This document shows, one piece after another, positions 1 through 64,000 of a stretch of DNA of 64,000 nucleotides; position 1 is the stretch's first letter; every line of letters starts with the position of its first letter. The stretch spans positions 1 through 64,000 of IMG/VR virus record IMGVR_UViG_3300017605_000880, one strand, 5' to 3'. This DNA comes from a virus. Both the position numbers and the translations under genes were made by a program. The notes below the pieces were generated by a model. The model was given only the letters and a program-made list of their open reading frames with translations, did not search any database and was not told the origin of the DNA.

Positions 1-229
1 CGGGTTGAGCAGGTACCTGGTGAGGTGGATGTGCCAGGTCCCGTCGGCCGCGAGCGTCCGCCGTCTGGGCTGCGCGCCGGGTCCGTCGTCGGGGCTGTCC
101 TCCCATGGGTACAGGACGATCTCGTCGTCCCCACACGGCAGTGCACTGGTCTCGAGCACTCGGGAGTAGATCGCCGGGTTGTGCTGGGGCTCCTGGTCGT
201 GCACGTCCAGCCACAGGGTGATCTTCATG
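1..229 (-). CDS. Partial hypothetical protein at the left edge
   Basis: Leftward gene cut by the window edge; 76 codons are visible. Its ATG shares an ATGA overlap with the stop of the membrane-protein gene before it, so it is the last visible member of the leftward operon. The visible part begins MKITLWLDVHDQEP, is acidic, and has no membrane segment or zinc-type cysteine pattern. I do not recognise the family. Confidence 0.7.
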
Positions 230-443
230 CCGCGAACCACATGAACAGGTGGATCAGGCCGAACACCGACACGACCGGGATCAAAGTCACCAGCCCGATC
301 ACCGAGCCGGCGTCCAGCTTTGGACGCCACCACTCCCACGAGGACAGGCACCGGCCGGCGTGTCGTAGCTGGTCCTGCCACACCCACAACAGCATCGGGC
401 CGGCCACAGCCGCGATCGGCAGCATGAGATAGAGAGCTATCAC
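225..443 (-). CDS. Small membrane protein, two predicted TM segments
   Basis: 72 residues from a GTG start preceded by a strong GGAGG ribosome site five bases upstream. Upstream in-frame codons read as out-of-frame translation of the neighbour and are not used. Two hydrophobic stretches (about residues 2-17 and 48-70) flank a polar loop containing RHAGRC, so it probably sits in the host membrane. It overlaps both neighbours by 4-5 bases. Function unknown. Confidence 0.75.
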   Translation of the reverse strand: MIALYLMLPIAAVAGPMLLWVWQDQLRHAGRCLSSWEWWRPKLDAGSVIGLVTLIPVVSVFGLIHLFMWFAA

Positions 444-724
444 TTTTTCCTCCGGTACCGATTGGCGTCGGGGCAGGTTGCGAAGTGCGACAGGTGTAGA
501 GTGCCGGGCAGTTTGGTGGCGATCGCGGCTGTGTTCAACACCACCGCGAGCGGCGCGTCCAGCCCGGTGTCGCGCAGCTGGAGGTTGCCCTTCGGGTCGG
601 GTTCGGCGTTGACCAGCATCCGGTCGCGGCCGGCACTGCACCACACCACCGGGGTGTCGCGGCATTTCGCAGATTCGCACCACGGGCCGACCGGGAACCG
701 GCTACCGGTCAGATCCACCGTCAT
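440..724 (-). CDS. Small cysteine-rich (zinc-binding-like) phage protein
   Basis: 94 residues. The middle holds C-x4-C, then PVVWC and DRMLVNAEPDP; a HFATCP motif follows near the C-terminus. This layout resembles small actinophage proteins thought to bind zinc and often found among DNA-metabolism genes, but I cannot name a function. The start at 724 lies inside the end of the previous gene, and an ATG two codons further upstream is possible. Confidence 0.7.
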   Translation of the reverse strand: MTVDLTGSRFPVGPWCESAKCRDTPVVWCSAGRDRMLVNAEPDPKGNLQLRDTGLDAPLAVVLNTAAIATKLPGTLHLSHFATCPDANRYRRKK

Positions 725-1079
725 CCCCATCCAGCTCGGCCGCGATCTGCCCGTAGCGGCGTTCGTACACCTCGACCAGCGGTTCGGCCTTCTCCTGCTC
801 CCACCACTGCACGAGCGTGGCCAGCCAAACGTCGAACACGCCACGCTCAATGAATGTGGCCTGCAGGATCTGTTGGGGCAGGCCGCGCAGCGGATCCGGG
901 TGGCGCAATATGGTGACGCCGACCTTGCCGTCCTCCATGATCGAGATGCCGACCCGCTTGATCCCCGGCTCAGTGCCGAACCTGCCCATCGAGGCGTAGG
1001 TCACCGGGAACCCGTCGATCCTCCCGTCGAACAGACCATCGACGTGGTCTACGCGCAGCGGATCCGGTTCACGAGCCAC
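702..1079 (-). CDS. Hypothetical protein, about 125 aa
   Basis: GTG start overlapping the last 11 bases of the RDF-like gene; upstream in-frame codons are the antisense shadow of that gene. The protein contains a VGISIMEDGKVGVTILRHPDP segment-type beta hairpin, followed by a helical, tryptophan-containing half ending in an acidic tail. No catalytic motif is visible and I do not recognise it. Tight overlap on both sides puts it in the leftward operon. Confidence 0.7.
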   Translation of the reverse strand: MAREPDPLRVDHVDGLFDGRIDGFPVTYASMGRFGTEPGIKRVGISIMEDGKVGVTILRHPDPLRGLPQQILQATFIERGVFDVWLATLVQWWEQEKAEPLVEVYERRYGQIAAELDGDDGGSDR

Positions 1080-2301
1080 GGCGCGACCCCAACCAAGGCA
1101 GGAACCCCTCAAGCTCGGCGGCGGTTGCCCGCGCCAACTCGCCGGGCTGCCCGCGCCACTCGCCGTACAACTCCCGCAGCTTCGACATAGACCACTGCCG
1201 GGCGCCGGCCAGCGTCGCGACCTGGTTCCACAGCGCCATACGGTCGGGGGATGGTGAACTCGACGGTGCGGGTGAGGAGGTCGACGAACTGGTTGATCCC
1301 TGTCCGGCAGTACCGGCAGGGGCATCGGCGTTGCCCGACGGCGGCGGGTCGGCGAGCGAGGCCCGGCGGGATTGCCACGCCTGCCGCAGCGCGTCCACCT
1401 GTTCCTGTTCCAGCTTGCCGATGTTGTCCTGGATGTGGCCGCTGATCTGCTTGAGCTTGTCCAGTGTGTTCGCCTGGGCGATCCCACGCCACAAGCTGTT
1501 GAAGTCCCATGTGTCCTCGGTGGGGGTTGCGGTGGCGGGCAGTGCGAGCGGTTGCGGGCCGGGCTCGAGCGCGGGGGCGGGGCGGGCCTCCAGTGCCGGT
1601 GCGGCGGGTGCGCCGAGCAGTGCTACCGCCGGGGTCATGTCGATGTGTAGGACCGGGACCATGAACCGGGAGATCATCGTCTTATCGGCGTTGCGCGGGT
1701 CCGGGACCTCCGCTTGGCGTTCCTCCATCTCCAACCGGGCCGGGATGTGACGGCCCAACGCGGTCAGCAGATCCACCGCGCCGGGCAGTTCGGCAGCCGC
1801 GTTGTACCCGTGCGACTCCAGACGCCACACACCCATCCCAGGGGTGTCGGCCAGCATCAGAGACACCCGGGTGGTCGGTTTGCACCCGGCTTGTTTCTTG
1901 GCCGCCGGGTCCGGGCCGCAGACACACAGCTGGTCCTCCAACAACTCCCGCAGCCCGTCGCACCGGCGGGAACACCGGCCGTTGGTCCACTGCTCGTAGT
2001 ATTGGCTGCAGGCGTTCGGGGGGACGATGACCTGCAGGCTGGTTTTGTCGATCACCACCTGGTGCTGCTGGGCGCCGTGGTCGGGTTGCCACGGTTCCGG
2101 TTCGCCGCCGTACACCAACGCGACCTGCTGGATCAACGTCTCAGACCGGGAGGTCAGGCGGAACCGGTCGAGTTTGACCGGCTCCTTATATTCTTTGCCG
2201 GCGCGGCTGGTTTTCGGTCGGCTGGTGCCGAGCCGGATCCGGCCGACTTCGACCTGCCGTGCCTGCACGTCGGCCAGGCGGCGGGGGATCGGGATGGTCA
2301 T
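1069..2301 (-). CDS. Recombination directionality factor-like protein (phiC31 gp3-like family)
   Basis: 410 residues. The first 200 match the gp3-like family: VGRIRLG near residue 19, LDRFRLT near 44, VYGGEPEPWQP near 63, six cysteines between 98 and 140 that look like a metal site, KPTTRVSLML near 141, then GVWRLESHGYNAA and IPARLEMEERQ. In phiC31-type phages gp3 binds the serine integrase and turns it to excision. Many family members occur in phages without that role proven and may serve DNA metabolism. The C-terminal half is proline/alanine-rich linker plus helices and shares nothing I recognise. No integrase lies in the window, so the RDF role here is not established. Starts with an ATGA overlap to the upstream small gene. 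Confidence 0.8.
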   Translation of the reverse strand: MTIPIPRRLADVQARQVEVGRIRLGTSRPKTSRAGKEYKEPVKLDRFRLTSRSETLIQQVALVYGGEPEPWQPDHGAQQHQVVIDKTSLQVIVPPNACSQYYEQWTNGRCSRRCDGLRELLEDQLCVCGPDPAAKKQAGCKPTTRVSLMLADTPGMGVWRLESHGYNAAAELPGAVDLLTALGRHIPARLEMEERQAEVPDPRNADKTMISRFMVPVLHIDMTPAVALLGAPAAPALEARPAPALEPGPQPLALPATATPTEDTWDFNSLWRGIAQANTLDKLKQISGHIQDNIGKLEQEQVDALRQAWQSRRASLADPPPSGNADAPAGTAGQGSTSSSTSSPAPSSSPSPDRMALWNQVATLAGARQWSMSKLRELYGEWRGQPGELARATAAELEGFLPWLGSRRGS

Positions 2302-2456
2302 GACGGGTCCCTGTCGTTGCAGCGGTTGACGTAGCAGTAACAATCGGTCCAGTTGCCGGTAGGTGGCCGGGTGCATTCGCCGCCGCAGGGCAGTTGTGAG
2401 TTCAGCGGCAGGCTCTGCACGGTGGAAACCAAGACGTGCATCATCTGGTCAGCCAT
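2298..2456 (-). CDS. Small cysteine-containing protein, 52 aa
   Basis: Begins MADQMMHVLV after an AGAGGAC ribosome site, and its TGA overlaps the ATG of the RDF-like gene, which supports translation. Four cysteines in the second half (CGGEC, then CYC and RC) suggest a small metal-binding knuckle. It sits between the exonuclease and the RDF-like gene. Function unknown. Confidence 0.6.
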   Translation of the reverse strand: MADQMMHVLVSTVQSLPLNSQLPCGGECTRPPTGNWTDCYCYVNRCNDRDPS

Positions 2457-2466
2457 GGGGGTCCTC

Positions 2467-3846
2467 TCAGAACGGCAGCGGCTCGTCCAACAGAGCCAAC
2501 TGTGGCGAGCCGATCTTGAACTTCGACGACATCGTCGCGGCGGTCACCGACCCGGCGGCTTTGATCAACTCCGCATTGGCTGCGATGTCGCCCGAGATCG
2601 CCGCCCGGACGCGGGCCTTCTGCGCCTGCGCGACCGGCGGCAGCGGCGGCAGGTCGGGCAGCGGCGGTTCCTCGTCGGACAGCCAAGAATCGAGCGGATC
2701 CGGCCCGTTCGGCATGTTCTCGGTGCCGGCGAAATGCTCCTGGGCGGTCCGGTGGACCTCGTGCGGGTCGCCCATCTCGCACAGGTAGCAGCCCGGCTCG
2801 AGTGCCTCCCCGATCGCCTCCTGGATGGCCGCGAAATCCAACCCGGCCGGGTCGTCCTCCGCGACGTCCATCACCGCGAGCGCCACATCCGACACACTCG
2901 CCCGGATCGGCAGCTGGTCCAACGGCGGGTCGAACGGCTTCTTCCCCACCCCGTTGATCCACCGGTACGTAGTCAGGACACCCAGGAACGCCACGAACGC
3001 ATCATCGTCCGACAACATCGCCTTGAACGTGTACGACTCCGGGCGCAGCTGCAGCACCGCCCGCGCCCAGGTCGACGGCGCCGGGAACTCCTGCCCGTCC
3101 GGCAGCATCGCCACGCGGCACCGTTCGTACGCCACCGCCTGCAGCGGCATGTCGTAGTACAGCCGCTCGTCCGGCTTCTCCCGGGTTTTGTAATCCACCC
3201 GGATAAGCTCCGCATCTCCACCGCCGACCCGGTCCAGGAACTCGTCCGCCAACCGCGACGCACCCCGCCTGATCCACACCGCCCCGTCCGACGTGCCAGC
3301 GTAGCCGTGTTGACGGTTCAACAGCGTCACCTCGGTCTGCTCCCACGAACCGGCCCCCTCCGGGCCGTTCGGGTGCAGACCGTAGTCGGTCACCCACTGG
3401 TGGAACTGGTCCATGTACGGGCGGACCTCCGAACGTAGCGAGATCTGCGACCCACCACCAAGAATCCACGCGTTGATCGCCTCGTGGACCTCCGTCCCCT
3501 CCTGCGACCGGCGGTTCGACTCCGCCTCATGCCGCCACGCAACCCGACGCCACCAACACCGCTCGCACCGCCCACACGGGCAACGCTCGCAGCTGCTGCC
3601 CCGGCCGTGCTTCAGATGGCACTTGTTGAAGGTGTTCCCGCAAGGTGGGGTCACCTGCGCTGCCCAGATTGCTGGCAGGTTGTCCACCGCGTAGTCCGCC
3701 GCGACCATCCCGGCCCAGATCTTCAACGCCGCCTTGTCCACCAGATCCAGGATGGTGGTGACCGAGTCGAACCGTTCGTTGGTCAACGGGTGTACGTAGT
3801 ACTTCCCACCGGCTGGGTTGGTCTGACGGTTGGCCGGTTCAGCCAC
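2467..3846 (-). CDS. Cas4/RecB-type PD-(D/E)XK exonuclease
   Basis: 459 residues from a GTG start with AGGAG upstream, overlapping the HTH gene by 8 bases. RecB-nuclease motifs are in order: GTEVHEA (117-123), GTSDGAVW (184-191) with the metal-binding Asp, then RVDYKT (216-221) carrying the D...K pair, and LQAVAYE (the Q-x-x-x-Y motif). Such phage enzymes degrade or resect DNA ends for recombination or replication. Unusual is a cluster of seven cysteines at 69-97 (C..C..C, then CERCPCGRCERC), besides a CYLC pair near the C-terminus. Cas4 proteins hold an iron-sulfur cluster with four cysteines, but this arrangement is different. The C-terminal 100 residues are proline-rich. Confidence 0.82.
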   Translation of the reverse strand: MAEPANRQTNPAGGKYYVHPLTNERFDSVTTILDLVDKAALKIWAGMVAADYAVDNLPAIWAAQVTPPCGNTFNKCHLKHGRGSSCERCPCGRCERCWWRRVAWRHEAESNRRSQEGTEVHEAINAWILGGGSQISLRSEVRPYMDQFHQWVTDYGLHPNGPEGAGSWEQTEVTLLNRQHGYAGTSDGAVWIRRGASRLADEFLDRVGGGDAELIRVDYKTREKPDERLYYDMPLQAVAYERCRVAMLPDGQEFPAPSTWARAVLQLRPESYTFKAMLSDDDAFVAFLGVLTTYRWINGVGKKPFDPPLDQLPIRASVSDVALAVMDVAEDDPAGLDFAAIQEAIGEALEPGCYLCEMGDPHEVHRTAQEHFAGTENMPNGPDPLDSWLSDEEPPLPDLPPLPPVAQAQKARVRAAISGDIAANAELIKAAGSVTAATMSSKFKIGSPQLALLDEPLPF

Positions 3847-4033
3847 TGGACAGCTCCTGTTCGAACAGGCGGCGGACGACTGCGGCGGGGATCCGCCACC
3901 GCCTCCCCGGGCGGATGGCCTCAATCCGGCCGGTCCTGGCCCAATCGGACACGGTCCGGCGGGACAGACGCAACATCTTGGCGACCTCGCCGGTGGTGTA
4001 GGTGCAACGTTCGTGTGGCGGGTGGTAAGTCAT
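3839..4033 (-). CDS. Small HTH DNA-binding protein (excisionase/MerR-like, HTH_17)
   Basis: 64 residues. The core YTTGEVAKMLRLSRRTVSDWARTGRI is a classic winged helix-turn-helix of the excisionase (HTH_17) type, followed by the wing PGRRWRIPAAVVRRL. Such proteins act as excisionases, regulators or plasmid/phage partition factors. Lying in the same operon as an RDF-like gene, it could control lysogeny or excision, but that is inference. AGGAG lies about 12 bases before the ATG. Confidence 0.8.
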   Translation of the reverse strand: MTYHPPHERCTYTTGEVAKMLRLSRRTVSDWARTGRIEAIRPGRRWRIPAAVVRRLFEQELSSG

Positions 4034-4061
4034 CGGAGGTGGCGCTCCTGCGGGTCCGGTG

Positions 4062-4601
4062 TCAGGTCACGTGGCTGACTGGGGCGGCGGTGCCGATCCA
4101 GCTGTGGATCTGCCCATCGGTCACCACCGGGTCGACGGTGTTAGCCAACAGCCACTCCTGGGCCGCTGCCTTCCGGGCCTGGTCGTTCTCGGCCCGCAGC
4201 CGCCTCTGGTTGGCCGCCCCGGTGATCTCGTAACGGGAGAACCGGTCCCACCGGTGCTGCCCGATCCGCTCCTGGTAATGCTCGTCGCGTCGGCGCAGCC
4301 ACCGCTGCGCCAACCCGTCCAACACCCGGAACCCCCGGTCGGACAGTGACTGCCACAGCAGCGACAGCACAGCCACGGTCGGGCGGATCAGCCGTTGCGG
4401 CAGCGGCTCGGACCGGGCCCGCAGCAGCGCGCCAAGTTCGTCCTCCAGCAACCGCAGCTTGAAATGAGCCAGCGTGGCCTCCACCCCGGAACCGAACGTG
4501 TACACGGCAGCCAGGATCGGCAGCCAGTACACGCCGGTCAGGATCGCGGCGACGGTCAACACGGCCACGGCGGGAACGGTACGGACCAGCCAGGACAACA
4601 T
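4062..4601 (-). CDS. Membrane-anchored hypothetical protein
   Basis: 179 residues with a hydrophobic N-terminus (about residues 4-37, one or two TM segments) followed by a long Arg/Glu-rich helical domain ending in VSHVT. A GGAGG ribosome site precedes the ATG. The charged part should face the cytoplasm if only one segment crosses. Second gene of the leftward operon. Not recognised. Confidence 0.7.
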   Translation of the reverse strand: MLSWLVRTVPAVAVLTVAAILTGVYWLPILAAVYTFGSGVEATLAHFKLRLLEDELGALLRARSEPLPQRLIRPTVAVLSLLWQSLSDRGFRVLDGLAQRWLRRRDEHYQERIGQHRWDRFSRYEITGAANQRRLRAENDQARKAAAQEWLLANTVDPVVTDGQIHSWIGTAAPVSHVT

Positions 4602-4616
4602 CGGGACCTCCGGGGG

Positions 4617-4877
4617 TCAGGCTGCTTGCTGTTGGATGCTGTTCTCGTGCACGCGCAGCCAACGACGCGGCACCTCGTGGGTGATGTAGACCTTCGACTT
4701 CGAATCGGTCACGCCCCGGTTGATGATCTCCATCATCTCGTCCCGGATGGCGACGAAGGTAGCGGGTGGGTCGTTGCCGCGCCGCTTCTGGATGAACTCG
4801 ATCGGGTCGCACCCGAGCCGAGAGGCGACCAGCTGGTACAGCGGCCGGTCGGCCAGGGGTGTGGGGGTATCTGCCAT
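4617..4877 (-). CDS. First gene of leftward operon, small protein (possible regulator)
   Basis: 86 residues, mostly helical, with LYQLVASRLGCDPIEFIQ at the front and RGVTDSKSKVYITHEVPRRWL at the back. The front half could be a compact DNA-binding fold, but I see no certain HTH. Its position is suggestive: it is transcribed first, appears leaderless (a -10-like TTTGCT ends 6 bases before the ATG), and a GTCAAGC box lies directly at its start. An autoregulating role is inference only. Confidence 0.7.
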   Translation of the reverse strand: MADTPTPLADRPLYQLVASRLGCDPIEFIQKRRGNDPPATFVAIRDEMMEIINRGVTDSKSKVYITHEVPRRWLRVHENSIQQQAA

Positions 4878-4879
4878 CG

Positions 4880-4940
4880 GTCAAGCAAACCACGGCAAAG
4901 TGAAACCCGTCAAGCAACCTGGCGTGGCACGTCGCTTGAC
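4880..4940. promoter_or_regulatory. Three GTCAAGC boxes between divergent promoters (candidate operator)
   Basis: GTCAAGC occurs at 4880-4886 and 4909-4915 as direct copies and again inverted (GCTTGAC) at 4934-4940. The first overlaps the leftward -10/start region, the second the leftward -35, the third the rightward -35. One protein bound here could switch both operons. No binding protein is identified. Confidence 0.5.
4884..4913 (-). promoter_or_regulatory. Candidate leftward promoter
   Basis: On the minus strand TTGACG (4913-4908) and TTTGCT (4889-4884) are 18 bases apart. Transcription would begin at or next to the ATG at 4877, giving a leaderless message for the leftward operon. The -10 is poor, so this is less certain than its divergent partner. 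Confidence 0.4.
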
Positions 4941-4964
4941 ACACCAGCTGTGGGTTGGTATGCT
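4936..4964 (+). promoter_or_regulatory. Strong rightward sigma-A-type promoter, leaderless
   Basis: TTGACA (4936-4941), 17-base spacer, TATGCT (4959-4964): a near-consensus actinobacterial promoter. The ATG of the first rightward gene is 7 bases past the -10, so the transcript has essentially no leader. It drives the nucleotide/replication operon and overlaps an inverted GTCAAGC box. Confidence 0.75.
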
Positions 4965-4971
4965 CGGACCC

Positions 4972-5307
4972 ATGACCCTGACACCGGTTGACCCCGCCCT
5001 GCCCACCGCCCACGCCCTCGGCCTGCAGCGGTTCGGCGAAGTCATCGCCCAACTAGAGAAATGGGGCTGGCGCCGTCTGCGCGTCGACACCCTCGTTTGG
5101 GAGGCCGACCAGACCAACCCCCGGGCGTTCCCCACCGTCCGGCACCACTACGACCACGGGGTGTGGGAGCTGTACTACGAACTGGACAAGTACTGGAACC
5201 CCGCCATCGCCCCGTTCAACGTCGCCCGGCTCAACCAGGCCGACCTGCCCACCGTCGACCAGGTGTTGGCCCAGCTGTTCGGCATGCACCTCGAGCGGTA
5301 CACATGA
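4972..5307 (+). CDS. First gene of rightward operon, hypothetical 111 aa
   Basis: Soluble protein starting MTLTPVDPALPTAHALG, with a WRRLRVDTLVWEAD segment and several Tyr/Trp residues (ELYYELDKYWN). It starts at the expected transcription start of the strong promoter and has no ribosome site, as expected for leaderless genes. It ends in an ATGA overlap with the next gene. Function unknown; as the first-made protein it may be an early host-takeover factor, which is inference. Confidence 0.75.
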   Translation: MTLTPVDPALPTAHALGLQRFGEVIAQLEKWGWRRLRVDTLVWEADQTNPRAFPTVRHHYDHGVWELYYELDKYWNPAIAPFNVARLNQADLPTVDQVLAQLFGMHLERYT

Positions 5308-5546
5308 TCCAGGAGCTTAGCGCCGTCGAACGGGCCGCGTTGCAGATCGTGGTCAACGGCGCCACCACCGCCGTCGAGGTGTTCCAAGAAGGACCCGCTA
5401 AAGCCGCCGACGGGACCCCCGTCGACCAAGCCACCTGCCGGCAGATCGCGCTGCTCGCCGCGAACCTCACCCACGCCATCGCCCAATACCCGCACGTCCT
5501 GCTCGAACTCGCCACCGACGATAGTGGTACGGGTCTCGTGGTATGA
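5304..5546 (+). CDS. Hypothetical helical protein, 80 aa
   Basis: Starts MIQELSAVERAALQ at an ATGA overlap and ends at another ATGA overlap with the homing-endonuclease gene. Predicted to be mainly alpha-helical with one central cysteine (TCRQIALLAANL). The family is not recognised. The gene is kept because both junctions are typical coupled junctions and codon use fits. Confidence 0.65.
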   Translation: MIQELSAVERAALQIVVNGATTAVEVFQEGPAKAADGTPVDQATCRQIALLAANLTHAIAQYPHVLLELATDDSGTGLVV

Positions 5547-6052
5547 TCCGTACTGTGTTGGATACCACCGCCGCCTGGCTGGCTGCCCTGATCGACGGGG
5601 AAGGTTCGGTTATGCTCAACCGTCGAACCTACTCCGGCAACAGCCCTGCCACCCGACAACCGAGCGGCCCCATCTATCGACCGGTCGTCGTAGTCGCAAG
5701 CACCACCGACTACCGCCTGATGGACGCCATCCGCGAGAAACTCACCTGCGGACAGGTCTATCAGCACCGCGCGGGCGGCGACGCTCGGGCACCACGCAAA
5801 CGCAGCCAATGGACCTACCGGCTCAACGTCGGGCAGATCCGCGAAGCGCTGCCACCCATACGGCCATGGCTGGTCTTGAAAGGCGAACAGGCAGACCTGC
5901 TCGCCGAAGCCATGGAGATCAAACAGCAGATCACCCCCGGACAGCCGGGGTTCCTGCTGGTCAACCGTCCGGCGCTCAAACAACGCCTGGACGCCATCTA
6001 TCTGGAGATCCGCGCGCTGAACACGCGCGGCAGGGAGGTGATGCCCACATGA
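5543..6052 (+). CDS. LAGLIDADG-type homing endonuclease
   Basis: 169 residues. WLAALIDGEGSV at residues 12-23 is a good LAGLIDADG motif; only one copy is present, so a homodimer is expected. Further features fit the fold: VVASTTDYRLMDAIREKL, then SQWTYRLNVGQI (the typical beta-strand before the second half) and a Gln/Lys-rich helix. These enzymes make site-specific breaks and spread their own gene. It is free-standing (no intron or intein visible) and joined by ATGA overlaps to the gene before and to the start of the purZ-like gene after, so it may have entered next to the start of that gene. Confidence 0.8.
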   Translation: MIRTVLDTTAAWLAALIDGEGSVMLNRRTYSGNSPATRQPSGPIYRPVVVVASTTDYRLMDAIREKLTCGQVYQHRAGGDARAPRKRSQWTYRLNVGQIREALPPIRPWLVLKGEQADLLAEAMEIKQQITPGQPGFLLVNRPALKQRLDAIYLEIRALNTRGREVMPT

Positions 6053-7105
6053 CGTACGGAACTCTGCAGGTTATCGCAGGAGGACAGTACGGCTCCTTAT
6101 GCCGAGGCTAAAGGAGCAGTCGCCGGCTACCTGGCGGCCGAGCAGCAGCACATGCTCGCAATCCGGGTCGCCGGGCCGAACGCCGGACATTCGGTCGTGC
6201 ACCCCAGCAGCGGCAAAAAGTACGCCCTGCGGCAGATCCCGGTTGCTGCCGTCACCAACCCCGGCGCTTTGCTGTGCATCGCCGCCGGGTCGGAGATCGA
6301 CCCGTACGTGCTGCATGAAGAAATCGCCTGGCTCGAGAAAGACGGTGTCAGCGTCAAGGATCGACTGTTGATCGACCCGGCCGCGACCTGGCTCACCCAG
6401 GACCACAAAGACCGCGAGACCACCGCCGGGCTGGTCGGGCGGATCGGGTCCACCGGGAAAGGAATCGGCGCCGCCCGCGCCGCCCGGATCATGCGCGAAG
6501 CCCGCACCGTCGGACAGCACCGGCCCGAGTTCGAACAGTACGGGCATGTCGGGTCGGTCGCGGCTGCCGCCCGGTCCGCGCTGCGCGACGGCACTACGGT
6601 CCAGATCGAAGGGACACAAGGGTACGGGTTGGGGTTGCACGGGCAGCACTACCCGCAGTGCACCTCCTCCGATTGCACCGCGTTGGATTTCCTGCAGATG
6701 GCGCAGGTCAACCCGTGGGAAGCCGGCCAGCTGCAGGTGTGGCTGGTGTTCCGGCCCTACCCGATCCGGGTCGCCGGCAACTCCGGGTACCTGTACGGCG
6801 AGACCAGCTGGGAGGCGCTCGGGCTCGAGCCGGAGATGACCACCGTCACTAAGAAGACCCGCCGGGTCGGGTTGTGGGACGGCGGGCTCGCGCACGCTGC
6901 GGTGCAGGCCAACGGCGGGCCGCGTGCCGTGTGGCCGGTCCTGACCATGGCCGACCAGATCGACCCCGCCCTGGCTGGGGCGACCGATCCTGATGCGGTG
7001 TTCGGTTCGGATCTGCTCGGGCAGTTCCTGAAGATCTTCGAAGCCGATGTCGGGCTCGAACCGTGCATGGTCACCACCTCCGACCGTACCTGTGTGAGGC
7101 TGTGA
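6049..7105 (+). CDS. purZ: PurZ-like adenylosuccinate synthetase with +1 frame shift near its start
   Basis: The body (from about 6104) carries the synthetase motifs: GPNAGHSVV, IGSTGKGIGAARAARIMREA, IEGTQGYGLGLHG, YPQCTSSDCTALDFL and IRVAGNSGYLYGETSWE. PurA joins IMP to aspartate; phage PurZ uses dGMP instead to make the precursor of 2-amino-dAMP (base Z). The true N-terminus is MTYGTLQVIAGGQYGS from the ATG at 6049, coupled by ATGA to the endonuclease gene. It is in another frame and would stop at 6109-6111. Ser follows GGQYG where PurA has the catalytic Asp, the change expected in PurZ. A +1 shift between 6097 and 6103 restores one product of about 351 residues; removing 7 bases instead would give the simpler G-S-E-A-K-G loop. 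The only in-frame ATG downstream (6152) would lose the P-loop. So either programmed frameshifting, a recent mutation or a sequence error. Confidence 0.85.
6094..6104 (+). other. Frame junction inside the purZ P-loop
   Basis: Reading TCC TTA TGC C then GAG GCT AAA GGA joins the frame of the first 16 codons to the frame of the body. TTA is a rare leucine codon in high-GC actinobacteria, so a slow A-site could promote a +1 slip. Equally, 7 extra bases relative to the expected P-loop would explain it. No further damage is visible in the following 330 codons. Confidence 0.7.
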
Positions 7106-7686
7106 TGGACCGGGTGCTCCAAGCGGTGACCGACGGGCGTGAACAGCGCATCGCCGACTACCGCGAATCCGGCGGACGTTGCCCCGCCTGCCTGCAGCAG
7201 ATCCCGCTGCGAGTGTCCGGCGCGCCCGACATTATCGGGACCTTCCGGAAACACCGCGACGCCGGGCGTTGGTGTGAAGGCGGCGGGAAGGCACCCAACC
7301 CGTTCACCGTCGCCGAGAAAGCCCGAAAGATCGCCGAACACCTGTCAACCCCAGAGCAGGACCTCGCCGACTGGTGGCGGCAGCGGTGCGAAGGCGAGAT
7401 CGATATGGTGGTCGCGAAAGCCATCGAATATGGCGCGACCGACCTGCGCGACCTCGGCCGGCAGATCATGGACATGGCCGGACGGCTCGACCCGGAAGGC
7501 CCGCCTCTCCCAGACGGGTACCTCACCGAGGTCGGGATCGTGTTCTACGCCCAAGGGAAACTCGCCCGGATCGTCGCCGCGATCAAAGAAGGCCGACGTC
7601 CCTCGGCCGACTCGTGGCTGGACCTCGGTGTGTACGCCCGGATGGCCCAACGGGTCCACGACCGAGGCGGCTGGCCCGGTGTCTAG
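7105..7686 (+). CDS. MazG-like nucleotide pyrophosphohydrolase (MazZ candidate)
   Basis: 193 residues, joined to purZ by a TGATG junction. The N-terminal 60 residues hold CPAC...FRKHRDAGRWCEGGG, a small zinc-finger-like domain common in front of phage enzymes. The helical C-terminal domain (EGEIDMVVAKAIEYGATDLRDLG, then TEVGIVFYAQGKLARIVAAIKEGRRPSADSWLDLGVYARMAQRV) is of the phage MazG-like type. In Z-DNA phages MazZ trims (d)GTP to (d)GMP, the PurZ substrate; position directly after purZ supports the same role here. The classical EExxE signature is not obvious, so activity is a family inference. Confidence 0.7.
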   Translation: MDRVLQAVTDGREQRIADYRESGGRCPACLQQIPLRVSGAPDIIGTFRKHRDAGRWCEGGGKAPNPFTVAEKARKIAEHLSTPEQDLADWWRQRCEGEIDMVVAKAIEYGATDLRDLGRQIMDMAGRLDPEGPPLPDGYLTEVGIVFYAQGKLARIVAAIKEGRRPSADSWLDLGVYARMAQRVHDRGGWPGV

Positions 7687-7762
7687 CCGGCCCCTGCTCC
7701 GCCTGGCCCCCGCCTGCATCTACTGGGCGTGGTTCATCCTGACCTACTGCGCCGGCAGCTGA
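7679..7762 (+). CDS. 27-residue membrane peptide
   Basis: GTG start inside the end of the MazG-like gene, stop 2 bases before the next ATG. The peptide (MSSRPLLRLAPACIYWAWF...) is a single hydrophobic segment with two cysteines. The exact fit between its neighbours favours real translation, but such a short frame could be chance. Confidence 0.45.
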   Translation: MSSRPLLRLAPACIYWAWFILTYCAGS

Positions 7763-7764
7763 CC

Positions 7765-8103
7765 ATGCCCACCCGGATATCCACCGCAGACGAGCACTAC
7801 TGGGAACAGCAAGCCCGACACCTGGTCGGCTGTGACATCTGCCCCGCCCCGGTCGACCAACCATGCCAATACCCGACCAGCGGAGTCGAAGCCTCGGTGT
7901 GCTGCCACACCGGCCGGATGATCGCCGCCGTCAACCACCCCGACTGGGCCGGAAGGAAACCCAAATGGCTGCCGGTGAATCGATGCGCGACTGGCTCGCC
8001 CCCCAATCCCGACGAGCCGACTGCCCCGAACCCGACTGCAACATGTGGGCCGGACACCAAGGGTTGCACTCCATCGCCCCACCCCACCGCCGCCGTTCCG
8101 TAG
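7765..8103 (+). CDS. Small zinc-finger-like protein
   Basis: Conserved-looking part is the first 65 residues: CDICPAPVDQPCQYP, then CCHTGRMIAAVNHPDWAGRK, a Cys/Cys/Cys/His pattern seen in short phage zinc proteins. The last 40 residues (proline/threonine-rich) overlap the next gene in another frame and look like spill-over with no stop. No ribosome site is obvious; coupling to the preceding peptide is possible. Function unknown. Confidence 0.6.
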   Translation: MPTRISTADEHYWEQQARHLVGCDICPAPVDQPCQYPTSGVEASVCCHTGRMIAAVNHPDWAGRKPKWLPVNRCATGSPPNPDEPTAPNPTATCGPDTKGCTPSPHPTAAVP

Positions 8104-8258
8104 CGTTGTGGGCCGTCACCATCGCCACCCTCGCCATCGGGTTGGCGATGCTGGTCGGCGCTGCGTGGCTCGACCTGAAAACCGCCCAGCTTGCCGGCTT
8201 CGGGATGCTGCTGGCCCAACTCGCCATACTCGCTATCAACGAGATGAGGAAACACTGA
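7965..8258 (+). CDS. Membrane protein, two TM segments
   Basis: 97 residues from an ATG with GGAAGGAAA upstream; an ATG six codons later is possible. The N-terminal 40 residues contain CPEPDCNMWAGHQGLH, a small Cys/His site; two hydrophobic helices follow (about 44-64 and 70-90). It overlaps the end of the zinc-finger-like gene for 139 bases in a different frame and ends in a TGATG junction with the dUTPase fusion. Function unknown. Confidence 0.65.
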   Translation: MAAGESMRDWLAPQSRRADCPEPDCNMWAGHQGLHSIAPPHRRRSVALWAVTIATLAIGLAMLVGAAWLDLKTAQLAGFGMLLAQLAILAINEMRKH

Positions 8259-9211
8259 TGGGCACACCCTGGGGCGACCAACCCCCACTCGTGTACTTCG
8301 CCGAACCGATCGACAAAGCCCACGGGCAGAACTTCGCCATCGCCGCCGCCATGCACGGCGCACTAACCACCTGGGGCTGCACCACCTACCGCCCCAGCGC
8401 AGCCTGGAAAGCCACCCACCTGGACTGGCGGGTTGAACATCTCAACCGGCAAGCCCTGCGCCTGGCCGACCTGATCGTTGCCTACCTCGACGAGCACACC
8501 CCATCGATCGGGGTCCCCGCCGAGATCGAAGCCGCCACCGCCCAGAAAATCCCCGCCATCGTCCACTACACCGGCCAGTCGTTCGCCCTGGCCAGCAACC
8601 CGCTGGTCACTGTCATCCGAGACACCGCTGACCTGGTCGCAGCGGTGATGCGGGCGTTGAAAGACCACCCCCGACCCGACCGGGCCGCCGACCACCACCT
8701 GGCCCGGACCCTCGCAGCAGGCGGTTCGGTCAGCCTCGGCACCATCACCCCCACCACAGCTACCGCCCTGGTCGCCCAGATCAACGGCCCCGAACCGATC
8801 CGGCTGGTCGTCACCGACGGCGCCACCCCGCCTGTGCGGGTCTACGCCGACGACGCCGGGATCGACCTCACCACCGCCGCCGAGGTGACTATCAGCCCTG
8901 GGCAGTACATCGACGTCCCCACCCAGGTCGAAGCCACCCAACTCCCGGACGGGTACTGGGGGTTGATCACCGGCCGCTCGAGCGCCCTACGGAAATGGCG
9001 CCTGCACATCCCGAACGCGGTCATCGACCCCGGCTGGCGCGGCCCGCTGTTCGTCGGGGTGTGGAACCTCGGCGGGAACCCCGTCACCGTCAAAGCCGGC
9101 GACCGGCTCGGACAGCTGATCCTCATCCCCAACCACCCCGCCCCGATCGAGGTCGTCGCAGCGGTTGAGGACCACCCCCGGGGTTTGAAAGGTTTCGGCT
9201 CGAGCGGATGA
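8258..9211 (+). CDS. Nucleoside deoxyribosyltransferase-like / dUTPase fusion
   Basis: 317 residues with two enzymes. Residues 10-110 resemble nucleoside 2-deoxyribosyltransferases/nucleotide hydrolases: VYFAEPID, LNRQALRLADLIVAYLD, then IGVPAEIEAA with the likely catalytic Glu89, and IPAIVHY. Residues 180-317 contain all five dUTPase motifs: DDAGIDL, GLITGRSSALRKW, NAVIDPGWRG, GDRLGQL and RGLKGFGSSG. dUTPase removes dUTP and supplies dUMP. The front domain could cleave or swap a base on a deoxynucleotide, so the protein may clean the nucleotide pool. Its operon neighbours (PurZ-, MazG-, PurB-like) make a role in base-Z metabolism conceivable, but the substrate is unknown. Confidence 0.85.
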   Translation: MGTPWGDQPPLVYFAEPIDKAHGQNFAIAAAMHGALTTWGCTTYRPSAAWKATHLDWRVEHLNRQALRLADLIVAYLDEHTPSIGVPAEIEAATAQKIPAIVHYTGQSFALASNPLVTVIRDTADLVAAVMRALKDHPRPDRAADHHLARTLAAGGSVSLGTITPTTATALVAQINGPEPIRLVVTDGATPPVRVYADDAGIDLTTAAEVTISPGQYIDVPTQVEATQLPDGYWGLITGRSSALRKWRLHIPNAVIDPGWRGPLFVGVWNLGGNPVTVKAGDRLGQLILIPNHPAPIEVVAAVEDHPRGLKGFGSSG

Positions 9212-9651
9212 AACCGAACCACCAATGCCGGGTCTGCGGGCGGTGGCTCGAAGGCGAATGGAACCGGACCACCGACCCAGACCTGCAGGCCGCCCTACAG
9301 CGGCAGATGGACCAAGGCCACTGCGACAGCTGCACACCAGACCCCGAACGACCCCACCAATGGCGACCTACCCGGCTCGGCATCACCCGCATCCTGCAGA
9401 CCGAACGGCTATCCATCCACCGCGTCAACTACCTGTGGTGGTGCGCCTGGTGCGGCCGGCAGACCAGACAACCCGACTACCCCGGCGGGATGTGCAACCA
9501 ACACCGGCTCGCAGAGATCACCGGCCGGACCTACACCGCCGACACCAAACCCCCACTCCCAGGAAGGCCACCCAACCGGACATGGCACCCGACTACCACT
9601 GCGTGTACTGCCGCCCCCAACCCCACGCACGATTCCACAACGGCACATTGA
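9208..9651 (+). CDS. Zinc-ribbon protein
   Basis: 147 residues from an ATGA overlap with the fusion gene. It shows CRVCGRWLEG, CDSC, then WWCAWCGRQ and CNQHR: four Cys pairs or Cys/His sites, enough for two zinc ribbons. The last 25 residues run out of frame with the next gene and are probably spill-over. Likely nucleic-acid binding by analogy; no specific role is visible. Confidence 0.65.
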   Translation: MKPNHQCRVCGRWLEGEWNRTTDPDLQAALQRQMDQGHCDSCTPDPERPHQWRPTRLGITRILQTERLSIHRVNYLWWCAWCGRQTRQPDYPGGMCNQHRLAEITGRTYTADTKPPLPGRPPNRTWHPTTTACTAAPNPTHDSTTAH

Positions 9652-9872
9652 TCGAAATCGTTCTGCACCACCTCGGACGGCGCTGCCACGGCGACATCAC
9701 CCGGCTCACACCCACCGAATGGGACAGTTACGCACCCGCCCACGTGGATACAGAGCTGCGCCAGAAATGGGTCCAGAACTGGCAACGCGAACATGCACCC
9801 GCCACTGCGACAGCCCGACCGGACCGGCCCCGACCTGCCGGGACCGTCCGACGGCCCACCCCCCGCCGGTAG
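9582..9872 (+). CDS. Small Cys/His protein with basic C-terminus
   Basis: 96 residues beginning MAPDYHCVYCRPQPHARFH, followed by a helical region and a Pro/Arg-rich tail. CVYC plus later His and Cys could hold zinc. AGGAAGG lies about 14 bases upstream. It overlaps the preceding gene by 70 bases in another frame. Last gene before the 181-base gap that precedes the primase. Function unknown. Confidence 0.6.
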   Translation: MAPDYHCVYCRPQPHARFHNGTLIEIVLHHLGRRCHGDITRLTPTEWDSYAPAHVDTELRQKWVQNWQREHAPATATARPDRPRPAGTVRRPTPRR

Positions 9873-9876
9873 GGTG

Positions 9877-9903
9877 TTGTCCCGCCAGAACCAGCGGTAC
9901 GAT
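9877..9903 (+). promoter_or_regulatory. Possible promoter for the primase/purB unit
   Basis: TTGTCC (9877-9882) and TACGAT (9898-9903) lie 15 bases apart, a short spacer, at the start of the 181-base gap. Transcription from here would carry the hairpin at 9931 in its leader. Weak evidence. Confidence 0.3.
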
Positions 9904-9930
9904 AGACGATCCGCGCCCGCAGACAGGAGC

Positions 9931-9960
9931 GGGGGGCTGCGCCGCCACGCGCAACCCCCC
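9931..9960 (+). promoter_or_regulatory. Strong GC hairpin in the leader of the primase gene
   Basis: GGGGGGCTGCGC pairs with GCGCAACCCCCC: 12 positions with one mismatch around a 6-base loop. No T-run follows. It could terminate or slow upstream transcription, or control the primase transcript. The remaining sequence up to 10053 shows only the GGGGGG ribosome site. Confidence 0.5.
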
Positions 9961-10053
9961 ACCTACCGTCACCGGACCCGCAAGAACCACCTGGATCAAT
10001 CCTAGCACAACCGGCCCCCGACGGCCGCCAACCACCAACAAGAGGGGGGACGA

Positions 10054-12237
10054 GTGGAACGTACCCCGCTGCAGGTCGTGCTCGACGCCATCACCACCCG
10101 CACCGGGACCGGGCAGCTGCAGAACGGCCAGTGGCGGTTGCACTGCCCCGCCCACCCAGACCGGAACTCCAGCCTCGGCCTCGGCGAATCCCCAGCCGGA
10201 CACGCCCTGCTGTACTGCCAAGCCGGCTGCCGCACCGAAGACGTCCTCGCATCGGTCGACCTGCAGATGCGCGACCTGTACCCCATCCCGGTCAGCGACC
10301 GTCGTGACGACCCGATCGTCGCCACCTACCCCTACGTTGACGAGACCGGGCAGCTACTGTTCCAAGTGCTACGGACCGCGAACAAACGGTTCATGCAACG
10401 CCGCCCCGACCCCGACCACCACGGCAAATGGATCTACAAACTCGACGAGGTCCGACGGGTCCTGTACCGCCTCCCAGCTGTGCTGCAAGCCATCCGCGAA
10501 GGCCAAACCATCTACCTGGTGGAGGGCGAGAAAGACGTCCACACCGTCGAGTTGGACGGCGGTGTCGGGACTTGCAACCCCGGCGGCGCCGGGAAATGGC
10601 GACCCGAATATACCGAACAGCTACGCGGCGCCCACCTCGTCATCGTCGCCGACATCGACCCCACCGGGGTCGGGATGCGCCACGCCCGGACCCTACACCA
10701 ACAGCTACAACCAGTAGCAGCCAGCCTGTTGTTGACCCAGCCCGCTGCCGGGAAAGACACCACCGACCACCGGCTCGCCGGGCACCAACTGGACGAACTG
10801 ACCATCGTCGACCCTAACCCCCCAACCCCCAGCTTGCAGGCCGTCCCGCTGCCCCCGGAGGCCATCGACGGGCCAGCCGAGCCGGTATCACCCGCCACCA
10901 TTGATATGGGGAGAGCGAGGATCCGGTTGACCCCCGCCAGCGCATTCACCATCAAACCCGTCCGGTGGGTGTGGGACGGGCGGATGCCGCTCGGCGAGAT
11001 CTGCCTCATCGCCGGCCGCGAAGGCGTCGGCAAAAGCACATTCCTAGCCTGGCTCACCGCCGCCATCACAAACGGTAACCTCCCCGGGGTGTACGAAGGC
11101 GAACCCCGGGCCGTCCTGTATTCAGCATCGGAAGACGCCTGGAGTTACACCATCGCCCCCCGGATGGTCGCCGCCGGAGCCAACCTCGACCTGGTCTACC
11201 GGATCGACACACTCGACGACGACGGCACCCCCGGGAAGTTGATCCTCCCACGCGACAGCCGGTACCTGCCGGAGATCGCCGAAGAAACCAAAGCCGCCGC
11301 ACTCATGTGCGACCCCATCCTCAGCCTCGTCGACGGAAGGATCAACCCCAACCAAGCCCAAGAACTCCGGTCCGCACTCGAACCGTTGAAACACGCCGCC
11401 GAAACCGCCGGGATCGTCGTCCCCGCACTGGTGCACTTCAACAAAACCCGCGACGTCGACATCCTATCGATGATCGCCGGGTCGAGATCCTGGTCCGAAG
11501 TCGCCCGCGCCGCACTCGCCATCGCCGAGGACAAAGAAGCCGAAGAATACACCTGTGTCGTCTCCCAAGGCAAGAACAACCTCGGCCGGAGAAACCTCCC
11601 CAACCTGCTGTACACCATCGACGACGTAGCGTTGGAGACCGAGGACGGACCACCCGCCAGGGTCGGGCGGCTGCGCTGGACCGGCGAGACCGAACTGGAG
11701 GCGGAGGAGGTCCTCCAACGGAAACCGGCCAGCCAAGCCAACCGCGACAACGTCAACCGGACCCAGGCGGCGATCCTGGACTGGCTGGACGAACAAGGCC
11801 GCGCCTGCAGCCCCCGCGAGGTCGCTGACGGACTCCCGGACGTCCTGAACTACGAGAACGCGAAGAAAACCCTCGCCCGGTTGGCGTCACGCGGCGTGAT
11901 CCAACGCGTAGGGACAGGCTTGTATCGCACTGAACCCGCTGTCCCTGCCGCCGGAGCCGGGTCAACGGCCGCGCGCACGCGCGACCCCCTCGGAAACCTG
12001 TCCCTGTCCCCCTCCCAAGTCAGGGGGGGTAAAAGGGAGGGACAGGGACAGCAGGGACAAGGGACAGGGACAGGGACGGAGGGGGCAGGGGGGTTGTCCC
12101 TCGAGGTGGTAAGGAGCTGTTCGGTCTGCTACGGACCGTTAACCCCAGTAGAGCCAGGGCAAACCACCCACCCCACCTGCCAACCCGAGACGCCCGGTGA
12201 TACGCTGGGTGCCACGGAAGGAGACACCGCCACATGA
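10054..12237 (+). CDS. Primase-helicase (zinc-finger, TOPRIM, RecA-like ATPase)
   Basis: 727 residues from a GTG with a G-rich ribosome site. Residues 25-60 hold C-P-A-H...C-x3-C, the CHC2-type zinc site of primases. Residues about 145-220 form a TOPRIM domain (YLVEGEKDV, then VIVADIDPTGVG). A RecA/RepA-type ATPase follows with Walker A IAGREGVGKST (about 319-329), LMCDPILSLVDG as Walker B, and PALVHFNK. After 560 come a winged-helix-like stretch, a low-complexity Gly/Thr/Gln linker, and a final CSVCYGPL...C zinc motif. It should prime and unwind DNA at the phage fork. It shares an ATGA overlap with the lyase gene, tying replication to the purine pathway. Confidence 0.85.
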   Translation: MERTPLQVVLDAITTRTGTGQLQNGQWRLHCPAHPDRNSSLGLGESPAGHALLYCQAGCRTEDVLASVDLQMRDLYPIPVSDRRDDPIVATYPYVDETGQLLFQVLRTANKRFMQRRPDPDHHGKWIYKLDEVRRVLYRLPAVLQAIREGQTIYLVEGEKDVHTVELDGGVGTCNPGGAGKWRPEYTEQLRGAHLVIVADIDPTGVGMRHARTLHQQLQPVAASLLLTQPAAGKDTTDHRLAGHQLDELTIVDPNPPTPSLQAVPLPPEAIDGPAEPVSPATIDMGRARIRLTPASAFTIKPVRWVWDGRMPLGEICLIAGREGVGKSTFLAWLTAAITNGNLPGVYEGEPRAVLYSASEDAWSYTIAPRMVAAGANLDLVYRIDTLDDDGTPGKLILPRDSRYLPEIAEETKAAALMCDPILSLVDGRINPNQAQELRSALEPLKHAAETAGIVVPALVHFNKTRDVDILSMIAGSRSWSEVARAALAIAEDKEAEEYTCVVSQGKNNLGRRNLPNLLYTIDDVALETEDGPPARVGRLRWTGETELEAEEVLQRKPASQANRDNVNRTQAAILDWLDEQGRACSPREVADGLPDVLNYENAKKTLARLASRGVIQRVGTGLYRTEPAVPAAGAGSTAARTRDPLGNLSLSPSQVRGGKREGQGQQGQGTGTGTEGAGGLSLEVVRSCSVCYGPLTPVEPGQTTHPTCQPETPGDTLGATEGDTAT

Positions 12238-13676
12238 GCCGACGCACCCCCACCCCAGACATCGACCGCATCTGGACCACCACCTGGACCACACACCTGT
12301 GGCACCAACAATGGCTCGCCCACCTGCACACCCAAACCCGAGCCAACCCCAACCACCCAGGACACGACCACCTCGACCACTACCACCAAGCCGCCCAGGC
12401 TTACACCGACAACCCCACCCCATGGTTGATCGAACAACAACACCAAGAACAGATCACCCGACACGACCTGCAAGCCGCACTCGACGTGTTCAACCGGCAC
12501 GCCGGACACGACACCGCCCACTACGGACTCACCAGCCACGACATCACCGACCCCACCACCCAGATCCAGATCCGAGACAGCGCCAACCACATCCTGCGCC
12601 AGATCACCGAACTCGCCCACCAACTCGGACAACAAGCCCGAACCTGGCGCCTGCAACCGCTGCTCGCCCGCACCCACGGCCAACCCGCCCAGGTCACCAG
12701 CTACGGACACCGGATCGCCACCACCATCACCCCGCTGCTCGCGGCCGGGGCCCGGCTCGAGGCCGCGATCCAGAACTACGACTTCCGCCCGCCGCACGGC
12801 GCGGTCGGCACCTCTGCTGACCTGAACCGCGTCCTACACGGGTGGGCCAGCAGCGGGGACGCCCCGACGACGGCCTCGGAGGGGTCTCCGAGCGCCTCGG
12901 AGCCCCCGACGGGTATTTCGGGCCCCCCTCGGGCTTCGGAGGCCGCCGGAAAGGCTTCCGAAGCCGTCGACCTGTACGGCGTTTTGATCGCCAAAGCCGC
13001 CGGGTTCCTGTTCGTGATGCCCACCACCCGTCAGATCTACCACCGCAGCTACGACCTGCCGATCGCGTCGGCGATGGTGGAGGTCGCGGCGGTCGCCCAG
13101 ACCTGGGCCACCGACCGGCGTCTGGAGGCGATGCTCGGGTTGGGCAACGAAACCCGCGACCCGGGGCAGGTCGGCTCGTCTGCGATGGCACATAAGACCA
13201 ACCCTGTCTTGTGCGAGCGGATCTGCAGCCTGGCGTCGGTTACGCGGAGTCACTACACCGGGTTGGCGGAGATCGCGGGGCAGGGTTGGCTCGAGGGGGA
13301 TGTGTCGACCTCTGCAGCCCGTCGGTTGTTGCTGCCGCAACTGTTCTCGAATGTCTCGGCGATCCTGATCAACTGGCGGGACGCGGCCGACCGGTGGGAG
13401 CCGGATTGTAAGCGGCTATCCCAGGAGTTGGGGTTATACGCCCAGGAGGTGTCGACGGGTGCGTTGCTGCACTATCTGGTCGAGTCTGGGGTGCCACGGT
13501 CGGAGGCTCACGAGAAGCTGCGCGGGGGGGTGTTGGGGGTCCTGGCCGAGGCGGACGACGACCGTCACGAGCAGTTAGTGGAGGTGATGGTGGATGCGTC
13601 TCGGATCCCGGCGCAGGCGTTGATTGAGGTCGATGTAATTGTGGAGGCAACGGCCCCCCTCGGCCCGTCCAGTTGA
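12234..13676 (+). CDS. purB: Adenylosuccinate lyase-like protein with low-complexity insert
   Basis: 480 residues of the fumarase/aspartase superfamily: TSHDITD (100-106), ARTHGQPAQ (145-153, with the catalytic His), and the family signature QVGSSAMAHKTNP (312-324). PurB removes fumarate from adenylosuccinate. In base-Z synthesis the same reaction turns the PurZ product into 2-amino-dAMP, a step usually left to the host enzyme. Here the phage carries its own. Residues about 203-246 are an insert rich in Ser, Glu, Pro and Ala, placed between GTSADLNRVLHG and YGVLIAKAAG. Codon use changes part-way: the first third is very C-rich, the rest more G-rich. Starts at ATGA with the primase gene. Confidence 0.88.
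   Translation: MSRRTPTPDIDRIWTTTWTTHLWHQQWLAHLHTQTRANPNHPGHDHLDHYHQAAQAYTDNPTPWLIEQQHQEQITRHDLQAALDVFNRHAGHDTAHYGLTSHDITDPTTQIQIRDSANHILRQITELAHQLGQQARTWRLQPLLARTHGQPAQVTSYGHRIATTITPLLAAGARLEAAIQNYDFRPPHGAVGTSADLNRVLHGWASSGDAPTTASEGSPSASEPPTGISGPPRASEAAGKASEAVDLYGVLIAKAAGFLFVMPTTRQIYHRSYDLPIASAMVEVAAVAQTWATDRRLEAMLGLGNETRDPGQVGSSAMAHKTNPVLCERICSLASVTRSHYTGLAEIAGQGWLEGDVSTSAARRLLLPQLFSNVSAILINWRDAADRWEPDCKRLSQELGLYAQEVSTGALLHYLVESGVPRSEAHEKLRGGVLGVLAEADDDRHEQLVEVMVDASRIPAQALIEVDVIVEATAPLGPSS
12840..12971 (+). repeat. Structured, repeat-rich insert within purB
   Basis: This 44-codon stretch is full of short direct and inverted copies of CTCGGAG/CTTCGGAGG. CGGCCTC at 12871 pairs with GAGGCCG near 12939-12945, so the DNA or RNA can fold on itself. 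It is absent from the usual lyase fold at this place. It resembles a small palindromic insertion kept in frame. Confidence 0.5.
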
Positions 13677-13708
13677 CACCCGGGGTGGCACGGTGGTTTC
13701 CTGGTGGG

Positions 13709-14191
13709 ATGCCTGAACATAGCCACGCCGATCCGGCTGCTGAGTTCCGACGGTCGATGCAGGACGGGCATCCCTGGCTGCCCGGCGGCGTCTTCGCCGC
13801 CAACCCCGGACTGGACCAGCGCATCCTGGCCGCGCTGGAATCCTGGACCGCTCCGTTGTCCTGGGCAAATAGTCCGCCGCCGTCGATCCTGGTTGAGTTC
13901 GAGACCGACGCGCACAGGGCCGAGGTCGAAGCACTTCGAACGCAGATCGCGGCACTCACCGCCGAACGGGACCGGGCACAACGCCTCGCCGGGGAAGCAC
14001 GGGCGCTGCTGGAGTCCTGGTACCACGACCCGGACTGTTCGGTCGGCAGACGTGAGCTGCAGCACTTCGAAGGCGAGAAGGTGTGCGCGCACTTCAAAGA
14101 GCGGTGGCGGCACCAGTGCGCCGAGGCGCTGCTCGCCGTCCTGGGCGGCGCCGAACCCGACGGGGAGGCTGTTGGCCCCAGCGAGAGCTAA
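13709..14191 (+). CDS. Coiled-coil hypothetical protein
   Basis: 160 residues from ATG 13709 (a TTG at 13673 and a GTG at 13685 are in-frame alternatives). The middle (about 70-105) is a coiled coil rich in Glu/Arg/Ala; the C-terminal half has CSVGRRELQHFEGEKVCAHF and one more Cys. Not recognised. It starts a run of small genes after the replication operon. Confidence 0.6.
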   Translation: MPEHSHADPAAEFRRSMQDGHPWLPGGVFAANPGLDQRILAALESWTAPLSWANSPPPSILVEFETDAHRAEVEALRTQIAALTAERDRAQRLAGEARALLESWYHDPDCSVGRRELQHFEGEKVCAHFKERWRHQCAEALLAVLGGAEPDGEAVGPSES

Positions 14192-14201
14192 GCTGGGATC
14201 T

Positions 14202-14384
14202 ATGCCAGCTGATGTCTTCGCCCGAGTCCGGGTCACCCGAGTATTCAACCTCGAAGAACAACTCCGCGACCAAGTCCAAACCCTGCAAGGCCAACTCCAA
14301 ACCCTGCAAGGCCAACTCCAGACCCTGCAGGGTCAGGTCCAGAACCTGAACCAACGAGTCACCGCTCTGGAGAACGCACCGTGA
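14202..14384 (+). CDS. 60-residue coiled-coil protein with heptad repeats
   Basis: MPADVFARVRVTRVFNLEEQ followed by three near-identical seven-residue units of type TLQGQLQ and a fourth degenerate one, a perfect leucine-zipper pattern. No ribosome site; a TAAGCT -10-like hexamer ends 7 bases before the ATG, so it may be leaderless. Probably oligomerises. Function unknown. Confidence 0.65.
   Translation: MPADVFARVRVTRVFNLEEQLRDQVQTLQGQLQTLQGQLQTLQGQVQNLNQRVTALENAP
14271..14333 (+). repeat. Three tandem 21-bp units inside a coiled-coil gene
   Basis: Units at 14271-14291, 14292-14312 and 14313-14333 share CAA(G/C)TCCA(A/G)ACCCTGCA; a fourth diverged unit follows. Each encodes one heptad. Copy number may vary by slippage. 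Confidence 0.8.
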
Positions 14385-14397
14385 AAGGACAACACCT

Positions 14398-14928
14398 GTG
14401 GTAAGCGACGGATATTGGCTGGCCGCCCCCGGCCACGGCTGGCGGCGGGTCAAGCTCGAGGATTACCTGACCGCAGCCGGCAACGCCGGGCTGTACCGCA
14501 CCGTCACCGACCGGCCCCCCGAAGCGTTCACCGACATCGCCTCCGGGATCCGAGGCACCACGACCGACCCGAACACCACCCCGCAGGAGGTCCCCCGGTT
14601 GCACGTGGAAGGCCGGACGTTGAACGAGCAGCTGGGCGATCTGCGCACCGCATGGAGCCAGCTTGGCGAGGCGTTGGCTGCTGTCGGCCAGGCGTCGCGC
14701 GTGATCGCCGAGGCCCGGCAGATCTTCCGGGAGGCTGTGACGGTCAAGAACCAGTCGTGTTCGGCCGCGCTGCCCCAGGGGGATCCCCGGGTGTGCTATG
14801 TCTGGACGACCCACGAACACCCCGACCTGCCCGGGATCAAGATCGAGACCTGCATGCGATGTGGGCAGCCCAACTGGGAGGCCCTGACCCGGCTGCTGCA
14901 GCCAACCGACAAGGAGAACCCCGAGTGA
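14398..14928 (+). CDS. Hypothetical protein with C-terminal zinc-like motif
   Basis: 176 residues from a GTG after AAAGGA. A helical middle (LNEQLGDLRTAWSQLGEAL, RVIAEARQIFREAV) is followed by CSAALPQGDPRVCYVW and CMRCGQPNWEAL, giving four cysteines that could hold zinc. It ends in a GTGA overlap with the lipoprotein gene. Not recognised. Confidence 0.65.
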   Translation: MVSDGYWLAAPGHGWRRVKLEDYLTAAGNAGLYRTVTDRPPEAFTDIASGIRGTTTDPNTTPQEVPRLHVEGRTLNEQLGDLRTAWSQLGEALAAVGQASRVIAEARQIFREAVTVKNQSCSAALPQGDPRVCYVWTTHEHPDLPGIKIETCMRCGQPNWEALTRLLQPTDKENPE

Positions 14929-15563
14929 ACCGGCCCATCAAGATCCTCACCGCCGCCGTCACAACCGCCGCCATAGTTGTGACACTGACCGGCTGCTCCA
15001 AGACCGAGAACTGGATCGCCGACGCGATGCGCGCGTTGGGCTCCACCCCCGGCACCGTGTACAACTTCGGACCGGACGGGCAGCAGGTCTATCAGGCGCA
15101 CTGCCGCAGCCTGGACTTCGCTCCGGACCACCAGTTCGACGTATATAACGCCAAGGGAGAGAAGACCGGCGACTCATCGGTCATCCTGATCTCCTGCGGC
15201 GACAACCAGATCCGGACGGTGGGGTTCACCACGGTCTACGTCTCGGACGAGGCCCAGGGGGCTCTGTTCGCCAACTCGCAGCAGTTCGCCAGCCTGCGGA
15301 TCCAGAACAACGACCGCAGCATCCCGTTGGTCAACTTTGCGTGGCGGGCGGTTAAGAACCAGTTCGTGGGGACGGCCGGTGTCGCGCAGGTGTGCGACCA
15401 GTGGAACAACCCGATCATGGCTTTCGCGGGGACGATCAACGGGTTCTCCACCGATGTGACGAAGTCGACGATGTTCCAGGTCAAGTACGGCGACAAGAAA
15501 ACGGGCTATGTCTGGGTGTCGCGCGGGTCGTACACCGTGACCGACACGGCGCTGCTGGGCTGA
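14925..15563 (+). CDS. Phage-encoded lipoprotein
   Basis: 212 residues. MNRPIKILTAAVTTAAIVVT then LTGC is a signal peptide with a good lipobox, so the mature protein starts at the Cys and is anchored to the outer face of the membrane. The rest is beta-rich (VILISCGDNQIRTVGF, YGDKKTGYVWVSRG). Lipoproteins of phages often block superinfection or alter the surface; nothing here shows which. It starts in a GTGA overlap. Confidence 0.75.
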   Translation: MNRPIKILTAAVTTAAIVVTLTGCSKTENWIADAMRALGSTPGTVYNFGPDGQQVYQAHCRSLDFAPDHQFDVYNAKGEKTGDSSVILISCGDNQIRTVGFTTVYVSDEAQGALFANSQQFASLRIQNNDRSIPLVNFAWRAVKNQFVGTAGVAQVCDQWNNPIMAFAGTINGFSTDVTKSTMFQVKYGDKKTGYVWVSRGSYTVTDTALLG

Positions 15564-15592
15564 CGGGGGGGGCAGGGCGGCGGACGCACCTT

Positions 15593-15619
15593 GTGTCACA
15601 CTGGATGTCACGCTAAGAT
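15593..15619 (+). promoter_or_regulatory. 19-bp palindrome operator with -10 (site A)
   Basis: GTGTCACACTGGATGTCAC (15593-15611) is a member of a 7-5-7 motif family in this window; TAAGAT (15614-15619) follows 2 bases later. The GTG of the next gene is 6 bases beyond, giving a leaderless transcript. The left half matches the other copies less well. Confidence 0.5.
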
Positions 15620-15625
15620 GGTGCC

Positions 15626-16261
15626 GTGGATCTATCGATACGAACCGCCACCGCCGCCCTGACCGCACTCGCCACCCTCACCCTCACCACCGGGTGTAAC
15701 ACCGACTTCTGGGGCAACCCACAACCCGGCCCCAGCGACGAAGGCACCAGCTGCCCCGTAGGAGAAGGACCCGTGGCCCCACCCCCGCCATTCGACCCCG
15801 CCGCCCAACAGAAGCCCGACGGCGTCACCCCCGGCAACAGCTGGATCGTGTTCGAACTCGAAGTCCGGGCGTTGGACGTCGACGGGAACCGCGACTACTG
15901 CATCCCGTTCGCCGGGCACGTCTACGCCCGATCCGGCGAAGCCGACACCGTCACCCTCGACGGTGCCGGGCTGCCCGGCGGGCCGCACGACTTTACCGGG
16001 ACCACCCCCTGGGCCGGGCGGTACCTCGCGCTGCAGTACAACCCGACCGAGCAGCGGTTCGCCGGCCAACCCCCCGCCTATGAGGTCCACCTCGACGCGA
16101 CCTACCTCGCCGATCGGGACGCCCACAACCCGCCCCCGGCGGCGCTGCGCTGTGCGATCCGGCTGCGCGGGGCGACCGTCGCGCAGGACCTGTCGGTGAT
16201 CGCCCAGGGCAGCAACGTCCGGTGTGAGCTGCGCAGCAACGACTACTGGATCCACGCATGA
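15626..16261 (+). CDS. Second lipoprotein-like secreted protein
   Basis: 211 residues from a GTG just downstream of an operator-type promoter. The N-terminus (MDLSIRTATAALTALATLT, then LTTGC) looks like a signal peptide with a slightly weak lipobox. The mature part is beta-rich, starts proline-rich and carries several cysteines (CPVG, YCIPFAGHVY, LRCAIRLRG, VRCEL). It ends in an ATGA overlap. It is not clearly similar to the lipoprotein before it. A surface role is inferred from the signal only. Confidence 0.65.
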   Translation: MDLSIRTATAALTALATLTLTTGCNTDFWGNPQPGPSDEGTSCPVGEGPVAPPPPFDPAAQQKPDGVTPGNSWIVFELEVRALDVDGNRDYCIPFAGHVYARSGEADTVTLDGAGLPGGPHDFTGTTPWAGRYLALQYNPTEQRFAGQPPAYEVHLDATYLADRDAHNPPPAALRCAIRLRGATVAQDLSVIAQGSNVRCELRSNDYWIHA

Positions 16262-16344
16262 AGATCTCAATTCTGTTGGTCGCCCTGACGGCGGCGTTCT
16301 GCACCCTCGCGGCGGTCGGATTCCTGGCCGGATACATCCGATGA
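16258..16344 (+). CDS. 28-residue membrane peptide
   Basis: MKISILLVALTAAFCTLAAV... is a single hydrophobic helix. ATGA overlaps at both ends (with the secreted protein before and the HTH-like protein after) support translation. Function unknown. Confidence 0.55.
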   Translation: MKISILLVALTAAFCTLAAVGFLAGYIR

Positions 16345-16715
16345 GCCGGGCGTTGTACGGCAACGCCCGAGGCCACTGGGCGCAGTTGACCTGGCCGACG
16401 GGGCTGGTGGCCCCCCCGGTGTTGGGGATGCACCAGCCGCTGGTCGGGCCAGTCGAGTTGACCTATCTCGGGCATCCCGGCGATGTCATGAGCCGGATCT
16501 GCGTGCGGCACGGCGGCGGGAACAAACGTCCGGCGCAGCAGGCGATCGCCCGGCTGCTCGGGGTGACCCAGCAGTCGGTGTCACGGTACGCTCAGGGGCA
16601 GACGTTGCCGCCAACCATCGCCGTGCCGATAATCGTCCGAATGTGGTTCGACCCGCAGTTGGTCGAGGACGCGATGGCTGCGATCGAGGCGGAGGGGGGC
16701 AGCGACGGTGGTTGA
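16341..16715 (+). CDS. Protein with a C-terminal HTH-like segment
   Basis: 124 residues. AQQAIARLLGVTQQSVSRYAQGQTLPP (about 65-91) reads as a helix-turn-helix of the Cro/repressor kind, after a first half starting MSRALYGNARGHWAQLTWP with no recognised fold. It could be a regulator of the small-gene cluster, but nothing links it to the 19-bp sites beyond proximity. Coupled to neighbours by ATGA and an 8-base overlap. Confidence 0.65.
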   Translation: MSRALYGNARGHWAQLTWPTGLVAPPVLGMHQPLVGPVELTYLGHPGDVMSRICVRHGGGNKRPAQQAIARLLGVTQQSVSRYAQGQTLPPTIAVPIIVRMWFDPQLVEDAMAAIEAEGGSDGG

Positions 16716-17073
16716 TCTTCACGGCGAGATTCGGGTCCGGATCGAGGCCCGGCAGCAGCGGGCCCGGGAAGCTGCCCCGACCTGGGGTAAGAGCGTCCGC
16801 GATGGCGGGGTCGGTACGACCTTCACCCACCAGGCTGGGCAATGGGAGGCGGCCGAGGCGACGAAGGTGTTCGTCTATCATGAGAACCCGACGGTCGTCC
16901 TGCGCAACTGTGCCGAGGACCTTGACGTGCTCGAGCGGCATCGGCCGTGCGCCTGCGATCTGGCTCGCGAAGCCCCACACTGCGCCACCCACCGGTGCTA
17001 TGTCGCCCGGCCGCACGACGCGATCCTGTCGCTGGCCCGCCGCTACGGGATCGAGGAGGTCGGCGGTGCCTGA
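16708..17073 (+). CDS. DUF6221-like protein
   Basis: 121 residues from GTG. Pattern: an N-terminal helix (RVRIEARQQRAREAA), W after ATWG, VYHENPTVVLRNCAEDLDVLERHRPC, then ILSLARRYG. This order matches the actinobacterial DUF6221 family, frequent in phages and of unknown function. CACDL...HCATHRC adds a Cys-rich insert. Confidence 0.65.
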   Translation: MVDLHGEIRVRIEARQQRAREAAPTWGKSVRDGGVGTTFTHQAGQWEAAEATKVFVYHENPTVVLRNCAEDLDVLERHRPCACDLAREAPHCATHRCYVARPHDAILSLARRYGIEEVGGA

Positions 17074-17452
17074 CGAACACCCGCTGCAGTTCCTGGCCGA
17101 CCATGGTGCGGGCGAAGATCTCAACCCGGGGCCGTTGCAGTTCCTGGCCGACGCACTGCTTGCGAACGGGGTCAGCCGGTTCCACGCGGCGAACCTGGTC
17201 GCCGCTATGGCCGACACGCTCGAGGTCGAACGGAAAGCAGCCGATATGAACGCCTGGCGGCAATGCCGGGCCGAAGCCGACGCGTGGCGCGACGAACTGG
17301 CCGCCAGGATCGGCCGGTCCGAACAGCTGTATGGGGTGCAGATGGAAGCCGCCTGGGAGATGCACGACGTCATAGCGGCGGTCCGGGCGCGGGGGATGCG
17401 CGACGGGCTGGCTGTCGCGGCGGCGATCCTAGCAGAATCGAGGACCCAGTAA
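17066..17452 (+). CDS. Helical hypothetical protein, 128 aa
   Basis: GTG start in an 8-base overlap. Two copies of PLQFLADH/PLQFLADA occur at residues 6-13 and 22-29, a small internal repeat. The remainder is helical with many Ala/Arg/Glu. Ends in a TAATG junction. Not recognised. Confidence 0.6.
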   Translation: MPDEHPLQFLADHGAGEDLNPGPLQFLADALLANGVSRFHAANLVAAMADTLEVERKAADMNAWRQCRAEADAWRDELAARIGRSEQLYGVQMEAAWEMHDVIAAVRARGMRDGLAVAAAILAESRTQ

Positions 17453-17973
17453 TGCCCGGCTGGTGGGACCATCTGATGCACACTCCGATGCGCGAGCTTG
17501 CCTGGTACGACTGGATCGCCGCGATCGTGGTGATCGCGACGTTCCTCGCGGTCCCGATCGGCGCGACGATGGCCATCCAGCGCTGGCAGCGGCTGCGCCG
17601 GGGCAAGCCCACTCCGGAGCAGTTGATCGCCGCGATCAAAGCCGATTATGCCGGCCAGTGGGTAGCCATCCACGGCGGGCAGGTGTACACCGCCGCCGCG
17701 ACCGCCGCCGTGGCGTACGCCCGGGCGCAGCGGATACGACATGCCGGGACGATCGTCTATGTCCCCCGCCCGGAGGAGATCCCCCAATGGGCGGCGAGGT
17801 TCGACCGGGAAGGCAGGATCGGCCCGAACGACGAACACGCCACCCGCGAGGGCGCCGAGCGTTGGGCGCGGTCCTGCGCCCGATCGCGCGGCCCGGCAAC
17901 GTTGATGCAACGGGTGGACAGCCCGATGCACCTGGGCGGCACCTGGATTGAGATCGGACCGATCGGTGCCTGA
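17452..17973 (+). CDS. Membrane-anchored hypothetical protein
   Basis: 173 residues. One TM helix near residues 21-42 (DWIAAIVVIATFLAVPIGAT) is followed by a cytosolic-type domain with TPEQLIAAIKADYAGQWVAI and HAGTIVYVPRP. Starts at a TAATG junction. Not recognised. Confidence 0.65.
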   Translation: MPGWWDHLMHTPMRELAWYDWIAAIVVIATFLAVPIGATMAIQRWQRLRRGKPTPEQLIAAIKADYAGQWVAIHGGQVYTAAATAAVAYARAQRIRHAGTIVYVPRPEEIPQWAARFDREGRIGPNDEHATREGAERWARSCARSRGPATLMQRVDSPMHLGGTWIEIGPIGA

Positions 17974-18166
17974 CGAGCAGGACGAGGACGGGATGTTGGT
18001 CCTGACCTTCCGCGACGGGGCAGGCCGGGAATGGCTCGCCGCCGCCGCTGTCGGCCCGCTGTCCCGCTACGAGGGCGCCGACCCCGTCCCGGTCGAGACC
18101 ATCCCGGTCGGGCTGTTGAAGGATCGCCCGTTCACCCTGTGCCGGATCACGGTGGTCGACCCATGA
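17966..18166 (+). CDS. Small hypothetical protein, 66 aa
   Basis: GTG start in an 8-base overlap (GTGCCTGA), the same junction sequence as two genes earlier. Acidic start (PDEQDEDG), then LVLTFRDGAGREWLAAAAV and a short beta-rich end. Ends in ATGA. Function unknown. Confidence 0.55.
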   Translation: MPDEQDEDGMLVLTFRDGAGREWLAAAAVGPLSRYEGADPVPVETIPVGLLKDRPFTLCRITVVDP

Positions 18167-18594
18167 CCAGCGGGTGGCGGAGCGGGCTGTGGAGCCGCGA
18201 CCGGGAAGCCTACTGGGCCCTGGCCGCCTCCGCTGGACGTTGGCAACGGCGAGGCTGGAGACTGCAGGCCGGGCAGCACACGTGGTACCGCGCCGACAGC
18301 CGCCGCCGGTTCCGGGTGGTCGCAGCCGCAGCGAAGCTGCCCTACGGACGCGGGATGGGCAAACCCCACACCGACCGGACTGTGTCCCACGTCGCCGACC
18401 TGTGTCTGTTCGCGTGGGAACGGGGCCGGCTGGTCGGGACGATGGCGGTGTGGCTGTGCGGGGCGCACACCTCTGAGTTCGCCTTAGAGACCGAGATCCT
18501 GTCCCGTCCGTGCGGGTTGTGTTTCCTGCGCCGCGACGGGCTCGGGATCCTGATCCAGAACAGCGTCGTGTACATCGGAGGCGACCGTGGTTGA
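18163..18594 (+). CDS. Hypothetical protein with two Cys pairs
   Basis: 143 residues from ATGA. Tryptophan- and Arg-rich N-terminus (WRSGLWSRDREAYWALAA), then VADLCLF, WLCGAHTSEF and CGLCFLRRDGLGI. The cysteines could form a zinc site. Not recognised. Confidence 0.6.
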   Translation: MTSGWRSGLWSRDREAYWALAASAGRWQRRGWRLQAGQHTWYRADSRRRFRVVAAAAKLPYGRGMGKPHTDRTVSHVADLCLFAWERGRLVGTMAVWLCGAHTSEFALETEILSRPCGLCFLRRDGLGILIQNSVVYIGGDRG

Positions 18595-18808
18595 ACCGCG
18601 ACACCAATGTCCCGGGTTGTGCGGCAACACCGTCCCGAAGCATCTGCTGGCCTGCGGGCCGTGCTGGTGGCGTCTACCGGCGCAGTTGAAGCGGGCGGTC
18701 GGTCGGGCTTACCACCGCCGGGAGCACGATCCGATCGGGCACCAGGAGGCGGTCGCGGCAGCAGCAGACTGGTACCGGCAGCAGAAGGAGGGGACAGCGA
18801 ATGGGTGA
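18587..18808 (+). CDS. Small zinc-ribbon protein
   Basis: 73 residues. HQCPGLCGNTVPKHLLACGPCWWRLPAQLKRAV has the C-x3-C...C-x2-C-W spacing of short actinophage zinc ribbons. GTG start in an 8-base overlap. Probably binds nucleic acid or protein; no direct evidence. Confidence 0.65.
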   Translation: MVEPRHQCPGLCGNTVPKHLLACGPCWWRLPAQLKRAVGRAYHRREHDPIGHQEAVAAAADWYRQQKEGTANG

Positions 18809-19574
18809 GGCTGAGGTCGATCTGGAGAAGGTAGAGGGCCGTCGGGCGCGGGCAGCTGCCTGGATGAACAACCAGGACCCGCCGGAGGGTGCGGGGGAAC
18901 GTGCGGCGTGGCTGGTGATCACTGGGGATGTCCCGGCGTTGATCGCCGAACTGGAGCAGATCCGGTACGCCCGGGACCAGCGGGTCGCGGAGGCCGAGCG
19001 GCTCGGCGAGAAAGCCAACGAACTGGTCCAGCGGGCGACCTTCGAACGGGAACGGGCCAACGAAGCCGCCCGGTTGAGCGCCGAAGCCCGCGACCAGGCC
19101 GACGACCTGCGCACGGAGATCGGGACGCTCCGTGAACAGATCGAGATCCTCGAGCAGGACCGGCTGGAACGGGACGCGTGGGCTGTCAACCTGTGCACCG
19201 AACTGGACCTATACAAACACCCGTACGAGGTGGCCAACGAGTTCGGCGCGATCGCGGCCCGGTTGCGCGGGTGCGAGCGGATGGCGGCGGAACATCACGC
19301 GGAGTTCAAACAGTTCGAACGGTTACGCGACGAGGCGATCGCCGAAGCGGAGGAGGTGATCCGGATCCTGCGCGAGGACCTACAACGGCACAGCGACGCC
19401 CGGATCACCGATACCCACGCCCGGATGCACGCCGAGCAAGTCCAGTTCACCCACTCCATGCTCGCCTACCCCCACCTGTTCCTGTGGCACGCCCTGTTCG
19501 ACGGGACCCCGCTGTGCCGGTGCTGGCACAGCCGCGAGATGAGAGGCGACCGCCGTGCGCTGGATGGTGGATGA
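18801..19574 (+). CDS. Long coiled-coil protein
   Basis: 257 residues; from about 50 to 210 nearly continuous heptads rich in Glu, Arg, Ala and Leu (for example RVAEAERLGEKANELVQRA and EQIEILEQDRLERD). The end has HLFLWHALFDGTPLCRCW. Starts in an 8-base overlap and ends in ATGA. Structural or scaffold-type role possible; not recognised. Confidence 0.65.
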   Translation: MGEAEVDLEKVEGRRARAAAWMNNQDPPEGAGERAAWLVITGDVPALIAELEQIRYARDQRVAEAERLGEKANELVQRATFERERANEAARLSAEARDQADDLRTEIGTLREQIEILEQDRLERDAWAVNLCTELDLYKHPYEVANEFGAIAARLRGCERMAAEHHAEFKQFERLRDEAIAEAEEVIRILREDLQRHSDARITDTHARMHAEQVQFTHSMLAYPHLFLWHALFDGTPLCRCWHSREMRGDRRALDGG

Positions 19575-19645
19575 ATCGAACCTATCCCCCCGCCCCATCC
19601 GGCACCACCGAACCGATCGAGACCGAGGAGCATGGCAATGGCTGA
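19571..19645 (+). CDS. 24-residue peptide frame
   Basis: ATG in an ATGA overlap; the frame ends 8 bases inside the next gene. Mostly Pro/Thr/Glu. It may serve only to couple translation of the next gene. Low certainty. Confidence 0.35.
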   Translation: MNRTYPPAPSGTTEPIETEEHGNG

Positions 19646-20327
19646 CCTGCCCGATGAGGTGTACCTCAAGGCCGCCCGCTGGTACGACCACGCGATCAAC
19701 GCCGCGCTGCGCAACCCGCCCGGGGTGGTCCTCGGGCCGGAGAACCAGCAGAGGCTGGTCGAGATGCCGCATTTCCGGGCGGCGGTCGAATCCGCCTACG
19801 GGGATGGGCACCGGGCCAGTCTCGAGCCCCAACCGGACAACCCGCTGTACCAGGATCTGCGGCAGGCGTTGAACCGCAACAGCGCCGAGAACGGCAGCAA
19901 CACCCCCGACTACGTCCTGGCCGATTTCCTGATGCAATCCCTGCGCACGTTCGACTACGCCGTACGGTACCGGGCGTCCGCGACCCAGCTGTGGGACGGA
20001 CGGATGGACCCCGGGTCGACCCTGTTCAAGCAGCAGTCCAACCCCGATGACCTGGCCCCGGCCGTCCCGGGGCTCCAGACGCTGCTCGAGCAGCACACCA
20101 AGGCGATGGAGGAGCTGCTGCTGAGGGCAGTGTGCGCGGTGTGCGGCGACCCTGCGGTCGCGCTGTGGCAGGTCAAGCCGGCGCAATTCTCGGTGCACCG
20201 GGATGTGGAGGATAATCCGACGATGAAGATCCTGGAGGAGGTTCGCCCGTTGTGCGCCGCCCACCACCCGGACGCACCGGAGCCGGCCGTCCCGTCCGAC
20301 CCGTACCTGTGGGAGTCGGGGACGTGA
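19638..20327 (+). CDS. Hypothetical protein with Cys/His C-terminal motif
   Basis: 229 residues. ATG 19638 is preferred to 19632 because GAGGAG stands 8 bases before it. The C-terminal third has CAVCGDPAVALWQV...CAAHHPD, a probable zinc site; the front is helical with no known motif. Ends in GTGA. Confidence 0.65.
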   Translation: MADLPDEVYLKAARWYDHAINAALRNPPGVVLGPENQQRLVEMPHFRAAVESAYGDGHRASLEPQPDNPLYQDLRQALNRNSAENGSNTPDYVLADFLMQSLRTFDYAVRYRASATQLWDGRMDPGSTLFKQQSNPDDLAPAVPGLQTLLEQHTKAMEELLLRAVCAVCGDPAVALWQVKPAQFSVHRDVEDNPTMKILEEVRPLCAAHHPDAPEPAVPSDPYLWESGT

Positions 20328-20428
20328 TCCTGTCCTGGGTCTTGGAGGCCGCCCTGGTCGTCGCCTCTGCCTGCCTGGGCGGGTTGATCCGCACCTGGTG
20401 GTACGAGAACATGGAGGGACACGAGTGA
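20324..20428 (+). CDS. 34-residue membrane peptide
   Basis: MILSWVLEAALVVASACLGG then a polar end; one TM helix. GTGA overlaps on both sides argue that it is translated. Function unknown. Confidence 0.5.
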   Translation: MILSWVLEAALVVASACLGGLIRTWWYENMEGHE

Positions 20429-20763
20429 GAATCCCCGAGGGTGTGTACGTCGAAGCCAACCGGGCCCGCAACAGCGAAGTGCACGGGCTGAACAGCGGCG
20501 GGCTGGAACGTCTGATCGTCATCGGCGCCCGGGAGCGCGGATTCCGCGCCGCAGTCGCCGCCGCCTACCGCGCCGGCCAAGCCAGTACAATGGGTGGATG
20601 CACCCACACGTGTGGAACCCCCGGCTGCACCCCCGCGATCGGATCGGCCAGTTCACCGACACCCCCGGCAGCGGATCGTGGCTCTCCCGGGCTGCCGAGC
20701 AGGCCCGGCGCGGGTTCACCGACGCCGAGCTTGCCCAACGCGAGCAGGACGTCAACGACCTGA
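20425..20763 (+). CDS. Small hypothetical protein overlapping a kinase gene
   Basis: GTG start in a GTGA overlap. The first 55 residues (RIPEGVYVEANRARNSEVHG..., then LERLIVIGARERGFRAAVAAAYRAGQ) look like real protein. The last 55 overlap the tagged kinase gene in another frame and are Pro/Ser/Thr-rich, so they may be read-through without a stop. Confidence 0.5.
   Translation: MRIPEGVYVEANRARNSEVHGLNSGGLERLIVIGARERGFRAAVAAAYRAGQASTMGGCTHTCGTPGCTPAIGSASSPTPPAADRGSPGLPSRPGAGSPTPSLPNASRTSTT
20586..20591 (+). promoter_or_regulatory. -10 element of leaderless tagged-kinase gene
   Basis: TACAAT ends 6 bases before the ATG at 20598. No good -35 is visible, as for several other leaderless starts in this window. 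Confidence 0.4.
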
Positions 20764-21518
20764 TCGCCGGGAGCCGTCATCTGGACACCCATCGGGTGCA
20801 CAAACCGAACGGGCGGTGGTCCGACGAGCGGGCCGCCGCCCACCGGGAGATCCTGGACAGGGTGTGGGCGGAGAAGGCCACCCGGGTGCCGAACCAACAC
20901 CGCGCGGTGATGACCGGCGGGTTGATGGGCGCTGGGAAGACCACCGTCCTGGCCGGACACCCGGAGATTGACATGTCCGACTACCTGATGGTGTCGGCCG
21001 ACGATATGAAAGAGGAGATCATCCGCCACGGTCTGGTCCCGCAGATCCCGGGCGCGGAGCACCTGTCGCCGATGGAGCTGTCGGCGATGTACCACGTCGA
21101 ATCGGCCTACTTGGCGGATGCACTGGCAGAGCGGGCGTACGCCGAGGGGAAGAACGTGATCCTCGACGCGTCGATGGGCGACCGGACTGCGCCTGCAGCG
21201 CGGCTGGCTCGGCTGCGCGATATGGGCTACCAGGTCCGGGGGGTGTTCGTCGACATCCCGGTCGAGACGAGCCTGGAGCGGGCGTCGGCCCGGTACCGCT
21301 CGGGGATGCAGCAGTGGGGCAGCGGGGCGGGTCCCGGCGGGCGGACGATCCCTCCGGCGTTGATCGAGGGGCAACGCGGCCCGGGTGGAATGACCAAGAA
21401 CCGGGTCGTGTTCGACCAGCTGCGCGAGGAGGGTCTGTTCGGGGCGGGGTGGGAGGTGCACGACAACACCGGGTCGGCGCCGGTCCTACTGAAACGCGGA
21501 GGGGGAATACAGACGTGA
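20598..21518 (+). CDS. P-loop (zeta-toxin-like) kinase with N-terminal HPR tag
   Basis: 306 residues. The N-terminus WNPRLHPRDRIGQFTDTPGS is the tag shared with many head-module proteins downstream. TGGLMGAGKTTVL (about 106-118) is a Walker A; DMSDYLMVSADDMKEEI and NVILDASMGDR fit the zeta-toxin/kinase fold, with a later Arg-rich lid (LERASARYRSG). Zeta enzymes phosphorylate UDP-N-acetylglucosamine; related phage kinases have other substrates. It likely acts in the host cell, and if the tag means packaging it would arrive with the DNA. The palindrome that controls the next gene overlaps its stop. Confidence 0.75.
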   Translation: MHPHVWNPRLHPRDRIGQFTDTPGSGSWLSRAAEQARRGFTDAELAQREQDVNDLIAGSRHLDTHRVHKPNGRWSDERAAAHREILDRVWAEKATRVPNQHRAVMTGGLMGAGKTTVLAGHPEIDMSDYLMVSADDMKEEIIRHGLVPQIPGAEHLSPMELSAMYHVESAYLADALAERAYAEGKNVILDASMGDRTAPAARLARLRDMGYQVRGVFVDIPVETSLERASARYRSGMQQWGSGAGPGGRTIPPALIEGQRGPGGMTKNRVVFDQLREEGLFGAGWEVHDNTGSAPVLLKRGGGIQT

Positions 21519-21540
21519 CACGGGGTGTTGCACTTAGAGA
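21515..21540 (+). promoter_or_regulatory. 19-bp palindrome operator (site B)
   Basis: GTGACACGGGGTGTTGCAC (21515-21533) has the same 7-5-7 layout. TTAGAG follows directly as a weak -10; AGAAGGAG and the ATG of the next gene come right after. The TGA of the kinase gene lies inside the site. Confidence 0.45.
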
Positions 21541-21551
21541 AGGAGTGTCGC

Positions 21552-21818
21552 ATGGGCAGCAGCAGGACGGTGCAGCAACTGGTCGAGGACCTCGCATCTG
21601 GCAGGATCAACCTGGACCTGGCGGTGAGGGATTTTGGGACCCGCCGCTGGCCCGGCCCCGCCCCCGAGACCGCGCAGCAACGCCACGGGGTGCACGACGC
21701 GGACCTGCCCGACCCGAACAGTATCGATTGGGTGCAGATGCACCCCGGGCTGTCGGAGCAGCAACGCCGCGCGCTGCTGCGCGTGTACGACCAACGCACG
21801 TCCCGCTCTGGGCGCTGA
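21552..21818 (+). CDS. Small hypothetical protein, 88 aa
   Basis: ATG with AGAAGGAG upstream, directly behind a palindrome site. RTVQQLVEDLASGRINLDLAVRDF and HPGLSEQQRRALLRVY suggest a small helical fold. Similar short proteins occur in actinophages near head genes, without known function. Confidence 0.6.
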   Translation: MGSSRTVQQLVEDLASGRINLDLAVRDFGTRRWPGPAPETAQQRHGVHDADLPDPNSIDWVQMHPGLSEQQRRALLRVYDQRTSRSGR

Positions 21819-21844
21819 TCGCGGTCCGCGAGCTGTGCTTCGCG

Positions 21845-22012
21845 GTGATGGTCGCCTCGTGCGGGTGGCTGGCGGTGTACGCGGTTTGGCCGTGGTCCCC
21901 GTTGCCGGCGCTGTTGGTGTTGTGGCTGGGGTCGCAGCTGGTGCCGTGGTTCCGCCAGCTGTCCCACCCCCGCCCCCGAGTTGCACACCGGGTGTCACCT
22001 GTGGTACAATAG
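21845..22012 (+). CDS. Possible small membrane protein
   Basis: Hydrophobic frame: MMVASCGWLAVYAVWPWSPL, LVLWLGSQLVPWF, then a basic end that runs through the operator and -10 at 21980-22010. No ribosome site is convincing, and GTG 21845 or ATG 21848 are both possible. It could be a real two-helix membrane protein or only chance. Confidence 0.4.
   Translation: MMVASCGWLAVYAVWPWSPLPALLVLWLGSQLVPWFRQLSHPRPRVAHRVSPVVQ
21980..22010 (+). promoter_or_regulatory. Promoter with 19-bp palindrome operator (site C)
   Basis: GTTGCACACCGGGTGTCAC (21980-21998) contains -35 TTGCAC (21981-21986); TACAAT (22005-22010) follows after an 18-base spacer. Nearly the same as site D 530 bases on. The operator covers the whole -35 and spacer, so a bound protein should block transcription. 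Confidence 0.7.
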
Positions 22013-22046
22013 TGGGGCAAGGGACAACTACAGAGAGGACCCTGCG

Positions 22047-22433
22047 ATGAATGACAGCATCACCACCGCGACCGACGCGGAGGACGAGGCCACCATCGCC
22101 CAGGCCCACCAGGACCTGAGTGAGACCCTCGCCGCCGAGGACGCGGACTGGGACGCCAGGCAGGCCGCCCCCGACGCCACCTCGCCCGAGTACCGGGCAG
22201 GCTGGGCCACCGAGGACGCCCGCCAGCGGGGCGAGGACGGCGCCGCCGCCCCCGCCGACGAGATGAGCGCCTTCACCGGCCGGCTCGCCGACTGGCTGCG
22301 CAGCCAGCCCGACGTCGCTGAGGTGGACGTGGTCGCCGACGGCGGCAACGACAGCCAGGCTCTCAGCACGATCCTCGGGTTCAGCCTCGCCGGTGTCGGC
22401 GGGGTCAGCCTGGGGATGAACCCCACCCCGTGA
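22047..22433 (+). CDS. Acidic hypothetical protein under its own promoter
   Basis: 128 residues, strongly acidic (DAEDEATIAQAHQDLSETL, AEDADWDARQ), with a C-terminal segment LADWLRSQPDVAEVDVVADGG and a Gly-rich end. GAGAGGAC precedes the ATG. It has its own operator-promoter and its own terminator, the build of an independently expressed accessory gene. Not recognised. Confidence 0.65.
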   Translation: MNDSITTATDAEDEATIAQAHQDLSETLAAEDADWDARQAAPDATSPEYRAGWATEDARQRGEDGAAAPADEMSAFTGRLADWLRSQPDVAEVDVVADGGNDSQALSTILGFSLAGVGGVSLGMNPTP

Positions 22434-22455
22434 CCTTGTTCCCTCTCTGATGGGC

Positions 22456-22490
22456 CCGGCCCCCCGGCGCGACGACGCCCGGGGGGCCGG
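22456..22490 (+). terminator. Strong hairpin terminator
   Basis: CCGGCCCCCCGG and CCGGGGGGCCGG form a perfect 12-bp stem around an 11-base loop, 22 bases after the stop of the preceding gene. No T-run, as is common in GC-rich hosts. Confidence 0.7.
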
Positions 22491-22512
22491 TGCTTGTCCG
22501 GGGCCACGCGCG

Positions 22513-22543
22513 GTTGCACCGAGGGTGTCACCTGTGGTACAAT
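22513..22543 (+). promoter_or_regulatory. Promoter with 19-bp palindrome operator (site D)
   Basis: GTTGCACCGAGGGTGTCAC (22513-22531) with -35 TTGCAC at 22514-22519, an 18-base spacer ending CTGTGG as at site C, and TACAAT (22538-22543). Drives the next short gene, with a leader of about 50 bases. Confidence 0.7.
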
Positions 22544-22602
22544 GGAGGTGTCCGGCCGGACGTCGGCCGGGCGGGTTGACAACTCCAGAGAGGGAGAACA
22601 GG

Positions 22603-23022
22603 ATGTCGGAGACAGTGGCACAGGGCGTCACCGAACAGGGCCGCGACTGGAAGATCATCCAGGGCGTCAAGCCGGAAAACGGAGGCTACCGCGACCACGT
22701 CTGGCAGGAGTTCGCCGGGCTGGCCATCGAGATGGGCGGCTACAGCGACCTGACTGCCATCGACCCCTACAGCGGGCGCAGGCTCTGGCTGTCCAGCGCG
22801 TTCAAGTGCGACACGCACACGGCGATGCTGAGCGCGGCCAAGCCGGGCGAGGAGGCCATCGAGGTCTACCGGTTGTCGCACGAGTGCGGCGACTGCGGCG
22901 ACTCGGTCTTCGCAGCGCTCCGGCGGCTGGTGGACGCGATGGAGGCCATCGGGTTCCCGGAGGGATTCCGGGACGAGGCCCAGGCTGCCGGGGTCGTCGT
23001 CCCCACGGCCCACGACCGCTGA
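22603..23022 (+). CDS. Hypothetical protein under its own promoter
   Basis: 139 residues after GAGAGGGAG. Contains HVWQEFAGLAIEMGGYSD, FKCDTHTAML and HECGDCGDSVFAALRRLVDAMEAIG; the cysteines (C, then CxxC) may bind metal. A single-gene unit between an operator-promoter and a perfect terminator. Not recognised; the unit structure resembles an accessory (moron-type) gene. Confidence 0.65.
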   Translation: MSETVAQGVTEQGRDWKIIQGVKPENGGYRDHVWQEFAGLAIEMGGYSDLTAIDPYSGRRLWLSSAFKCDTHTAMLSAAKPGEEAIEVYRLSHECGDCGDSVFAALRRLVDAMEAIGFPEGFRDEAQAAGVVVPTAHDR

Positions 23023-23033
23023 CCAACCCAACA

Positions 23034-23064
23034 CGACGCCCCCCGGCAACCCCGGGGGGCGTCG
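23034..23064. terminator. Terminator shared by convergent genes
   Basis: CGACGCCCCCCGG and CCGGGGGGCGTCG make a perfect 13-bp stem with a 5-base loop. It lies between the rightward gene ending at 23022 and the leftward small gene ending at 23067, so it can serve both. Confidence 0.75.
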
Positions 23065-23066
23065 CC

Positions 23067-23216
23067 TTATACCTTGCCGACGTGCTCGATCAACACCGCG
23101 ATCACAAACGAGCAGAACCCGCCCCAACCGAACCGCTCCGGGATGATCCCAAACGCGGCCAGCCCCGACAGGACCGCCGCCAACAGCAGGAACAGCAAAA
23201 CCAACACGGTTGCCAT
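23067..23216 (-). CDS. Leftward 49-residue membrane protein
   Basis: MATVLVLLFLLLAAVLSGLA, then a short loop (PERFGWGG) and a second hydrophobic stretch ending IEHVGKV: two TM helices. It is the only leftward gene in this part and ends right at the terminator. No strong ribosome site. Third-position G/C use fits a coding frame. Role unknown. Confidence 0.55.
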   Translation of the reverse strand: MATVLVLLFLLLAAVLSGLAAFGIIPERFGWGGFCSFVIAVLIEHVGKV

Positions 23217-23263
23217 ACCGGGTGTTTACCCGCCGCGACCCTCGAGCATGCTACGCTCCCCAG

Positions 23264-23539
23264 ATGACTGACAACGTGACACAGCCCGCGCGGCCCGCCC
23301 GGCACTTCTCGGTCGAGGAGAAACTGCGCTGGCTCGAACCCAACCCGAACCTGCCGCCGCACCTGCACGTGATCGCCGCGCAGTTCCAGGCCCTGGCCAT
23401 GGCGTTGCTGCGGCAGGTCGAGGACAGCCCGCAGCTGACCCTCGCGTTGCAGCACCTGATCGACGCCAAAGACTGCGCCGTCCGAGCGAAGATCGCCGAA
23501 CAGCCGCACGTGCTACCCTCGGACCTGGGGTCGCGATGA
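23264..23539 (+). CDS. Small helical protein, possibly Acb2-like (DUF7681-type)
   Basis: 91 residues, leaderless-type start (TACGCT ends 6 bases before the ATG). The pattern EEKLRWLEPNPNLPPHLHVIAAQFQALAMALLRQV, then SPQLTLALQHLIDAKDCAVRA, resembles small hexameric Acb2-type proteins, which sequester cyclic nucleotides and block CBASS-type defence. The conserved end of that family usually reads with Asn/Ala after the alignment block, which is altered here, so the match is tentative. It stands directly before the terminase genes. Confidence 0.5.
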   Translation: MTDNVTQPARPARHFSVEEKLRWLEPNPNLPPHLHVIAAQFQALAMALLRQVEDSPQLTLALQHLIDAKDCAVRAKIAEQPHVLPSDLGSR

Positions 23540-23561
23540 CCCCTGGATAGGGAGAGTCGAG

Positions 23562-24092
23562 ATGACCAAACCCGCCGAAGGTAAACGGCTAAGCGGCAAC
23601 CCCGTCGGGATCCGGGTCAGTCCCAACAAGGACAGCCTCATCGCCCGCCGGATCCGCGCCGTCGAACTGCGCGTCCAAGGCATGACCCTCAACGAGGTCT
23701 CCAAAGCCACCGGCGTCAACCCCCGGACCGTCCGGATCGACATCGACACGGTGTTGCGTGAGCGGGACGCCGCGACCATCCCGCTGCTGCGCGCGTTGGA
23801 AGAGGAACGGCTGGATCTGGCCGTCCGGACCGCTGCGAAGATCATCGAAGACCACCCCGGGACTGAACTGGCGTTGAAAGCCGTCGACCGGCTGATCCGG
23901 GCGTCGGCCCGCCGCGCCGGGCTGCTCGGGTTGGACGCCCCGGTCGAGTTGAACATCCGCAGCACCGAGGTGACCCAGGCGGATCTGGAGTTGGAGGAGC
24001 TGATCCGGGAGGCGCAGACCCGCAACGCGACCACCCTCGAGCAGCTGTTAGCGCAGGCAACCGGCGATGACCCAAACCCTGCCGCAGCTTGA
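23562..24092 (+). CDS. Terminase small subunit
   Basis: 176 residues, GGGAGAG before the ATG. RIRAVELRVQGMTLNEVSKATGVNPRTVRIDI is a helix-turn-helix for recognising the packaging site, followed by a long helical oligomerisation region. It overlaps the large-subunit gene by 26 bases. It should bind the phage DNA and bring in the large subunit. Confidence 0.8.
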   Translation: MTKPAEGKRLSGNPVGIRVSPNKDSLIARRIRAVELRVQGMTLNEVSKATGVNPRTVRIDIDTVLRERDAATIPLLRALEEERLDLAVRTAAKIIEDHPGTELALKAVDRLIRASARRAGLLGLDAPVELNIRSTEVTQADLELEELIREAQTRNATTLEQLLAQATGDDPNPAAA

Positions 24093-25680
24093 GCTTGACG
24101 CCCCCCCGTCGCCCTGGATCACCGACCCGTACCACTCTGAGGTCAACGCCGAGAACTTCGACCTGTACGGGTATCTGGCCCAGTTCGACCCCCGGCTGTT
24201 CACCCACAGCCGAGGCAGGCGTGAGATCACCCGGTACGACCCGATCCTGTTCGCGATCGTCTACTTCCCGCACCACATCCGCACCGACGGGAGGATCTCG
24301 TTCGCCGACCCGCACTTCCAGTGGGCCGGCGCCGCCCGCCGGTGGGTCGTCCCTGCCGGGTTGAAACAAGACCGGCACGCCTACGTCGCCCCCCGCGACA
24401 CCGGCAAGTCGACGTGGTGGTTCCTGCTGCTGCCGATGTGGGCCGCCGCGCACGGACACATCAAGTTCGCTGCCGCGTTCGCCCACTCCGGCACCCAATC
24501 CGAAACCCACCTGCACGCGTTCCGGTCGGAGCTGGCCGAGAACCAACGGCTGCGGCAGGACTACCCCGACCTGTGCACCCCCGCCCGGAAGCCGAACGGG
24601 AAGACCACCGCCGACAACATCCAGATGCTGCGGACCCGGGGCGGGTTTGCGTTCGCCGCCCGTGGGGTTGATGCGGCGAACCTCGGGCTGAAGGAGAAAG
24701 ACACCCGCCCCGATCTGATCCTACTGGACGACGTCGAACCGGACGAGGCGAGTTACAGCCAGTACCAGATGGAGAAACGACGCGGGACCATCATCGAGGC
24801 GATCCTGCCGATGAACCTCCGCGCCCATGTCGTCCTGGTCGGTACCGTCACCATGCCCGGCAGTATCGTCCACCAGCTGGTCGCAGTCGCCCGGGGTGAC
24901 ACCGAGGTCGAAGGCTGGGTTGGGGAGGAGAACTTCGCTCCGCACCACGCCCTGCCGATCTGCCTACGTGATGACGGGACCGAACGCAGTATCTGGCCCG
25001 CGAAGTGGCCGCTCGAGTTCCTGCAGTCGATCCGCCGGACCCGGTCCTACCTGAAGAACTTCGCCAACGACCCGATGGGCACCGAAGGCGGGTATTGGAC
25101 GGTGGACGATTTCACCTACGGCGAGCTGGGCAACCCGACCCGCTGGTTCCTCGCGTTGGACCCGACGATCACCACGAAAACCCGATCCGACCCGGCCGGG
25201 GTGGCGGTCGTCTCCTACGCCCCCGGCTATGTGATCCCGTCCGAGGACCGGCGCAGGTTGCCAGTCAAGGTGCCGAGCCGGTGTTTGGTGGAGTTCGCGG
25301 CGGAGGTGAAGCTGGTCGGGGAGGGTCTGCGGCGGTACCTGTTGAAGGTCCTGCAGCGGTTCCCGAGGGTCAAGGCGATCATCGTCGAAGGCAACCAGGG
25401 CGGGGAGAACTGGCACGCGATCCTGCACGATATGCCGGTCCGGGTGATTGTGGTGTGGTCGGAGGAGAAGAAGGAGGTCCGGGCGGCGAACCTGCTGGAG
25501 CTGTACCAACACAACCCGCCGAGGGTCCTGCACCCCGAACCTGGGGCGGTGGTTGCGTTGGAGCAGCAGATGGCGTCGTTCCCCCGGGGCAAAGACGACA
25601 TGGTGGACGCGGTCGGGTCGGTCTGTCTGCGTGTCCTGGGGAAGCCGGCGAAGAAAGGCCAGACGTTCTTCCCGGTCTGA
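24067..25680 (+). CDS. Terminase large subunit
   Basis: 537 residues. ATPase: APRDTGKST (108-116) as Walker A and LILLDDVEPDE (217-227) as Walker B. Nuclease: LALDPTITTK (first Asp), IIVEGNQGG in the middle, and KDDMVDAVGSV near the end. The enzyme cuts concatemers and pumps DNA into the procapsid at the portal. Length and order are normal for the family. Confidence 0.93.
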   Translation: MTQTLPQLELDAPPSPWITDPYHSEVNAENFDLYGYLAQFDPRLFTHSRGRREITRYDPILFAIVYFPHHIRTDGRISFADPHFQWAGAARRWVVPAGLKQDRHAYVAPRDTGKSTWWFLLLPMWAAAHGHIKFAAAFAHSGTQSETHLHAFRSELAENQRLRQDYPDLCTPARKPNGKTTADNIQMLRTRGGFAFAARGVDAANLGLKEKDTRPDLILLDDVEPDEASYSQYQMEKRRGTIIEAILPMNLRAHVVLVGTVTMPGSIVHQLVAVARGDTEVEGWVGEENFAPHHALPICLRDDGTERSIWPAKWPLEFLQSIRRTRSYLKNFANDPMGTEGGYWTVDDFTYGELGNPTRWFLALDPTITTKTRSDPAGVAVVSYAPGYVIPSEDRRRLPVKVPSRCLVEFAAEVKLVGEGLRRYLLKVLQRFPRVKAIIVEGNQGGENWHAILHDMPVRVIVVWSEEKKEVRAANLLELYQHNPPRVLHPEPGAVVALEQQMASFPRGKDDMVDAVGSVCLRVLGKPAKKGQTFFPV

Positions 25681-25686
25681 TACCCT
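25681..25686 (+). promoter_or_regulatory. -10 element of leaderless GNAT gene
   Basis: TACCCT immediately follows the terminase stop codon and ends 6 bases before the GTG at 25693, the same spacing as other leaderless starts here. No clear -35. Confidence 0.35.
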
Positions 25687-25692
25687 CGACAG

Positions 25693-26253
25693 GTGGATTG
25701 GGACCCGGCGAAACACCCGCGCGACCCGGACGACGGGCGGTTCACAGACAGTTGGGTCGGGGCGGCGTTGCGTCGGATGCGGTTGCCCAGCTGGATCGAG
25801 AAGGTCACCCCGCAGCAAGCCGAGGCCATCCGCGCTGACCTTGCGGGGGAGGACAAGGCCAGGCGGTACATGCGGCTGGCGTTGACCGACACCGGCCACG
25901 GCGGGCAGTACGACGCCGTGACCCATGTGGCCCGTGATGAGCGTGGGCAGGTGGTCGCGGCGGTGTCGACCCGGGCCTACCAACAGTGGACGGAAGAGTC
26001 TGACAGCTTGGTCCCGCTGACCGGGATTGAGTATCTCGGGTCGGTCGCCCCGGGTGGTGGGACTGCGCTGGTGCGCAACACCGTCTTGCGGGCCTGGGAA
26101 GCCGGCCACGCCGGTGTCTACCTGGAACCGGGGGAAGGTTCGCTGGGGTTTTGGGAGAAGCTGGGGTTCGTACCTGACCCGCTCGAGTTCGGAACCGACG
26201 CCCATTACGGGTTGACTGCCGACCAGTTCGAGCAGTGGCTTGCCGAGCACTGA
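25693..26253 (+). CDS. GNAT acetyltransferase-like protein with N-terminal HPR tag
   Basis: 186 residues from GTG. Tag: DWDPAKHPRDPDDGRFTDSW. Then a helical segment and a GNAT-type fold: QVVAAVSTRAYQQW, GIEYLGSVAPGGGTALVRNTV (in the place of the acetyl-CoA loop) and SLGFWEKLGFVPD, the typical GNAT end. It may acetylate a host or virion protein or a small molecule. It lies between terminase and portal. The tag suggests virion packaging; that part is inference. Confidence 0.75.
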   Translation: MDWDPAKHPRDPDDGRFTDSWVGAALRRMRLPSWIEKVTPQQAEAIRADLAGEDKARRYMRLALTDTGHGGQYDAVTHVARDERGQVVAAVSTRAYQQWTEESDSLVPLTGIEYLGSVAPGGGTALVRNTVLRAWEAGHAGVYLEPGEGSLGFWEKLGFVPDPLEFGTDAHYGLTADQFEQWLAEH

Positions 26254-26264
26254 GGAGCTGCACC

Positions 26265-27098
26265 TTGGATTGGGACCCGGCACGGCACCCCCGATGGCCC
26301 GCCGACGCGCCCGAACACCGGGGCGGGCAGTTCGCCGACAGCCCCCTCGCGAACGAGTACCGGGCGTTCCAAGCCGCCGGGCAGGTCTGGCTGCGCAGCC
26401 TTTCCCGACGGGCACACCCGAAAGGCCGTTGGAAACCCGGCCGGTGGGCCATGGTCGACCCGCAGGCGTACCACAAAGAACAGCTGGCGCACATCCGCGA
26501 CTCGTTCCTGCAGAACGGTGTGCACCCGCACCAGGCCCGGCAGATCACCCAGGAGATCGCCGACAGCACCACCCCGCCAGCAGTGGTCCTGCAGAACGGA
26601 CCACACCGGTTGGTGTTCCAAGCCGAACACAGCGACTACGGCGCGGTTACGGAGATGTTCGACCGGCTGCACCACGCCGCGCCGGTCTCCACCCCGGCCC
26701 GGCTGCTGTTCGCCCGCGACATCCCCGACCGGCACCACGGGACCACGTTGATGCCGTCCGCGACGGCGATGTTCGACATGAAGATCTTCCAACCGCCCAG
26801 CCAGACTGACGTCGAAACCTCGATGCCGTCAGCCGGGCGGGTCCCGTGGTGGCAGTATGTGATGGCCCACGAGTGGGGCCACGTCGTCGGCGGCGATAAC
26901 CGGCAGTTGGACCCGCCGATGCCGATGATGCAAGGACTGTCCGCCTACGTGTACCGGACGGATTGGGCGGACGAGGCCGAGCGGCGGCGGGAAGCCTACG
27001 CCGAGGCGTTCGCGGAGTGGTTCTTCGCCGACGGGCACCCCTCGATCGAGGCGGTCCGGGAGGCGGCGTTGGCGTTCAGATGGGAGTTCCCGGGATGA
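26265..27098 (+). CDS. Zincin metallopeptidase-like protein with N-terminal HPR tag
   Basis: 277 residues from a TTG start preceded by GAGGAG; this start gives MDWDPARHPRWPADAP, matching the tag family. MAHEWGHVVGG (about 200-210) contains HExxH, and EAYAEAFAEWFF further on can supply the third zinc ligand: a zincin fold. Substrate unknown. Possibly cuts a host protein after delivery, or works in head maturation. Ends in an ATGA overlap. Confidence 0.75.
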   Translation: MDWDPARHPRWPADAPEHRGGQFADSPLANEYRAFQAAGQVWLRSLSRRAHPKGRWKPGRWAMVDPQAYHKEQLAHIRDSFLQNGVHPHQARQITQEIADSTTPPAVVLQNGPHRLVFQAEHSDYGAVTEMFDRLHHAAPVSTPARLLFARDIPDRHHGTTLMPSATAMFDMKIFQPPSQTDVETSMPSAGRVPWWQYVMAHEWGHVVGGDNRQLDPPMPMMQGLSAYVYRTDWADEAERRREAYAEAFAEWFFADGHPSIEAVREAALAFRWEFPG

Positions 27099-27247
27099 GC
27101 GAACCGATCCTGGTGACGGACAGGTTCGCCGACGGCGGCGGATCGACCCCGATCACCGAACTGGACGAACCGACCTTGTACCGGCTGGCGGTGGCCGGGT
27201 CGGATGAGGCGGTCGAGGAGATCGCACGTCGCGCGAACAGCGACTAA
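27095..27247 (+). CDS. Small acidic protein, 50 aa
   Basis: MSEPILVTDRFADGGGST, then PITELDEPTLYRLAVAGSDEAVEEIARR. Coupled to the peptidase gene by ATGA. No tag and no domain recognised; could be a partner or inhibitor of the peptidase, which is a guess from position. Confidence 0.6.
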   Translation: MSEPILVTDRFADGGGSTPITELDEPTLYRLAVAGSDEAVEEIARRANSD

Positions 27248-27297
27248 CCCCGGGCTTCCTGGTATCCTGGTCGTAACCGACAGAGAGGGGGCCGGCG

Positions 27298-29307
27298 TTG
27301 ACCAGAGCGCTCACCCCGGCCCACGCCGCCCAGCTACAGGTCGGAACCATGACCACCGCAGGCTACGGCACCCCCGCCCTGGTCAACCCCGGTGGTCCGG
27401 TCGAGATCACCGTCACCCCCGACAGCGACGGCGACGGGCAGCACCTCGATACTGGCGCCACCGGGCTGTTGATGCGCAGCCTCGCCGAACTGGACGCCGC
27501 CCGCCCCGAGTACGCCCTAGCCGACGAGATGTACGACGGGACCGTCGAAGAACTACACGTCTCCGATGCGATCGCCCGGCTGTTGGCCCAATCCGGCGTG
27601 AACAACATCGAAAACCTGAACTACGCGAAAGTCCCAGTCGACACCATCGCCGAGAAGCTGCAGATCCGCGCGATCACAGTCTCTGCCGGCGACCTGGCCG
27701 AGGACGACAGCCACGACCCCGACCGGGAGATCGGCGAAGCCGACCGCGACATCGAAGACGACCCCGAGGTCGACGAGCAGAAAGAAATCAGCAGCCACGC
27801 GCAGGAGCTGCTGGACGACATCCGGAAACGCAACCAGCTCGACGCGGAAGAACCCGAGCTGATGAAAACCTGCTCCAAATACGGCGAAGGATACCTGTTC
27901 GTCTGGCCGGTCGTGGCCGACCCGGAAGGCTACGAAGAAGCCTCACCGCTCGAACCGGACCAACCCGCCCGGATCGTCGGGGTCGACATGTTCGTCAACA
28001 GCCCGTACACCACCCGGGCGTACTACGACGCGGAGAACCCGCTGCGGATGACCCACGTCCTGAAATCGTGGGAGTGGTACGACGAGGCCAACGACACCGA
28101 CCGGCTCCGCGCCACCCTGTACTTCCCCGACCGGATCGAACGTTGGGTGGTCAAGCTGCAGGGCGACCCGGCCCGCCGCGAAGACTGGGAACACTACGTC
28201 GAGGGCGACGAGCAGTGGCCGTTGGACAACCCGACCGGTGAGATCCCGTTCTTCCACCTGCGCAACGACCGCCCCTACGGCAAACCGGAACACCGGGCAG
28301 CGTACGGGCCGCAGCGGTTGATCAACAAACTGGTCAGCACCCACGCGGCGACGATCGACTTCCAGGGCTGGCCCCAACGCTATTTCCTGATCGATCCTAA
28401 AGCCGACGACCCGATGATGAACCTGCTCGACCCGGACAACCCGGAGGACGATGGGGACGATCCGGAGGGCAGTGGGCGCAGCCCGTTCCGGGCCGACCCG
28501 GCAGCAGTGTGGAAGATGTTCGCCAGCGCGGTCGGGCAGTTCCAGGCCGCCGACCCGCAGGTGTTCATGGCACCGCTGGACCGGTACATCAAATCGATCT
28601 CCGAACTGTGCGGGATCCCGCTGGACCGGTTCGTCGGCTATTCCACCCCGCCGTCGGGGGAGTCGCGGAAGGCCGCGAACGAACCGCTGTACGAGAAGGC
28701 CGGATCCCGGCAGGACTCGTATGGTCCGGTGATGGAGGACGCGTACGAGTTCGCGCTGCAGCTGCTGGGTGTGACCGACGTGACGGTCGACGTGAAGTGG
28801 AAGCCGCTGCAGGTTGCGGTCGGGCTCGAGGACTGGAACATCATCCAGGCGAAGATCGGCAACGGTGTCCCGGTCCGGCAGGCGTTGATCGAAGCCGGCT
28901 ACCCGGAGGACGAGGTCGACATCTGGCTGGTGGATGAGACCGGCGCGGACCTGGTCCGCCGGGTGGCGTTGTTGAACTCGATCGGGACCGCGATCCAGGC
29001 GATGTCGGCCGGTGTCGCGGTCGGGATGGTCTCCCCGGAGCAGGCCGGCGACATCATCGCCCGGATCATCGGGGCGGTCGGGGAGAACCTGCCGCGCCTG
29101 GCGAAACCGGTCGCGTTGCACCCGCAGATGCAGCAGATGGCGGACCAGATGCAGAAGGACGCCCGGGGTCAGCAGATGGCCGAACATATCGCGTCGGCTC
29201 CGGCGCAGCCGCAGTTCGACCCGGAGGGGAAGCCTATCCCGCCGCCGCCGGACCGGCCGCTGCCGCCTATGCCACCTCCACCTCCGCCGGTCAAGGTCGG
29301 CAGGTGA
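27298..29307 (+). CDS. Portal protein
   Basis: 669 residues from a TTG with GAGAGGGGG 7 bases upstream. Hallmarks of SPP1 gp6-type portals: YAKVPVDTIAEKL, KYGEGYLFVWP, an acidic mid-part, NPTGEIPFFHLRND, INKLVSTHAATIDFQGWPQRYFL, ELCGIPLDRFVGYSTPPSGESRKAANEPL. The C-terminus is Pro-rich. Forms the DNA-entry ring of the head, and could be the docking point for the tagged proteins. Confidence 0.88.
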   Translation: MTRALTPAHAAQLQVGTMTTAGYGTPALVNPGGPVEITVTPDSDGDGQHLDTGATGLLMRSLAELDAARPEYALADEMYDGTVEELHVSDAIARLLAQSGVNNIENLNYAKVPVDTIAEKLQIRAITVSAGDLAEDDSHDPDREIGEADRDIEDDPEVDEQKEISSHAQELLDDIRKRNQLDAEEPELMKTCSKYGEGYLFVWPVVADPEGYEEASPLEPDQPARIVGVDMFVNSPYTTRAYYDAENPLRMTHVLKSWEWYDEANDTDRLRATLYFPDRIERWVVKLQGDPARREDWEHYVEGDEQWPLDNPTGEIPFFHLRNDRPYGKPEHRAAYGPQRLINKLVSTHAATIDFQGWPQRYFLIDPKADDPMMNLLDPDNPEDDGDDPEGSGRSPFRADPAAVWKMFASAVGQFQAADPQVFMAPLDRYIKSISELCGIPLDRFVGYSTPPSGESRKAANEPLYEKAGSRQDSYGPVMEDAYEFALQLLGVTDVTVDVKWKPLQVAVGLEDWNIIQAKIGNGVPVRQALIEAGYPEDEVDIWLVDETGADLVRRVALLNSIGTAIQAMSAGVAVGMVSPEQAGDIIARIIGAVGENLPRLAKPVALHPQMQQMADQMQKDARGQQMAEHIASAPAQPQFDPEGKPIPPPPDRPLPPMPPPPPPVKVGR

Positions 29308-29310
29308 CCT

Positions 29311-30156
29311 GTGACGTGGGGACCGGACGACGAGCGGAAACACCCGCGCGACACTGAAGGCCGTTGGACTGACCGGCTCGATGCCCGGCTGCGCCGGCTG
29401 CCGGGCTTCCCGGCCGACGGGTTGAAGATGCAAGCGTCGGAGATGGCGTACCGTAAACGCTGGCTGGACGAGCACGGCCGGTACAGCGGGCTGGAGATCT
29501 GGCACCCGAACCAGGGCACCTGGATGGACGCAGCCGACGCCTTCCCGAAGGGCCGCTCCTACGGGCCGGCCGACGAGGACGACCCGATGAAGGGTATCAA
29601 ACTGGACGACCCGTACGGGCTCGGGATGGACGCGCACTGGACCCCCTCCGCTCCGATCCACGTCCGCAGGAAACTCGAGCCGTCCCGCCGGGTCGACCAG
29701 ACGCGGGAGAAGCCCAACCCGAGGATGGAGTACCTGCACGAGGAGACCGGCGTATGGGTGCCGGGGTCCAGGCTCGACGTTGACCCTGACACGGGGATGT
29801 GGGATGCGTTCGGCAGTCCGTTCGGTTCGGGGAAGGTCGCCGAACGCCCGCACTACCCGCCGACGAACTTCGACAAGCAGACCGTCGCTTATGGGTTCAC
29901 GCAGGAGGACCACGCGTTCAACGGGATGATCCGAACTATCCGCCTGCAGGATGTGGTCGACCAGCCGTCGTACCTGCAGGGCGGGTACCAGATGCTCGGG
30001 GAGGACGGCAACTGGCACACCTTGGAGGAGGTGTACCAGGTCTACCCGGAGCTTGAAGATTCGGATCTGTTCGAGTTGATCGCGGGGGATCTGCATTTCC
30101 CGGAGATCGAGGCGTCGTCGGAGTTGACGGTCCGCCGCACCCCAATGGACTACTGA
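29311..30156 (+). CDS. HPR-tagged protein with repeated G-x-W modules
   Basis: 281 residues from GTG. Tag: KHPRDTEGRWTDRLD. The body appears to be repeats of a 50-70 residue beta-rich unit with a G-x-W core: LEIWHPNQGTWMDAADAF, a second around ETGVWVPGSR, and a last unit (YQMLGEDGNWHTLEEVYQV, then LIAGDLHFPEIE and LTVRRTP). The last unit recurs at the ends of two other tagged proteins. No enzyme motif. Probably a binding module. Confidence 0.65.
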   Translation: MTWGPDDERKHPRDTEGRWTDRLDARLRRLPGFPADGLKMQASEMAYRKRWLDEHGRYSGLEIWHPNQGTWMDAADAFPKGRSYGPADEDDPMKGIKLDDPYGLGMDAHWTPSAPIHVRRKLEPSRRVDQTREKPNPRMEYLHEETGVWVPGSRLDVDPDTGMWDAFGSPFGSGKVAERPHYPPTNFDKQTVAYGFTQEDHAFNGMIRTIRLQDVVDQPSYLQGGYQMLGEDGNWHTLEEVYQVYPELEDSDLFELIAGDLHFPEIEASSELTVRRTPMDY

Positions 30157-30170
30157 CAGGAGGAACAACA

Positions 30171-30344
30171 ATGGCAACCTACGGAGCGCCCCGGCAGGTG
30201 CCGGGCCGTAACAGCACCGGGCGCAGCGGGCAGACGGCCAGCGCGAAGCGTAAGGGCATGAAGGCGCTGCCGCCGCGACGGACCGGCGGGTCGAAGATGA
30301 CCCGCGACGGGTCGAACCCGATGGCCCACGGCGGGAACTGCTAA
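30171..30344 (+). CDS. Small basic protein, 57 aa
   Basis: AGGAGG ribosome site and ATG 30171. Lys/Arg/Gly/Ser-rich (GRNSTGRSGQTASAKRKG..., ending MAHGGNC), likely disordered. One of several short basic proteins in this head region; may bind DNA or the capsid interior. Not recognised. Confidence 0.65.
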   Translation: MATYGAPRQVPGRNSTGRSGQTASAKRKGMKALPPRRTGGSKMTRDGSNPMAHGGNC

Positions 30345-30354
30345 GGAGACGGCG

Positions 30355-31209
30355 ATGCGCCGCTGGAATGAGAAGGACCACCCCCGCAACCCCGAGGACG
30401 GTAAGTTCCGGGACAAGATCGGCGGCGGCGGGTGGGCGCGGCGCATCTCCGACGCGATCGGACGGCGCCGGGGCGAGCGCGACCAACGCCGCGAGGACGC
30501 CCAATTCGAACGCGACCGGCGCGAGCACATGCGCACCCACCCGGGCGCGACTGCCCGGCAGGCTGCGATCCATGCGTCGATGCAGCAGTCGTTCCGCCGG
30601 GAGGACCAGGCCAGGGCGGCGGGCGACACTGCGCGGGCGGACAGGCTGCGGGCCCAGGGGTTCGATTTCATGCAGTCGTACCACCGGCCGGACCCGGGTG
30701 GGCCGTCGCGGCTGTCCCGGATGGAGGACGGCACCGGTTCGCGTGACCCCAGGCAGGTCGGTGGGCGTCCGATCGAGATCAACGGCCAGACGGTCGGGTA
30801 CGAATCGACCGGGCCTGGGATCCGGGGCGTCAACCAGGACGAGGAGGGGCTGCCCCGGGGCCAGTTGGATCGGGAACTGGCCGCGCTCGTGTCTGACCTG
30901 GACCTGCCGGCGCAGGATGCGCAGGCGTTGAACGAGTCGAAACACCAGATCATCACAACCTACGTCGATGACCTGTTCGAGGTCGCGGAGGACATCCAGA
31001 ACGGGGTCTTCCAGCACGATTTCGAGGAGGACCCCGACTTGGAGGATCTGGTGAATGCGATGGCGGATGTGGCGATGGACCGGCCGGACAACTGGGGCGC
31101 GATGCAGACGGCGGCGGAACGCCTACGGAAGTACATCATCCGCAGCGGCTACGCGAATGTGGCGAAGCTGCCGGCACGCCCGCCGGAGTCGACCTGGAGG
31201 AGAGACTAG
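30355..31209 (+). CDS. HPR-tagged helical protein
   Basis: 284 residues. Tag: WNEKDHPRNPEDGKFRDK, continuing WARRISDAIGRRRGE, which is repeated in the shorter protein at 32543. Then a charged coiled-coil-like part and an acidic C-terminal helical domain (ALVSDLDLPAQDAQALNESK, DLVNAMADVAMDRPDNWG). No catalytic motif seen. Function unknown. Confidence 0.65.
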   Translation: MRRWNEKDHPRNPEDGKFRDKIGGGGWARRISDAIGRRRGERDQRREDAQFERDRREHMRTHPGATARQAAIHASMQQSFRREDQARAAGDTARADRLRAQGFDFMQSYHRPDPGGPSRLSRMEDGTGSRDPRQVGGRPIEINGQTVGYESTGPGIRGVNQDEEGLPRGQLDRELAALVSDLDLPAQDAQALNESKHQIITTYVDDLFEVAEDIQNGVFQHDFEEDPDLEDLVNAMADVAMDRPDNWGAMQTAAERLRKYIIRSGYANVAKLPARPPESTWRRD

Positions 31210-31211
31210 GC

Positions 31212-31241
31212 GTGACACACGCGGTGTCACTCTGATAGAAT
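31212..31241 (+). promoter_or_regulatory. Promoter with perfect 19-bp palindrome (site E)
   Basis: GTGACACACGCGGTGTCAC (31212-31230): perfect 7-bp inverted halves around 5 bases, the best copy of the family. TAGAAT (31236-31241) follows. GGAGGT and the ATG of the next gene come 6 bases later, so a second transcript begins here inside the head operon. Confidence 0.65.
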
Positions 31242-31247
31242 GGAGGT

Positions 31248-31445
31248 ATGGTGCGATATAAGACCAAGCGTACTGGCGGCACCAGCAGCAGCAGGATGGC
31301 CGCCGGGCTCGACCGTCTCGACCCCGTTACCCGATACGCTCTCGGGTACCGCCCCCGGAAGCTGACCTCAACCGGCGGCCGGATGCGCAGCTGGGTCCCA
31401 GGGGACCACCCCCGGGGCCGGGGCGGCAGATTCCGCAAGAAATAG
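31248..31445 (+). CDS. Small basic protein with the HPR tag at its C-terminus
   Basis: 65 residues, GGAGGT start. Very basic (MVRYKTKRTGGTSSSRM...). Its last residues WVPGDHPRGRGGRFRKK carry the HPR-G-F motif, here at the end instead of the start. It has its own palindrome-type promoter. It could be a tag decoy, a capsid-interior protein or a DNA-binding protein; none is proven. Confidence 0.65.
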   Translation: MVRYKTKRTGGTSSSRMAAGLDRLDPVTRYALGYRPRKLTSTGGRMRSWVPGDHPRGRGGRFRKK

Positions 31446-31455
31446 GAGGAGAGCC

Positions 31456-31641
31456 ATGGCAGTCACCGTCAAACCCCTCGGACGGGTCGGTAAGTACACC
31501 GCCCGAGGCCACCACGCCCACACCGCGATCGGCTACCTCAACAGCGGCGCCCCCCTCGCACACGGCGGCAACTTCCGTGGCGGGACAGCCGCACCCCGCG
31601 CCCGTCGCGGCGGCGGCGGACGCCGACGCAGCAGCTACTGA
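31456..31641 (+). CDS. Small basic Gly/Arg-rich protein
   Basis: 61 residues, GGAGGAG ribosome site. VKPLGRVGKYTARGHHAHTA followed by a Gly/Arg end. Likely disordered and nucleic-acid binding by composition. Not recognised. Confidence 0.6.
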   Translation: MAVTVKPLGRVGKYTARGHHAHTAIGYLNSGAPLAHGGNFRGGTAAPRARRGGGGRRRSSY

Positions 31642-31652
31642 GGAGTAAGGCC

Positions 31653-32540
31653 GTGGCCGATTGGGACCCGGGCAAACACCCCCGCGACCTGCGTGATGGG
31701 CAGTTCACCGAGTCGTGGGCCACGGCCATCTCCGACCAGATCGCCGGGGCGGTCGGCAGGGCCACATCCAGCCCGAACCTGCCCCGGCTGCAGCCCGGCG
31801 GCGGGCTGCCCGCTGACACCCCCGCCGACGGGCGGGTCGACACGATCGCCGACCTGGCCGACGCCACCGCCCACCTGGACAGCGGCGGCCACGAACGGTT
31901 CGAGGGTATCGAATTCTACGTGGGAGACGTTGGCTGGGTCAACGCTGACGAGGCGCGGTTGCTGCCCACCACACGAGTCGGACCCAACGGCCAGCTCTCT
32001 GACATCGGTCCCACTATCGTCCTGGACAACTCGGAGATGACCATCCCCGGCGGGCTGGGCGGAGCAGTCGACGTCAGCCTCGAGGGCAAAGCTCGGTGGC
32101 GCCACGCCGACATCCGGCCAGTCAACATCGACCAACCACCGAACCCCGACTGGGAATACCTGGTCGACTTTTACGACGAGTCGGAGTGGATCGACGCCCC
32201 GCAGATCGATGTGGCCGACGGGGAATGGGTGTACGACGGGGAGATATTGACCGCCGTCCTGGGGGGTCGTCCGATGATCGACCCGCCCGAGATGGAAGGT
32301 CTGCACACCCACCCTCAGAAGACCACCGTCGGCGCCCGGCTACTGGACAACCTGCCCGCCTGGACCGGCGGCGGATACCAGATCTACAACCCCGACACCG
32401 GGACCTGGCACACCATCGAAGAGATCTACCAGGACAACCCGGACGAAGAAGAAATCGAACTGATCGCCGACGGGTACCACCTGCCGCACCTGGACACCTC
32501 GGACGAGATCATCGTCCGCCCGATACCTGTAGGGGACTAA
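31653..32540 (+). CDS. HPR-tagged protein with repeated G-x-W modules
   Basis: 295 residues from GTG. Tag: DWDPGKHPRDLRDGQFTESW. The body has beta-rich repeats: YVGDVGWVNADEARLLP, YDESEWIDAPQIDVADGEWV, and a last unit YQIYNPDTGTWHTIEEIYQ, then ELIADGYHLPHLD and IIVRPIP. That last unit is clearly paralogous to the end of the 29311 and 40748 proteins. No enzyme motif. Likely a binding protein. Confidence 0.65.
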   Translation: MADWDPGKHPRDLRDGQFTESWATAISDQIAGAVGRATSSPNLPRLQPGGGLPADTPADGRVDTIADLADATAHLDSGGHERFEGIEFYVGDVGWVNADEARLLPTTRVGPNGQLSDIGPTIVLDNSEMTIPGGLGGAVDVSLEGKARWRHADIRPVNIDQPPNPDWEYLVDFYDESEWIDAPQIDVADGEWVYDGEILTAVLGGRPMIDPPEMEGLHTHPQKTTVGARLLDNLPAWTGGGYQIYNPDTGTWHTIEEIYQDNPDEEEIELIADGYHLPHLDTSDEIIVRPIPVGD

Positions 32541-32542
32541 CG

Positions 32543-33010
32543 ATGGCCCGCGACTGGCACGAGAAGGACCACCCCCGCAACCCGGAAGACGGCCAGTTCG
32601 TCGACAAGGCCAGCGCCGGACGGTGGGCCAGCAGGATCTCCGACGCGATCGGACGGATGCGAGGCGAGCCCGGCCGTAGCCGCGAACAGCGTCGGATGGC
32701 CGACCCCAACGCGTTCATGCCCGGTCGTGGCGGGACCATCCGACACCCCGACGAGACCCCCGGGTCTGATCCGGACCCGGGCGACATCCGGTTCGCGCTG
32801 CAAAGCCAGGTCCCGTACATCCGCCAAACCGACCTGGACGCGCTGTCGGACGAGATGATCATGGAGGCGATCGACCAAGCCAAGGAGGACGCCGCGACCA
32901 ACCCGCCCGAGGGGATCTCGTTCGACGAGTTCGTCGTGGACCAGCTGACCCAACTGCTGCGCCACGCCCACCCCAGCGAGCTGTGGCCACACCTGTCCGA
33001 GGAGGGCTGA
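32543..33010 (+). CDS. HPR-tagged short protein, paralogue of the 30355 protein
   Basis: 155 residues. Tag: WHEKDHPRNPEDGQFVDK, then WASRISDAIGRMRGE, almost the same as at 30355. The rest is acidic and helical (LDALSDEMIMEAIDQAKEDA, FDEFVVDQLTQLLRHAHP). Ends in TGATG. Function unknown; the shared second motif suggests a two-part N-terminal module. Confidence 0.65.
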   Translation: MARDWHEKDHPRNPEDGQFVDKASAGRWASRISDAIGRMRGEPGRSREQRRMADPNAFMPGRGGTIRHPDETPGSDPDPGDIRFALQSQVPYIRQTDLDALSDEMIMEAIDQAKEDAATNPPEGISFDEFVVDQLTQLLRHAHPSELWPHLSEEG

Positions 33011-33234
33011 TGGCGTACAAGGCGAGCAAGACCTTCCGACGGCAGATCGGGCAGGGCGTGCGTGCGTTGGGCCGCGCCATCGCCGCCGGGATCCGCCTGA
33101 CCCGGCAGAAGAGGCTCCAACGGATCCGCACCGGCGAACTGCAGGGATCGGTCCCGCGCCGGCACAGCCGCGCCCGAGGCCGTGTCACAGCCACCCGGCA
33201 CGGAATCCGCACCGCCCGCCGTAGACACCGCTAG
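33010..33234 (+). CDS. Highly basic small protein, 74 aa
   Basis: MAYKASKTFRRQIGQGVRAL, later RLTRQKRLQRIRTG and an Arg-rich end. About a third of residues are Lys/Arg, so it probably binds DNA or RNA. Coupled by TGATG to the tagged gene before it. May condense DNA or neutralise charge inside the head; inference. Confidence 0.6.
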   Translation: MAYKASKTFRRQIGQGVRALGRAIAAGIRLTRQKRLQRIRTGELQGSVPRRHSRARGRVTATRHGIRTARRRHR

Positions 33235-33243
33235 GAGCCGAGA

Positions 33244-36200
33244 ATGGCGCGACGCCGATACGGGATGCACCCCGGGGATGACGACCAACCCCGCTGGCCT
33301 GAAGGCACCCCGGTCCGCCCGGACGGGCACGGGCCGGGCGGTGGGCGGTTCCGTGGTACCGGTGATGTCGGCGGGGCTGATGTTGGCGACCTCGTGTCCG
33401 GGCTACAGGGCGCCTCGAGCCGGCCGTGGTACGAGACCGCAGCCGGGCAGATCGCACAGCAACGCGGCGGCGGACACCCCCGGGTGGGGTACAACCTGGC
33501 TGTGATCAACGCCGCCCAGGCGCAGTACAACGAGAACCGGGGCGACGGGTACAACGACGACCAGCTGCCGCAGCTGATCGGGCAGTACAACGTCGCGGAG
33601 GCGCAGGGCAACCCGGCTGGGCAGGATGTCGCGGTCGATCAACTCCGGTCGTGGATCGATTCGCACTACCCGGAGCAGTGGGCTGGCGCTCTGCCGGCGC
33701 GGGTGGAGGCCCGGGAGGCGCCCCGGGCGGCGGACCAGGACCAACGCAACCAACGGATCCTGATCCAGGCGTTGGCGTTCCAGTCGAATATCGAGGCGAA
33801 CACCGGCGACCCGGACGACGATTTGGCGATCCGGATCGAAGCACTCGAGCGGCATCTCGGGCGGACTGGGCACCGGGTGGAGGCGGATCGGGAGGCTGCT
33901 GCGCTGCGGCAGTACATGGACAGCGAGATGGACCGGGAGGCGGCGCAGAACCCGGTGTTGCGCCGCCAGGCTGGGCAGGGCGATCTGGGTGAGATCCAAC
34001 GGCTGCTCGAGCCGGCCGGGCAGTTTGCTGGGCCGCCGTCGGACCACGACCGGAACCTGCGGCTGGTCAACGCGATGGAAACCCCCGACGGGGGTGAGGT
34101 CACCGCCGTTGAACTGCTCGAACTGGTCGGCAACGGGCACCGGCTGGAGGTGTTGGGCCGGCACGGGTGGGATCGGGTGGAGACGGTCGACGTCTCCGGC
34201 GAGGGTGACCATTTCATCTACCTGGAGAACGACCCGGAGCCGATCTCGATGTCGCCGGATAGCCGGCTGGCGATCCGGTTCCCCCGGCCGAGCAACGTCG
34301 ACGATGAGTGGCTGCAACAGCACGCCAACCGGCGGGGCCGGGCTGGCGGGGGTCCGCACCCGCTCGGTTGGGACACCGGAGATGAACCAGCCGGTGAGCC
34401 GGAGTTGGACCTCGGTGGGAACCCGGCCACCGACCGCGACGCATGGAACCGACTGGTCGTATATGTTGCCCGTCGTTCCATGGCCAGCAACCCCCGGAGC
34501 CAATTCGACGACGACATCACCAGACACATCATCCGTGACATTGGGCACCCCGATGTCACCGACGTGCAGGGGGTGGCCGACAGCAACGCCGAAACCCTGG
34601 CAGCGCGGTTGCAGCGGCTATATGGGGCCTCGATCATTGACCCACCAACCCGCCGCGCCGAGCCGCAGTTCACTATCCCCGAGACTGGGGTCATCTCCGC
34701 CGCCGAGGACGTGAACCGCGTCCGCCGGGTGACGGGCCAGGCGGAGGACGCCCACCTGACCGACATGCTGCGGGTGGTGCGGGGTGAACTCCCGGGCGAC
34801 CCGCATGGCATGGTGGCGGCGATGCGGCAGCGGCTGCAGCAGATCCACGGCGTGGCCGTTCCTGGCGGCGACGAGTTGGATGTTTTGAGCGACCGCGACC
34901 TGCGCGACCTCGGCATCGAATACGACATCGCAGTCCCCGCACCGCCTCTGGCCCCCGACTACCGCGCCGACCTGATCGCCCGCATCCGCTACCGGCAGCA
35001 AGTCGACGCCGCCAACCGCGCAGTCTCACGAGCTGTCGCCCACAGCAACGTCAACTGGGCCGACACCCACATCAGCCACCAACGGCCCGGGTTCTATCGC
35101 CAAGCGGTTGACGACTACCAGATGCCGTTGCAGATCCGCGACGCGCAGGGCCAGTGGCGTACCGTCACCTCGATCGGCCACCCGACCAACGGGCAGTACG
35201 AGATCATCCACGACGGACCGACCGGCCGCACGTTCGTCCCCGAGAACCACATGATCACCGCCCGGTTCGGGTCGGACCGCAGCGGGCCGGACAGTGAGAA
35301 CCGGCAGCGGTTCAACCAGCAGGTCGCGGTGGTTGCCGAGTCGATGCTCGAGCAGGTGGCTCCGGAGGACCGGGCGGACGACGAAGGCTACACCCGGCTG
35401 CGCGCCGCGCTCGACAGCTACAACGACACCACCTCCAACCCGGATGACCAGGAGTCGATCGACTCGGCGGTGGACGATCTGGTGAACGAACTGGCCGACT
35501 GGGATATCTACTTCGACGTCCCGCCGTACCAGGACTACGACAGCGGCGGCAGCAGCTACCTGCCGCCGAGCCGGTACAGCGGCGGAGTCTACACCGGGGA
35601 CGACCAAGAAGACGACTACGAACTGCCCGCAATCCCAGAACTGTACGGTAACGAACGGCTCGCGGACGTGATGGGCCAATGGCCGACCGACCACAACGAG
35701 GATCTGCCGTCCGGGTACGAGGACCGGGCGTCGGAGATCTGGGACTGGCACGACCGGGTCACCGGGTACCGCGCCGAGGTCATCGGCGTCAGCGCCGACG
35801 GCGACGGGCTGTCTGTCGAAGGCCGGGTGTACGACGGGAACAACGAGATCGGGAAGTTCACCCGGACCATCAGTCCCAGCAGACCGCACCGGATCTACCA
35901 CGCCTACTTCAAGATGTACGACAACCAGGGCGGAGGGTTCGCCACCCGATGGCTGGACCAGGTTAAACAGCAATACCGCGACCAGGGGTTCACCGAGATC
36001 GGGGTCTCGGCCAACCTGGACGTCGGCGGGTACGCCTGGGCGAAGATGGGGTTCGATTTTGCTTCTCGCGACAGCGCCCGGCTCACACTCATAGGGATGA
36101 TGAGCGAGATCACCGGCGCCCACCGGGCAGGCCGGATCGACGACCGGACGCTGCAGGAGGCGCAGGAGCTGCAACGGCGGTTCGACGCGGGGGAACACAT

Positions 36201-36357
36201 CACCCCGTTGGAGATCGCGATGGTCGGGTGGCGGTCCCGGGCCGAGTTCGTCGACCTCGAGGATGCACCGGAGGATCCGAACGGCGACCCGATCGAGATG
36301 TGGTGGGGCAAACGGTTCCTGCTGGGCAGGAGTTGGTCAGGAGTGATGCAGCTGTGA
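33244..36357 (+). CDS. Large tagged multidomain protein with GNAT-like C-terminus
   Basis: 1037 residues, the largest tagged protein. N-terminus: DDQPRWPEGTPVRPDG then GPGGGRFRGT, the second tag form. A long helical region follows (40-270), a first G-x-W-like unit near 280-340 (GHRLEVLGRHGWDRVETVDV), an acidic helical middle, a second unit near 620-670 (LQIRDAQGQWRTVTSIG), then an acidic linker rich in Tyr/Gly. The last 200 residues resemble a GNAT fold: GGGFATRWLDQVKQQYRDQG, IGVSANLDVGGYAWAKMGFDF. This is the build of polyvalent phage proteins that carry several activities into the host. Confidence 0.7.
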   Translation: MARRRYGMHPGDDDQPRWPEGTPVRPDGHGPGGGRFRGTGDVGGADVGDLVSGLQGASSRPWYETAAGQIAQQRGGGHPRVGYNLAVINAAQAQYNENRGDGYNDDQLPQLIGQYNVAEAQGNPAGQDVAVDQLRSWIDSHYPEQWAGALPARVEAREAPRAADQDQRNQRILIQALAFQSNIEANTGDPDDDLAIRIEALERHLGRTGHRVEADREAAALRQYMDSEMDREAAQNPVLRRQAGQGDLGEIQRLLEPAGQFAGPPSDHDRNLRLVNAMETPDGGEVTAVELLELVGNGHRLEVLGRHGWDRVETVDVSGEGDHFIYLENDPEPISMSPDSRLAIRFPRPSNVDDEWLQQHANRRGRAGGGPHPLGWDTGDEPAGEPELDLGGNPATDRDAWNRLVVYVARRSMASNPRSQFDDDITRHIIRDIGHPDVTDVQGVADSNAETLAARLQRLYGASIIDPPTRRAEPQFTIPETGVISAAEDVNRVRRVTGQAEDAHLTDMLRVVRGELPGDPHGMVAAMRQRLQQIHGVAVPGGDELDVLSDRDLRDLGIEYDIAVPAPPLAPDYRADLIARIRYRQQVDAANRAVSRAVAHSNVNWADTHISHQRPGFYRQAVDDYQMPLQIRDAQGQWRTVTSIGHPTNGQYEIIHDGPTGRTFVPENHMITARFGSDRSGPDSENRQRFNQQVAVVAESMLEQVAPEDRADDEGYTRLRAALDSYNDTTSNPDDQESIDSAVDDLVNELADWDIYFDVPPYQDYDSGGSSYLPPSRYSGGVYTGDDQEDDYELPAIPELYGNERLADVMGQWPTDHNEDLPSGYEDRASEIWDWHDRVTGYRAEVIGVSADGDGLSVEGRVYDGNNEIGKFTRTISPSRPHRIYHAYFKMYDNQGGGFATRWLDQVKQQYRDQGFTEIGVSANLDVGGYAWAKMGFDFASRDSARLTLIGMMSEITGAHRAGRIDDRTLQEAQELQRRFDAGEHITPLEIAMVGWRSRAEFVDLEDAPEDPNGDPIEMWWGKRFLLGRSWSGVMQL

Positions 36358-36590
36358 ACAGACAGGAATACCTGCGTAGGGCGGCGGAGATTCACACCGC
36401 GTGGTCCGCCCGGTACGCTGACCGGATCGAACCGGCGACGGGTGCGTCCAGCCCGCACGAGCCGGGCGGCGAGTCGGATTTCGCCGAACATCACCACGAT
36501 GTGTCGGCGCCGCCGCATTTCGCGGATCTGCTGGACGAACAGCTGCAGGCGTTGACGCAGGAGTACCAGGCTAGTCCCGACCGGGGGTGA
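36354..36590 (+). CDS. Small hypothetical protein, 78 aa
   Basis: GTG in a GTGA overlap. NRQEYLRRAAEIHTAWSARY, then a His-rich stretch (EHHHDVSAPPHF) and LLDEQLQALTQEYQ. No tag. Coupled to the large tagged protein. Not recognised. Confidence 0.6.
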   Translation: MNRQEYLRRAAEIHTAWSARYADRIEPATGASSPHEPGGESDFAEHHHDVSAPPHFADLLDEQLQALTQEYQASPDRG

Positions 36591-36594
36591 GACA

Positions 36595-36616
36595 ATGGGC
36601 GGGAACAGCCGCCCAT
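36595..36616 (+). other. Small perfect hairpin between genes
   Basis: ATGGGCGG and CCGCCCAT enclose 6 bases, just after the stop at 36590 and ahead of the ribosome site GGAGG of the next gene. Could be an attenuator or RNA-processing site. Confidence 0.4.
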
Positions 36617-36649
36617 CACCCGACGTTGAACCACCGGAGGTTACACACG

Positions 36650-36862
36650 ATGCGCAAGGTGAGGATCCAGACCATCCCCGAACCCGGCAGCCACGAGAAG
36701 CCACAAGAACTCGGGCAGCTGGTCGAGAACAACGGGCAGATCATCGGCACCACCCCCGCTGCTGAGGAAATCCTCGGCCCCGACCCCGGACAACGCCAAG
36801 CCAAGTTCGACCGGTACCACCGTGGCTGGGCCAACGGGTACGTCGAAACCCTGGCAGCGTAG
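36650..36862 (+). CDS. Small hypothetical protein, 70 aa
   Basis: GGAGGTT then ATG. MRKVRIQTIPEPGSHEKPQE, later NGQIIGTTPAAEEILGP and YHRGWANGYVE. No tag; not recognised. Stands directly before the three tandem kinase-like genes. Confidence 0.65.
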   Translation: MRKVRIQTIPEPGSHEKPQELGQLVENNGQIIGTTPAAEEILGPDPGQRQAKFDRYHRGWANGYVETLAA

Positions 36863-36864
36863 CT

Positions 36865-37881
36865 GTGCCGGCGCCCCGCGACCAGCCGCGTTGGCCCCGG
36901 GGATCGCCCGACGACCCGGAAGGTAGAGGCCAGGGCGGGCGGTGGCGTGAACGTAACGCCGCCACCATGTGGTCCGACCAGCTGTACACCCGGATCGGCG
37001 GGATCCCACCATGGGCCGATCGGGGCTACATCGCCCGGTTGGCATTGCTGCGTCCGAAACGGGAAGGCCGCTTGTCGGGCGGGGCGGTGGCGCAGACCCA
37101 ACAGCTGGAGTACGACGGCGGCGGGGTGGCCGTCCGCAAGACCTTCTCCGACGACGACGACGGGATACGGGCAGCTTCGGCCGAATATCTGTCGTCGTTG
37201 GTGTCGGACGTGGTCGGGGCGATGGCCCCGGCGGTGGTGAAAGACCCGACCGATCCGGAACACGCGGTGATCATGGGCCGGGTCAACGGCGACCTCGGGA
37301 CGTTGCACACCGGCAGCAAAGATGCCACCGAGTGGGGCGAGGCCCGGTATTGGTACGCCGAGTCCGACGCCGGACGCCGGATCGGGCTGTTGGATGTCCT
37401 GATCGCGAACCGCGACCGGCATTCGATGAACTGGATCGTGTCGAACGAACTGGACGCCCCCCATGCGTGGCGGCCGGACCAGGGTACGATCCGCCGGCCG
37501 ATCCCGATCGACCATTCGGAGGCGTTTCAGGACACGTTGATCGCCGGGGCGGGGTTGAAGATCGTCAGCCCGGAAGGGCAGTACACCGCCCCGATGGAGC
37601 TTCTGGCGTACCGTGGGTTCACTGGGGCGTGGCTGCAACGTGCGGGGGAGTTGGCCGACCAGTCGGGGGTGGCGATCGACGCCTGGTCGTTGGGTGGGAC
37701 GTTTGCCTACGCCGAGAAGAACCCGCTGCACCCGGACGATATCCCGGTCTTGCGGGCCCGGTTGGAGGCGCTGCGGCCCAGGTTCGCCGACGAGGATATG
37801 CTCGAGCAGTACACGTTGATGATGCGCCGGTTCGAACACCTCGCCCGGCGGGCCGCCGGGACCGAGCGGATGTTCCCGTGA
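36865..37881 (+). CDS. Tagged PI3/PI4-kinase/HipA-like protein, copy 1
   Basis: 338 residues from GTG. Tag: RDQPRWPRGSPDDPEGRG. Kinase-like layout: GVAVRKTF (candidate nucleotide-binding Lys), SAEYLSSLVSDVVGA (helix with Glu), IMGRVNGDLGTL (hinge), LLDVLIANRDRHSMNWIV (catalytic loop with D...N), IPIDHSEAFQD (metal-binding Asp). This order is that of PI3/PI4-kinase and HipA-type folds. Likely a protein kinase acting in the host; target unknown. First of three tandem paralogues joined by GTGA overlaps. Confidence 0.72.
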   Translation: MPAPRDQPRWPRGSPDDPEGRGQGGRWRERNAATMWSDQLYTRIGGIPPWADRGYIARLALLRPKREGRLSGGAVAQTQQLEYDGGGVAVRKTFSDDDDGIRAASAEYLSSLVSDVVGAMAPAVVKDPTDPEHAVIMGRVNGDLGTLHTGSKDATEWGEARYWYAESDAGRRIGLLDVLIANRDRHSMNWIVSNELDAPHAWRPDQGTIRRPIPIDHSEAFQDTLIAGAGLKIVSPEGQYTAPMELLAYRGFTGAWLQRAGELADQSGVAIDAWSLGGTFAYAEKNPLHPDDIPVLRARLEALRPRFADEDMLEQYTLMMRRFEHLARRAAGTERMFP

Positions 37882-38720
37882 GCCGCGCCTGGGACGAGGC
37901 GGAACATCCCCGCGACGAGGATGGGCGGTTCACCGAAGCCTGGGCCGCCTCGCTCGCCGCGACCCTCCCGCACCGGTTCATGACCCACGCCCAGCTGGCC
38001 GACTACGCCGACCGGACCGACTACACCCGGGCGTACTTCCACGGTGGCGGGTCGTCGATCACCGCCGTCCGGACCTACAGCGACGGCCGGGAACTGCTCG
38101 AGAAGTACCACATCGACACCGACGACCAGGCCGATACTGAGGTTGCGGTCAGCTATATCGGCGGGGTGGTCCGGGCCCCGGTCCCCCCGGTGGTGCTACT
38201 GCCCGAGACCGACGAAGACGGCAACCTCGGGACCCTATCCGAATACATCCACGGCAAAACCGCCGCCCAGGTCCTGCCCGAGTACACGAGCATCGGGATC
38301 CCCGAGTACGAACGGCGAACCGGCGAACTGGCTGCGCAGTACCAGGACGACCGGCTCGGGTTGTTGGACCTGCTGATCGGCAACACCGACCGGCACGCCG
38401 GCAACTGGATCATCGCCCCCACCGACCCGCACCACCGGGTCCAGACCGGGCCCAGCCGGGTGGTCGGGATCGACCACGCGAACGCTGAGTTCCAAGGCCA
38501 CACCACCAGCCCGTTCGCCGACTACCTGTACGACACGGCGGCGTTCCAGCTTAGGACCGGAACCCACAGCTGGCCAACGGCGGAGTTGGATCGAATCCAA
38601 CGCGGGATCGACGACCTGCACCATGTCGGGATTGTCCCCGCCTGGGAACACCGCAGCATGTCCGCGACACTGCGCGACCTGCGCAAGCTCGCCCCGGACG
38701 CCCCCGGGAGGGTCCAGTGA
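37878..38720 (+). CDS. Tagged PI3/PI4-kinase/HipA-like protein, copy 2
   Basis: 280 residues from GTG. Tag of the first form: WDEAEHPRDEDGRFTEAW. AVRTYSDGRELLEKY stands for the Lys region, LSEYIHGK for the hinge, then LGLLDLLIGNTDRHAGNWII (catalytic loop) and VVGIDHANAEF (metal Asp). It differs from copy 1 outside these motifs, so the copies are old duplications or separate acquisitions. The different tag form on a paralogous body shows that tags and bodies can be exchanged. Confidence 0.72.
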   Translation: MSRAWDEAEHPRDEDGRFTEAWAASLAATLPHRFMTHAQLADYADRTDYTRAYFHGGGSSITAVRTYSDGRELLEKYHIDTDDQADTEVAVSYIGGVVRAPVPPVVLLPETDEDGNLGTLSEYIHGKTAAQVLPEYTSIGIPEYERRTGELAAQYQDDRLGLLDLLIGNTDRHAGNWIIAPTDPHHRVQTGPSRVVGIDHANAEFQGHTTSPFADYLYDTAAFQLRTGTHSWPTAELDRIQRGIDDLHHVGIVPAWEHRSMSATLRDLRKLAPDAPGRVQ

Positions 38721-39592
38721 CCGACCAGCCGCGCTGGCCCGAAGGCACGCCCATCGCCCCCGACGGGAAAGGACCCGGCGGCGGGAGGTTCCGCGACAGC
38801 GTCCCCGAAGGGTGGGCGTTGCAGACCGCGCTGGTGCTCGGGCAGAAACAACCCTGGAAGCGGATCTCGCGCGGCGAGCTGAGCCTGGCCGTACGGCGCG
38901 GCACCGACGCTGCTGCCGCCGATAAGCTGCACGGCGGGGAGATGGCCCAGACTCAGATCTTCACCTACCCCGACGGGCAGGCGGTCGTCAGGAAAACCTA
39001 CGGCCGGATGGACCACGATTCGGTCGATTCGGAATACCTGGTCGGGTTGGTGTCGGAGGCGATCGGCGCACCCACCCCGGCTGTGGTCCGCGACCCCGGC
39101 GGTGACCCGGCCGTGGTGTGGATGCAGTACGTGCCGGGTTCGTTGGCCGCCTCGCAGCTGCCCCGCCGGTTGACCCCCGACCCGTACGCTTCTGACGACG
39201 CGGCGCTGCTCGGGCTGCTCGACGTGCTGGCGTTGAACTGGGACCGCAACGCCGGCAACTGGAAGTACGCCCCCGGGAACCGGATCGTCGGGATCGACCA
39301 CGGTGAGGCGTTCAAGCTGTCGGTCCCAGACTTTTCGGACGGATCGCCCGGCATCCCCAGGCAGATGCGCGACTCCGGGTTCACCAAACTGTACGCCGAC
39401 CGGGGTGTGATGGGTTGGTCCTGGAAAGACAACGACCTGCACCCCGACGACCTGGAGGCGATCCGACCCCGGCTGCAGGCGCTGCGGGCACAGTTCGTCC
39501 AAGCCCACCTGGGGCACTACCACCAGGAGATGATGCGCCGACTGGGTGAGTTGCAACGCCGCGCCCGGGGGACCCGCCGGAGGATCCAATGA
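38717..39592 (+). CDS. Tagged PI3/PI4-kinase/HipA-like protein, copy 3
   Basis: 291 residues from GTG. Tag: DQPRWPEGTPIAPDG, then GPGGGRFRDS. QAVVRKTYGRMDHD (Lys), SEYLVGLVSEAIGAP, VWMQYVPGSL (hinge), LLGLLDVLALNWDRNAGNWK (catalytic loop, DRN replacing DRH), IVGIDHGEAF (metal Asp). Closest in layout to copy 1. Ends in ATGA with the MuF-like gene, the structural protein most often linked to packaged effectors. Confidence 0.72.
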   Translation: MTDQPRWPEGTPIAPDGKGPGGGRFRDSVPEGWALQTALVLGQKQPWKRISRGELSLAVRRGTDAAAADKLHGGEMAQTQIFTYPDGQAVVRKTYGRMDHDSVDSEYLVGLVSEAIGAPTPAVVRDPGGDPAVVWMQYVPGSLAASQLPRRLTPDPYASDDAALLGLLDVLALNWDRNAGNWKYAPGNRIVGIDHGEAFKLSVPDFSDGSPGIPRQMRDSGFTKLYADRGVMGWSWKDNDLHPDDLEAIRPRLQALRAQFVQAHLGHYHQEMMRRLGELQRRARGTRRRIQ

Positions 39593-47229: not shown

Positions 47230-47682
47230 GTGGGAGTGTACGACGATTGGCGGCAGCCGCAGCTGCAGGCCGAGGCTGCTAAGCGCGGTCTGTCCGGGGG
47301 CGGGTCGAACGACGAGATCAAGGCTCGGCTCGAGCAGGACGACGACGAGCAGCGGATCAAGCAGCTTCTCGGCGACGGCGACGGCGGCGAGCCCGACGCT
47401 CAACCAGCCAGCCCACCCGCCGCAACCTCGGCAGCCCCCCCGGAGCCGGAGGCGACCCAGGCTGAGCCGACGCCGCCACCGAAGGAGTACACCGCGAAGT
47501 TCGAATGTCGCGGCGAGCTGTCGACCGGGACCCACGAAGACAACCGGTTCCGCGCCTACGACCAGGCCGTCCGCGCTGGGCACACCCCACGCGGCGGGCT
47601 CGCTGCGGCGTACCGGTCCGGGTTCGAGGACGTCAACGGGGTCCGGCACGCCGTATACAAGGTGACTCTCACGAAGCAGTAG
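47230..47682 (+). CDS. SAP-domain-like head protein
   Basis: 150 residues from a GTG with GGGAGGA upstream. WRQPQLQAEAAKRGLSGGGS, then NDEIKARLEQDD, is a SAP-type helix pair, frequent just after actinophage capsid genes. Acidic and Pro-rich linker, then a beta-rich end (YTAKFECRGELSTGTHEDN...KVTLTKQ). Perhaps head-to-tail or DNA contact. Confidence 0.65.
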   Translation: MGVYDDWRQPQLQAEAAKRGLSGGGSNDEIKARLEQDDDEQRIKQLLGDGDGGEPDAQPASPPAATSAAPPEPEATQAEPTPPPKEYTAKFECRGELSTGTHEDNRFRAYDQAVRAGHTPRGGLAAAYRSGFEDVNGVRHAVYKVTLTKQ

Positions 47683-47692
47683 GAGGCCGCCG

Positions 47693-48139
47693 GTGACCGC
47701 ACCGCTCGAGGCGTGGGCCGACAGCGACGACGTGGACCTGCTGACCGGTGTCACCGTCGGCGACGATGATGTCCTGCGCGCCCAGGACATCATCGAGATC
47801 TTCGCCGGCACCACCTGGCTGGCCACCGATCAGATCTCCGAACGGAACCTGCGGCTGTTGAACCGGGCTGTGGCGTACCAGACCGCGTGGATGGCCAGCC
47901 GACCCGACATGTACAGCCATTTCGACGTCGACACTGTCTCGCAGGACGGGGCCAGTTTCACCCCCAGCACAGTGAACGCCCAGCTTCTCGCCCCCCTCGC
48001 GCAGCGGTGCCTGCGCCGGCTTACCTGGGGGCAGAAACCGCTGCGGGTCCGGCACGGCTACAACCAGCCGGACTACAACAACCTGGGGCCGCGTGATTCG
48101 GCTGTCGCCGACGACAACCGGCCATGGGTGCCGATGTGA
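47693..48139 (+). CDS. Head-tail connector (adaptor)
   Basis: 148 residues from GTG. Helical: AQDIIEIFAGTTWLATDQI, RNLRLLNRAVAYQTAWMAS, then a C-terminal arm with RCLRRLTWGQKPLRV. This matches SPP1 gp15/HK97 gp6-like adaptors that sit below the portal. Coupled to the next gene by GTGA. Confidence 0.7.
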   Translation: MTAPLEAWADSDDVDLLTGVTVGDDDVLRAQDIIEIFAGTTWLATDQISERNLRLLNRAVAYQTAWMASRPDMYSHFDVDTVSQDGASFTPSTVNAQLLAPLAQRCLRRLTWGQKPLRVRHGYNQPDYNNLGPRDSAVADDNRPWVPM

Positions 48140-48471
48140 GAGCGGTCGCCACCACCACCGTGTCGATCCTGCGCGGCACCGTCACCGACGGCTACGGCGA
48201 CGCGGTGGACGACAACACCGGCACACCGGCTGCGACCGGGGTGCCAGCGTCGATCCTGGAGCAGAACCGGCGGGTGTTCCTGCCAGCCGAGCAGGCTTAC
48301 CGGATCGTCCGGACCTACGCCGGGCGGGTCGGCCCCGAGGTCGACATCCGCAAAGACGACCGGCTGTTGGACGAGCAGACCAACATCGTCTACCTGGTGA
48401 CCGACCTGTCGGACCCGCACGCGTCGGTGATGCACCCCGACTACGTACTCCAGCTGTCCCGCACCACCTGA
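48136..48471 (+). CDS. Head closure (stopper) protein
   Basis: 111 residues; GTG 48136 in a GTGA overlap is preferred to ATG 48124. Beta-rich: TTTVSILRGTVTDGYGD, GVPASILEQNRRVFLP, DIRKDDRLLDEQTNIVYLV. The size and position match SPP1 gp16-like stoppers that close the head after packaging. Confidence 0.7.
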   Translation: MRAVATTTVSILRGTVTDGYGDAVDDNTGTPAATGVPASILEQNRRVFLPAEQAYRIVRTYAGRVGPEVDIRKDDRLLDEQTNIVYLVTDLSDPHASVMHPDYVLQLSRTT

Positions 48472-48562
48472 TGCTACAATCGGGCTAGACAGGGGGATCC
48501 TCGGACGGGTCGACCGGCCGCCCCTGCAGGTCAGTCCAGCTTGGTAGACAGGCGGGTGAGCA

Positions 48563-48952
48563 GTGGTTGTTATCTACGTTGAGAGCCCACTCGCCCAGGT
48601 GCACATCGACGGTATCCGCGACGACCTGCGCGAGTGGCTCGCGAAAGAAATCGCCGCCGACGCCCGCCGGTACGCCCCCGTCGACACCGGCTACCTGTCG
48701 ACCCACATCTGGCCCAACCACGACTCGAGCCGGGTTATCGCCTCCGGGGCCGGGATGCCCCCGAACGCCGACGCTCCAGCCTGCGTCGAATACGGAACCC
48801 GGCCGCACGACATCCCCAATGCGTTCGGGTGGGGCTTCACCGCCCACCACCCCGGCACCCAGCCGCAGCCGTACCTGCGGCCAGCCGCGTACACCCGCAG
48901 GGTGATCCCGCCGTCGGCGGTCCATTCGATCTCCAACCGGGCGCCGCGATGA
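48563..48952 (+). CDS. Tail completion / HK97 gp10-like neck protein
   Basis: 129 residues from GTG. LREWLAKEIAADARRYAPVDTGYLSTHI carries the APVDTG-x-L motif of gp10-type proteins; CVEYGTRPHDI and PYLRPAA follow as expected. Joins head and tail. A TACAAT at 48475-48480 in the 91-base gap before it could be a weak promoter. Confidence 0.75.
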   Translation: MVVIYVESPLAQVHIDGIRDDLREWLAKEIAADARRYAPVDTGYLSTHIWPNHDSSRVIASGAGMPPNADAPACVEYGTRPHDIPNAFGWGFTAHHPGTQPQPYLRPAAYTRRVIPPSAVHSISNRAPR

Positions 48953-49419
48953 GCACCCCGCTGCTGCCCAACGCCGAACTGGTCGCCAAGCAGTGGCTGC
49001 TCGCCGCCGTGTCCGGGTTGACCGGGAAGGTCTCCACCACCCTGCCTGACTCGCCGTGGACCGACCATGAGTTCGTCCAGATCATGGCCGTCGGCGGGAG
49101 CCCCGACCCGGATGTGCCGATGTTCCACCCGGTGGTGACCGTCAACGTCTTCGCGGAGAAACCCGGCAGCCGCAAACCGCCATGGGGACAGGCGTTCCAG
49201 CTGGCAATGCGGATCGTGATGGCGACCTACACCAAACGGTGGGCGCCCGACCCGGCGGTCGAACTGACCGGGCTCCCGGCCAACTACGGCCGGGCGGTGG
49301 TCGGGTCAGTGTACCCGGTCAGCGAGATCCGGAAGCTCCCCTCAGACCCGTCGCAGTACGCGGCGTACACCGTCGACCTGCAGTTCAACTGGGTCCCCGC
49401 GTCGGTGGTGATCGCATGA
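48949..49419 (+). CDS. Tail terminator protein
   Basis: 156 residues from an ATGA overlap. ELVAKQWLLAAVSGLTGKVS, HPVVTVNVFAEKPGSRKPPW, LQFNWVPASV: the mixed alpha/beta pattern of tail terminators that cap the tail tube and fix its length. Position between neck and major tail protein agrees. Confidence 0.7.
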   Translation: MSTPLLPNAELVAKQWLLAAVSGLTGKVSTTLPDSPWTDHEFVQIMAVGGSPDPDVPMFHPVVTVNVFAEKPGSRKPPWGQAFQLAMRIVMATYTKRWAPDPAVELTGLPANYGRAVVGSVYPVSEIRKLPSDPSQYAAYTVDLQFNWVPASVVIA

Positions 49420-49661
49420 GCCGCACCATGCCGGACCGGTACGGGCTGGTCGGCGCCTCGTCGGGGCAGCTGCTGACCTACCAGGGCCAGGCGATCCTGC
49501 ACGACAACCGGCGGGAGATGGAGTTCCTGTTCCCGAACACCCGGGTTGTCCGGGTCACCCGGGGCGAGTTGGGCCAGCCGTGGATGTGGCTTAAACACCA
49601 CCCGGCGATGGAGCGTACCTCGTTCCCGCTCCAACGGGAGGAGTTCGTCGATGCCCGGTAG
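49416..49661 (+). CDS. Small tail-module protein, 81 aa
   Basis: ATGA start. DRYGLVGASSGQLLTYQGQA, EFLFPNTRVVRVTRGELG. Looks like a small beta-rich protein. Not recognised; may assist tail assembly. Confidence 0.6.
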   Translation: MSRTMPDRYGLVGASSGQLLTYQGQAILHDNRREMEFLFPNTRVVRVTRGELGQPWMWLKHHPAMERTSFPLQREEFVDAR

Positions 49662-49863
49662 ACGTGGGCACCACCGGGGCAGTCACACCTATCCGGGGTT
49701 CCGCAGCAAGAAGCAATGGCGGTGGGCGTTCGCCACCCACCAGAAGTTCGCCCACAAATGGGCCCACGAGACACCCGGCGGCAAGAAAGTCAGGTACCGG
49801 CGGCTGCCAACCCGGGTCGGCCGTCCGACAGCACGAACGCTACGCAGCAAGAAAGGAAGATGA
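49651..49863 (+). CDS. Small basic protein, 70 aa
   Basis: MPGRRGHHRGSHTYPGFRSKKQWRWAFATHQKFAHKWAHETPG: His/Lys/Arg/Trp-rich, then TRVGRP. It overlaps its neighbour by 11 bases and ends 3 bases before the major tail gene. Short basic proteins of the SKKQWRWAFA type occur before capsid or tail genes in several actinophages. Function unknown. Confidence 0.6.
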   Translation: MPGRRGHHRGSHTYPGFRSKKQWRWAFATHQKFAHKWAHETPGGKKVRYRRLPTRVGRPTARTLRSKKGR

Positions 49864-49866
49864 GCA

Positions 49867-50451
49867 ATGGCCGTAACCGTGCTGAACCTGATCCAGGGAC
49901 CCGGCACTCTCTACAAGGGCACGCAGTATTCGAACACGACTGCGTACACCACCACCGCAGAGCCGCTGGACGCGGCAGTCAACACCACCCCCCAGTCCTC
50001 GTCGTGGACCGACGTCGGCGGGACCCGGGACGGTGTGACGATCGAGATCGGTCGGGAGTACTCCGAGCTGGAAGTCGACCAGCTGGTCGACACCCCGGAC
50101 CGGCGGATGACCAAGCGGGAGATGAACATCGCCACCAACCTGGCGGAGGCGACGCTGGAGAACTACGCTCTGGCGAACAACGAATCCCCCCCGACCACCG
50201 CGTCCGGCTACAAGGTGACCGAGCCGGTGACGACTACGGCGGCGACCCAGCCGACGTTCGTCCCGTTGATCTTCGACGGGTTCGCGCCGACAGCGTTCCG
50301 ACGGCGGTTTATCGGCCGCAGGATGTTGTCGACCGAGCCGGTGCAGGTCGCGTACAAGAAGGACGGGCAGACGGTCTACGCGGTCAAGTGGGCGTCGCAT
50401 TACGTCTCGTCCAGCATCGCACCGTACAAGCTGGTCGATCAGACCTCGTAA
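49867..50451 (+). CDS. Major tail protein
   Basis: 194 residues after AGAAAGGAAGA. ATLYKGTQ-type beta N-terminus (GPGTLYKGTQYSNT), SSWTDVGGTRDGVTIEIGREYSELEVDQL (typical of tail-tube proteins), RRMTKREMNIATNLAEATLENYALA, and a beta-rich end with VQVAYKKDGQTVYAVKW. Forms the tail tube. Confidence 0.85.
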   Translation: MAVTVLNLIQGPGTLYKGTQYSNTTAYTTTAEPLDAAVNTTPQSSSWTDVGGTRDGVTIEIGREYSELEVDQLVDTPDRRMTKREMNIATNLAEATLENYALANNESPPTTASGYKVTEPVTTTAATQPTFVPLIFDGFAPTAFRRRFIGRRMLSTEPVQVAYKKDGQTVYAVKWASHYVSSSIAPYKLVDQTS

Positions 50452-50467
50452 CCCAGGAGAGCAGGCA

Positions 50468-50869
50468 ATGACTATGGTCGGGGAGTCGGCAGGCGGCAGC
50501 GGCGGCGGGTTCTCGGTGAACCCGTCGCTGTTGGCCGACGATGAGGAGACAGCAGACGGCGGGCTGCCGGACGGGGTGTACCTGGAAGGCACCATGGTCC
50601 CGCCGGATCGGGAGGAGCTTTTCCGGGTCGAGGGGAAGATCTACACGGTCCCGAAGAAGATCGACCCGGGGATCGCGTTCCGGTACATGAAGAGCGTGCG
50701 CAAGGGCAGGGGCGACCAGGCCGCCGCCGACATGTTGTACGACGTGCTCGGCGAGGCTGTGATCGACGTCCTGGCTGCGGACAAGCTGGACCAGGACCAG
50801 GTGGCGGCGGTGATGAAGGCGACGGAGAAGTACGCCATGTCGGCGATCCGCAAGACCTTGGGAAACTGA
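50468..50869 (+). CDS. Tail assembly chaperone (gpG-type)
   Basis: 133 residues, AGGAGAG upstream. Disordered N-terminus, then GVYLEGTMVPPDREELFRVEG and a helical end (DQVAAVMKATEKYAMSAIRK). Ends at TGA just after the slippery GGGAAAC, where a part of ribosomes should shift -1 into the next frame. It holds the tape measure protein until the tube forms. Confidence 0.82.
   Translation: MTMVGESAGGSGGGFSVNPSLLADDEETADGGLPDGVYLEGTMVPPDREELFRVEGKIYTVPKKIDPGIAFRYMKSVRKGRGDQAAADMLYDVLGEAVIDVLAADKLDQDQVAAVMKATEKYAMSAIRKTLGN
50860..50866 (+). other. Slippery GGGAAAC for programmed -1 frameshift
   Basis: The heptamer is in phase (G GGA AAC) directly before the stop TGA. Slipping back one base joins the chaperone to the downstream frame (CTG ATC CAG...), the conserved gpG/gpGT arrangement of long-tailed phages. 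Confidence 0.85.
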
Positions 50870-51192
50870 TCCAGCGCGCCGCCGAGATGTCCTGGATGCT
50901 GGACCTGGATTACGACATCGAATCCGACCTGCACCGGTTCCACGGGTTGGAGGTCGACCTCGACGAGGACCAGTACGCCGGGCTACCGGCGGAGCGGCTG
51001 TTCAGCCTGATCGAACGGCTCGGCGCCTACGACGGCGCGCTGGCAAGTAGGATCCACCAGCTGGTGGAAGAGCAACGGACGCAACACCCCAGCGCCCAGG
51101 CCCTACAGAAGCCCGGGGCAACCCAGATCGACGCGACCACGGCAGACGTCGCCGAACAGCTGGGTGACTGGGTGGAGATCTCGAAGGTGTAG
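50866..51192 (+). CDS. Frameshift extension of tail chaperone (gpGT-type)
   Basis: 108 residues made only as a fusion after the -1 shift; the fusion would have 241 residues. Starts LIQRAAEMSWMLDLDYDIES, then FHGLEVDLDEDQYAGLPAERLFSLIERL and an acidic end. An ATG at 50887 exists but has no ribosome site. The extension binds tape measure and tube protein in related phages. Confidence 0.8.
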   Translation: MIQRAAEMSWMLDLDYDIESDLHRFHGLEVDLDEDQYAGLPAERLFSLIERLGAYDGALASRIHQLVEEQRTQHPSAQALQKPGATQIDATTADVAEQLGDWVEISKV

Positions 51193-51206
51193 GCAGGAGG
51201 CGGAGG

Positions 51207-53837
51207 GTGGCAGCCGGGTTCAAGGTCGCCGACGCCTACATCGAGGTCCATGTCGACGACGACACCAAAAAGGGCCGGCGTGACATCGACCGCGACACCC
51301 GCCGGTGGGCTGACAACCTCGGTAAAGGGATCGGCACCAGTCTGCTGTCCGGGTTGACCAGCGGGCTGCGCGGGCTGTTCACAGTGCTCAAAGGCTCGAT
51401 CATGCTGATCGCCTTCACTGCCCGGATGGCGCTGCTCGGGTTGGTTATCGGCAGCGTCATCTCCGCCGTCGCCGGGCTGCTCGGCGCCCTGGTCAACCTC
51501 ATCCCGGTCCTGCACGAATTGGTCGCGGTGATGATACAAGCCGCCGGGGTGTTACTGCTGTACCCAGCGGCGATCGCGTCGGCGTTGATCGCGTTCGGCA
51601 CGTTGAAGCTCGGATTCCAGGGGATATCGGCTGCGTTGAAAGCCGGCCTGTCCGGCGACCTGGAGGCGTTGAACAAAGCACTGGAGAAGCTCGCCCCCAA
51701 CGCGGCGGCGTTCGTCAGCGAGATCATCAAAGCCAAACCGGCGTTCGACCGGATGCGGCTGCAGATCCAGAACAGCCTGTTCGAGGACCTGGCCGAGCTG
51801 CTCCGGAAGATGTCCATGGTGTACCTGCCGATCCTGACCCACGGGTTGGACACCATGGCGATCGCGTTGAACCAGGTGTTCAAGAACATCGGGCAGTTCC
51901 TGTTGGGCGCCCAGACCCAGAACGACATCGGCACCATCATGCAGAACGCCGCCCGCGCCGCGACCGAACTCGGCGGGGTGCTCACCCCTGCGTTGGCGAT
52001 CCTGCGCGACGTGCTGGTTGTGTCGACAAAAGTCCTGGCCGATCTGACCGCCAAACTGGTCCCGGTCTTCCAGGTGTGGGCCGACTCGATCGAGCGGATG
52101 CGCGCCGACGGCTCGCTTGAGAAGCTGATCCTGGACGGTGTTGAGGCGTTGAAGCTGTTCGCCGGTTTGGCCGGCGACCTGATCGGGATCCTGGGCGGGC
52201 TGTCGCGGGCAGCCGGCGAAGGCGGCGGGCTGTTCAGCTTCTTCGACCGGCTGAACAAGCTGGTCAACTCCGTATCCGGGCAGAACACCCTGACCCAGCT
52301 GTTCACCGCACTCGGCGACGCGGCGGTCGCACTCACACCGGTGCTGCTGGTCCTGCTGCAGGCGTTGGTGCCGATCCTGCAGGGGATCTCGCAGATCGCG
52401 GTCGCGTTCGCCCCCGGGCTGACCGTCGTGGTGACCGCGCTCGGGCAGGCGTTGGCCGCGTTGGTCCCGGCGTTTATCGCGTTGGCGCCGCTGCTGGACG
52501 TGGTCGCCGAGGGGTTGATGCCGATCGCGAACATCCTGGTCGACCTGGTGGTCAGCGCAGCCCCATACCTGGCCGAGTTCTTCCGGCTGCTCGCCGACGC
52601 CCTGAAACAGCTGGAGCCGGTCGCCGCGCCGCTCGGGAAAGCACTCGGGCTGCTGGTCCTGGTCCTGTCCGACGCGCTGGCTGGGATCCTGCCAGGGGTG
52701 ATCGACCTGCTCGGGTTCCTGGCCGACGTGCTGGTCGTGATCTTGACCCCGCTCGAGCCGTTGATCCGGCAAGCAATCCCGCTGTTGACGGTGCTGTTCC
52801 ACCAGCTGTTCGACTCGCTGCAGCCGCTGCTGCCGGCGCTGTTCACGTTCGTGATGGTGTTCGTCACCGAACTGCTGGCGCACAAAGACGAGCTGATCGT
52901 GATGTTCTTCCAGTGGGTGCAGCTGCTGACCACCCTGGCTGAGAAGATGACCGGCGAGTTCATCCAAGCGCTGGCCGACATCATCCCGCTGCTGCCGCAG
53001 CTGATTGAGAACGGGTTGGCGTTCGCGCAGGTGCTGCTCGAACTGACCCAAACCTTGATGCCGTTGATCCTGCTGTTCTTCGACGCCACCAACAACAGCG
53101 GGCTGTGGGTGGTGGTTATCCTCACGTTGACCGGCTGGTTGAAGATCCTGCAGGTCGAGTTGGAGGGCGCGAAGATCTGGGTGAACTACCTGATCGCCGA
53201 GTTCAAGATCATCATGCAGGTCATCGGGTGGGTGATCGACCAGGTGTCGCGGCTGGTCGGCTGGATCGTGTCCGGGTTCAGCCAGATCAGCAGCGCAATC
53301 GGTGGGGCGTTGCACAGCGCCTACCAGGCGATCCTGAACTTCGGGGTCAGCATGTACAACGCCGGGGCCAACCTGATCTCCCAACTGATCGGCGGGATCA
53401 AATCGATGCTCGGTCCGGTCGGTAACGCGGTCGGCGCCGTGGTGCAGCGGGTCAAGGACTTCTTCAACTGGAGCCCCGCGAAACGCGGCCCGCTATCCGG
53501 ACGCGGCGACATGCGCTACGCCGGGCAGAACCTGGTCGGACGGCTGGTCGAGGGCGTCCAGCAGGGGATGACCGAGGCGGAGCAGGCCGCCGCGACTCTC
53601 GCCGGGCTGTTCGGGGTGGGCGGGGCTGGGCGGTTCGCGTTTGCCGGAGTCGGCGGCGGTGCAGCCGGTGGGCAGCCTCCGCAGATCTACGCGTTGGTCC
53701 AGATCGGCGAACGGCCGGTCAGGGAGATGGTGCAGGCCACGCTCGTGGACAACCCGGAGATGGTCGCGAAGGCAACCAACGAAGGCAACCGGCAGGACGC
53801 GGCTATCACTGGGCGGAAACGGATCGGTGACACGTGA
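51207..53837 (+). CDS. Tape measure protein
   Basis: 876 residues from GTG. Begins GFKVADAYIEVHVDDDTKKG, then helical and very hydrophobic blocks (GLLGALVNLIPVLHELVAV, TVVVTALGQALAALVPAFIALAP, LTVLFHQLFDSLQPLLPALF). The end is WSPAKRGPLSGRGDMRYAGQNL plus QQGMTEAEQAAATL. With about 1.5 angstrom per residue the tail would be near 130 nm. It sets tail length and may help DNA cross the membrane. Confidence 0.88.
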   Translation: MAAGFKVADAYIEVHVDDDTKKGRRDIDRDTRRWADNLGKGIGTSLLSGLTSGLRGLFTVLKGSIMLIAFTARMALLGLVIGSVISAVAGLLGALVNLIPVLHELVAVMIQAAGVLLLYPAAIASALIAFGTLKLGFQGISAALKAGLSGDLEALNKALEKLAPNAAAFVSEIIKAKPAFDRMRLQIQNSLFEDLAELLRKMSMVYLPILTHGLDTMAIALNQVFKNIGQFLLGAQTQNDIGTIMQNAARAATELGGVLTPALAILRDVLVVSTKVLADLTAKLVPVFQVWADSIERMRADGSLEKLILDGVEALKLFAGLAGDLIGILGGLSRAAGEGGGLFSFFDRLNKLVNSVSGQNTLTQLFTALGDAAVALTPVLLVLLQALVPILQGISQIAVAFAPGLTVVVTALGQALAALVPAFIALAPLLDVVAEGLMPIANILVDLVVSAAPYLAEFFRLLADALKQLEPVAAPLGKALGLLVLVLSDALAGILPGVIDLLGFLADVLVVILTPLEPLIRQAIPLLTVLFHQLFDSLQPLLPALFTFVMVFVTELLAHKDELIVMFFQWVQLLTTLAEKMTGEFIQALADIIPLLPQLIENGLAFAQVLLELTQTLMPLILLFFDATNNSGLWVVVILTLTGWLKILQVELEGAKIWVNYLIAEFKIIMQVIGWVIDQVSRLVGWIVSGFSQISSAIGGALHSAYQAILNFGVSMYNAGANLISQLIGGIKSMLGPVGNAVGAVVQRVKDFFNWSPAKRGPLSGRGDMRYAGQNLVGRLVEGVQQGMTEAEQAAATLAGLFGVGGAGRFAFAGVGGGAAGGQPPQIYALVQIGERPVREMVQATLVDNPEMVAKATNEGNRQDAAITGRKRIGDT

Positions 53838-56059
53838 CCGGTGAGATGTACTTCGGGGCCCCCGGGTCGCTGTTCGAGATCCCCCACCCCCGGGGCGGGG
53901 TCCAGACCAGCCGGATCCGGCCGAACTCGACGTTCCAGACCGCGTCGGGTGGGGCCCGGTTCGGTAAGACCGTCAATGGTAAACGGAAGTTTACCCTGAA
54001 CTACGAGCGGCTGTTCCTGGACACCTACGCCGACCTGCTGCAATACGAACAGGGCCACATGGGGCCGGGGCCGTTCGTCCTGCACGACCCGTCCGCGACC
54101 AACTGGTTGACCCCGAACCAGGCCGCCGCGACCTCGCTGCGCAACGACCCGCTCGGGTTCACCATTGACGACTGCTCCTACACGGTCTACGACAACTACA
54201 CCCGGTCGGCGGCGTCCGGGTGGGGCACCTCCACCTCCGGGCATGCCTGGAGCACGGTGTTGACTGCCGGGGCGATCTCGGCAGCGGTGTCGGTCAACGG
54301 CACCCAAGGGCAGGTCGCGCACAACGTGGTCGCAGCCGACTACACGTTGCTGCAACCCGGCACCTACATGGACACCTACCAGGAGATCGACGTCCAGGTC
54401 CCACTGTACGTCACCCAGACCAGCCCGCTGCAGTGGTTCGACGGTGCGCCGACCACCGGCGAGTGCGACACCCTGCTGTTGGCGCGGTACGTCGACGCGA
54501 ACAACACCTACCGGGTGTTCTGTTCGTTCCAGTCGAACGGGTTCGTCTCGATCTACCTGGATGAGCTGCTGGCCAGCGCCAGCACCACCCTGGACAGCGA
54601 ACTGGACGCGATTGCGTACGAGCCGGGCCGGCCGTTGCGGGTCGCGTTCGAGGTTACCGGCGACACTGCGCGGGCGAAGGTGTGGGACCCGTCGGCCGGG
54701 TCGCCGCCCGAAGCTTGGACGGTCACCTCGAGCCTGGCGACCAGGATCTTCAGCGGCCAGTGCGGGGTCCGGACCCGGACCAATGCTGGTAACACCAACA
54801 CGTTCCCGTTCACGGTCTCGTTCGACAACTACGTGTTGAAGCGGTGCGACGCGGCGTTGCTCGCCTACGACAACTACACCCGGACTATCTCCGGGTCGTG
54901 GGGGACCGCCGACGACACCGTCCATTCATGGGGGACGTTGGTCGGTGCGCCGAACGCGTTCAACGTCAACGGCACCACCGGGCGGATCACATTGATCGGC
55001 GCCGCGAACACCACCTACTCGGCTGTGTTCGGGACGTTCTCCGAGTTCAACATGCGGCTGCAGCTGACCAACACCTGCTCGGCCACTCCGACCGGCGCCA
55101 GCATCACCACCAACATCGACTTCCCCTACGTCGACACCAACAACTACTACCGGCTGCAGATCGTCCGGACCACCACCAACACGGTCACCGCCGAACTGAT
55201 CAAAGTGATCAGCGGGGTCACCACCAGCCTCGACGGGCCGGACACTATCTCCGGGGTGAACGCCACCTCCAACCTGTCGATCGAGATGACCCGGGACGCG
55301 GATCAGATCGGCGGGCATGGGCAGGTTTTCTGCCGGATCTGGCTCGCCACCGGGACCAAACCGACCGGGATCACCCTGACCACCACCGACACGACATTGG
55401 CCGGGAAGGGCAGCCTGCGGCTCGGGGCGATCCGCAACACCTCCAACACCAACACCAACCCGGTGGTCAGCTTCGACAGTGTCACCGTCGACTACCTGGC
55501 CACACCGTCGGTGTTGACCTCCACCCCGACCCCGGTCGCCCGGGGGCCCCGGGCGTTGGAGTGGACCCACAACGGGCTGACCGGGCTGCAGGTCCCCTGG
55601 CTCACGATCGACCCGCCGGTCCGGGAATGGCCCGGGATCCCGGTCATCTCCAACCAGGCGATCATCCTGTCGATGCAGGCCCGGGGCGGCGGGACCGACG
55701 CGATCGTCACCCTGACCCCGAAGCTGATCTGGCTGAACTACAACTGGTGCCCGATCTCGATCACCTCCGGCACCCCGGTCGTGACCTCGACCAGCTACGC
55801 CTCCATGACCGTATCCGGGACCCCGCCGTCGGGGGCCGCGTACGTGTCGTGCGTAGTCGAGGCCACCTCCGGGTTGACGGCCGGGTCGATCATCTACCTG
55901 GACCAGTTCCAGTTGGAACGCGGCTCGAGCGTCACCGAATGGCGACCCGGGACCGGTATCTTCCCAGTGGCGTTGGTATCGTTGAACGAACAATGGCCGT
56001 GGCAGGCGTGGGACTACCGCGAATCGGCGACGTTGGTGTTGCAGGAGACGGGGCCGTAA
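53834..56059 (+). CDS. Minor tail protein with two repeated jelly-roll-like domains
   Basis: 741 residues from a GTGA overlap. N-terminus resembles distal tail proteins (GSLFEIPHPRGGVQTS, GKRKFTLNYERLF). Two similar blocks follow: YDNYTRSAASGWGTSTSG (about 117) and YDNYTRTISGSWGTADD (about 346), each continuing as a beta-sandwich like sugar-binding domains. The C-terminal 180 residues are beta-rich. Likely tail-tip baseplate and receptor contact. Confidence 0.75.
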   Translation: MTGEMYFGAPGSLFEIPHPRGGVQTSRIRPNSTFQTASGGARFGKTVNGKRKFTLNYERLFLDTYADLLQYEQGHMGPGPFVLHDPSATNWLTPNQAAATSLRNDPLGFTIDDCSYTVYDNYTRSAASGWGTSTSGHAWSTVLTAGAISAAVSVNGTQGQVAHNVVAADYTLLQPGTYMDTYQEIDVQVPLYVTQTSPLQWFDGAPTTGECDTLLLARYVDANNTYRVFCSFQSNGFVSIYLDELLASASTTLDSELDAIAYEPGRPLRVAFEVTGDTARAKVWDPSAGSPPEAWTVTSSLATRIFSGQCGVRTRTNAGNTNTFPFTVSFDNYVLKRCDAALLAYDNYTRTISGSWGTADDTVHSWGTLVGAPNAFNVNGTTGRITLIGAANTTYSAVFGTFSEFNMRLQLTNTCSATPTGASITTNIDFPYVDTNNYYRLQIVRTTTNTVTAELIKVISGVTTSLDGPDTISGVNATSNLSIEMTRDADQIGGHGQVFCRIWLATGTKPTGITLTTTDTTLAGKGSLRLGAIRNTSNTNTNPVVSFDSVTVDYLATPSVLTSTPTPVARGPRALEWTHNGLTGLQVPWLTIDPPVREWPGIPVISNQAIILSMQARGGGTDAIVTLTPKLIWLNYNWCPISITSGTPVVTSTSYASMTVSGTPPSGAAYVSCVVEATSGLTAGSIIYLDQFQLERGSSVTEWRPGTGIFPVALVSLNEQWPWQAWDYRESATLVLQETGP

Positions 56060-58557
56060 TGCAGACCAGTCTGATCAGCCTCGGGCAGGCGTTGCGAGCC
56101 GGCGCAGTCACCTGGGATCCGCTGTTGTTCGCCGACTGGGCCGACGACGGGAACGGCGAACGCGGGTCGATCGACGACCTGTCCGGACAGGCCGGCTCCA
56201 TCCAGGTGTCGCATTCGATGGATGACGGGATGCCGGATGAGGTGTCGTTCTTGTCCGGCGGGGTCCCGACGTTGCGGACCAACCTGTCTGGCCGGGAGCC
56301 GTTGGACGGCACCGAGTATTTCTCGCCGTTCCGGACCGACTCGCCGATCTACGGGTACGATCGTGACGTCGCCGACGTAAGGCTGGACATCGCCGCTGTC
56401 ACGGCGGAAGGCATGGAGAACATCCGGGTGTTCACCGGGATCATGCGCGACACCCCGGTGCAGGGCGGGCGGGCCACGTTGCAGGCCGCGTCGGAGGCCC
56501 GGCTGTTGATGAGCAAGGTGGTCCAACCGCAGGCGAAGGCCCGCTCGAGTGGCGCCGACTCCGGGATCGTCTACGGCCTGACCGCGACCCACCCGATCAC
56601 CTGGGCGTTGCACAAGGCAGACATGGACGCGTCGCCCCCCCACCCCGACGAGGGGGTGATCTTGTGGATGCCGCTGCACGGTAGCGGCCACGCCTACCAC
56701 CCCGACGTCAACCTAGATATGCAGCAGAACGGCGACGGGATGCTGCACGCCTACACCGTCGATGCGTCCGGTGCGTCGGACCTGAACGCCGAGCCGATCT
56801 GGATCCGGGGGCCGTACGTCGGGGCGTCGTTCGCTGAGGTCCAAACCGATGGGGTGCGGGCGTTCTGGGGTGGGACGTTCAACACCAACACCGCCAACTC
56901 CCCCAGGGTGTGCGGGATCGCCGACGACGGCCAGGCGAAGATGATGTCCCAGGGGGCATACGACGCCGCTGCCGTGACCCGGCTCGAGTTCTGGGTCCGG
57001 GGCGACACCGCCGCGAACGTCAACACCACCCCGTCCGGGTCGGCGATCTTCGCCGACACCCACAGCATCTATACCGGCAAATCAGCCGCATATGTCAGCC
57101 TCAGCATGCGGTACGACTCGTTCCTGTCCGGGTTCGCGATGGGGATCGACTCGAGCCGGAACCTTTACATCTCGACCTGGGACAACACCGCCCAGAATCA
57201 CAAACGGACCGGTCCGGCGCTGCCGTCGGATGGGGCGTGGCATTTCGTCGGGTTGGCGTTCGACCCAGCCGGTGCGAAGGTCTGGTTCAACCTGGACGGT
57301 GTGATCACCACCAACACCATCTCCCCGGCGATCGTCCGGGCCAACCTCCCGCCGCTGGACTACACCACCAGCAACATCTTGACGATCAACACGTTCCTGC
57401 CGGTCGCGGAGTTCCTACTCACCGGCTACCCGGTCGATTCCGACTTCCCCACCATCGCGAACCCGGACACCGGCAACCCCTGGCTGAACAACCAGGGTTG
57501 GGAGCAACGCTCGCACGTCTACCCGTCGTGCCTACAGCTGGAGACCCTGTCCGACCCGACCCCGAGCGAGGTGTGGCAGCTGATCGCCTCCTACGCCAGG
57601 GCCGAATACGCGGCGATGACCCTCAGCGAACACGACCACTTCTACTACTGGCCACGCGGGTATTTCGCCACCGTCGCCGGGCAGACGGTCGCGCAGGAGC
57701 TGACCTCGGACTACGACACCGCCATCCCGCAGGTCGATCTGGACCACACCCGGATCCGTACCGCGTGTCGGGTGTCGTACCAGCAGACCCGGGTGGCGCA
57801 GATCGTCAACACCGAGGTGGTCGAAGTTCGGGAGTTCGTCGTATTCCCACCCGGTACGACTGAGTTCCAGGTCGCGTTCGACCACGCCGCCGTCGGGGTG
57901 GTAGGCGGGACGATGGAGCTGTTAACCGCGACCCAGGTCGCCGGGGGTGGTTTGAACCCCCAACGCAGCTACCTGTCGCTGGCGTTGGACGCCGACGCGA
58001 TCACCGGCTACGCGACATCAGCTGAGGCCCAGGTCACCATCACCGACTGGTGGGGCGGTGGGGCGACGATCCAAATCGTGAACAGCTACGGCGGGCCGCT
58101 GTACCTGTTCAACGATGGCGACACCTACCCACACCTGGGGGTGTACGGCCGGATTGTGTCCTCGAGCCGGCTGGCGGTGGTCGAATCCTACGACGCGGGG
58201 GTCACCGTCCGGGGAGAACGCGGTTTGACGTTGACGTTGGATCGGGTCCAGCGGGAAGAAGACGCCCGCCGGATGGCCCGGCGGATCGTAGTCCCGCAGT
58301 CGTTCCCGATCCCGGTCATCCGTTCGGTGCAGATGTTCGGCGACCCGCGCCGGCAGGTCGGGGATCTGATCCAGTACAGCGATGAGTTCAAGACCGGCGC
58401 GGCTGGGAAATGGCGGATCCACGCGGTGGGTCACACCGTCGACGGGGCCAGTTACACTCAGGAGGTCGCCGCCCAACGGGCGGAGTTGGTCGGGACGTGG
58501 GGCGACGGGGTGTCGACCTGGGGCAGCGGCGTCTGGGCCGGGCTGGAGGAGGCGTAA
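56059..58557 (+). CDS. Minor tail protein with LamG-like domain
   Basis: 832 residues from a TAATG junction; the open frame upstream is a shadow of the preceding gene. Early part binds the tail tip (VTWDPLLFADWADDGNGERG). The middle has a laminin-G/concanavalin-like sandwich (RLEFWVRGD, SLSMRYDSFLSGFAMGIDS, DGAWHFVGLAFDPAGAKVWF). The late part (LTLTLDRVQREEDARRMARRI, RSVQMFGDPRRQVGDLIQYS) resembles phage tail-associated central proteins. Probably receptor binding. Confidence 0.75.
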   Translation: MQTSLISLGQALRAGAVTWDPLLFADWADDGNGERGSIDDLSGQAGSIQVSHSMDDGMPDEVSFLSGGVPTLRTNLSGREPLDGTEYFSPFRTDSPIYGYDRDVADVRLDIAAVTAEGMENIRVFTGIMRDTPVQGGRATLQAASEARLLMSKVVQPQAKARSSGADSGIVYGLTATHPITWALHKADMDASPPHPDEGVILWMPLHGSGHAYHPDVNLDMQQNGDGMLHAYTVDASGASDLNAEPIWIRGPYVGASFAEVQTDGVRAFWGGTFNTNTANSPRVCGIADDGQAKMMSQGAYDAAAVTRLEFWVRGDTAANVNTTPSGSAIFADTHSIYTGKSAAYVSLSMRYDSFLSGFAMGIDSSRNLYISTWDNTAQNHKRTGPALPSDGAWHFVGLAFDPAGAKVWFNLDGVITTNTISPAIVRANLPPLDYTTSNILTINTFLPVAEFLLTGYPVDSDFPTIANPDTGNPWLNNQGWEQRSHVYPSCLQLETLSDPTPSEVWQLIASYARAEYAAMTLSEHDHFYYWPRGYFATVAGQTVAQELTSDYDTAIPQVDLDHTRIRTACRVSYQQTRVAQIVNTEVVEVREFVVFPPGTTEFQVAFDHAAVGVVGGTMELLTATQVAGGGLNPQRSYLSLALDADAITGYATSAEAQVTITDWWGGGATIQIVNSYGGPLYLFNDGDTYPHLGVYGRIVSSSRLAVVESYDAGVTVRGERGLTLTLDRVQREEDARRMARRIVVPQSFPIPVIRSVQMFGDPRRQVGDLIQYSDEFKTGAAGKWRIHAVGHTVDGASYTQEVAAQRAELVGTWGDGVSTWGSGVWAGLEEA

Positions 58558-59037
58558 ATGACGATCGTTGCCCCAGTCGACGGCGACCCGATCGACCCGC
58601 AGTGGGCGCAGGACATCACCACGCTGATCAACTCGTTGGATTCAGCCAGCCAAGCCGAATCGGGTGTCTGGACCGCTTACACCCCGACCTGGACCAACGG
58701 CGGCAGTATCGGCAACGGCACCCTGACCGGGCGGTACAAGCAGGTCGGCAAGACCGTCCGGTTGAAGATCTACCTGTTGGCCGGGTCGACCACCACGTTC
58801 GGGGCGGGGGTGTGGTCCTGGAGCCTGCCGGTCACCGCGTTGGTCACCGCACGCGACTGCGGCTCGGTGTACATGTTGGATGCGGGGACGGCGAACCGCA
58901 GCGGGTCGTGCCTGTTGAACACCACCACTTCGCTGTTCGCGATCTCGTCGGCCGACGGCGATGTCAGCCCGACCGTCCCCCAAACTTGGGCGGTCAACGA
59001 TGCATTCGTCGCCAGCATCACCTACGAGGCAGCATAG
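58558..59037 (+). CDS. Small minor tail protein (tip/fibre type)
   Basis: 159 residues, GGAGGAGG upstream. TIVAPVDGDPIDPQWAQDIT, then VWTAYTPTWTNGGSIGNGTL and GRYKQVGKTVRLKIYL: the W-T-x-Y-T-P-x-W pattern is frequent in head-binding or tip domains of actinophage fibres with a jelly-roll fold. Sits with the other tail-tip genes. Confidence 0.7.
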   Translation: MTIVAPVDGDPIDPQWAQDITTLINSLDSASQAESGVWTAYTPTWTNGGSIGNGTLTGRYKQVGKTVRLKIYLLAGSTTTFGAGVWSWSLPVTALVTARDCGSVYMLDAGTANRSGSCLLNTTTSLFAISSADGDVSPTVPQTWAVNDAFVASITYEAA

Positions 59038-59050
59038 AGGGGAGTCGGGG

Positions 59051-59350
59051 ATGGTCGAGTTTGTCGCCCTGCCAACCGGGGGGCAGTACATGGCGGACGG
59101 GCATGGGCAGGCCGAGAAGGACCTGCGGGACGGGTTGGCTGCTACGCTGGGGGATGTGCAGCAGGCTGGAGCGGCGATCTTGGCGGAGGCGTGGTACGCC
59201 GACGGGCATGGATTCGGCCACGACTGCGCACTGCACCAGGATGTGGACCAGTCGATGTGGGCGCCGGGTTGCCACGACGGGGGGTTCCGGCCGGTGACGG
59301 TCGCCACCGTACGGTCGAGCCCGGGGGGAGTGAGGCGGGCAAATGGTTGA
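59051..59350 (+). CDS. Hypothetical tail-module protein, 99 aa
   Basis: ATG after GGAGTCGGGG. MVEFVALPTGGQYMADGHGQ, then KDLRDGLAATLGDVQQAGAA and a His/Cys part (DGHGFGHDCALHQDVDQ). Not recognised. Overlaps the next gene by 8 bases. Confidence 0.6.
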   Translation: MVEFVALPTGGQYMADGHGQAEKDLRDGLAATLGDVQQAGAAILAEAWYADGHGFGHDCALHQDVDQSMWAPGCHDGGFRPVTVATVRSSPGGVRRANG

Positions 59351-59576
59351 CCTGCGAGAGCCGACCCAGCTGCGGGTGGAGATGCTCGACAAGGACGACA
59401 GGCTGGTGTCGGAGGTGATCCTCGGCGACGACGAACCGGTGGTCTCGCCAGAACAGGCCGCCTCGATGGCGTTGCACGCCGACACGGTGACCCGGGCGAA
59501 GGTGTACGACATGGCCGGGGTGCTGCTGCTGGACCGTAGAAAGGACCCGGACGGCAATGGGTATCTGGACGCCTGA
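59343..59576 (+). CDS. Hypothetical tail-module protein, 77 aa
   Basis: MVDLREPTQLRVEMLDKDDR, VILGDDEPVVSPEQAASMAL, VYDMAGVLLLDRRKDPDG. Small alpha/beta protein between tail tip and lysin genes. Its end overlaps the amidase gene by 20 bases. Function unknown. Confidence 0.6.
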   Translation: MVDLREPTQLRVEMLDKDDRLVSEVILGDDEPVVSPEQAASMALHADTVTRAKVYDMAGVLLLDRRKDPDGNGYLDA

Positions 59577-60411
59577 AGCCACATACGTCGGCCCGACCCC
59601 GAACAAGGGCGGGTCGATGCTGGAACAACGCGGGTTAGTGCTGCACGTGATGCAGGGCACCCTGGCCGGTTCGGTCAGCTGGGGCAAGAACCCAGCCTCG
59701 AGCATGTCGTTCCATTTCGGGACCCGCAAATCCGACGGGTTGGTGCAGCAGCTGGTCGACACCAGCATCGCCGCGTGGACCCAATGCAACGGCAACGGCC
59801 GTTGGATCTCGGTCGAGAACGAGGACTACTCGGGGAATCCACTGTCGGACGCCCAGATCGAATCGATCGCCAGGCTGTACGCCCGGGGCCACCGCGAATA
59901 CAGCTGGCCGTTCCAGATCGCCGACAGCCCAAACGGCCGGGGTTTGGGCTGGCACGGGATGGGCGGGGTCGATTGGTGCAACCACCCGACTTGCCCCGGC
60001 GAGCCAATCAAGCAGCAACGTCCGGCGATCCTCGCGCGGGCCGAGCAGATCGTGAACGGTGGATCCACACCGGTACAGCAACTAGAAGGAGCAGACATGT
60101 TGATCGCGAAGTCGGGCGCTGGCCCGAACGGCGAGGACACCGACCACAGCCGCTGGTGGTGCGGTACGGGCGTCCACTTCGTCGAGATCACCAAGGCGGA
60201 AGCCGACACCAGGATCCACGCGCTGCGCAACTTCTACGGCGCCCCGAACGCCACCATCCTGACCTGGGGCGACTCCTCGCCGGAGGCCGTCCAGCGCAAC
60301 ATCGGCCCGGTTGCGGCCGGGACAGCCCCGGGCGGCGGGCCTGTGCCGTTGACCTACGACCAGACGGTCCAGGCGGCTCGCGACGGCGCCAACCTAGCCG
60401 AAGACAGTTAG
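59557..60411 (+). CDS. Endolysin: N-acetylmuramoyl-L-alanine amidase
   Basis: 284 residues. Residues 20-170 are an Amidase_2 domain: LVLHVMQGT (His30, zinc ligand), ASSMSFHFGTRKSDG, ISVENEDYSGN (Glu), GLGWHGMGGVDWCNHPTCPG (second His, and a Cys/His ligand region). It cuts the link between glycan and stem peptide. The C-terminal 110 residues (LIAKSGAGPNGEDTDHSRWW, TKAEADTRIHALRNFYG) resemble small substrate-binding domains of actinophage lysins. Followed by holin-type genes. Confidence 0.87.
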   Translation: MGIWTPEATYVGPTPNKGGSMLEQRGLVLHVMQGTLAGSVSWGKNPASSMSFHFGTRKSDGLVQQLVDTSIAAWTQCNGNGRWISVENEDYSGNPLSDAQIESIARLYARGHREYSWPFQIADSPNGRGLGWHGMGGVDWCNHPTCPGEPIKQQRPAILARAEQIVNGGSTPVQQLEGADMLIAKSGAGPNGEDTDHSRWWCGTGVHFVEITKAEADTRIHALRNFYGAPNATILTWGDSSPEAVQRNIGPVAAGTAPGGGPVPLTYDQTVQAARDGANLAEDS

Positions 60412-60480
60412 CCGTGGGCTCCCCCCTGGGAACGCCCCACCCGGCAGAGAGGGAGCACCCGTGGTTGACTGGAACCGGAG

Positions 60481-60735
60481 TTGCTGAACACCCTGGTCAC
60501 CGGCGGGGTGATCGCCTCCCTGGTGGGGGCGATGATCACCCTGGTCCGGATGGCGGTCTCAGCGGAGCGGCGCCGCGCCGACGATTGGCGTACCGCCGCG
60601 ACGACCTCGGCCGAGGCGAACAAGGTCCTGTCGGGCAACCTCGAGAAGCTGATCAACACGGTGGACCAGATGGCCAACGCGCAGCACGAGATGATGCAAC
60701 TGCTGCGGAAGGTGGCAGACGGGGGCCCGTCGTGA
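60481..60735 (+). CDS. Holin-like small membrane protein (irregular start)
   Basis: 84 residues if started at TTG 60481: LLNTLVTGGVIASLVGAMITLVRMAV is one TM helix, then a charged coiled coil. The better start is GTG 60461 with GAGAGGGAG upstream, but that frame reads MVDWNRSC and stops; a single-base change would join MVDWN to the body. TTG is kept with that reservation. Probably part of the lysis or membrane-anchor set. Confidence 0.6.
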   Translation: MLNTLVTGGVIASLVGAMITLVRMAVSAERRRADDWRTAATTSAEANKVLSGNLEKLINTVDQMANAQHEMMQLLRKVADGGPS

Positions 60736-60950
60736 TCAGGTGGCCCTGGCGCGGGCGGGTGGGGAAACACCGCAACGGCAGTGCTGCCAAGCAGGCGGTC
60801 CAACAGGCTCAGGATTCGCTGGCCAGCGCGACCCGCCAGACCGGACACGCCGACCAGGTGGCGGAACGCGGCCGGGCTATGGCCGACCGGGCTAGCTGGT
60901 TTACTCAAGACATGGAACGGGCGTTGCACCTGAGACGGGGGTCAGCGTGA
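60732..60950 (+). CDS. Small protein of the lysis module, 72 aa
   Basis: GTG in a GTGA overlap. Basic start (IRWPWRGRVGKHRNGSAAK), then helix AVQQAQDSLASATRQTGHADQVAERG and FTQDMERAL. This R-rich start with A-x-x-A-x-x-Q-L helix recurs beside actinophage holins. Function not known. Confidence 0.65.
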   Translation: MIRWPWRGRVGKHRNGSAAKQAVQQAQDSLASATRQTGHADQVAERGRAMADRASWFTQDMERALHLRRGSA

Positions 60951-61234
60951 GGGGGGTCCTTACTGCCCTGGTCGTCCTGTCCATCGCCGTCACGACGTGG
61001 TTCGTGCTCCGGTTGGGCAACCCGCAGCGCAGCGCCGACCCGTCGGCGGCGTGGCTGTGGGCTCTGCTCGGCTGGGTCACGATCGCACTCGATGTCCTGC
61101 TGCTGCTGATCCTGCTGCACATCCGGTACCCCGCGTGGGTGGCGGCGGCGGTTCTGACAGCGCAGGACATCATCTACGTGTGGCGGTCGGTCCGGTTGGA
61201 GAAAGCCCGCAGGGCGGACAGGGAGAACAGCTGA
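60947..61234 (+). CDS. Membrane protein of the lysis module
   Basis: 95 residues from GTGA. Three hydrophobic segments (VLTALVVLSIAVTTWFVLRL, AWLWALLGWVTIALDVLLLLI, VAAAVLTAQDIIYVW) and a basic cytosolic end. A common actinophage membrane protein next to holins; may be a holin partner. Confidence 0.7.
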   Translation: MRGVLTALVVLSIAVTTWFVLRLGNPQRSADPSAAWLWALLGWVTIALDVLLLLILLHIRYPAWVAAAVLTAQDIIYVWRSVRLEKARRADRENS

Positions 61235-61587
61235 TGGATGTCAAGGCGTGGGTTTATGCCGGGTTGCGGACCTTCGCGCAGGCGTTGTGGGCGTTGCTGG
61301 TGACGTTCCTGGCGAAGAAAGGGATCACCCTGCCGGACGCCCTGCAGGGCTGGTTCGTCGACGTGGTGATCCTGTCGACGGTGATCGGGGCGGCGACGTC
61401 GGGGATCCGGTGGATGGAGACCCGCAAGGGCGACCAGTGGCATGCGAGGCTGCTCCGTGGGATCGCCCACATCCTGATGCTCGGCTTGTCGGCGAAACAG
61501 CCGACCTATTCGACGTCGGATTCGCGGGCGGCGGCGGTGGAGGTCACCCACGCGAACGGTCAGGTTGTGTCGAGCTTGCGCGAGTGA
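61234..61587 (+). CDS. Holin candidate
   Basis: 117 residues from a TGATG junction. AGLRTFAQALWALLVTFLAKKGITLPDALQGWFVDVVILSTVIGAATSG gives two TM helices with a short loop; a cytosolic tail follows. Size and topology fit phage holins that release the amidase. Last rightward gene before the terminators. Confidence 0.7.
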   Translation: MDVKAWVYAGLRTFAQALWALLVTFLAKKGITLPDALQGWFVDVVILSTVIGAATSGIRWMETRKGDQWHARLLRGIAHILMLGLSAKQPTYSTSDSRAAAVEVTHANGQVVSSLRE

Positions 61588-61614
61588 TAGCGTAGCTGGA
61601 GGCCAGACAAGCAG

Positions 61615-61645
61615 CAGCCCCCCCGACCGACGTCCGGGGGGGCTG
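61615..61645. terminator. Terminator of the rightward late operon
   Basis: CAGCCCCCCC (61615-61624) and GGGGGGGCTG (61636-61645) are fully complementary, 27 bases after the last rightward stop. Confidence 0.75.
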
Positions 61646-61648
61646 ATG

Positions 61649-61855
61649 CTATTCTGGGGGGGTTCCCTCGGTCTGCATCGGTGGCAGCCCCCCGCGACCC
61701 GGGGGGCTGTCATTTAACAACGGGCAGCGGATGGTGATCACCCATTTGCCGAACCGGTACCGGGCCCACATCTGCAGACCCGCGACCGCAGCCGGGTCGT
61801 CGTACTCCCACTGGAATCCGCCGCCGTAGGGTCGGGTCAGTCGTTGCGGATCCAC
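61649..61855 (-). CDS. Small protein at the end of the second leftward operon
   Basis: 68 residues from GTG, overlapping the gene before by 19 bases. FQWEYDDPAAVAGLQMWARYRFGKWVITIRC looks like protein; the last 20 residues lie over the terminator and may be run-on. Function unknown. Confidence 0.5.
   Translation of the reverse strand: MDPQRLTRPYGGGFQWEYDDPAAVAGLQMWARYRFGKWVITIRCPLLNDSPPGRGGLPPMQTEGTPPE
61685..61709. terminator. Second terminator, facing the leftward operon
   Basis: CAGCCCCCCG and CGGGGGGCTG enclose 5 bases. It lies inside the C-terminal end of the leftward frame ending at 61649, and the sequence resembles the first terminator. Together they separate the convergent operons. 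Confidence 0.65.
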
Positions 61856-62181
61856 AGCCGGCCGTCGTCCCCCCGGATGTGCCCGGTCTCGATGTGCCCA
61901 GCACCGAGCAACGTCCCATACATGGACACCATCGCCTGGTGGGCGTTGCGGATCGCAACCAACCGCTGGTACGGGTAGAAGTCCCGCAGCAGGGTCTTGC
62001 CCATGTACTTGTCGTCGATCTGCGACCCGTCGGCCAACGCCATCCGGCCTTGCTGTTGGGCTGCGCCTTTCTCCGCAGCCTCAGCTTCGTACGCCTCGAT
62101 CTTGGCCTGGGTCCGTTCGGCCTGGTCGGCGTGCCAGATCATCTTCGCGTGGTTGCTGCTACGGCCGGATATCTTCGCCAC
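61837..62181 (-). CDS. Hypothetical protein, 114 aa
   Basis: MAKISGRSSNHAKMIWHADQ, a charged helix (KIEAYEAEAAEKGAAQQQG), then LLRDFYPYQRLVAIRNAHQAMVSMYG and RLWIRND. Not recognised. Overlaps the next gene upstream by 23 bases. Confidence 0.65.
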   Translation of the reverse strand: MAKISGRSSNHAKMIWHADQAERTQAKIEAYEAEAAEKGAAQQQGRMALADGSQIDDKYMGKTLLRDFYPYQRLVAIRNAHQAMVSMYGTLLGAGHIETGHIRGDDGRLWIRND

Positions 62182-62518
62182 GGTGGGCCTCCCGGTCGTG
62201 TTCGACCAGCAGCTGGCACCAGCCGGGCAGGTCGGGCATGAACATCTTACGGTAGACGTCGCTGCACCGGGCCTGCCCGTCGCGGCCGTCTTTCAACACC
62301 GACACCCCGGCCAGGATGACGTAATCGACCTCCCCGTCGGTGCTGTGGATGGTGACCTCGGTGGGGCGGATCCTGTGGCTGTGGTGCCGGCGCGGGATCG
62401 GCGCCGCACCGATGACCTTGTATTCGGTGGTCCGCTCCCGGGAGGTGAATGTCGTCTCGGCGGTGATCTCCGGGACCAGGTCGCCGGTTTGGCGCAGAGT
62501 GAACGGTTCGCCGGTCAT
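62159..62518 (-). CDS. Hypothetical protein, 119 aa
   Basis: MTGEPFTLRQTGDLVPEITA, RTTEYKVIGAAPIPRR, VTIHSTDGEVDYVILAGVSVLKDG, then CSDVYRKMFMPDLPGW. Beta-rich; not recognised. Joined by ATGA to the AT-hook gene upstream. Confidence 0.65.
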   Translation of the reverse strand: MTGEPFTLRQTGDLVPEITAETTFTSRERTTEYKVIGAAPIPRRHHSHRIRPTEVTIHSTDGEVDYVILAGVSVLKDGRDGQARCSDVYRKMFMPDLPGWCQLLVEHDREAHRGEDIRP

Positions 62519-62979
62519 GCCGCTGCCTCCTCGGCCTTCGCCGGGGTGGCCTTGCGGGGCCGCCCGCCGCGACGCTTCGGCGCCTCCAGCTCCGGCTTGG
62601 GCTCGGCGACGATCGGCAGCGGGTAGGCCAGCTGGACCCGGGCGATCTGCGCGGTGGACAACGCCCAGACGGTGTCGTTGTCGGTCCGCAGGATCAACAG
62701 GTCGGAGTTGGATCCGGTGGTGGTGGCGGCGACGGCGACAAGCTCGCCGACGTACTGCTGGTCGCCCATGGCGGCGACCCGGCCGAACCAGCGCTCGAGC
62801 ACGACCCGGTGTCCGACGAACGGGCGCATGATCTCCTTACGGGCTGGGCGCTTCAAACGCCACAGGGGGGTCTCGATCGGGTCGAGTTCGCCCCGGACGG
62901 GCTTGGTGCCGACGGTCTGGTCGAATAGGGAGATCGGCTCCGCCGGGGCAGCAGGGGCGGTGGTCGTGGGGTCGGACAT
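62515..62979 (-). CDS. AT-hook-containing protein
   Basis: 154 residues. The core (PFVGHRVVLERWFGRVAAMG, YVGELVAVAATTTGSNSDLL) could be a small beta-barrel. The end KRRGGRPRKATPAKA is an AT-hook, which binds the minor groove of AT-rich DNA. Base Z adds an amino group in that groove, so an AT-hook in a Z-DNA phage would be interesting, though unproven. Likely DNA-associated regulator. Confidence 0.65.
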   Translation of the reverse strand: MSDPTTTAPAAPAEPISLFDQTVGTKPVRGELDPIETPLWRLKRPARKEIMRPFVGHRVVLERWFGRVAAMGDQQYVGELVAVAATTTGSNSDLLILRTDNDTVWALSTAQIARVQLAYPLPIVAEPKPELEAPKRRGGRPRKATPAKAEEAAA

Positions 62980-62981
62980 GG

Positions 62982-63158
62982 TCAGTTCTCCTTCTGGTTG
63001 AGGTACTGCAGGTAGGCGGATTGGCGGATTCGGAACTGGCGCCCCACCCTAACGCTGGTGATGGCGCCGGTGCTGAGCAGCCGGAAGACGGTCATCTTCG
63101 ACACCCGCAGGTCGCGGGCGATCTCGGCGGGGGTCAGGAACGGGTCGTCGTCGTTCAT
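62982..63158 (-). CDS. HTH DNA-binding protein (excisionase-like, HTH_17)
   Basis: 58 residues: FLTPAEIARDLRVSKMTVFRLLSTGAITSVRVGRQFRIRQSAYLQYL is a textbook HTH_17 domain with wing. May be a regulator or excisionase; second protein of this type in the window (other at 3839). Overlaps the gene upstream by ATGA. Confidence 0.82.
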   Translation of the reverse strand: MNDDDPFLTPAEIARDLRVSKMTVFRLLSTGAITSVRVGRQFRIRQSAYLQYLNQKEN

Positions 63159-63427
63159 AGCAGTTCCAACCCGGGGAAGTAGTAGATGTGCTCGTCCAGG
63201 ACGCGGGGGCCGGTCCGGACGATCGCGGCGAGCAGGTGTGCGTCGCCGACCCCGATGTGGTGTACGGCGGCGAGGATCAGCAGCGCGAGTTTCTGTGCCG
63301 ACCCGACCAGGGCGGGGTGTCCGTTGTGGGCGTGGGTGGTGCGGATCCCGGCGTCGCGGTTCATCGCGAGCCACCGGTCGGTGTTGACGATCAGGGTGAC
63401 CTTCTGCTCGTCGGCGGGGGCGGTCAT
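63155..63427 (-). CDS. Hypothetical protein, 90 aa
   Basis: MTAPADEQKVTLIVNTDRWL, then HNGHPALVGSAQKLALLILAAVHHIG and YYFPGLELL. Mixed alpha/beta. Not recognised; coupled to its neighbours by ATGA overlaps. Confidence 0.6.
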   Translation of the reverse strand: MTAPADEQKVTLIVNTDRWLAMNRDAGIRTTHAHNGHPALVGSAQKLALLILAAVHHIGVGDAHLLAAIVRTGPRVLDEHIYYFPGLELL

Positions 63428-63639
63428 GGCAGGGCTCCGATGCTGGTCACTTTCAGGACGACCGAGGGCCGTTCGGTCTGCGGGAACCACATCCGGCCGA
63501 CCACGTCCCACACCCAACCGTCGATGACCATCAGATCGCCGACGGCGGGGACGTGCTCGAAGCCGAGCCGTGCAACGTCCCGATGCGGCGGGTTGCCGTC
63601 GACCAGCCGCAGCCATATCGCGCCCTGGCTATCGGACAT
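63424..63639 (-). CDS. Small beta-rich protein, 71 aa
   Basis: GAIWLRLVDGNPPHRDVARL, VGDLMVIDGWVWDVVGRMW, RPSVVLKVTSIG. Looks like a small beta-barrel. Not recognised. Overlaps its upstream neighbour by 11 bases. Confidence 0.6.
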   Translation of the reverse strand: MSDSQGAIWLRLVDGNPPHRDVARLGFEHVPAVGDLMVIDGWVWDVVGRMWFPQTERPSVVLKVTSIGALP

Positions 63640-63826
63640 CGGGACCCCCCCAGGGCTTCGGACCGTTGTCGAATGCCGTCTGCAGTCGGGCCATCCGGGC
63701 GTCCCACTCCGGGGTGTGGACCAGCCCCCGGGCCTTCTCGGAGTTGTAGTGCGCCAGCTGGGAGATCCAGTCGGCGTTCGCTCGAGCCCACCGGCGGTAC
63801 TCGGGGTCGGTCCTGCGTCTGAACAT
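63629..63826 (-). CDS. Small helical protein, 65 aa
   Basis: MFRRRTDPEYRRWARANADW, then SQLAHYNSEKARGLVHTPEWDARMARLQTAF. GAGAGGGCA precedes the ATG. First gene after a terminator, so it may have a promoter in the 77-base gap; none is clear. Not recognised. Confidence 0.65.
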   Translation of the reverse strand: MFRRRTDPEYRRWARANADWISQLAHYNSEKARGLVHTPEWDARMARLQTAFDNGPKPWGGPDVR

Positions 63827-63870
63827 CTCGTGCCCTCTCTGTCGGGTTTCACGTGGATCCGGGAATACAG

Positions 63871-63898
63871 CGAGGGGGCCGCCGTAGCGACCCCCTCG
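63871..63898 (-). terminator. Terminator between leftward genes
   Basis: CGAGGGGG (63871-63878) and CCCCCTCG (63891-63898) form an 8-bp stem right after the stop of the partial leftward gene at the window edge. Confidence 0.6.
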
Positions 63899-63903
63899 AT
63901 GTG

Positions 63904-64000
63904 TCAGACTGCCACCGTCTCAAGCTCGGTGTCCGCCTGGCGCGCAAGTTCGATGGCCTTCTTCGCCGCGCCGCGCCCACATCCGGTCGCCCGCATCAGC
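63904..64000 (-). CDS. Partial protein at the right edge (C-terminus)
   Basis: Only the last 31 codons are in view, ending RGAAKKAIELARQADTELETVAV then TGA; the 5' part is outside. A terminator follows it. The visible piece is helical; MRATGCGRGAAKKAIELA could be the end of a DNA-binding helix, but no family can be named. Confidence 0.55.
   Translation of the reverse strand, partial: LMRATGCGRGAAKKAIELARQADTELETVAV

What the first reader, a model, noticed from the sequence alone, without database searches (positions are those of the whole stretch)
6049..13676. Candidate 2-aminoadenine (base Z) DNA synthesis operon that includes its own lyase
Seen: a PurZ-like synthetase with Ser in place of the PurA catalytic Asp, a MazG-like hydrolase joined to it by TGATG, and a fumarase-superfamily lyase with the PurB signature further along the same strand. 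Known: in Z-DNA phages MazZ gives dGMP, PurZ adds aspartate, and PurB (normally the host's) releases fumarate to give 2-amino-dAMP. Inference: this phage encodes all three steps and replaces A by Z in its DNA. No DpoZ-type polymerase or DatZ lies in view, so they may be outside the window or replaced.
Basis: partly seen in the sequence, partly recalled or inferred. Interest (0 to 1): 0.9.

Follow-up and report, generated by a model that had tools for sequence, protein, structure and literature searches.

The report
Phage Z-DNA gene cluster lacking polymerase
This virus of bacteria carries a known type of gene cluster for making 2-aminoadenine, the letter some phages use instead of A in their DNA, together with its own enzyme for a step the literature assigns to the host; in this particular copy the key gene is broken, and a closely related, apparently complete phage has no recognisable DNA polymerase to build such DNA.

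Summary
Corrections: (1) purZ is not one open frame here. A 7-base longer stretch breaks it inside the nucleotide-binding loop, about 50 bases after a window-specific homing-endonuclease gene. A relative at 89% identity (L005/G001) has it intact with the diagnostic Ser. (2) The "MazG-like hydrolase" belongs to an unnamed family that follows purZ0 in 77 of 80 viral loci; the MazG fold is only suggested. (3) Phage PurB is not unique: Hiyaavirus and Ghobesvirus have it annotated, and 20 of 34 PurZ0 contigs carry it, yet the papers read assign the step to the host. The window's PurB is of a mycobacterial type, apparently acquired separately. (4) No DNA polymerase (families A, B, C, PrimPol) was found on the 73-kb record or on G001, whose exact 127-base end overlap suggests a closed genome. 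Of 34 PurZ0 contigs, 22 have PolA and 11 of the other 12 PrimPol; G001 is the exception. Whether the virion contains Z is untested. Verdict: a new variant of the known Z cluster.

The parts
5543..6052 (+). Homing-endonuclease-like gene (ALIDGEGS motif) directly upstream of purZ; absent from the relative
   Evidence: PHROG 5046 HNH endonuclease E 4.4e-10; no homologue in L005; its stop overlaps the purZ ATG
6049..6111 (+). purZ0, 5' fragment (MTYGTLQVIAGGQYGS..., catalytic Ser; frame then closes)
   Evidence: intact counterpart in L005
6113..7105 (+). purZ0, remainder in a different frame
   Evidence: PF00709 E 6.4e-29; 7vf6 E 7.8e-83; 89% to L005, dN/dS 0.17
7105..7686 (+). Helical purZ0-partner protein, 193 aa, unnamed family; candidate MazG-like dNTP hydrolase
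   Evidence: homologues follow purZ0 in 77 of 80 loci; AF2 core pLDDT 92.4; weak DR2231 MazG fold matches, E 0.7 or worse
7863..8258 (+). Conserved hypothetical, 131 aa
   Evidence: 71% identity to L005
8258..9211 (+). DmtZ-DutZ fusion (nucleoside deoxyribosyltransferase-like N half, dUTPase-type C half)
   Evidence: PF00692 E 8.9e-23; all five DmtZ residues that were mutated in the Ghobes enzyme (Y6, D12, P57, N77, E103) align; PF05014 E 0.004 among the G001 proteins scanned
9208..9651 (+). Conserved hypothetical with CxxC motifs, 147 aa
   Evidence: 90% identity to L005
10054..12237 (+). TOPRIM-type primase-helicase (zinc finger, TOPRIM, AAA_25)
   Evidence: PF13481 E 1.5e-21; PHROG primase/helicase families
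12234..13676 (+). PurB-type adenylosuccinate lyase, ATGA overlap with the helicase stop
   Evidence: 4nle E 5.2e-46; 91% to L005, dN/dS 0.32; 41% to PurB of PurZ0 contig L024; tree

Best explanation
The locus is a PurZ0-type 2-aminoadenine nucleotide module of a tailed phage. DutZ would hydrolyse dATP and dGTP to monophosphates. DmtZ would destroy dAMP or move its deoxyribose phosphate to a Z base. PurZ0 would add aspartate to dGMP, and the phage PurB would remove fumarate to give dZMP, which host kinases raise to dZTP. The helical protein encoded right after PurZ0 probably helps to supply dGMP. In the lineage represented by the intact relative G001, dZTP would be incorporated by a non-selective polymerase, most likely the host's, because no phage DNA polymerase was found; selectivity would come only from depleting dATP. 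In the window record purZ0 is frame-broken, so that genome as sequenced could make Z only through the DmtZ transfer route, if at all. Shown here: gene identities, key residues, synteny, purifying selection, no recognised polymerase. Inferred: all activities and Z in the DNA.
For: PurZ0 placement: 7vf6 281.9 bits, archaeal PurA 2d7u 141.4, S-2L-type PurZ 7odx 87.7, and the tree. Order maz-like, DmtZ, DutZ on one strand in 64 of 64 loci having all three. DmtZ and DutZ activities were measured in Ghobes and Wayne (PMC12884076). DmtZ residues conserved. PurB signature and PDB kin. PurB in 20 of 34 length-selected PurZ0 contigs. dN/dS 0.17-0.32 for the purZ remainder, DmtZ-DutZ and PurB. Klenow does not discriminate A from Z, and Z appears in DNA made by cellular enzymes (PMC8342488).
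Against: purZ is broken in the window record. No DpoZ, PrimPol, family B or C polymerase was found, so dedicated Z incorporation is unproven. PurB could serve ordinary purine synthesis. Substrates are untested. G001's completeness rests on an exact end overlap.
Confidence: 0.72

Rival explanations
1. Decaying or vestigial Z cluster: the phage was once a Z phage, has lost its Z polymerase, and in this record also purZ; its DNA is ordinary A-containing DNA.
For: purZ frame break beside a homing endonuclease; no polymerase on either record.
Against: The relative has purZ intact, and purZ, DmtZ-DutZ and PurB are under purifying selection between the two (dN/dS 0.17-0.32).
Confidence: 0.2
2. The purZ frame break is a sequencing or assembly artefact and the virus in nature has an intact gene (compatible with the best explanation; it concerns only this record).
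For: It is a single metagenome-derived record; no other gene with a detectable match showed a split frame against G001 genes, so one isolated break in an otherwise conserved gene is suspicious.
Against: A 7-base length difference is unusual for a short-read error, and it lies about 50 bases from a window-specific inserted gene, so a biological cause is plausible.
Confidence: 0.4
3. PurA/PurB-like auxiliary genes that boost ordinary AMP synthesis.
For: PurB is a normal purine enzyme; some large viral contigs carry both a distant PurA/PurZ match and PurB.
Against: Ser in place of Asp, PurZ0 affinity, and linkage to DmtZ-DutZ, whose characterised relatives act on the Z nucleotide pool.
Confidence: 0.06
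4. The phage encodes a DNA polymerase too divergent for the models used, so it is a normal Z phage with its own polymerase.
For: Many proteins of G001 have no Pfam match, and not all 116 called genes were scanned.
Against: Families A, B, C and PrimPol were searched on whole records with working controls, and Z-phage polymerases gave no tblastn match; the PolA and PrimPol searches succeed in the other PurZ0 contigs.
Confidence: 0.15

Closest known systems
Hiyaavirus (Streptomyces phages Hiyaa, Keanu, Galactica) PurZ0 cluster
   Same: Same gene order: purZ0, helical protein, dUTPase fusion, then a PurB-like lyase 2-3 kb further downstream; similar genome length
   Different: They encode DNA polymerase I, and Galactica a primase/polymerase too; their PurB is only about 27% identical and falls in a different part of the tree
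Gordonia phage Ghobes (PurZ0; DutZ and DmtZ characterised in PMC12884076)
   Same: PurZ0, helical protein, DmtZ, DutZ and an annotated adenylosuccinate lyase
   Different: DmtZ and DutZ are separate genes; DNA polymerase I and primase/polymerase present; PurB distant (23%)
Arthrobacter phages of the Wayne/Beethoven group
   Same: DmtZ-DutZ as one fused protein (PMC12884076)
   Different: DUF5664 instead of the helical family, DNA polymerase I present, no PurB match in the two such contigs searched (G056, G059)
Cyanophage S-2L Z cluster
   Same: No DpoZ; A/Z selectivity comes from the nucleotide pool (PMC8342488)
   Different: S-2L has DatZ, MazZ, PurZ and a PrimPol; no DatZ or PrimPol was found here
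IMG/VR contig 3300043313_001220 (L024/G035)
   Same: PurZ0 module plus the same mycobacterial-type PurB, 41% identity; no PolA
   Different: Has a PrimPol

Membership tests
PurZ0 (2-amino-adenylosuccinate synthetase) | Closest to PurZ0 rather than PurZ or PurA | tested here: met
   7vf6 281.9 bits, archaeal PurA 141.4, PurZ 87.7; on the PurZ0 side of the tree with phiVC8 and SH-Ab PurZ set apart at 99
PurZ0 (2-amino-adenylosuccinate synthetase) | Ser replacing the PurA catalytic Asp in the GxxxGS loop | tested here: met
   GGQYGS in the window 5' fragment and GGQYGSEAKG in L005
PurZ0 (2-amino-adenylosuccinate synthetase) | Intact coding frame | tested here: not met
   Frame broken near 6097-6111 in the window; intact in L005
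PurZ0 (2-amino-adenylosuccinate synthetase) | Uses dGMP and GTP | not testable with these tools
   needs enzyme assay
PurZ0-type Z cluster | DutZ (dUTPase-type dATP/dGTP hydrolase) | tested here: met
   PF00692 E 8.9e-23; alignment A3; activity itself untested
PurZ0-type Z cluster | DmtZ with its key residues | tested here: met
   Y6, D12, P57, N77, E103 equivalents all present (residues from PMC12884076)
PurZ0-type Z cluster | DpoZ (family A polymerase) | tested here: not met
   absent from G000 and G001
MazG/MazZ dGTP hydrolase | Detectable MazG-superfamily profile or fold in the 7105-7686 protein | tested here: inconclusive
   no Pfam or PHROG match; hhalign to single SH-Ab and Beethoven sequences negative; Foldseek DR2231 chains recur but E 0.7 or worse
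PurB adenylosuccinate lyase | Lyase_1 domain, GSSxMxxKxN signature, conserved His of the TH motif | tested here: met
   PF00206 E 1.6e-16; GSSAMAHKTNP and RTHGQ aligned to solved lyases
PurB adenylosuccinate lyase | Cleaves succino-2-amino-dAMP | not testable with these tools
   needs enzyme assay

The most novel reading that the evidence does not exclude
A phage lineage that makes Z-DNA with no DNA polymerase of its own: the host replicative polymerase copies the genome and A is excluded only by emptying the dATP pool (DutZ plus DmtZ) while phage PurZ0 and a separately acquired PurB fill the dZTP pool.
Probability: 0.35. Interest if true: 0.8.

Novelty: new variant of a known kind. Interest (0 to 1): 0.55.

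Why it matters
PMC8342488 raised the idea that host enzymes alone could make Z-DNA, and PMC12884076 links Z genomes to dedicated polymerases. A lineage with the full pool-control module and no recognised polymerase is a natural test of pool-only control. Phage-encoded PurB in more than half of the PurZ0 contigs tested, of at least two PurB types, shows that the lyase step is often not left to the host, unlike the pathway as described in PMC12884076 and PMC12783734. The helical family next to purZ0 in 77 of 80 loci is a clear uncharacterised target.

Tried and rejected
DatZ and DUF5664 in this locus: none by tblastn. PrimPol hidden in the helicase gene: its N-terminus reads as zinc finger plus TOPRIM, and the Prim-Pol HMM is negative. 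A single origin of phage PurB: the quick tree puts window/L005/L024 with mycobacterial-type PurB (99) and other PurZ0-phage PurBs elsewhere, although that all-viral cluster is weak (75) and the careful tree did not finish. MazG membership by profile comparison: negative. Search for PurZ0 in 395 genomes of an actinobacterial class at E 1e-60: nothing, with no positive control, so uninformative. Programmed frameshifting at the purZ break was considered; no familiar slippery or stop context was seen, so it was not pursued. Low-scoring antisense PurB matches inside purZ (40-54 bits) were discounted as spurious.

Full report
OBSERVATION. The window is bases 1-64000 of a 72,977-base viral record. 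On the + strand at 6049-13676 lie a PurZ-like synthetase, a 193-aa ORF joined by TGATG (7103-7107), a dUTPase-containing ORF, a primase-helicase and a PurB-type lyase. The synthetase is not one ORF. The ATG at 6049 reads MTYGTLQVIAGGQYGS and its frame then runs into a stop at 6109-6111, while the rest of the enzyme, 330 aa, is read from about 6113 in another frame. The relative L005 (IMGVR_UViG_3300035092_000015) has an uninterrupted gene beginning MTRGTIQVIAGGQYGSEAKG, and alignment shows 7 more bases in the window in this loop. The window also carries a homing-endonuclease-like gene at 5543-6052 that L005 lacks; window 5514-6066 stands where L005 has only about 35 bases. No other gene with a detectable match showed a split frame against the relative (short terminal pieces would be missed, as for purZ itself). 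The break may be a scar of that insertion or an artefact.

WHAT THE GENES ARE. PurZ remainder: best PDB match 7vf6 at 281.9 bits, then archaeal PurA at 141.4 and a solved PurZ (7odx) at 87.7. 7vf6 is identical in the tree to L040, a 44,938-base record that matches Gordonia phage Archimedes in length. From my own knowledge 7vf6 is the published PurZ0 structure. In the tree the window and L005 sit with PurZ0 proteins, apart from phiVC8 and SH-Ab PurZ (99). The 8258-9211 ORF is a DmtZ-DutZ fusion like that of Arthrobacter phage Wayne: the C half is a dUTPase, and the N half keeps all five residues (Y6, D12, P57, N77, E103 in Ghobes numbering) that PMC12884076 mutated.

The 193-aa protein has no Pfam or PHROG match. 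Homologues stand after purZ0 in 77 of 80 viral loci, whereas DUF5664 was seen in only two. The C-terminal core is a confident four-helix model (pLDDT 92.4) with conserved E, K, D and Y residues. Foldseek against the PDB returns DR2231, a MazG-like pyrophosphohydrolase, many times but with E 0.7 or worse, and weak viral matches include DUF6378 and nucleotide-modification-associated proteins. A dNTP hydrolase is the best guess, not a result.

PurB: the lyase matches adenylosuccinate lyases (4nle, E 5.2e-46) and keeps GSSxMxxKxN and the TH motif. Between window and L005, dN/dS is 0.17 for the purZ remainder, 0.26 for DmtZ-DutZ, 0.21 for the helicase, 0.32 for PurB and 0.55 for the partly alignable helical protein, which indicates purifying selection on the module.

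PURB IN Z PHAGES. The library papers assign this step to the host: PMC12884076 (bacterial host enzymes) and PMC12783734 (bacterial PurB). However, PurB-like genes are already annotated in Hiyaavirus and Ghobes-type Gordonia phages. In 34 PurZ0 contigs taken from the PurZ scan by length, 20 carry a PurB match, one of them weak (my count). Of 32 contigs reached through PurB, 25 have a PurZ/PurA match; the seeds of that scan came from PurZ0 phages, so this second figure is biased. In a quick tree the window's PurB, L005 and L024 group with two PDB lyases, 4nle and 9oo0 (94; wider set 99), which I take from memory to be mycobacterial, while most other PurZ0-phage PurBs fall in a separate, weakly supported all-viral cluster (the careful tree was not finished). 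The window PurB is 41% identical to that of L024, another PurZ0 contig, and about 27% to Hiyaavirus PurB. This suggests at least two acquisitions.

NO POLYMERASE. DNA_pol_A is absent from the record and from G001. DNA_pol_B, DNA_pol3_alpha and Prim-Pol are absent from both. Polymerases of known PurZ0 phages give no tblastn match, and Pfam scans of 68 G001 proteins find none. G001 is collinear with the window record in circular order, and its ends overlap by exactly 127 bases, the pattern of a closed assembly; the window record lacks about 8 kb of it (G001 20,780-28,787). Among the 34 contigs, 22 have DNA_pol_A and 11 of the remaining 12 have Prim-Pol; several contigs are fragments. G001, the window's lineage, is the only one with neither. 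The genome does carry a TOPRIM primase-helicase, a Cas4-like exonuclease, RuvC and two DnaQ/RNase T-like exonucleases. PMC8342488 reports that Klenow does not discriminate A from Z and that Z enters DNA made by cellular enzymes, so replication by the host polymerase under pool control is workable but unproven.

VERDICT. A PurZ0-type Z module is well supported; it is a new variant in lacking a recognised polymerase and in its separately derived PurB. In this record purZ0 is broken. Z in the DNA is untested.

Noticed in passing
window 5543-6052: Homing-endonuclease-like gene inserted directly before purZ, absent from the collinear relative, with the purZ frame break about 50 bases downstream; possible homing scar.
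   Followed up: partly
L010:651-1187 and L010:7736-8458 (minus strand): Two DnaQ/RNase T-like 3'-5' exonucleases in the polymerase-less relative G001; one could serve as a proofreading helper for a host polymerase.
   Followed up: no
window 1069-2376 (minus strand): Gp3-like recombination directionality factor family match (PF18897, E 4e-39), hinting at a temperate ancestry; no integrase was noticed.
   Followed up: no
L009:11552-12382 (minus strand), homologous to the window/L003 boundary near 64000: Sub-threshold SAVED-domain match (E 0.00055), a sensor domain known from CBASS defence.
   Followed up: no
G001, proteins of alignment A6: Three proteins with weak PI3/PI4-kinase matches and one Zeta-toxin/AAA_33 protein.
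   Followed up: no
L021-L100: Among the PurZ0 contigs lacking PolA, 11 have PrimPol instead, so the S-2L-like situation (PrimPol without DpoZ) looks commoner than the 2021 statement that only S-2L lacks PolA; several contigs are fragments.
   Followed up: partly
window 12850-12970: Low-complexity ASE-rich insert in the PurB between the GAVGTSAD motif and the C-terminal half, partly absent from L024 PurB.
   Followed up: no
window 14270-14329: Three tandem copies of a 21-base unit (94% matches) downstream of PurB.
   Followed up: no
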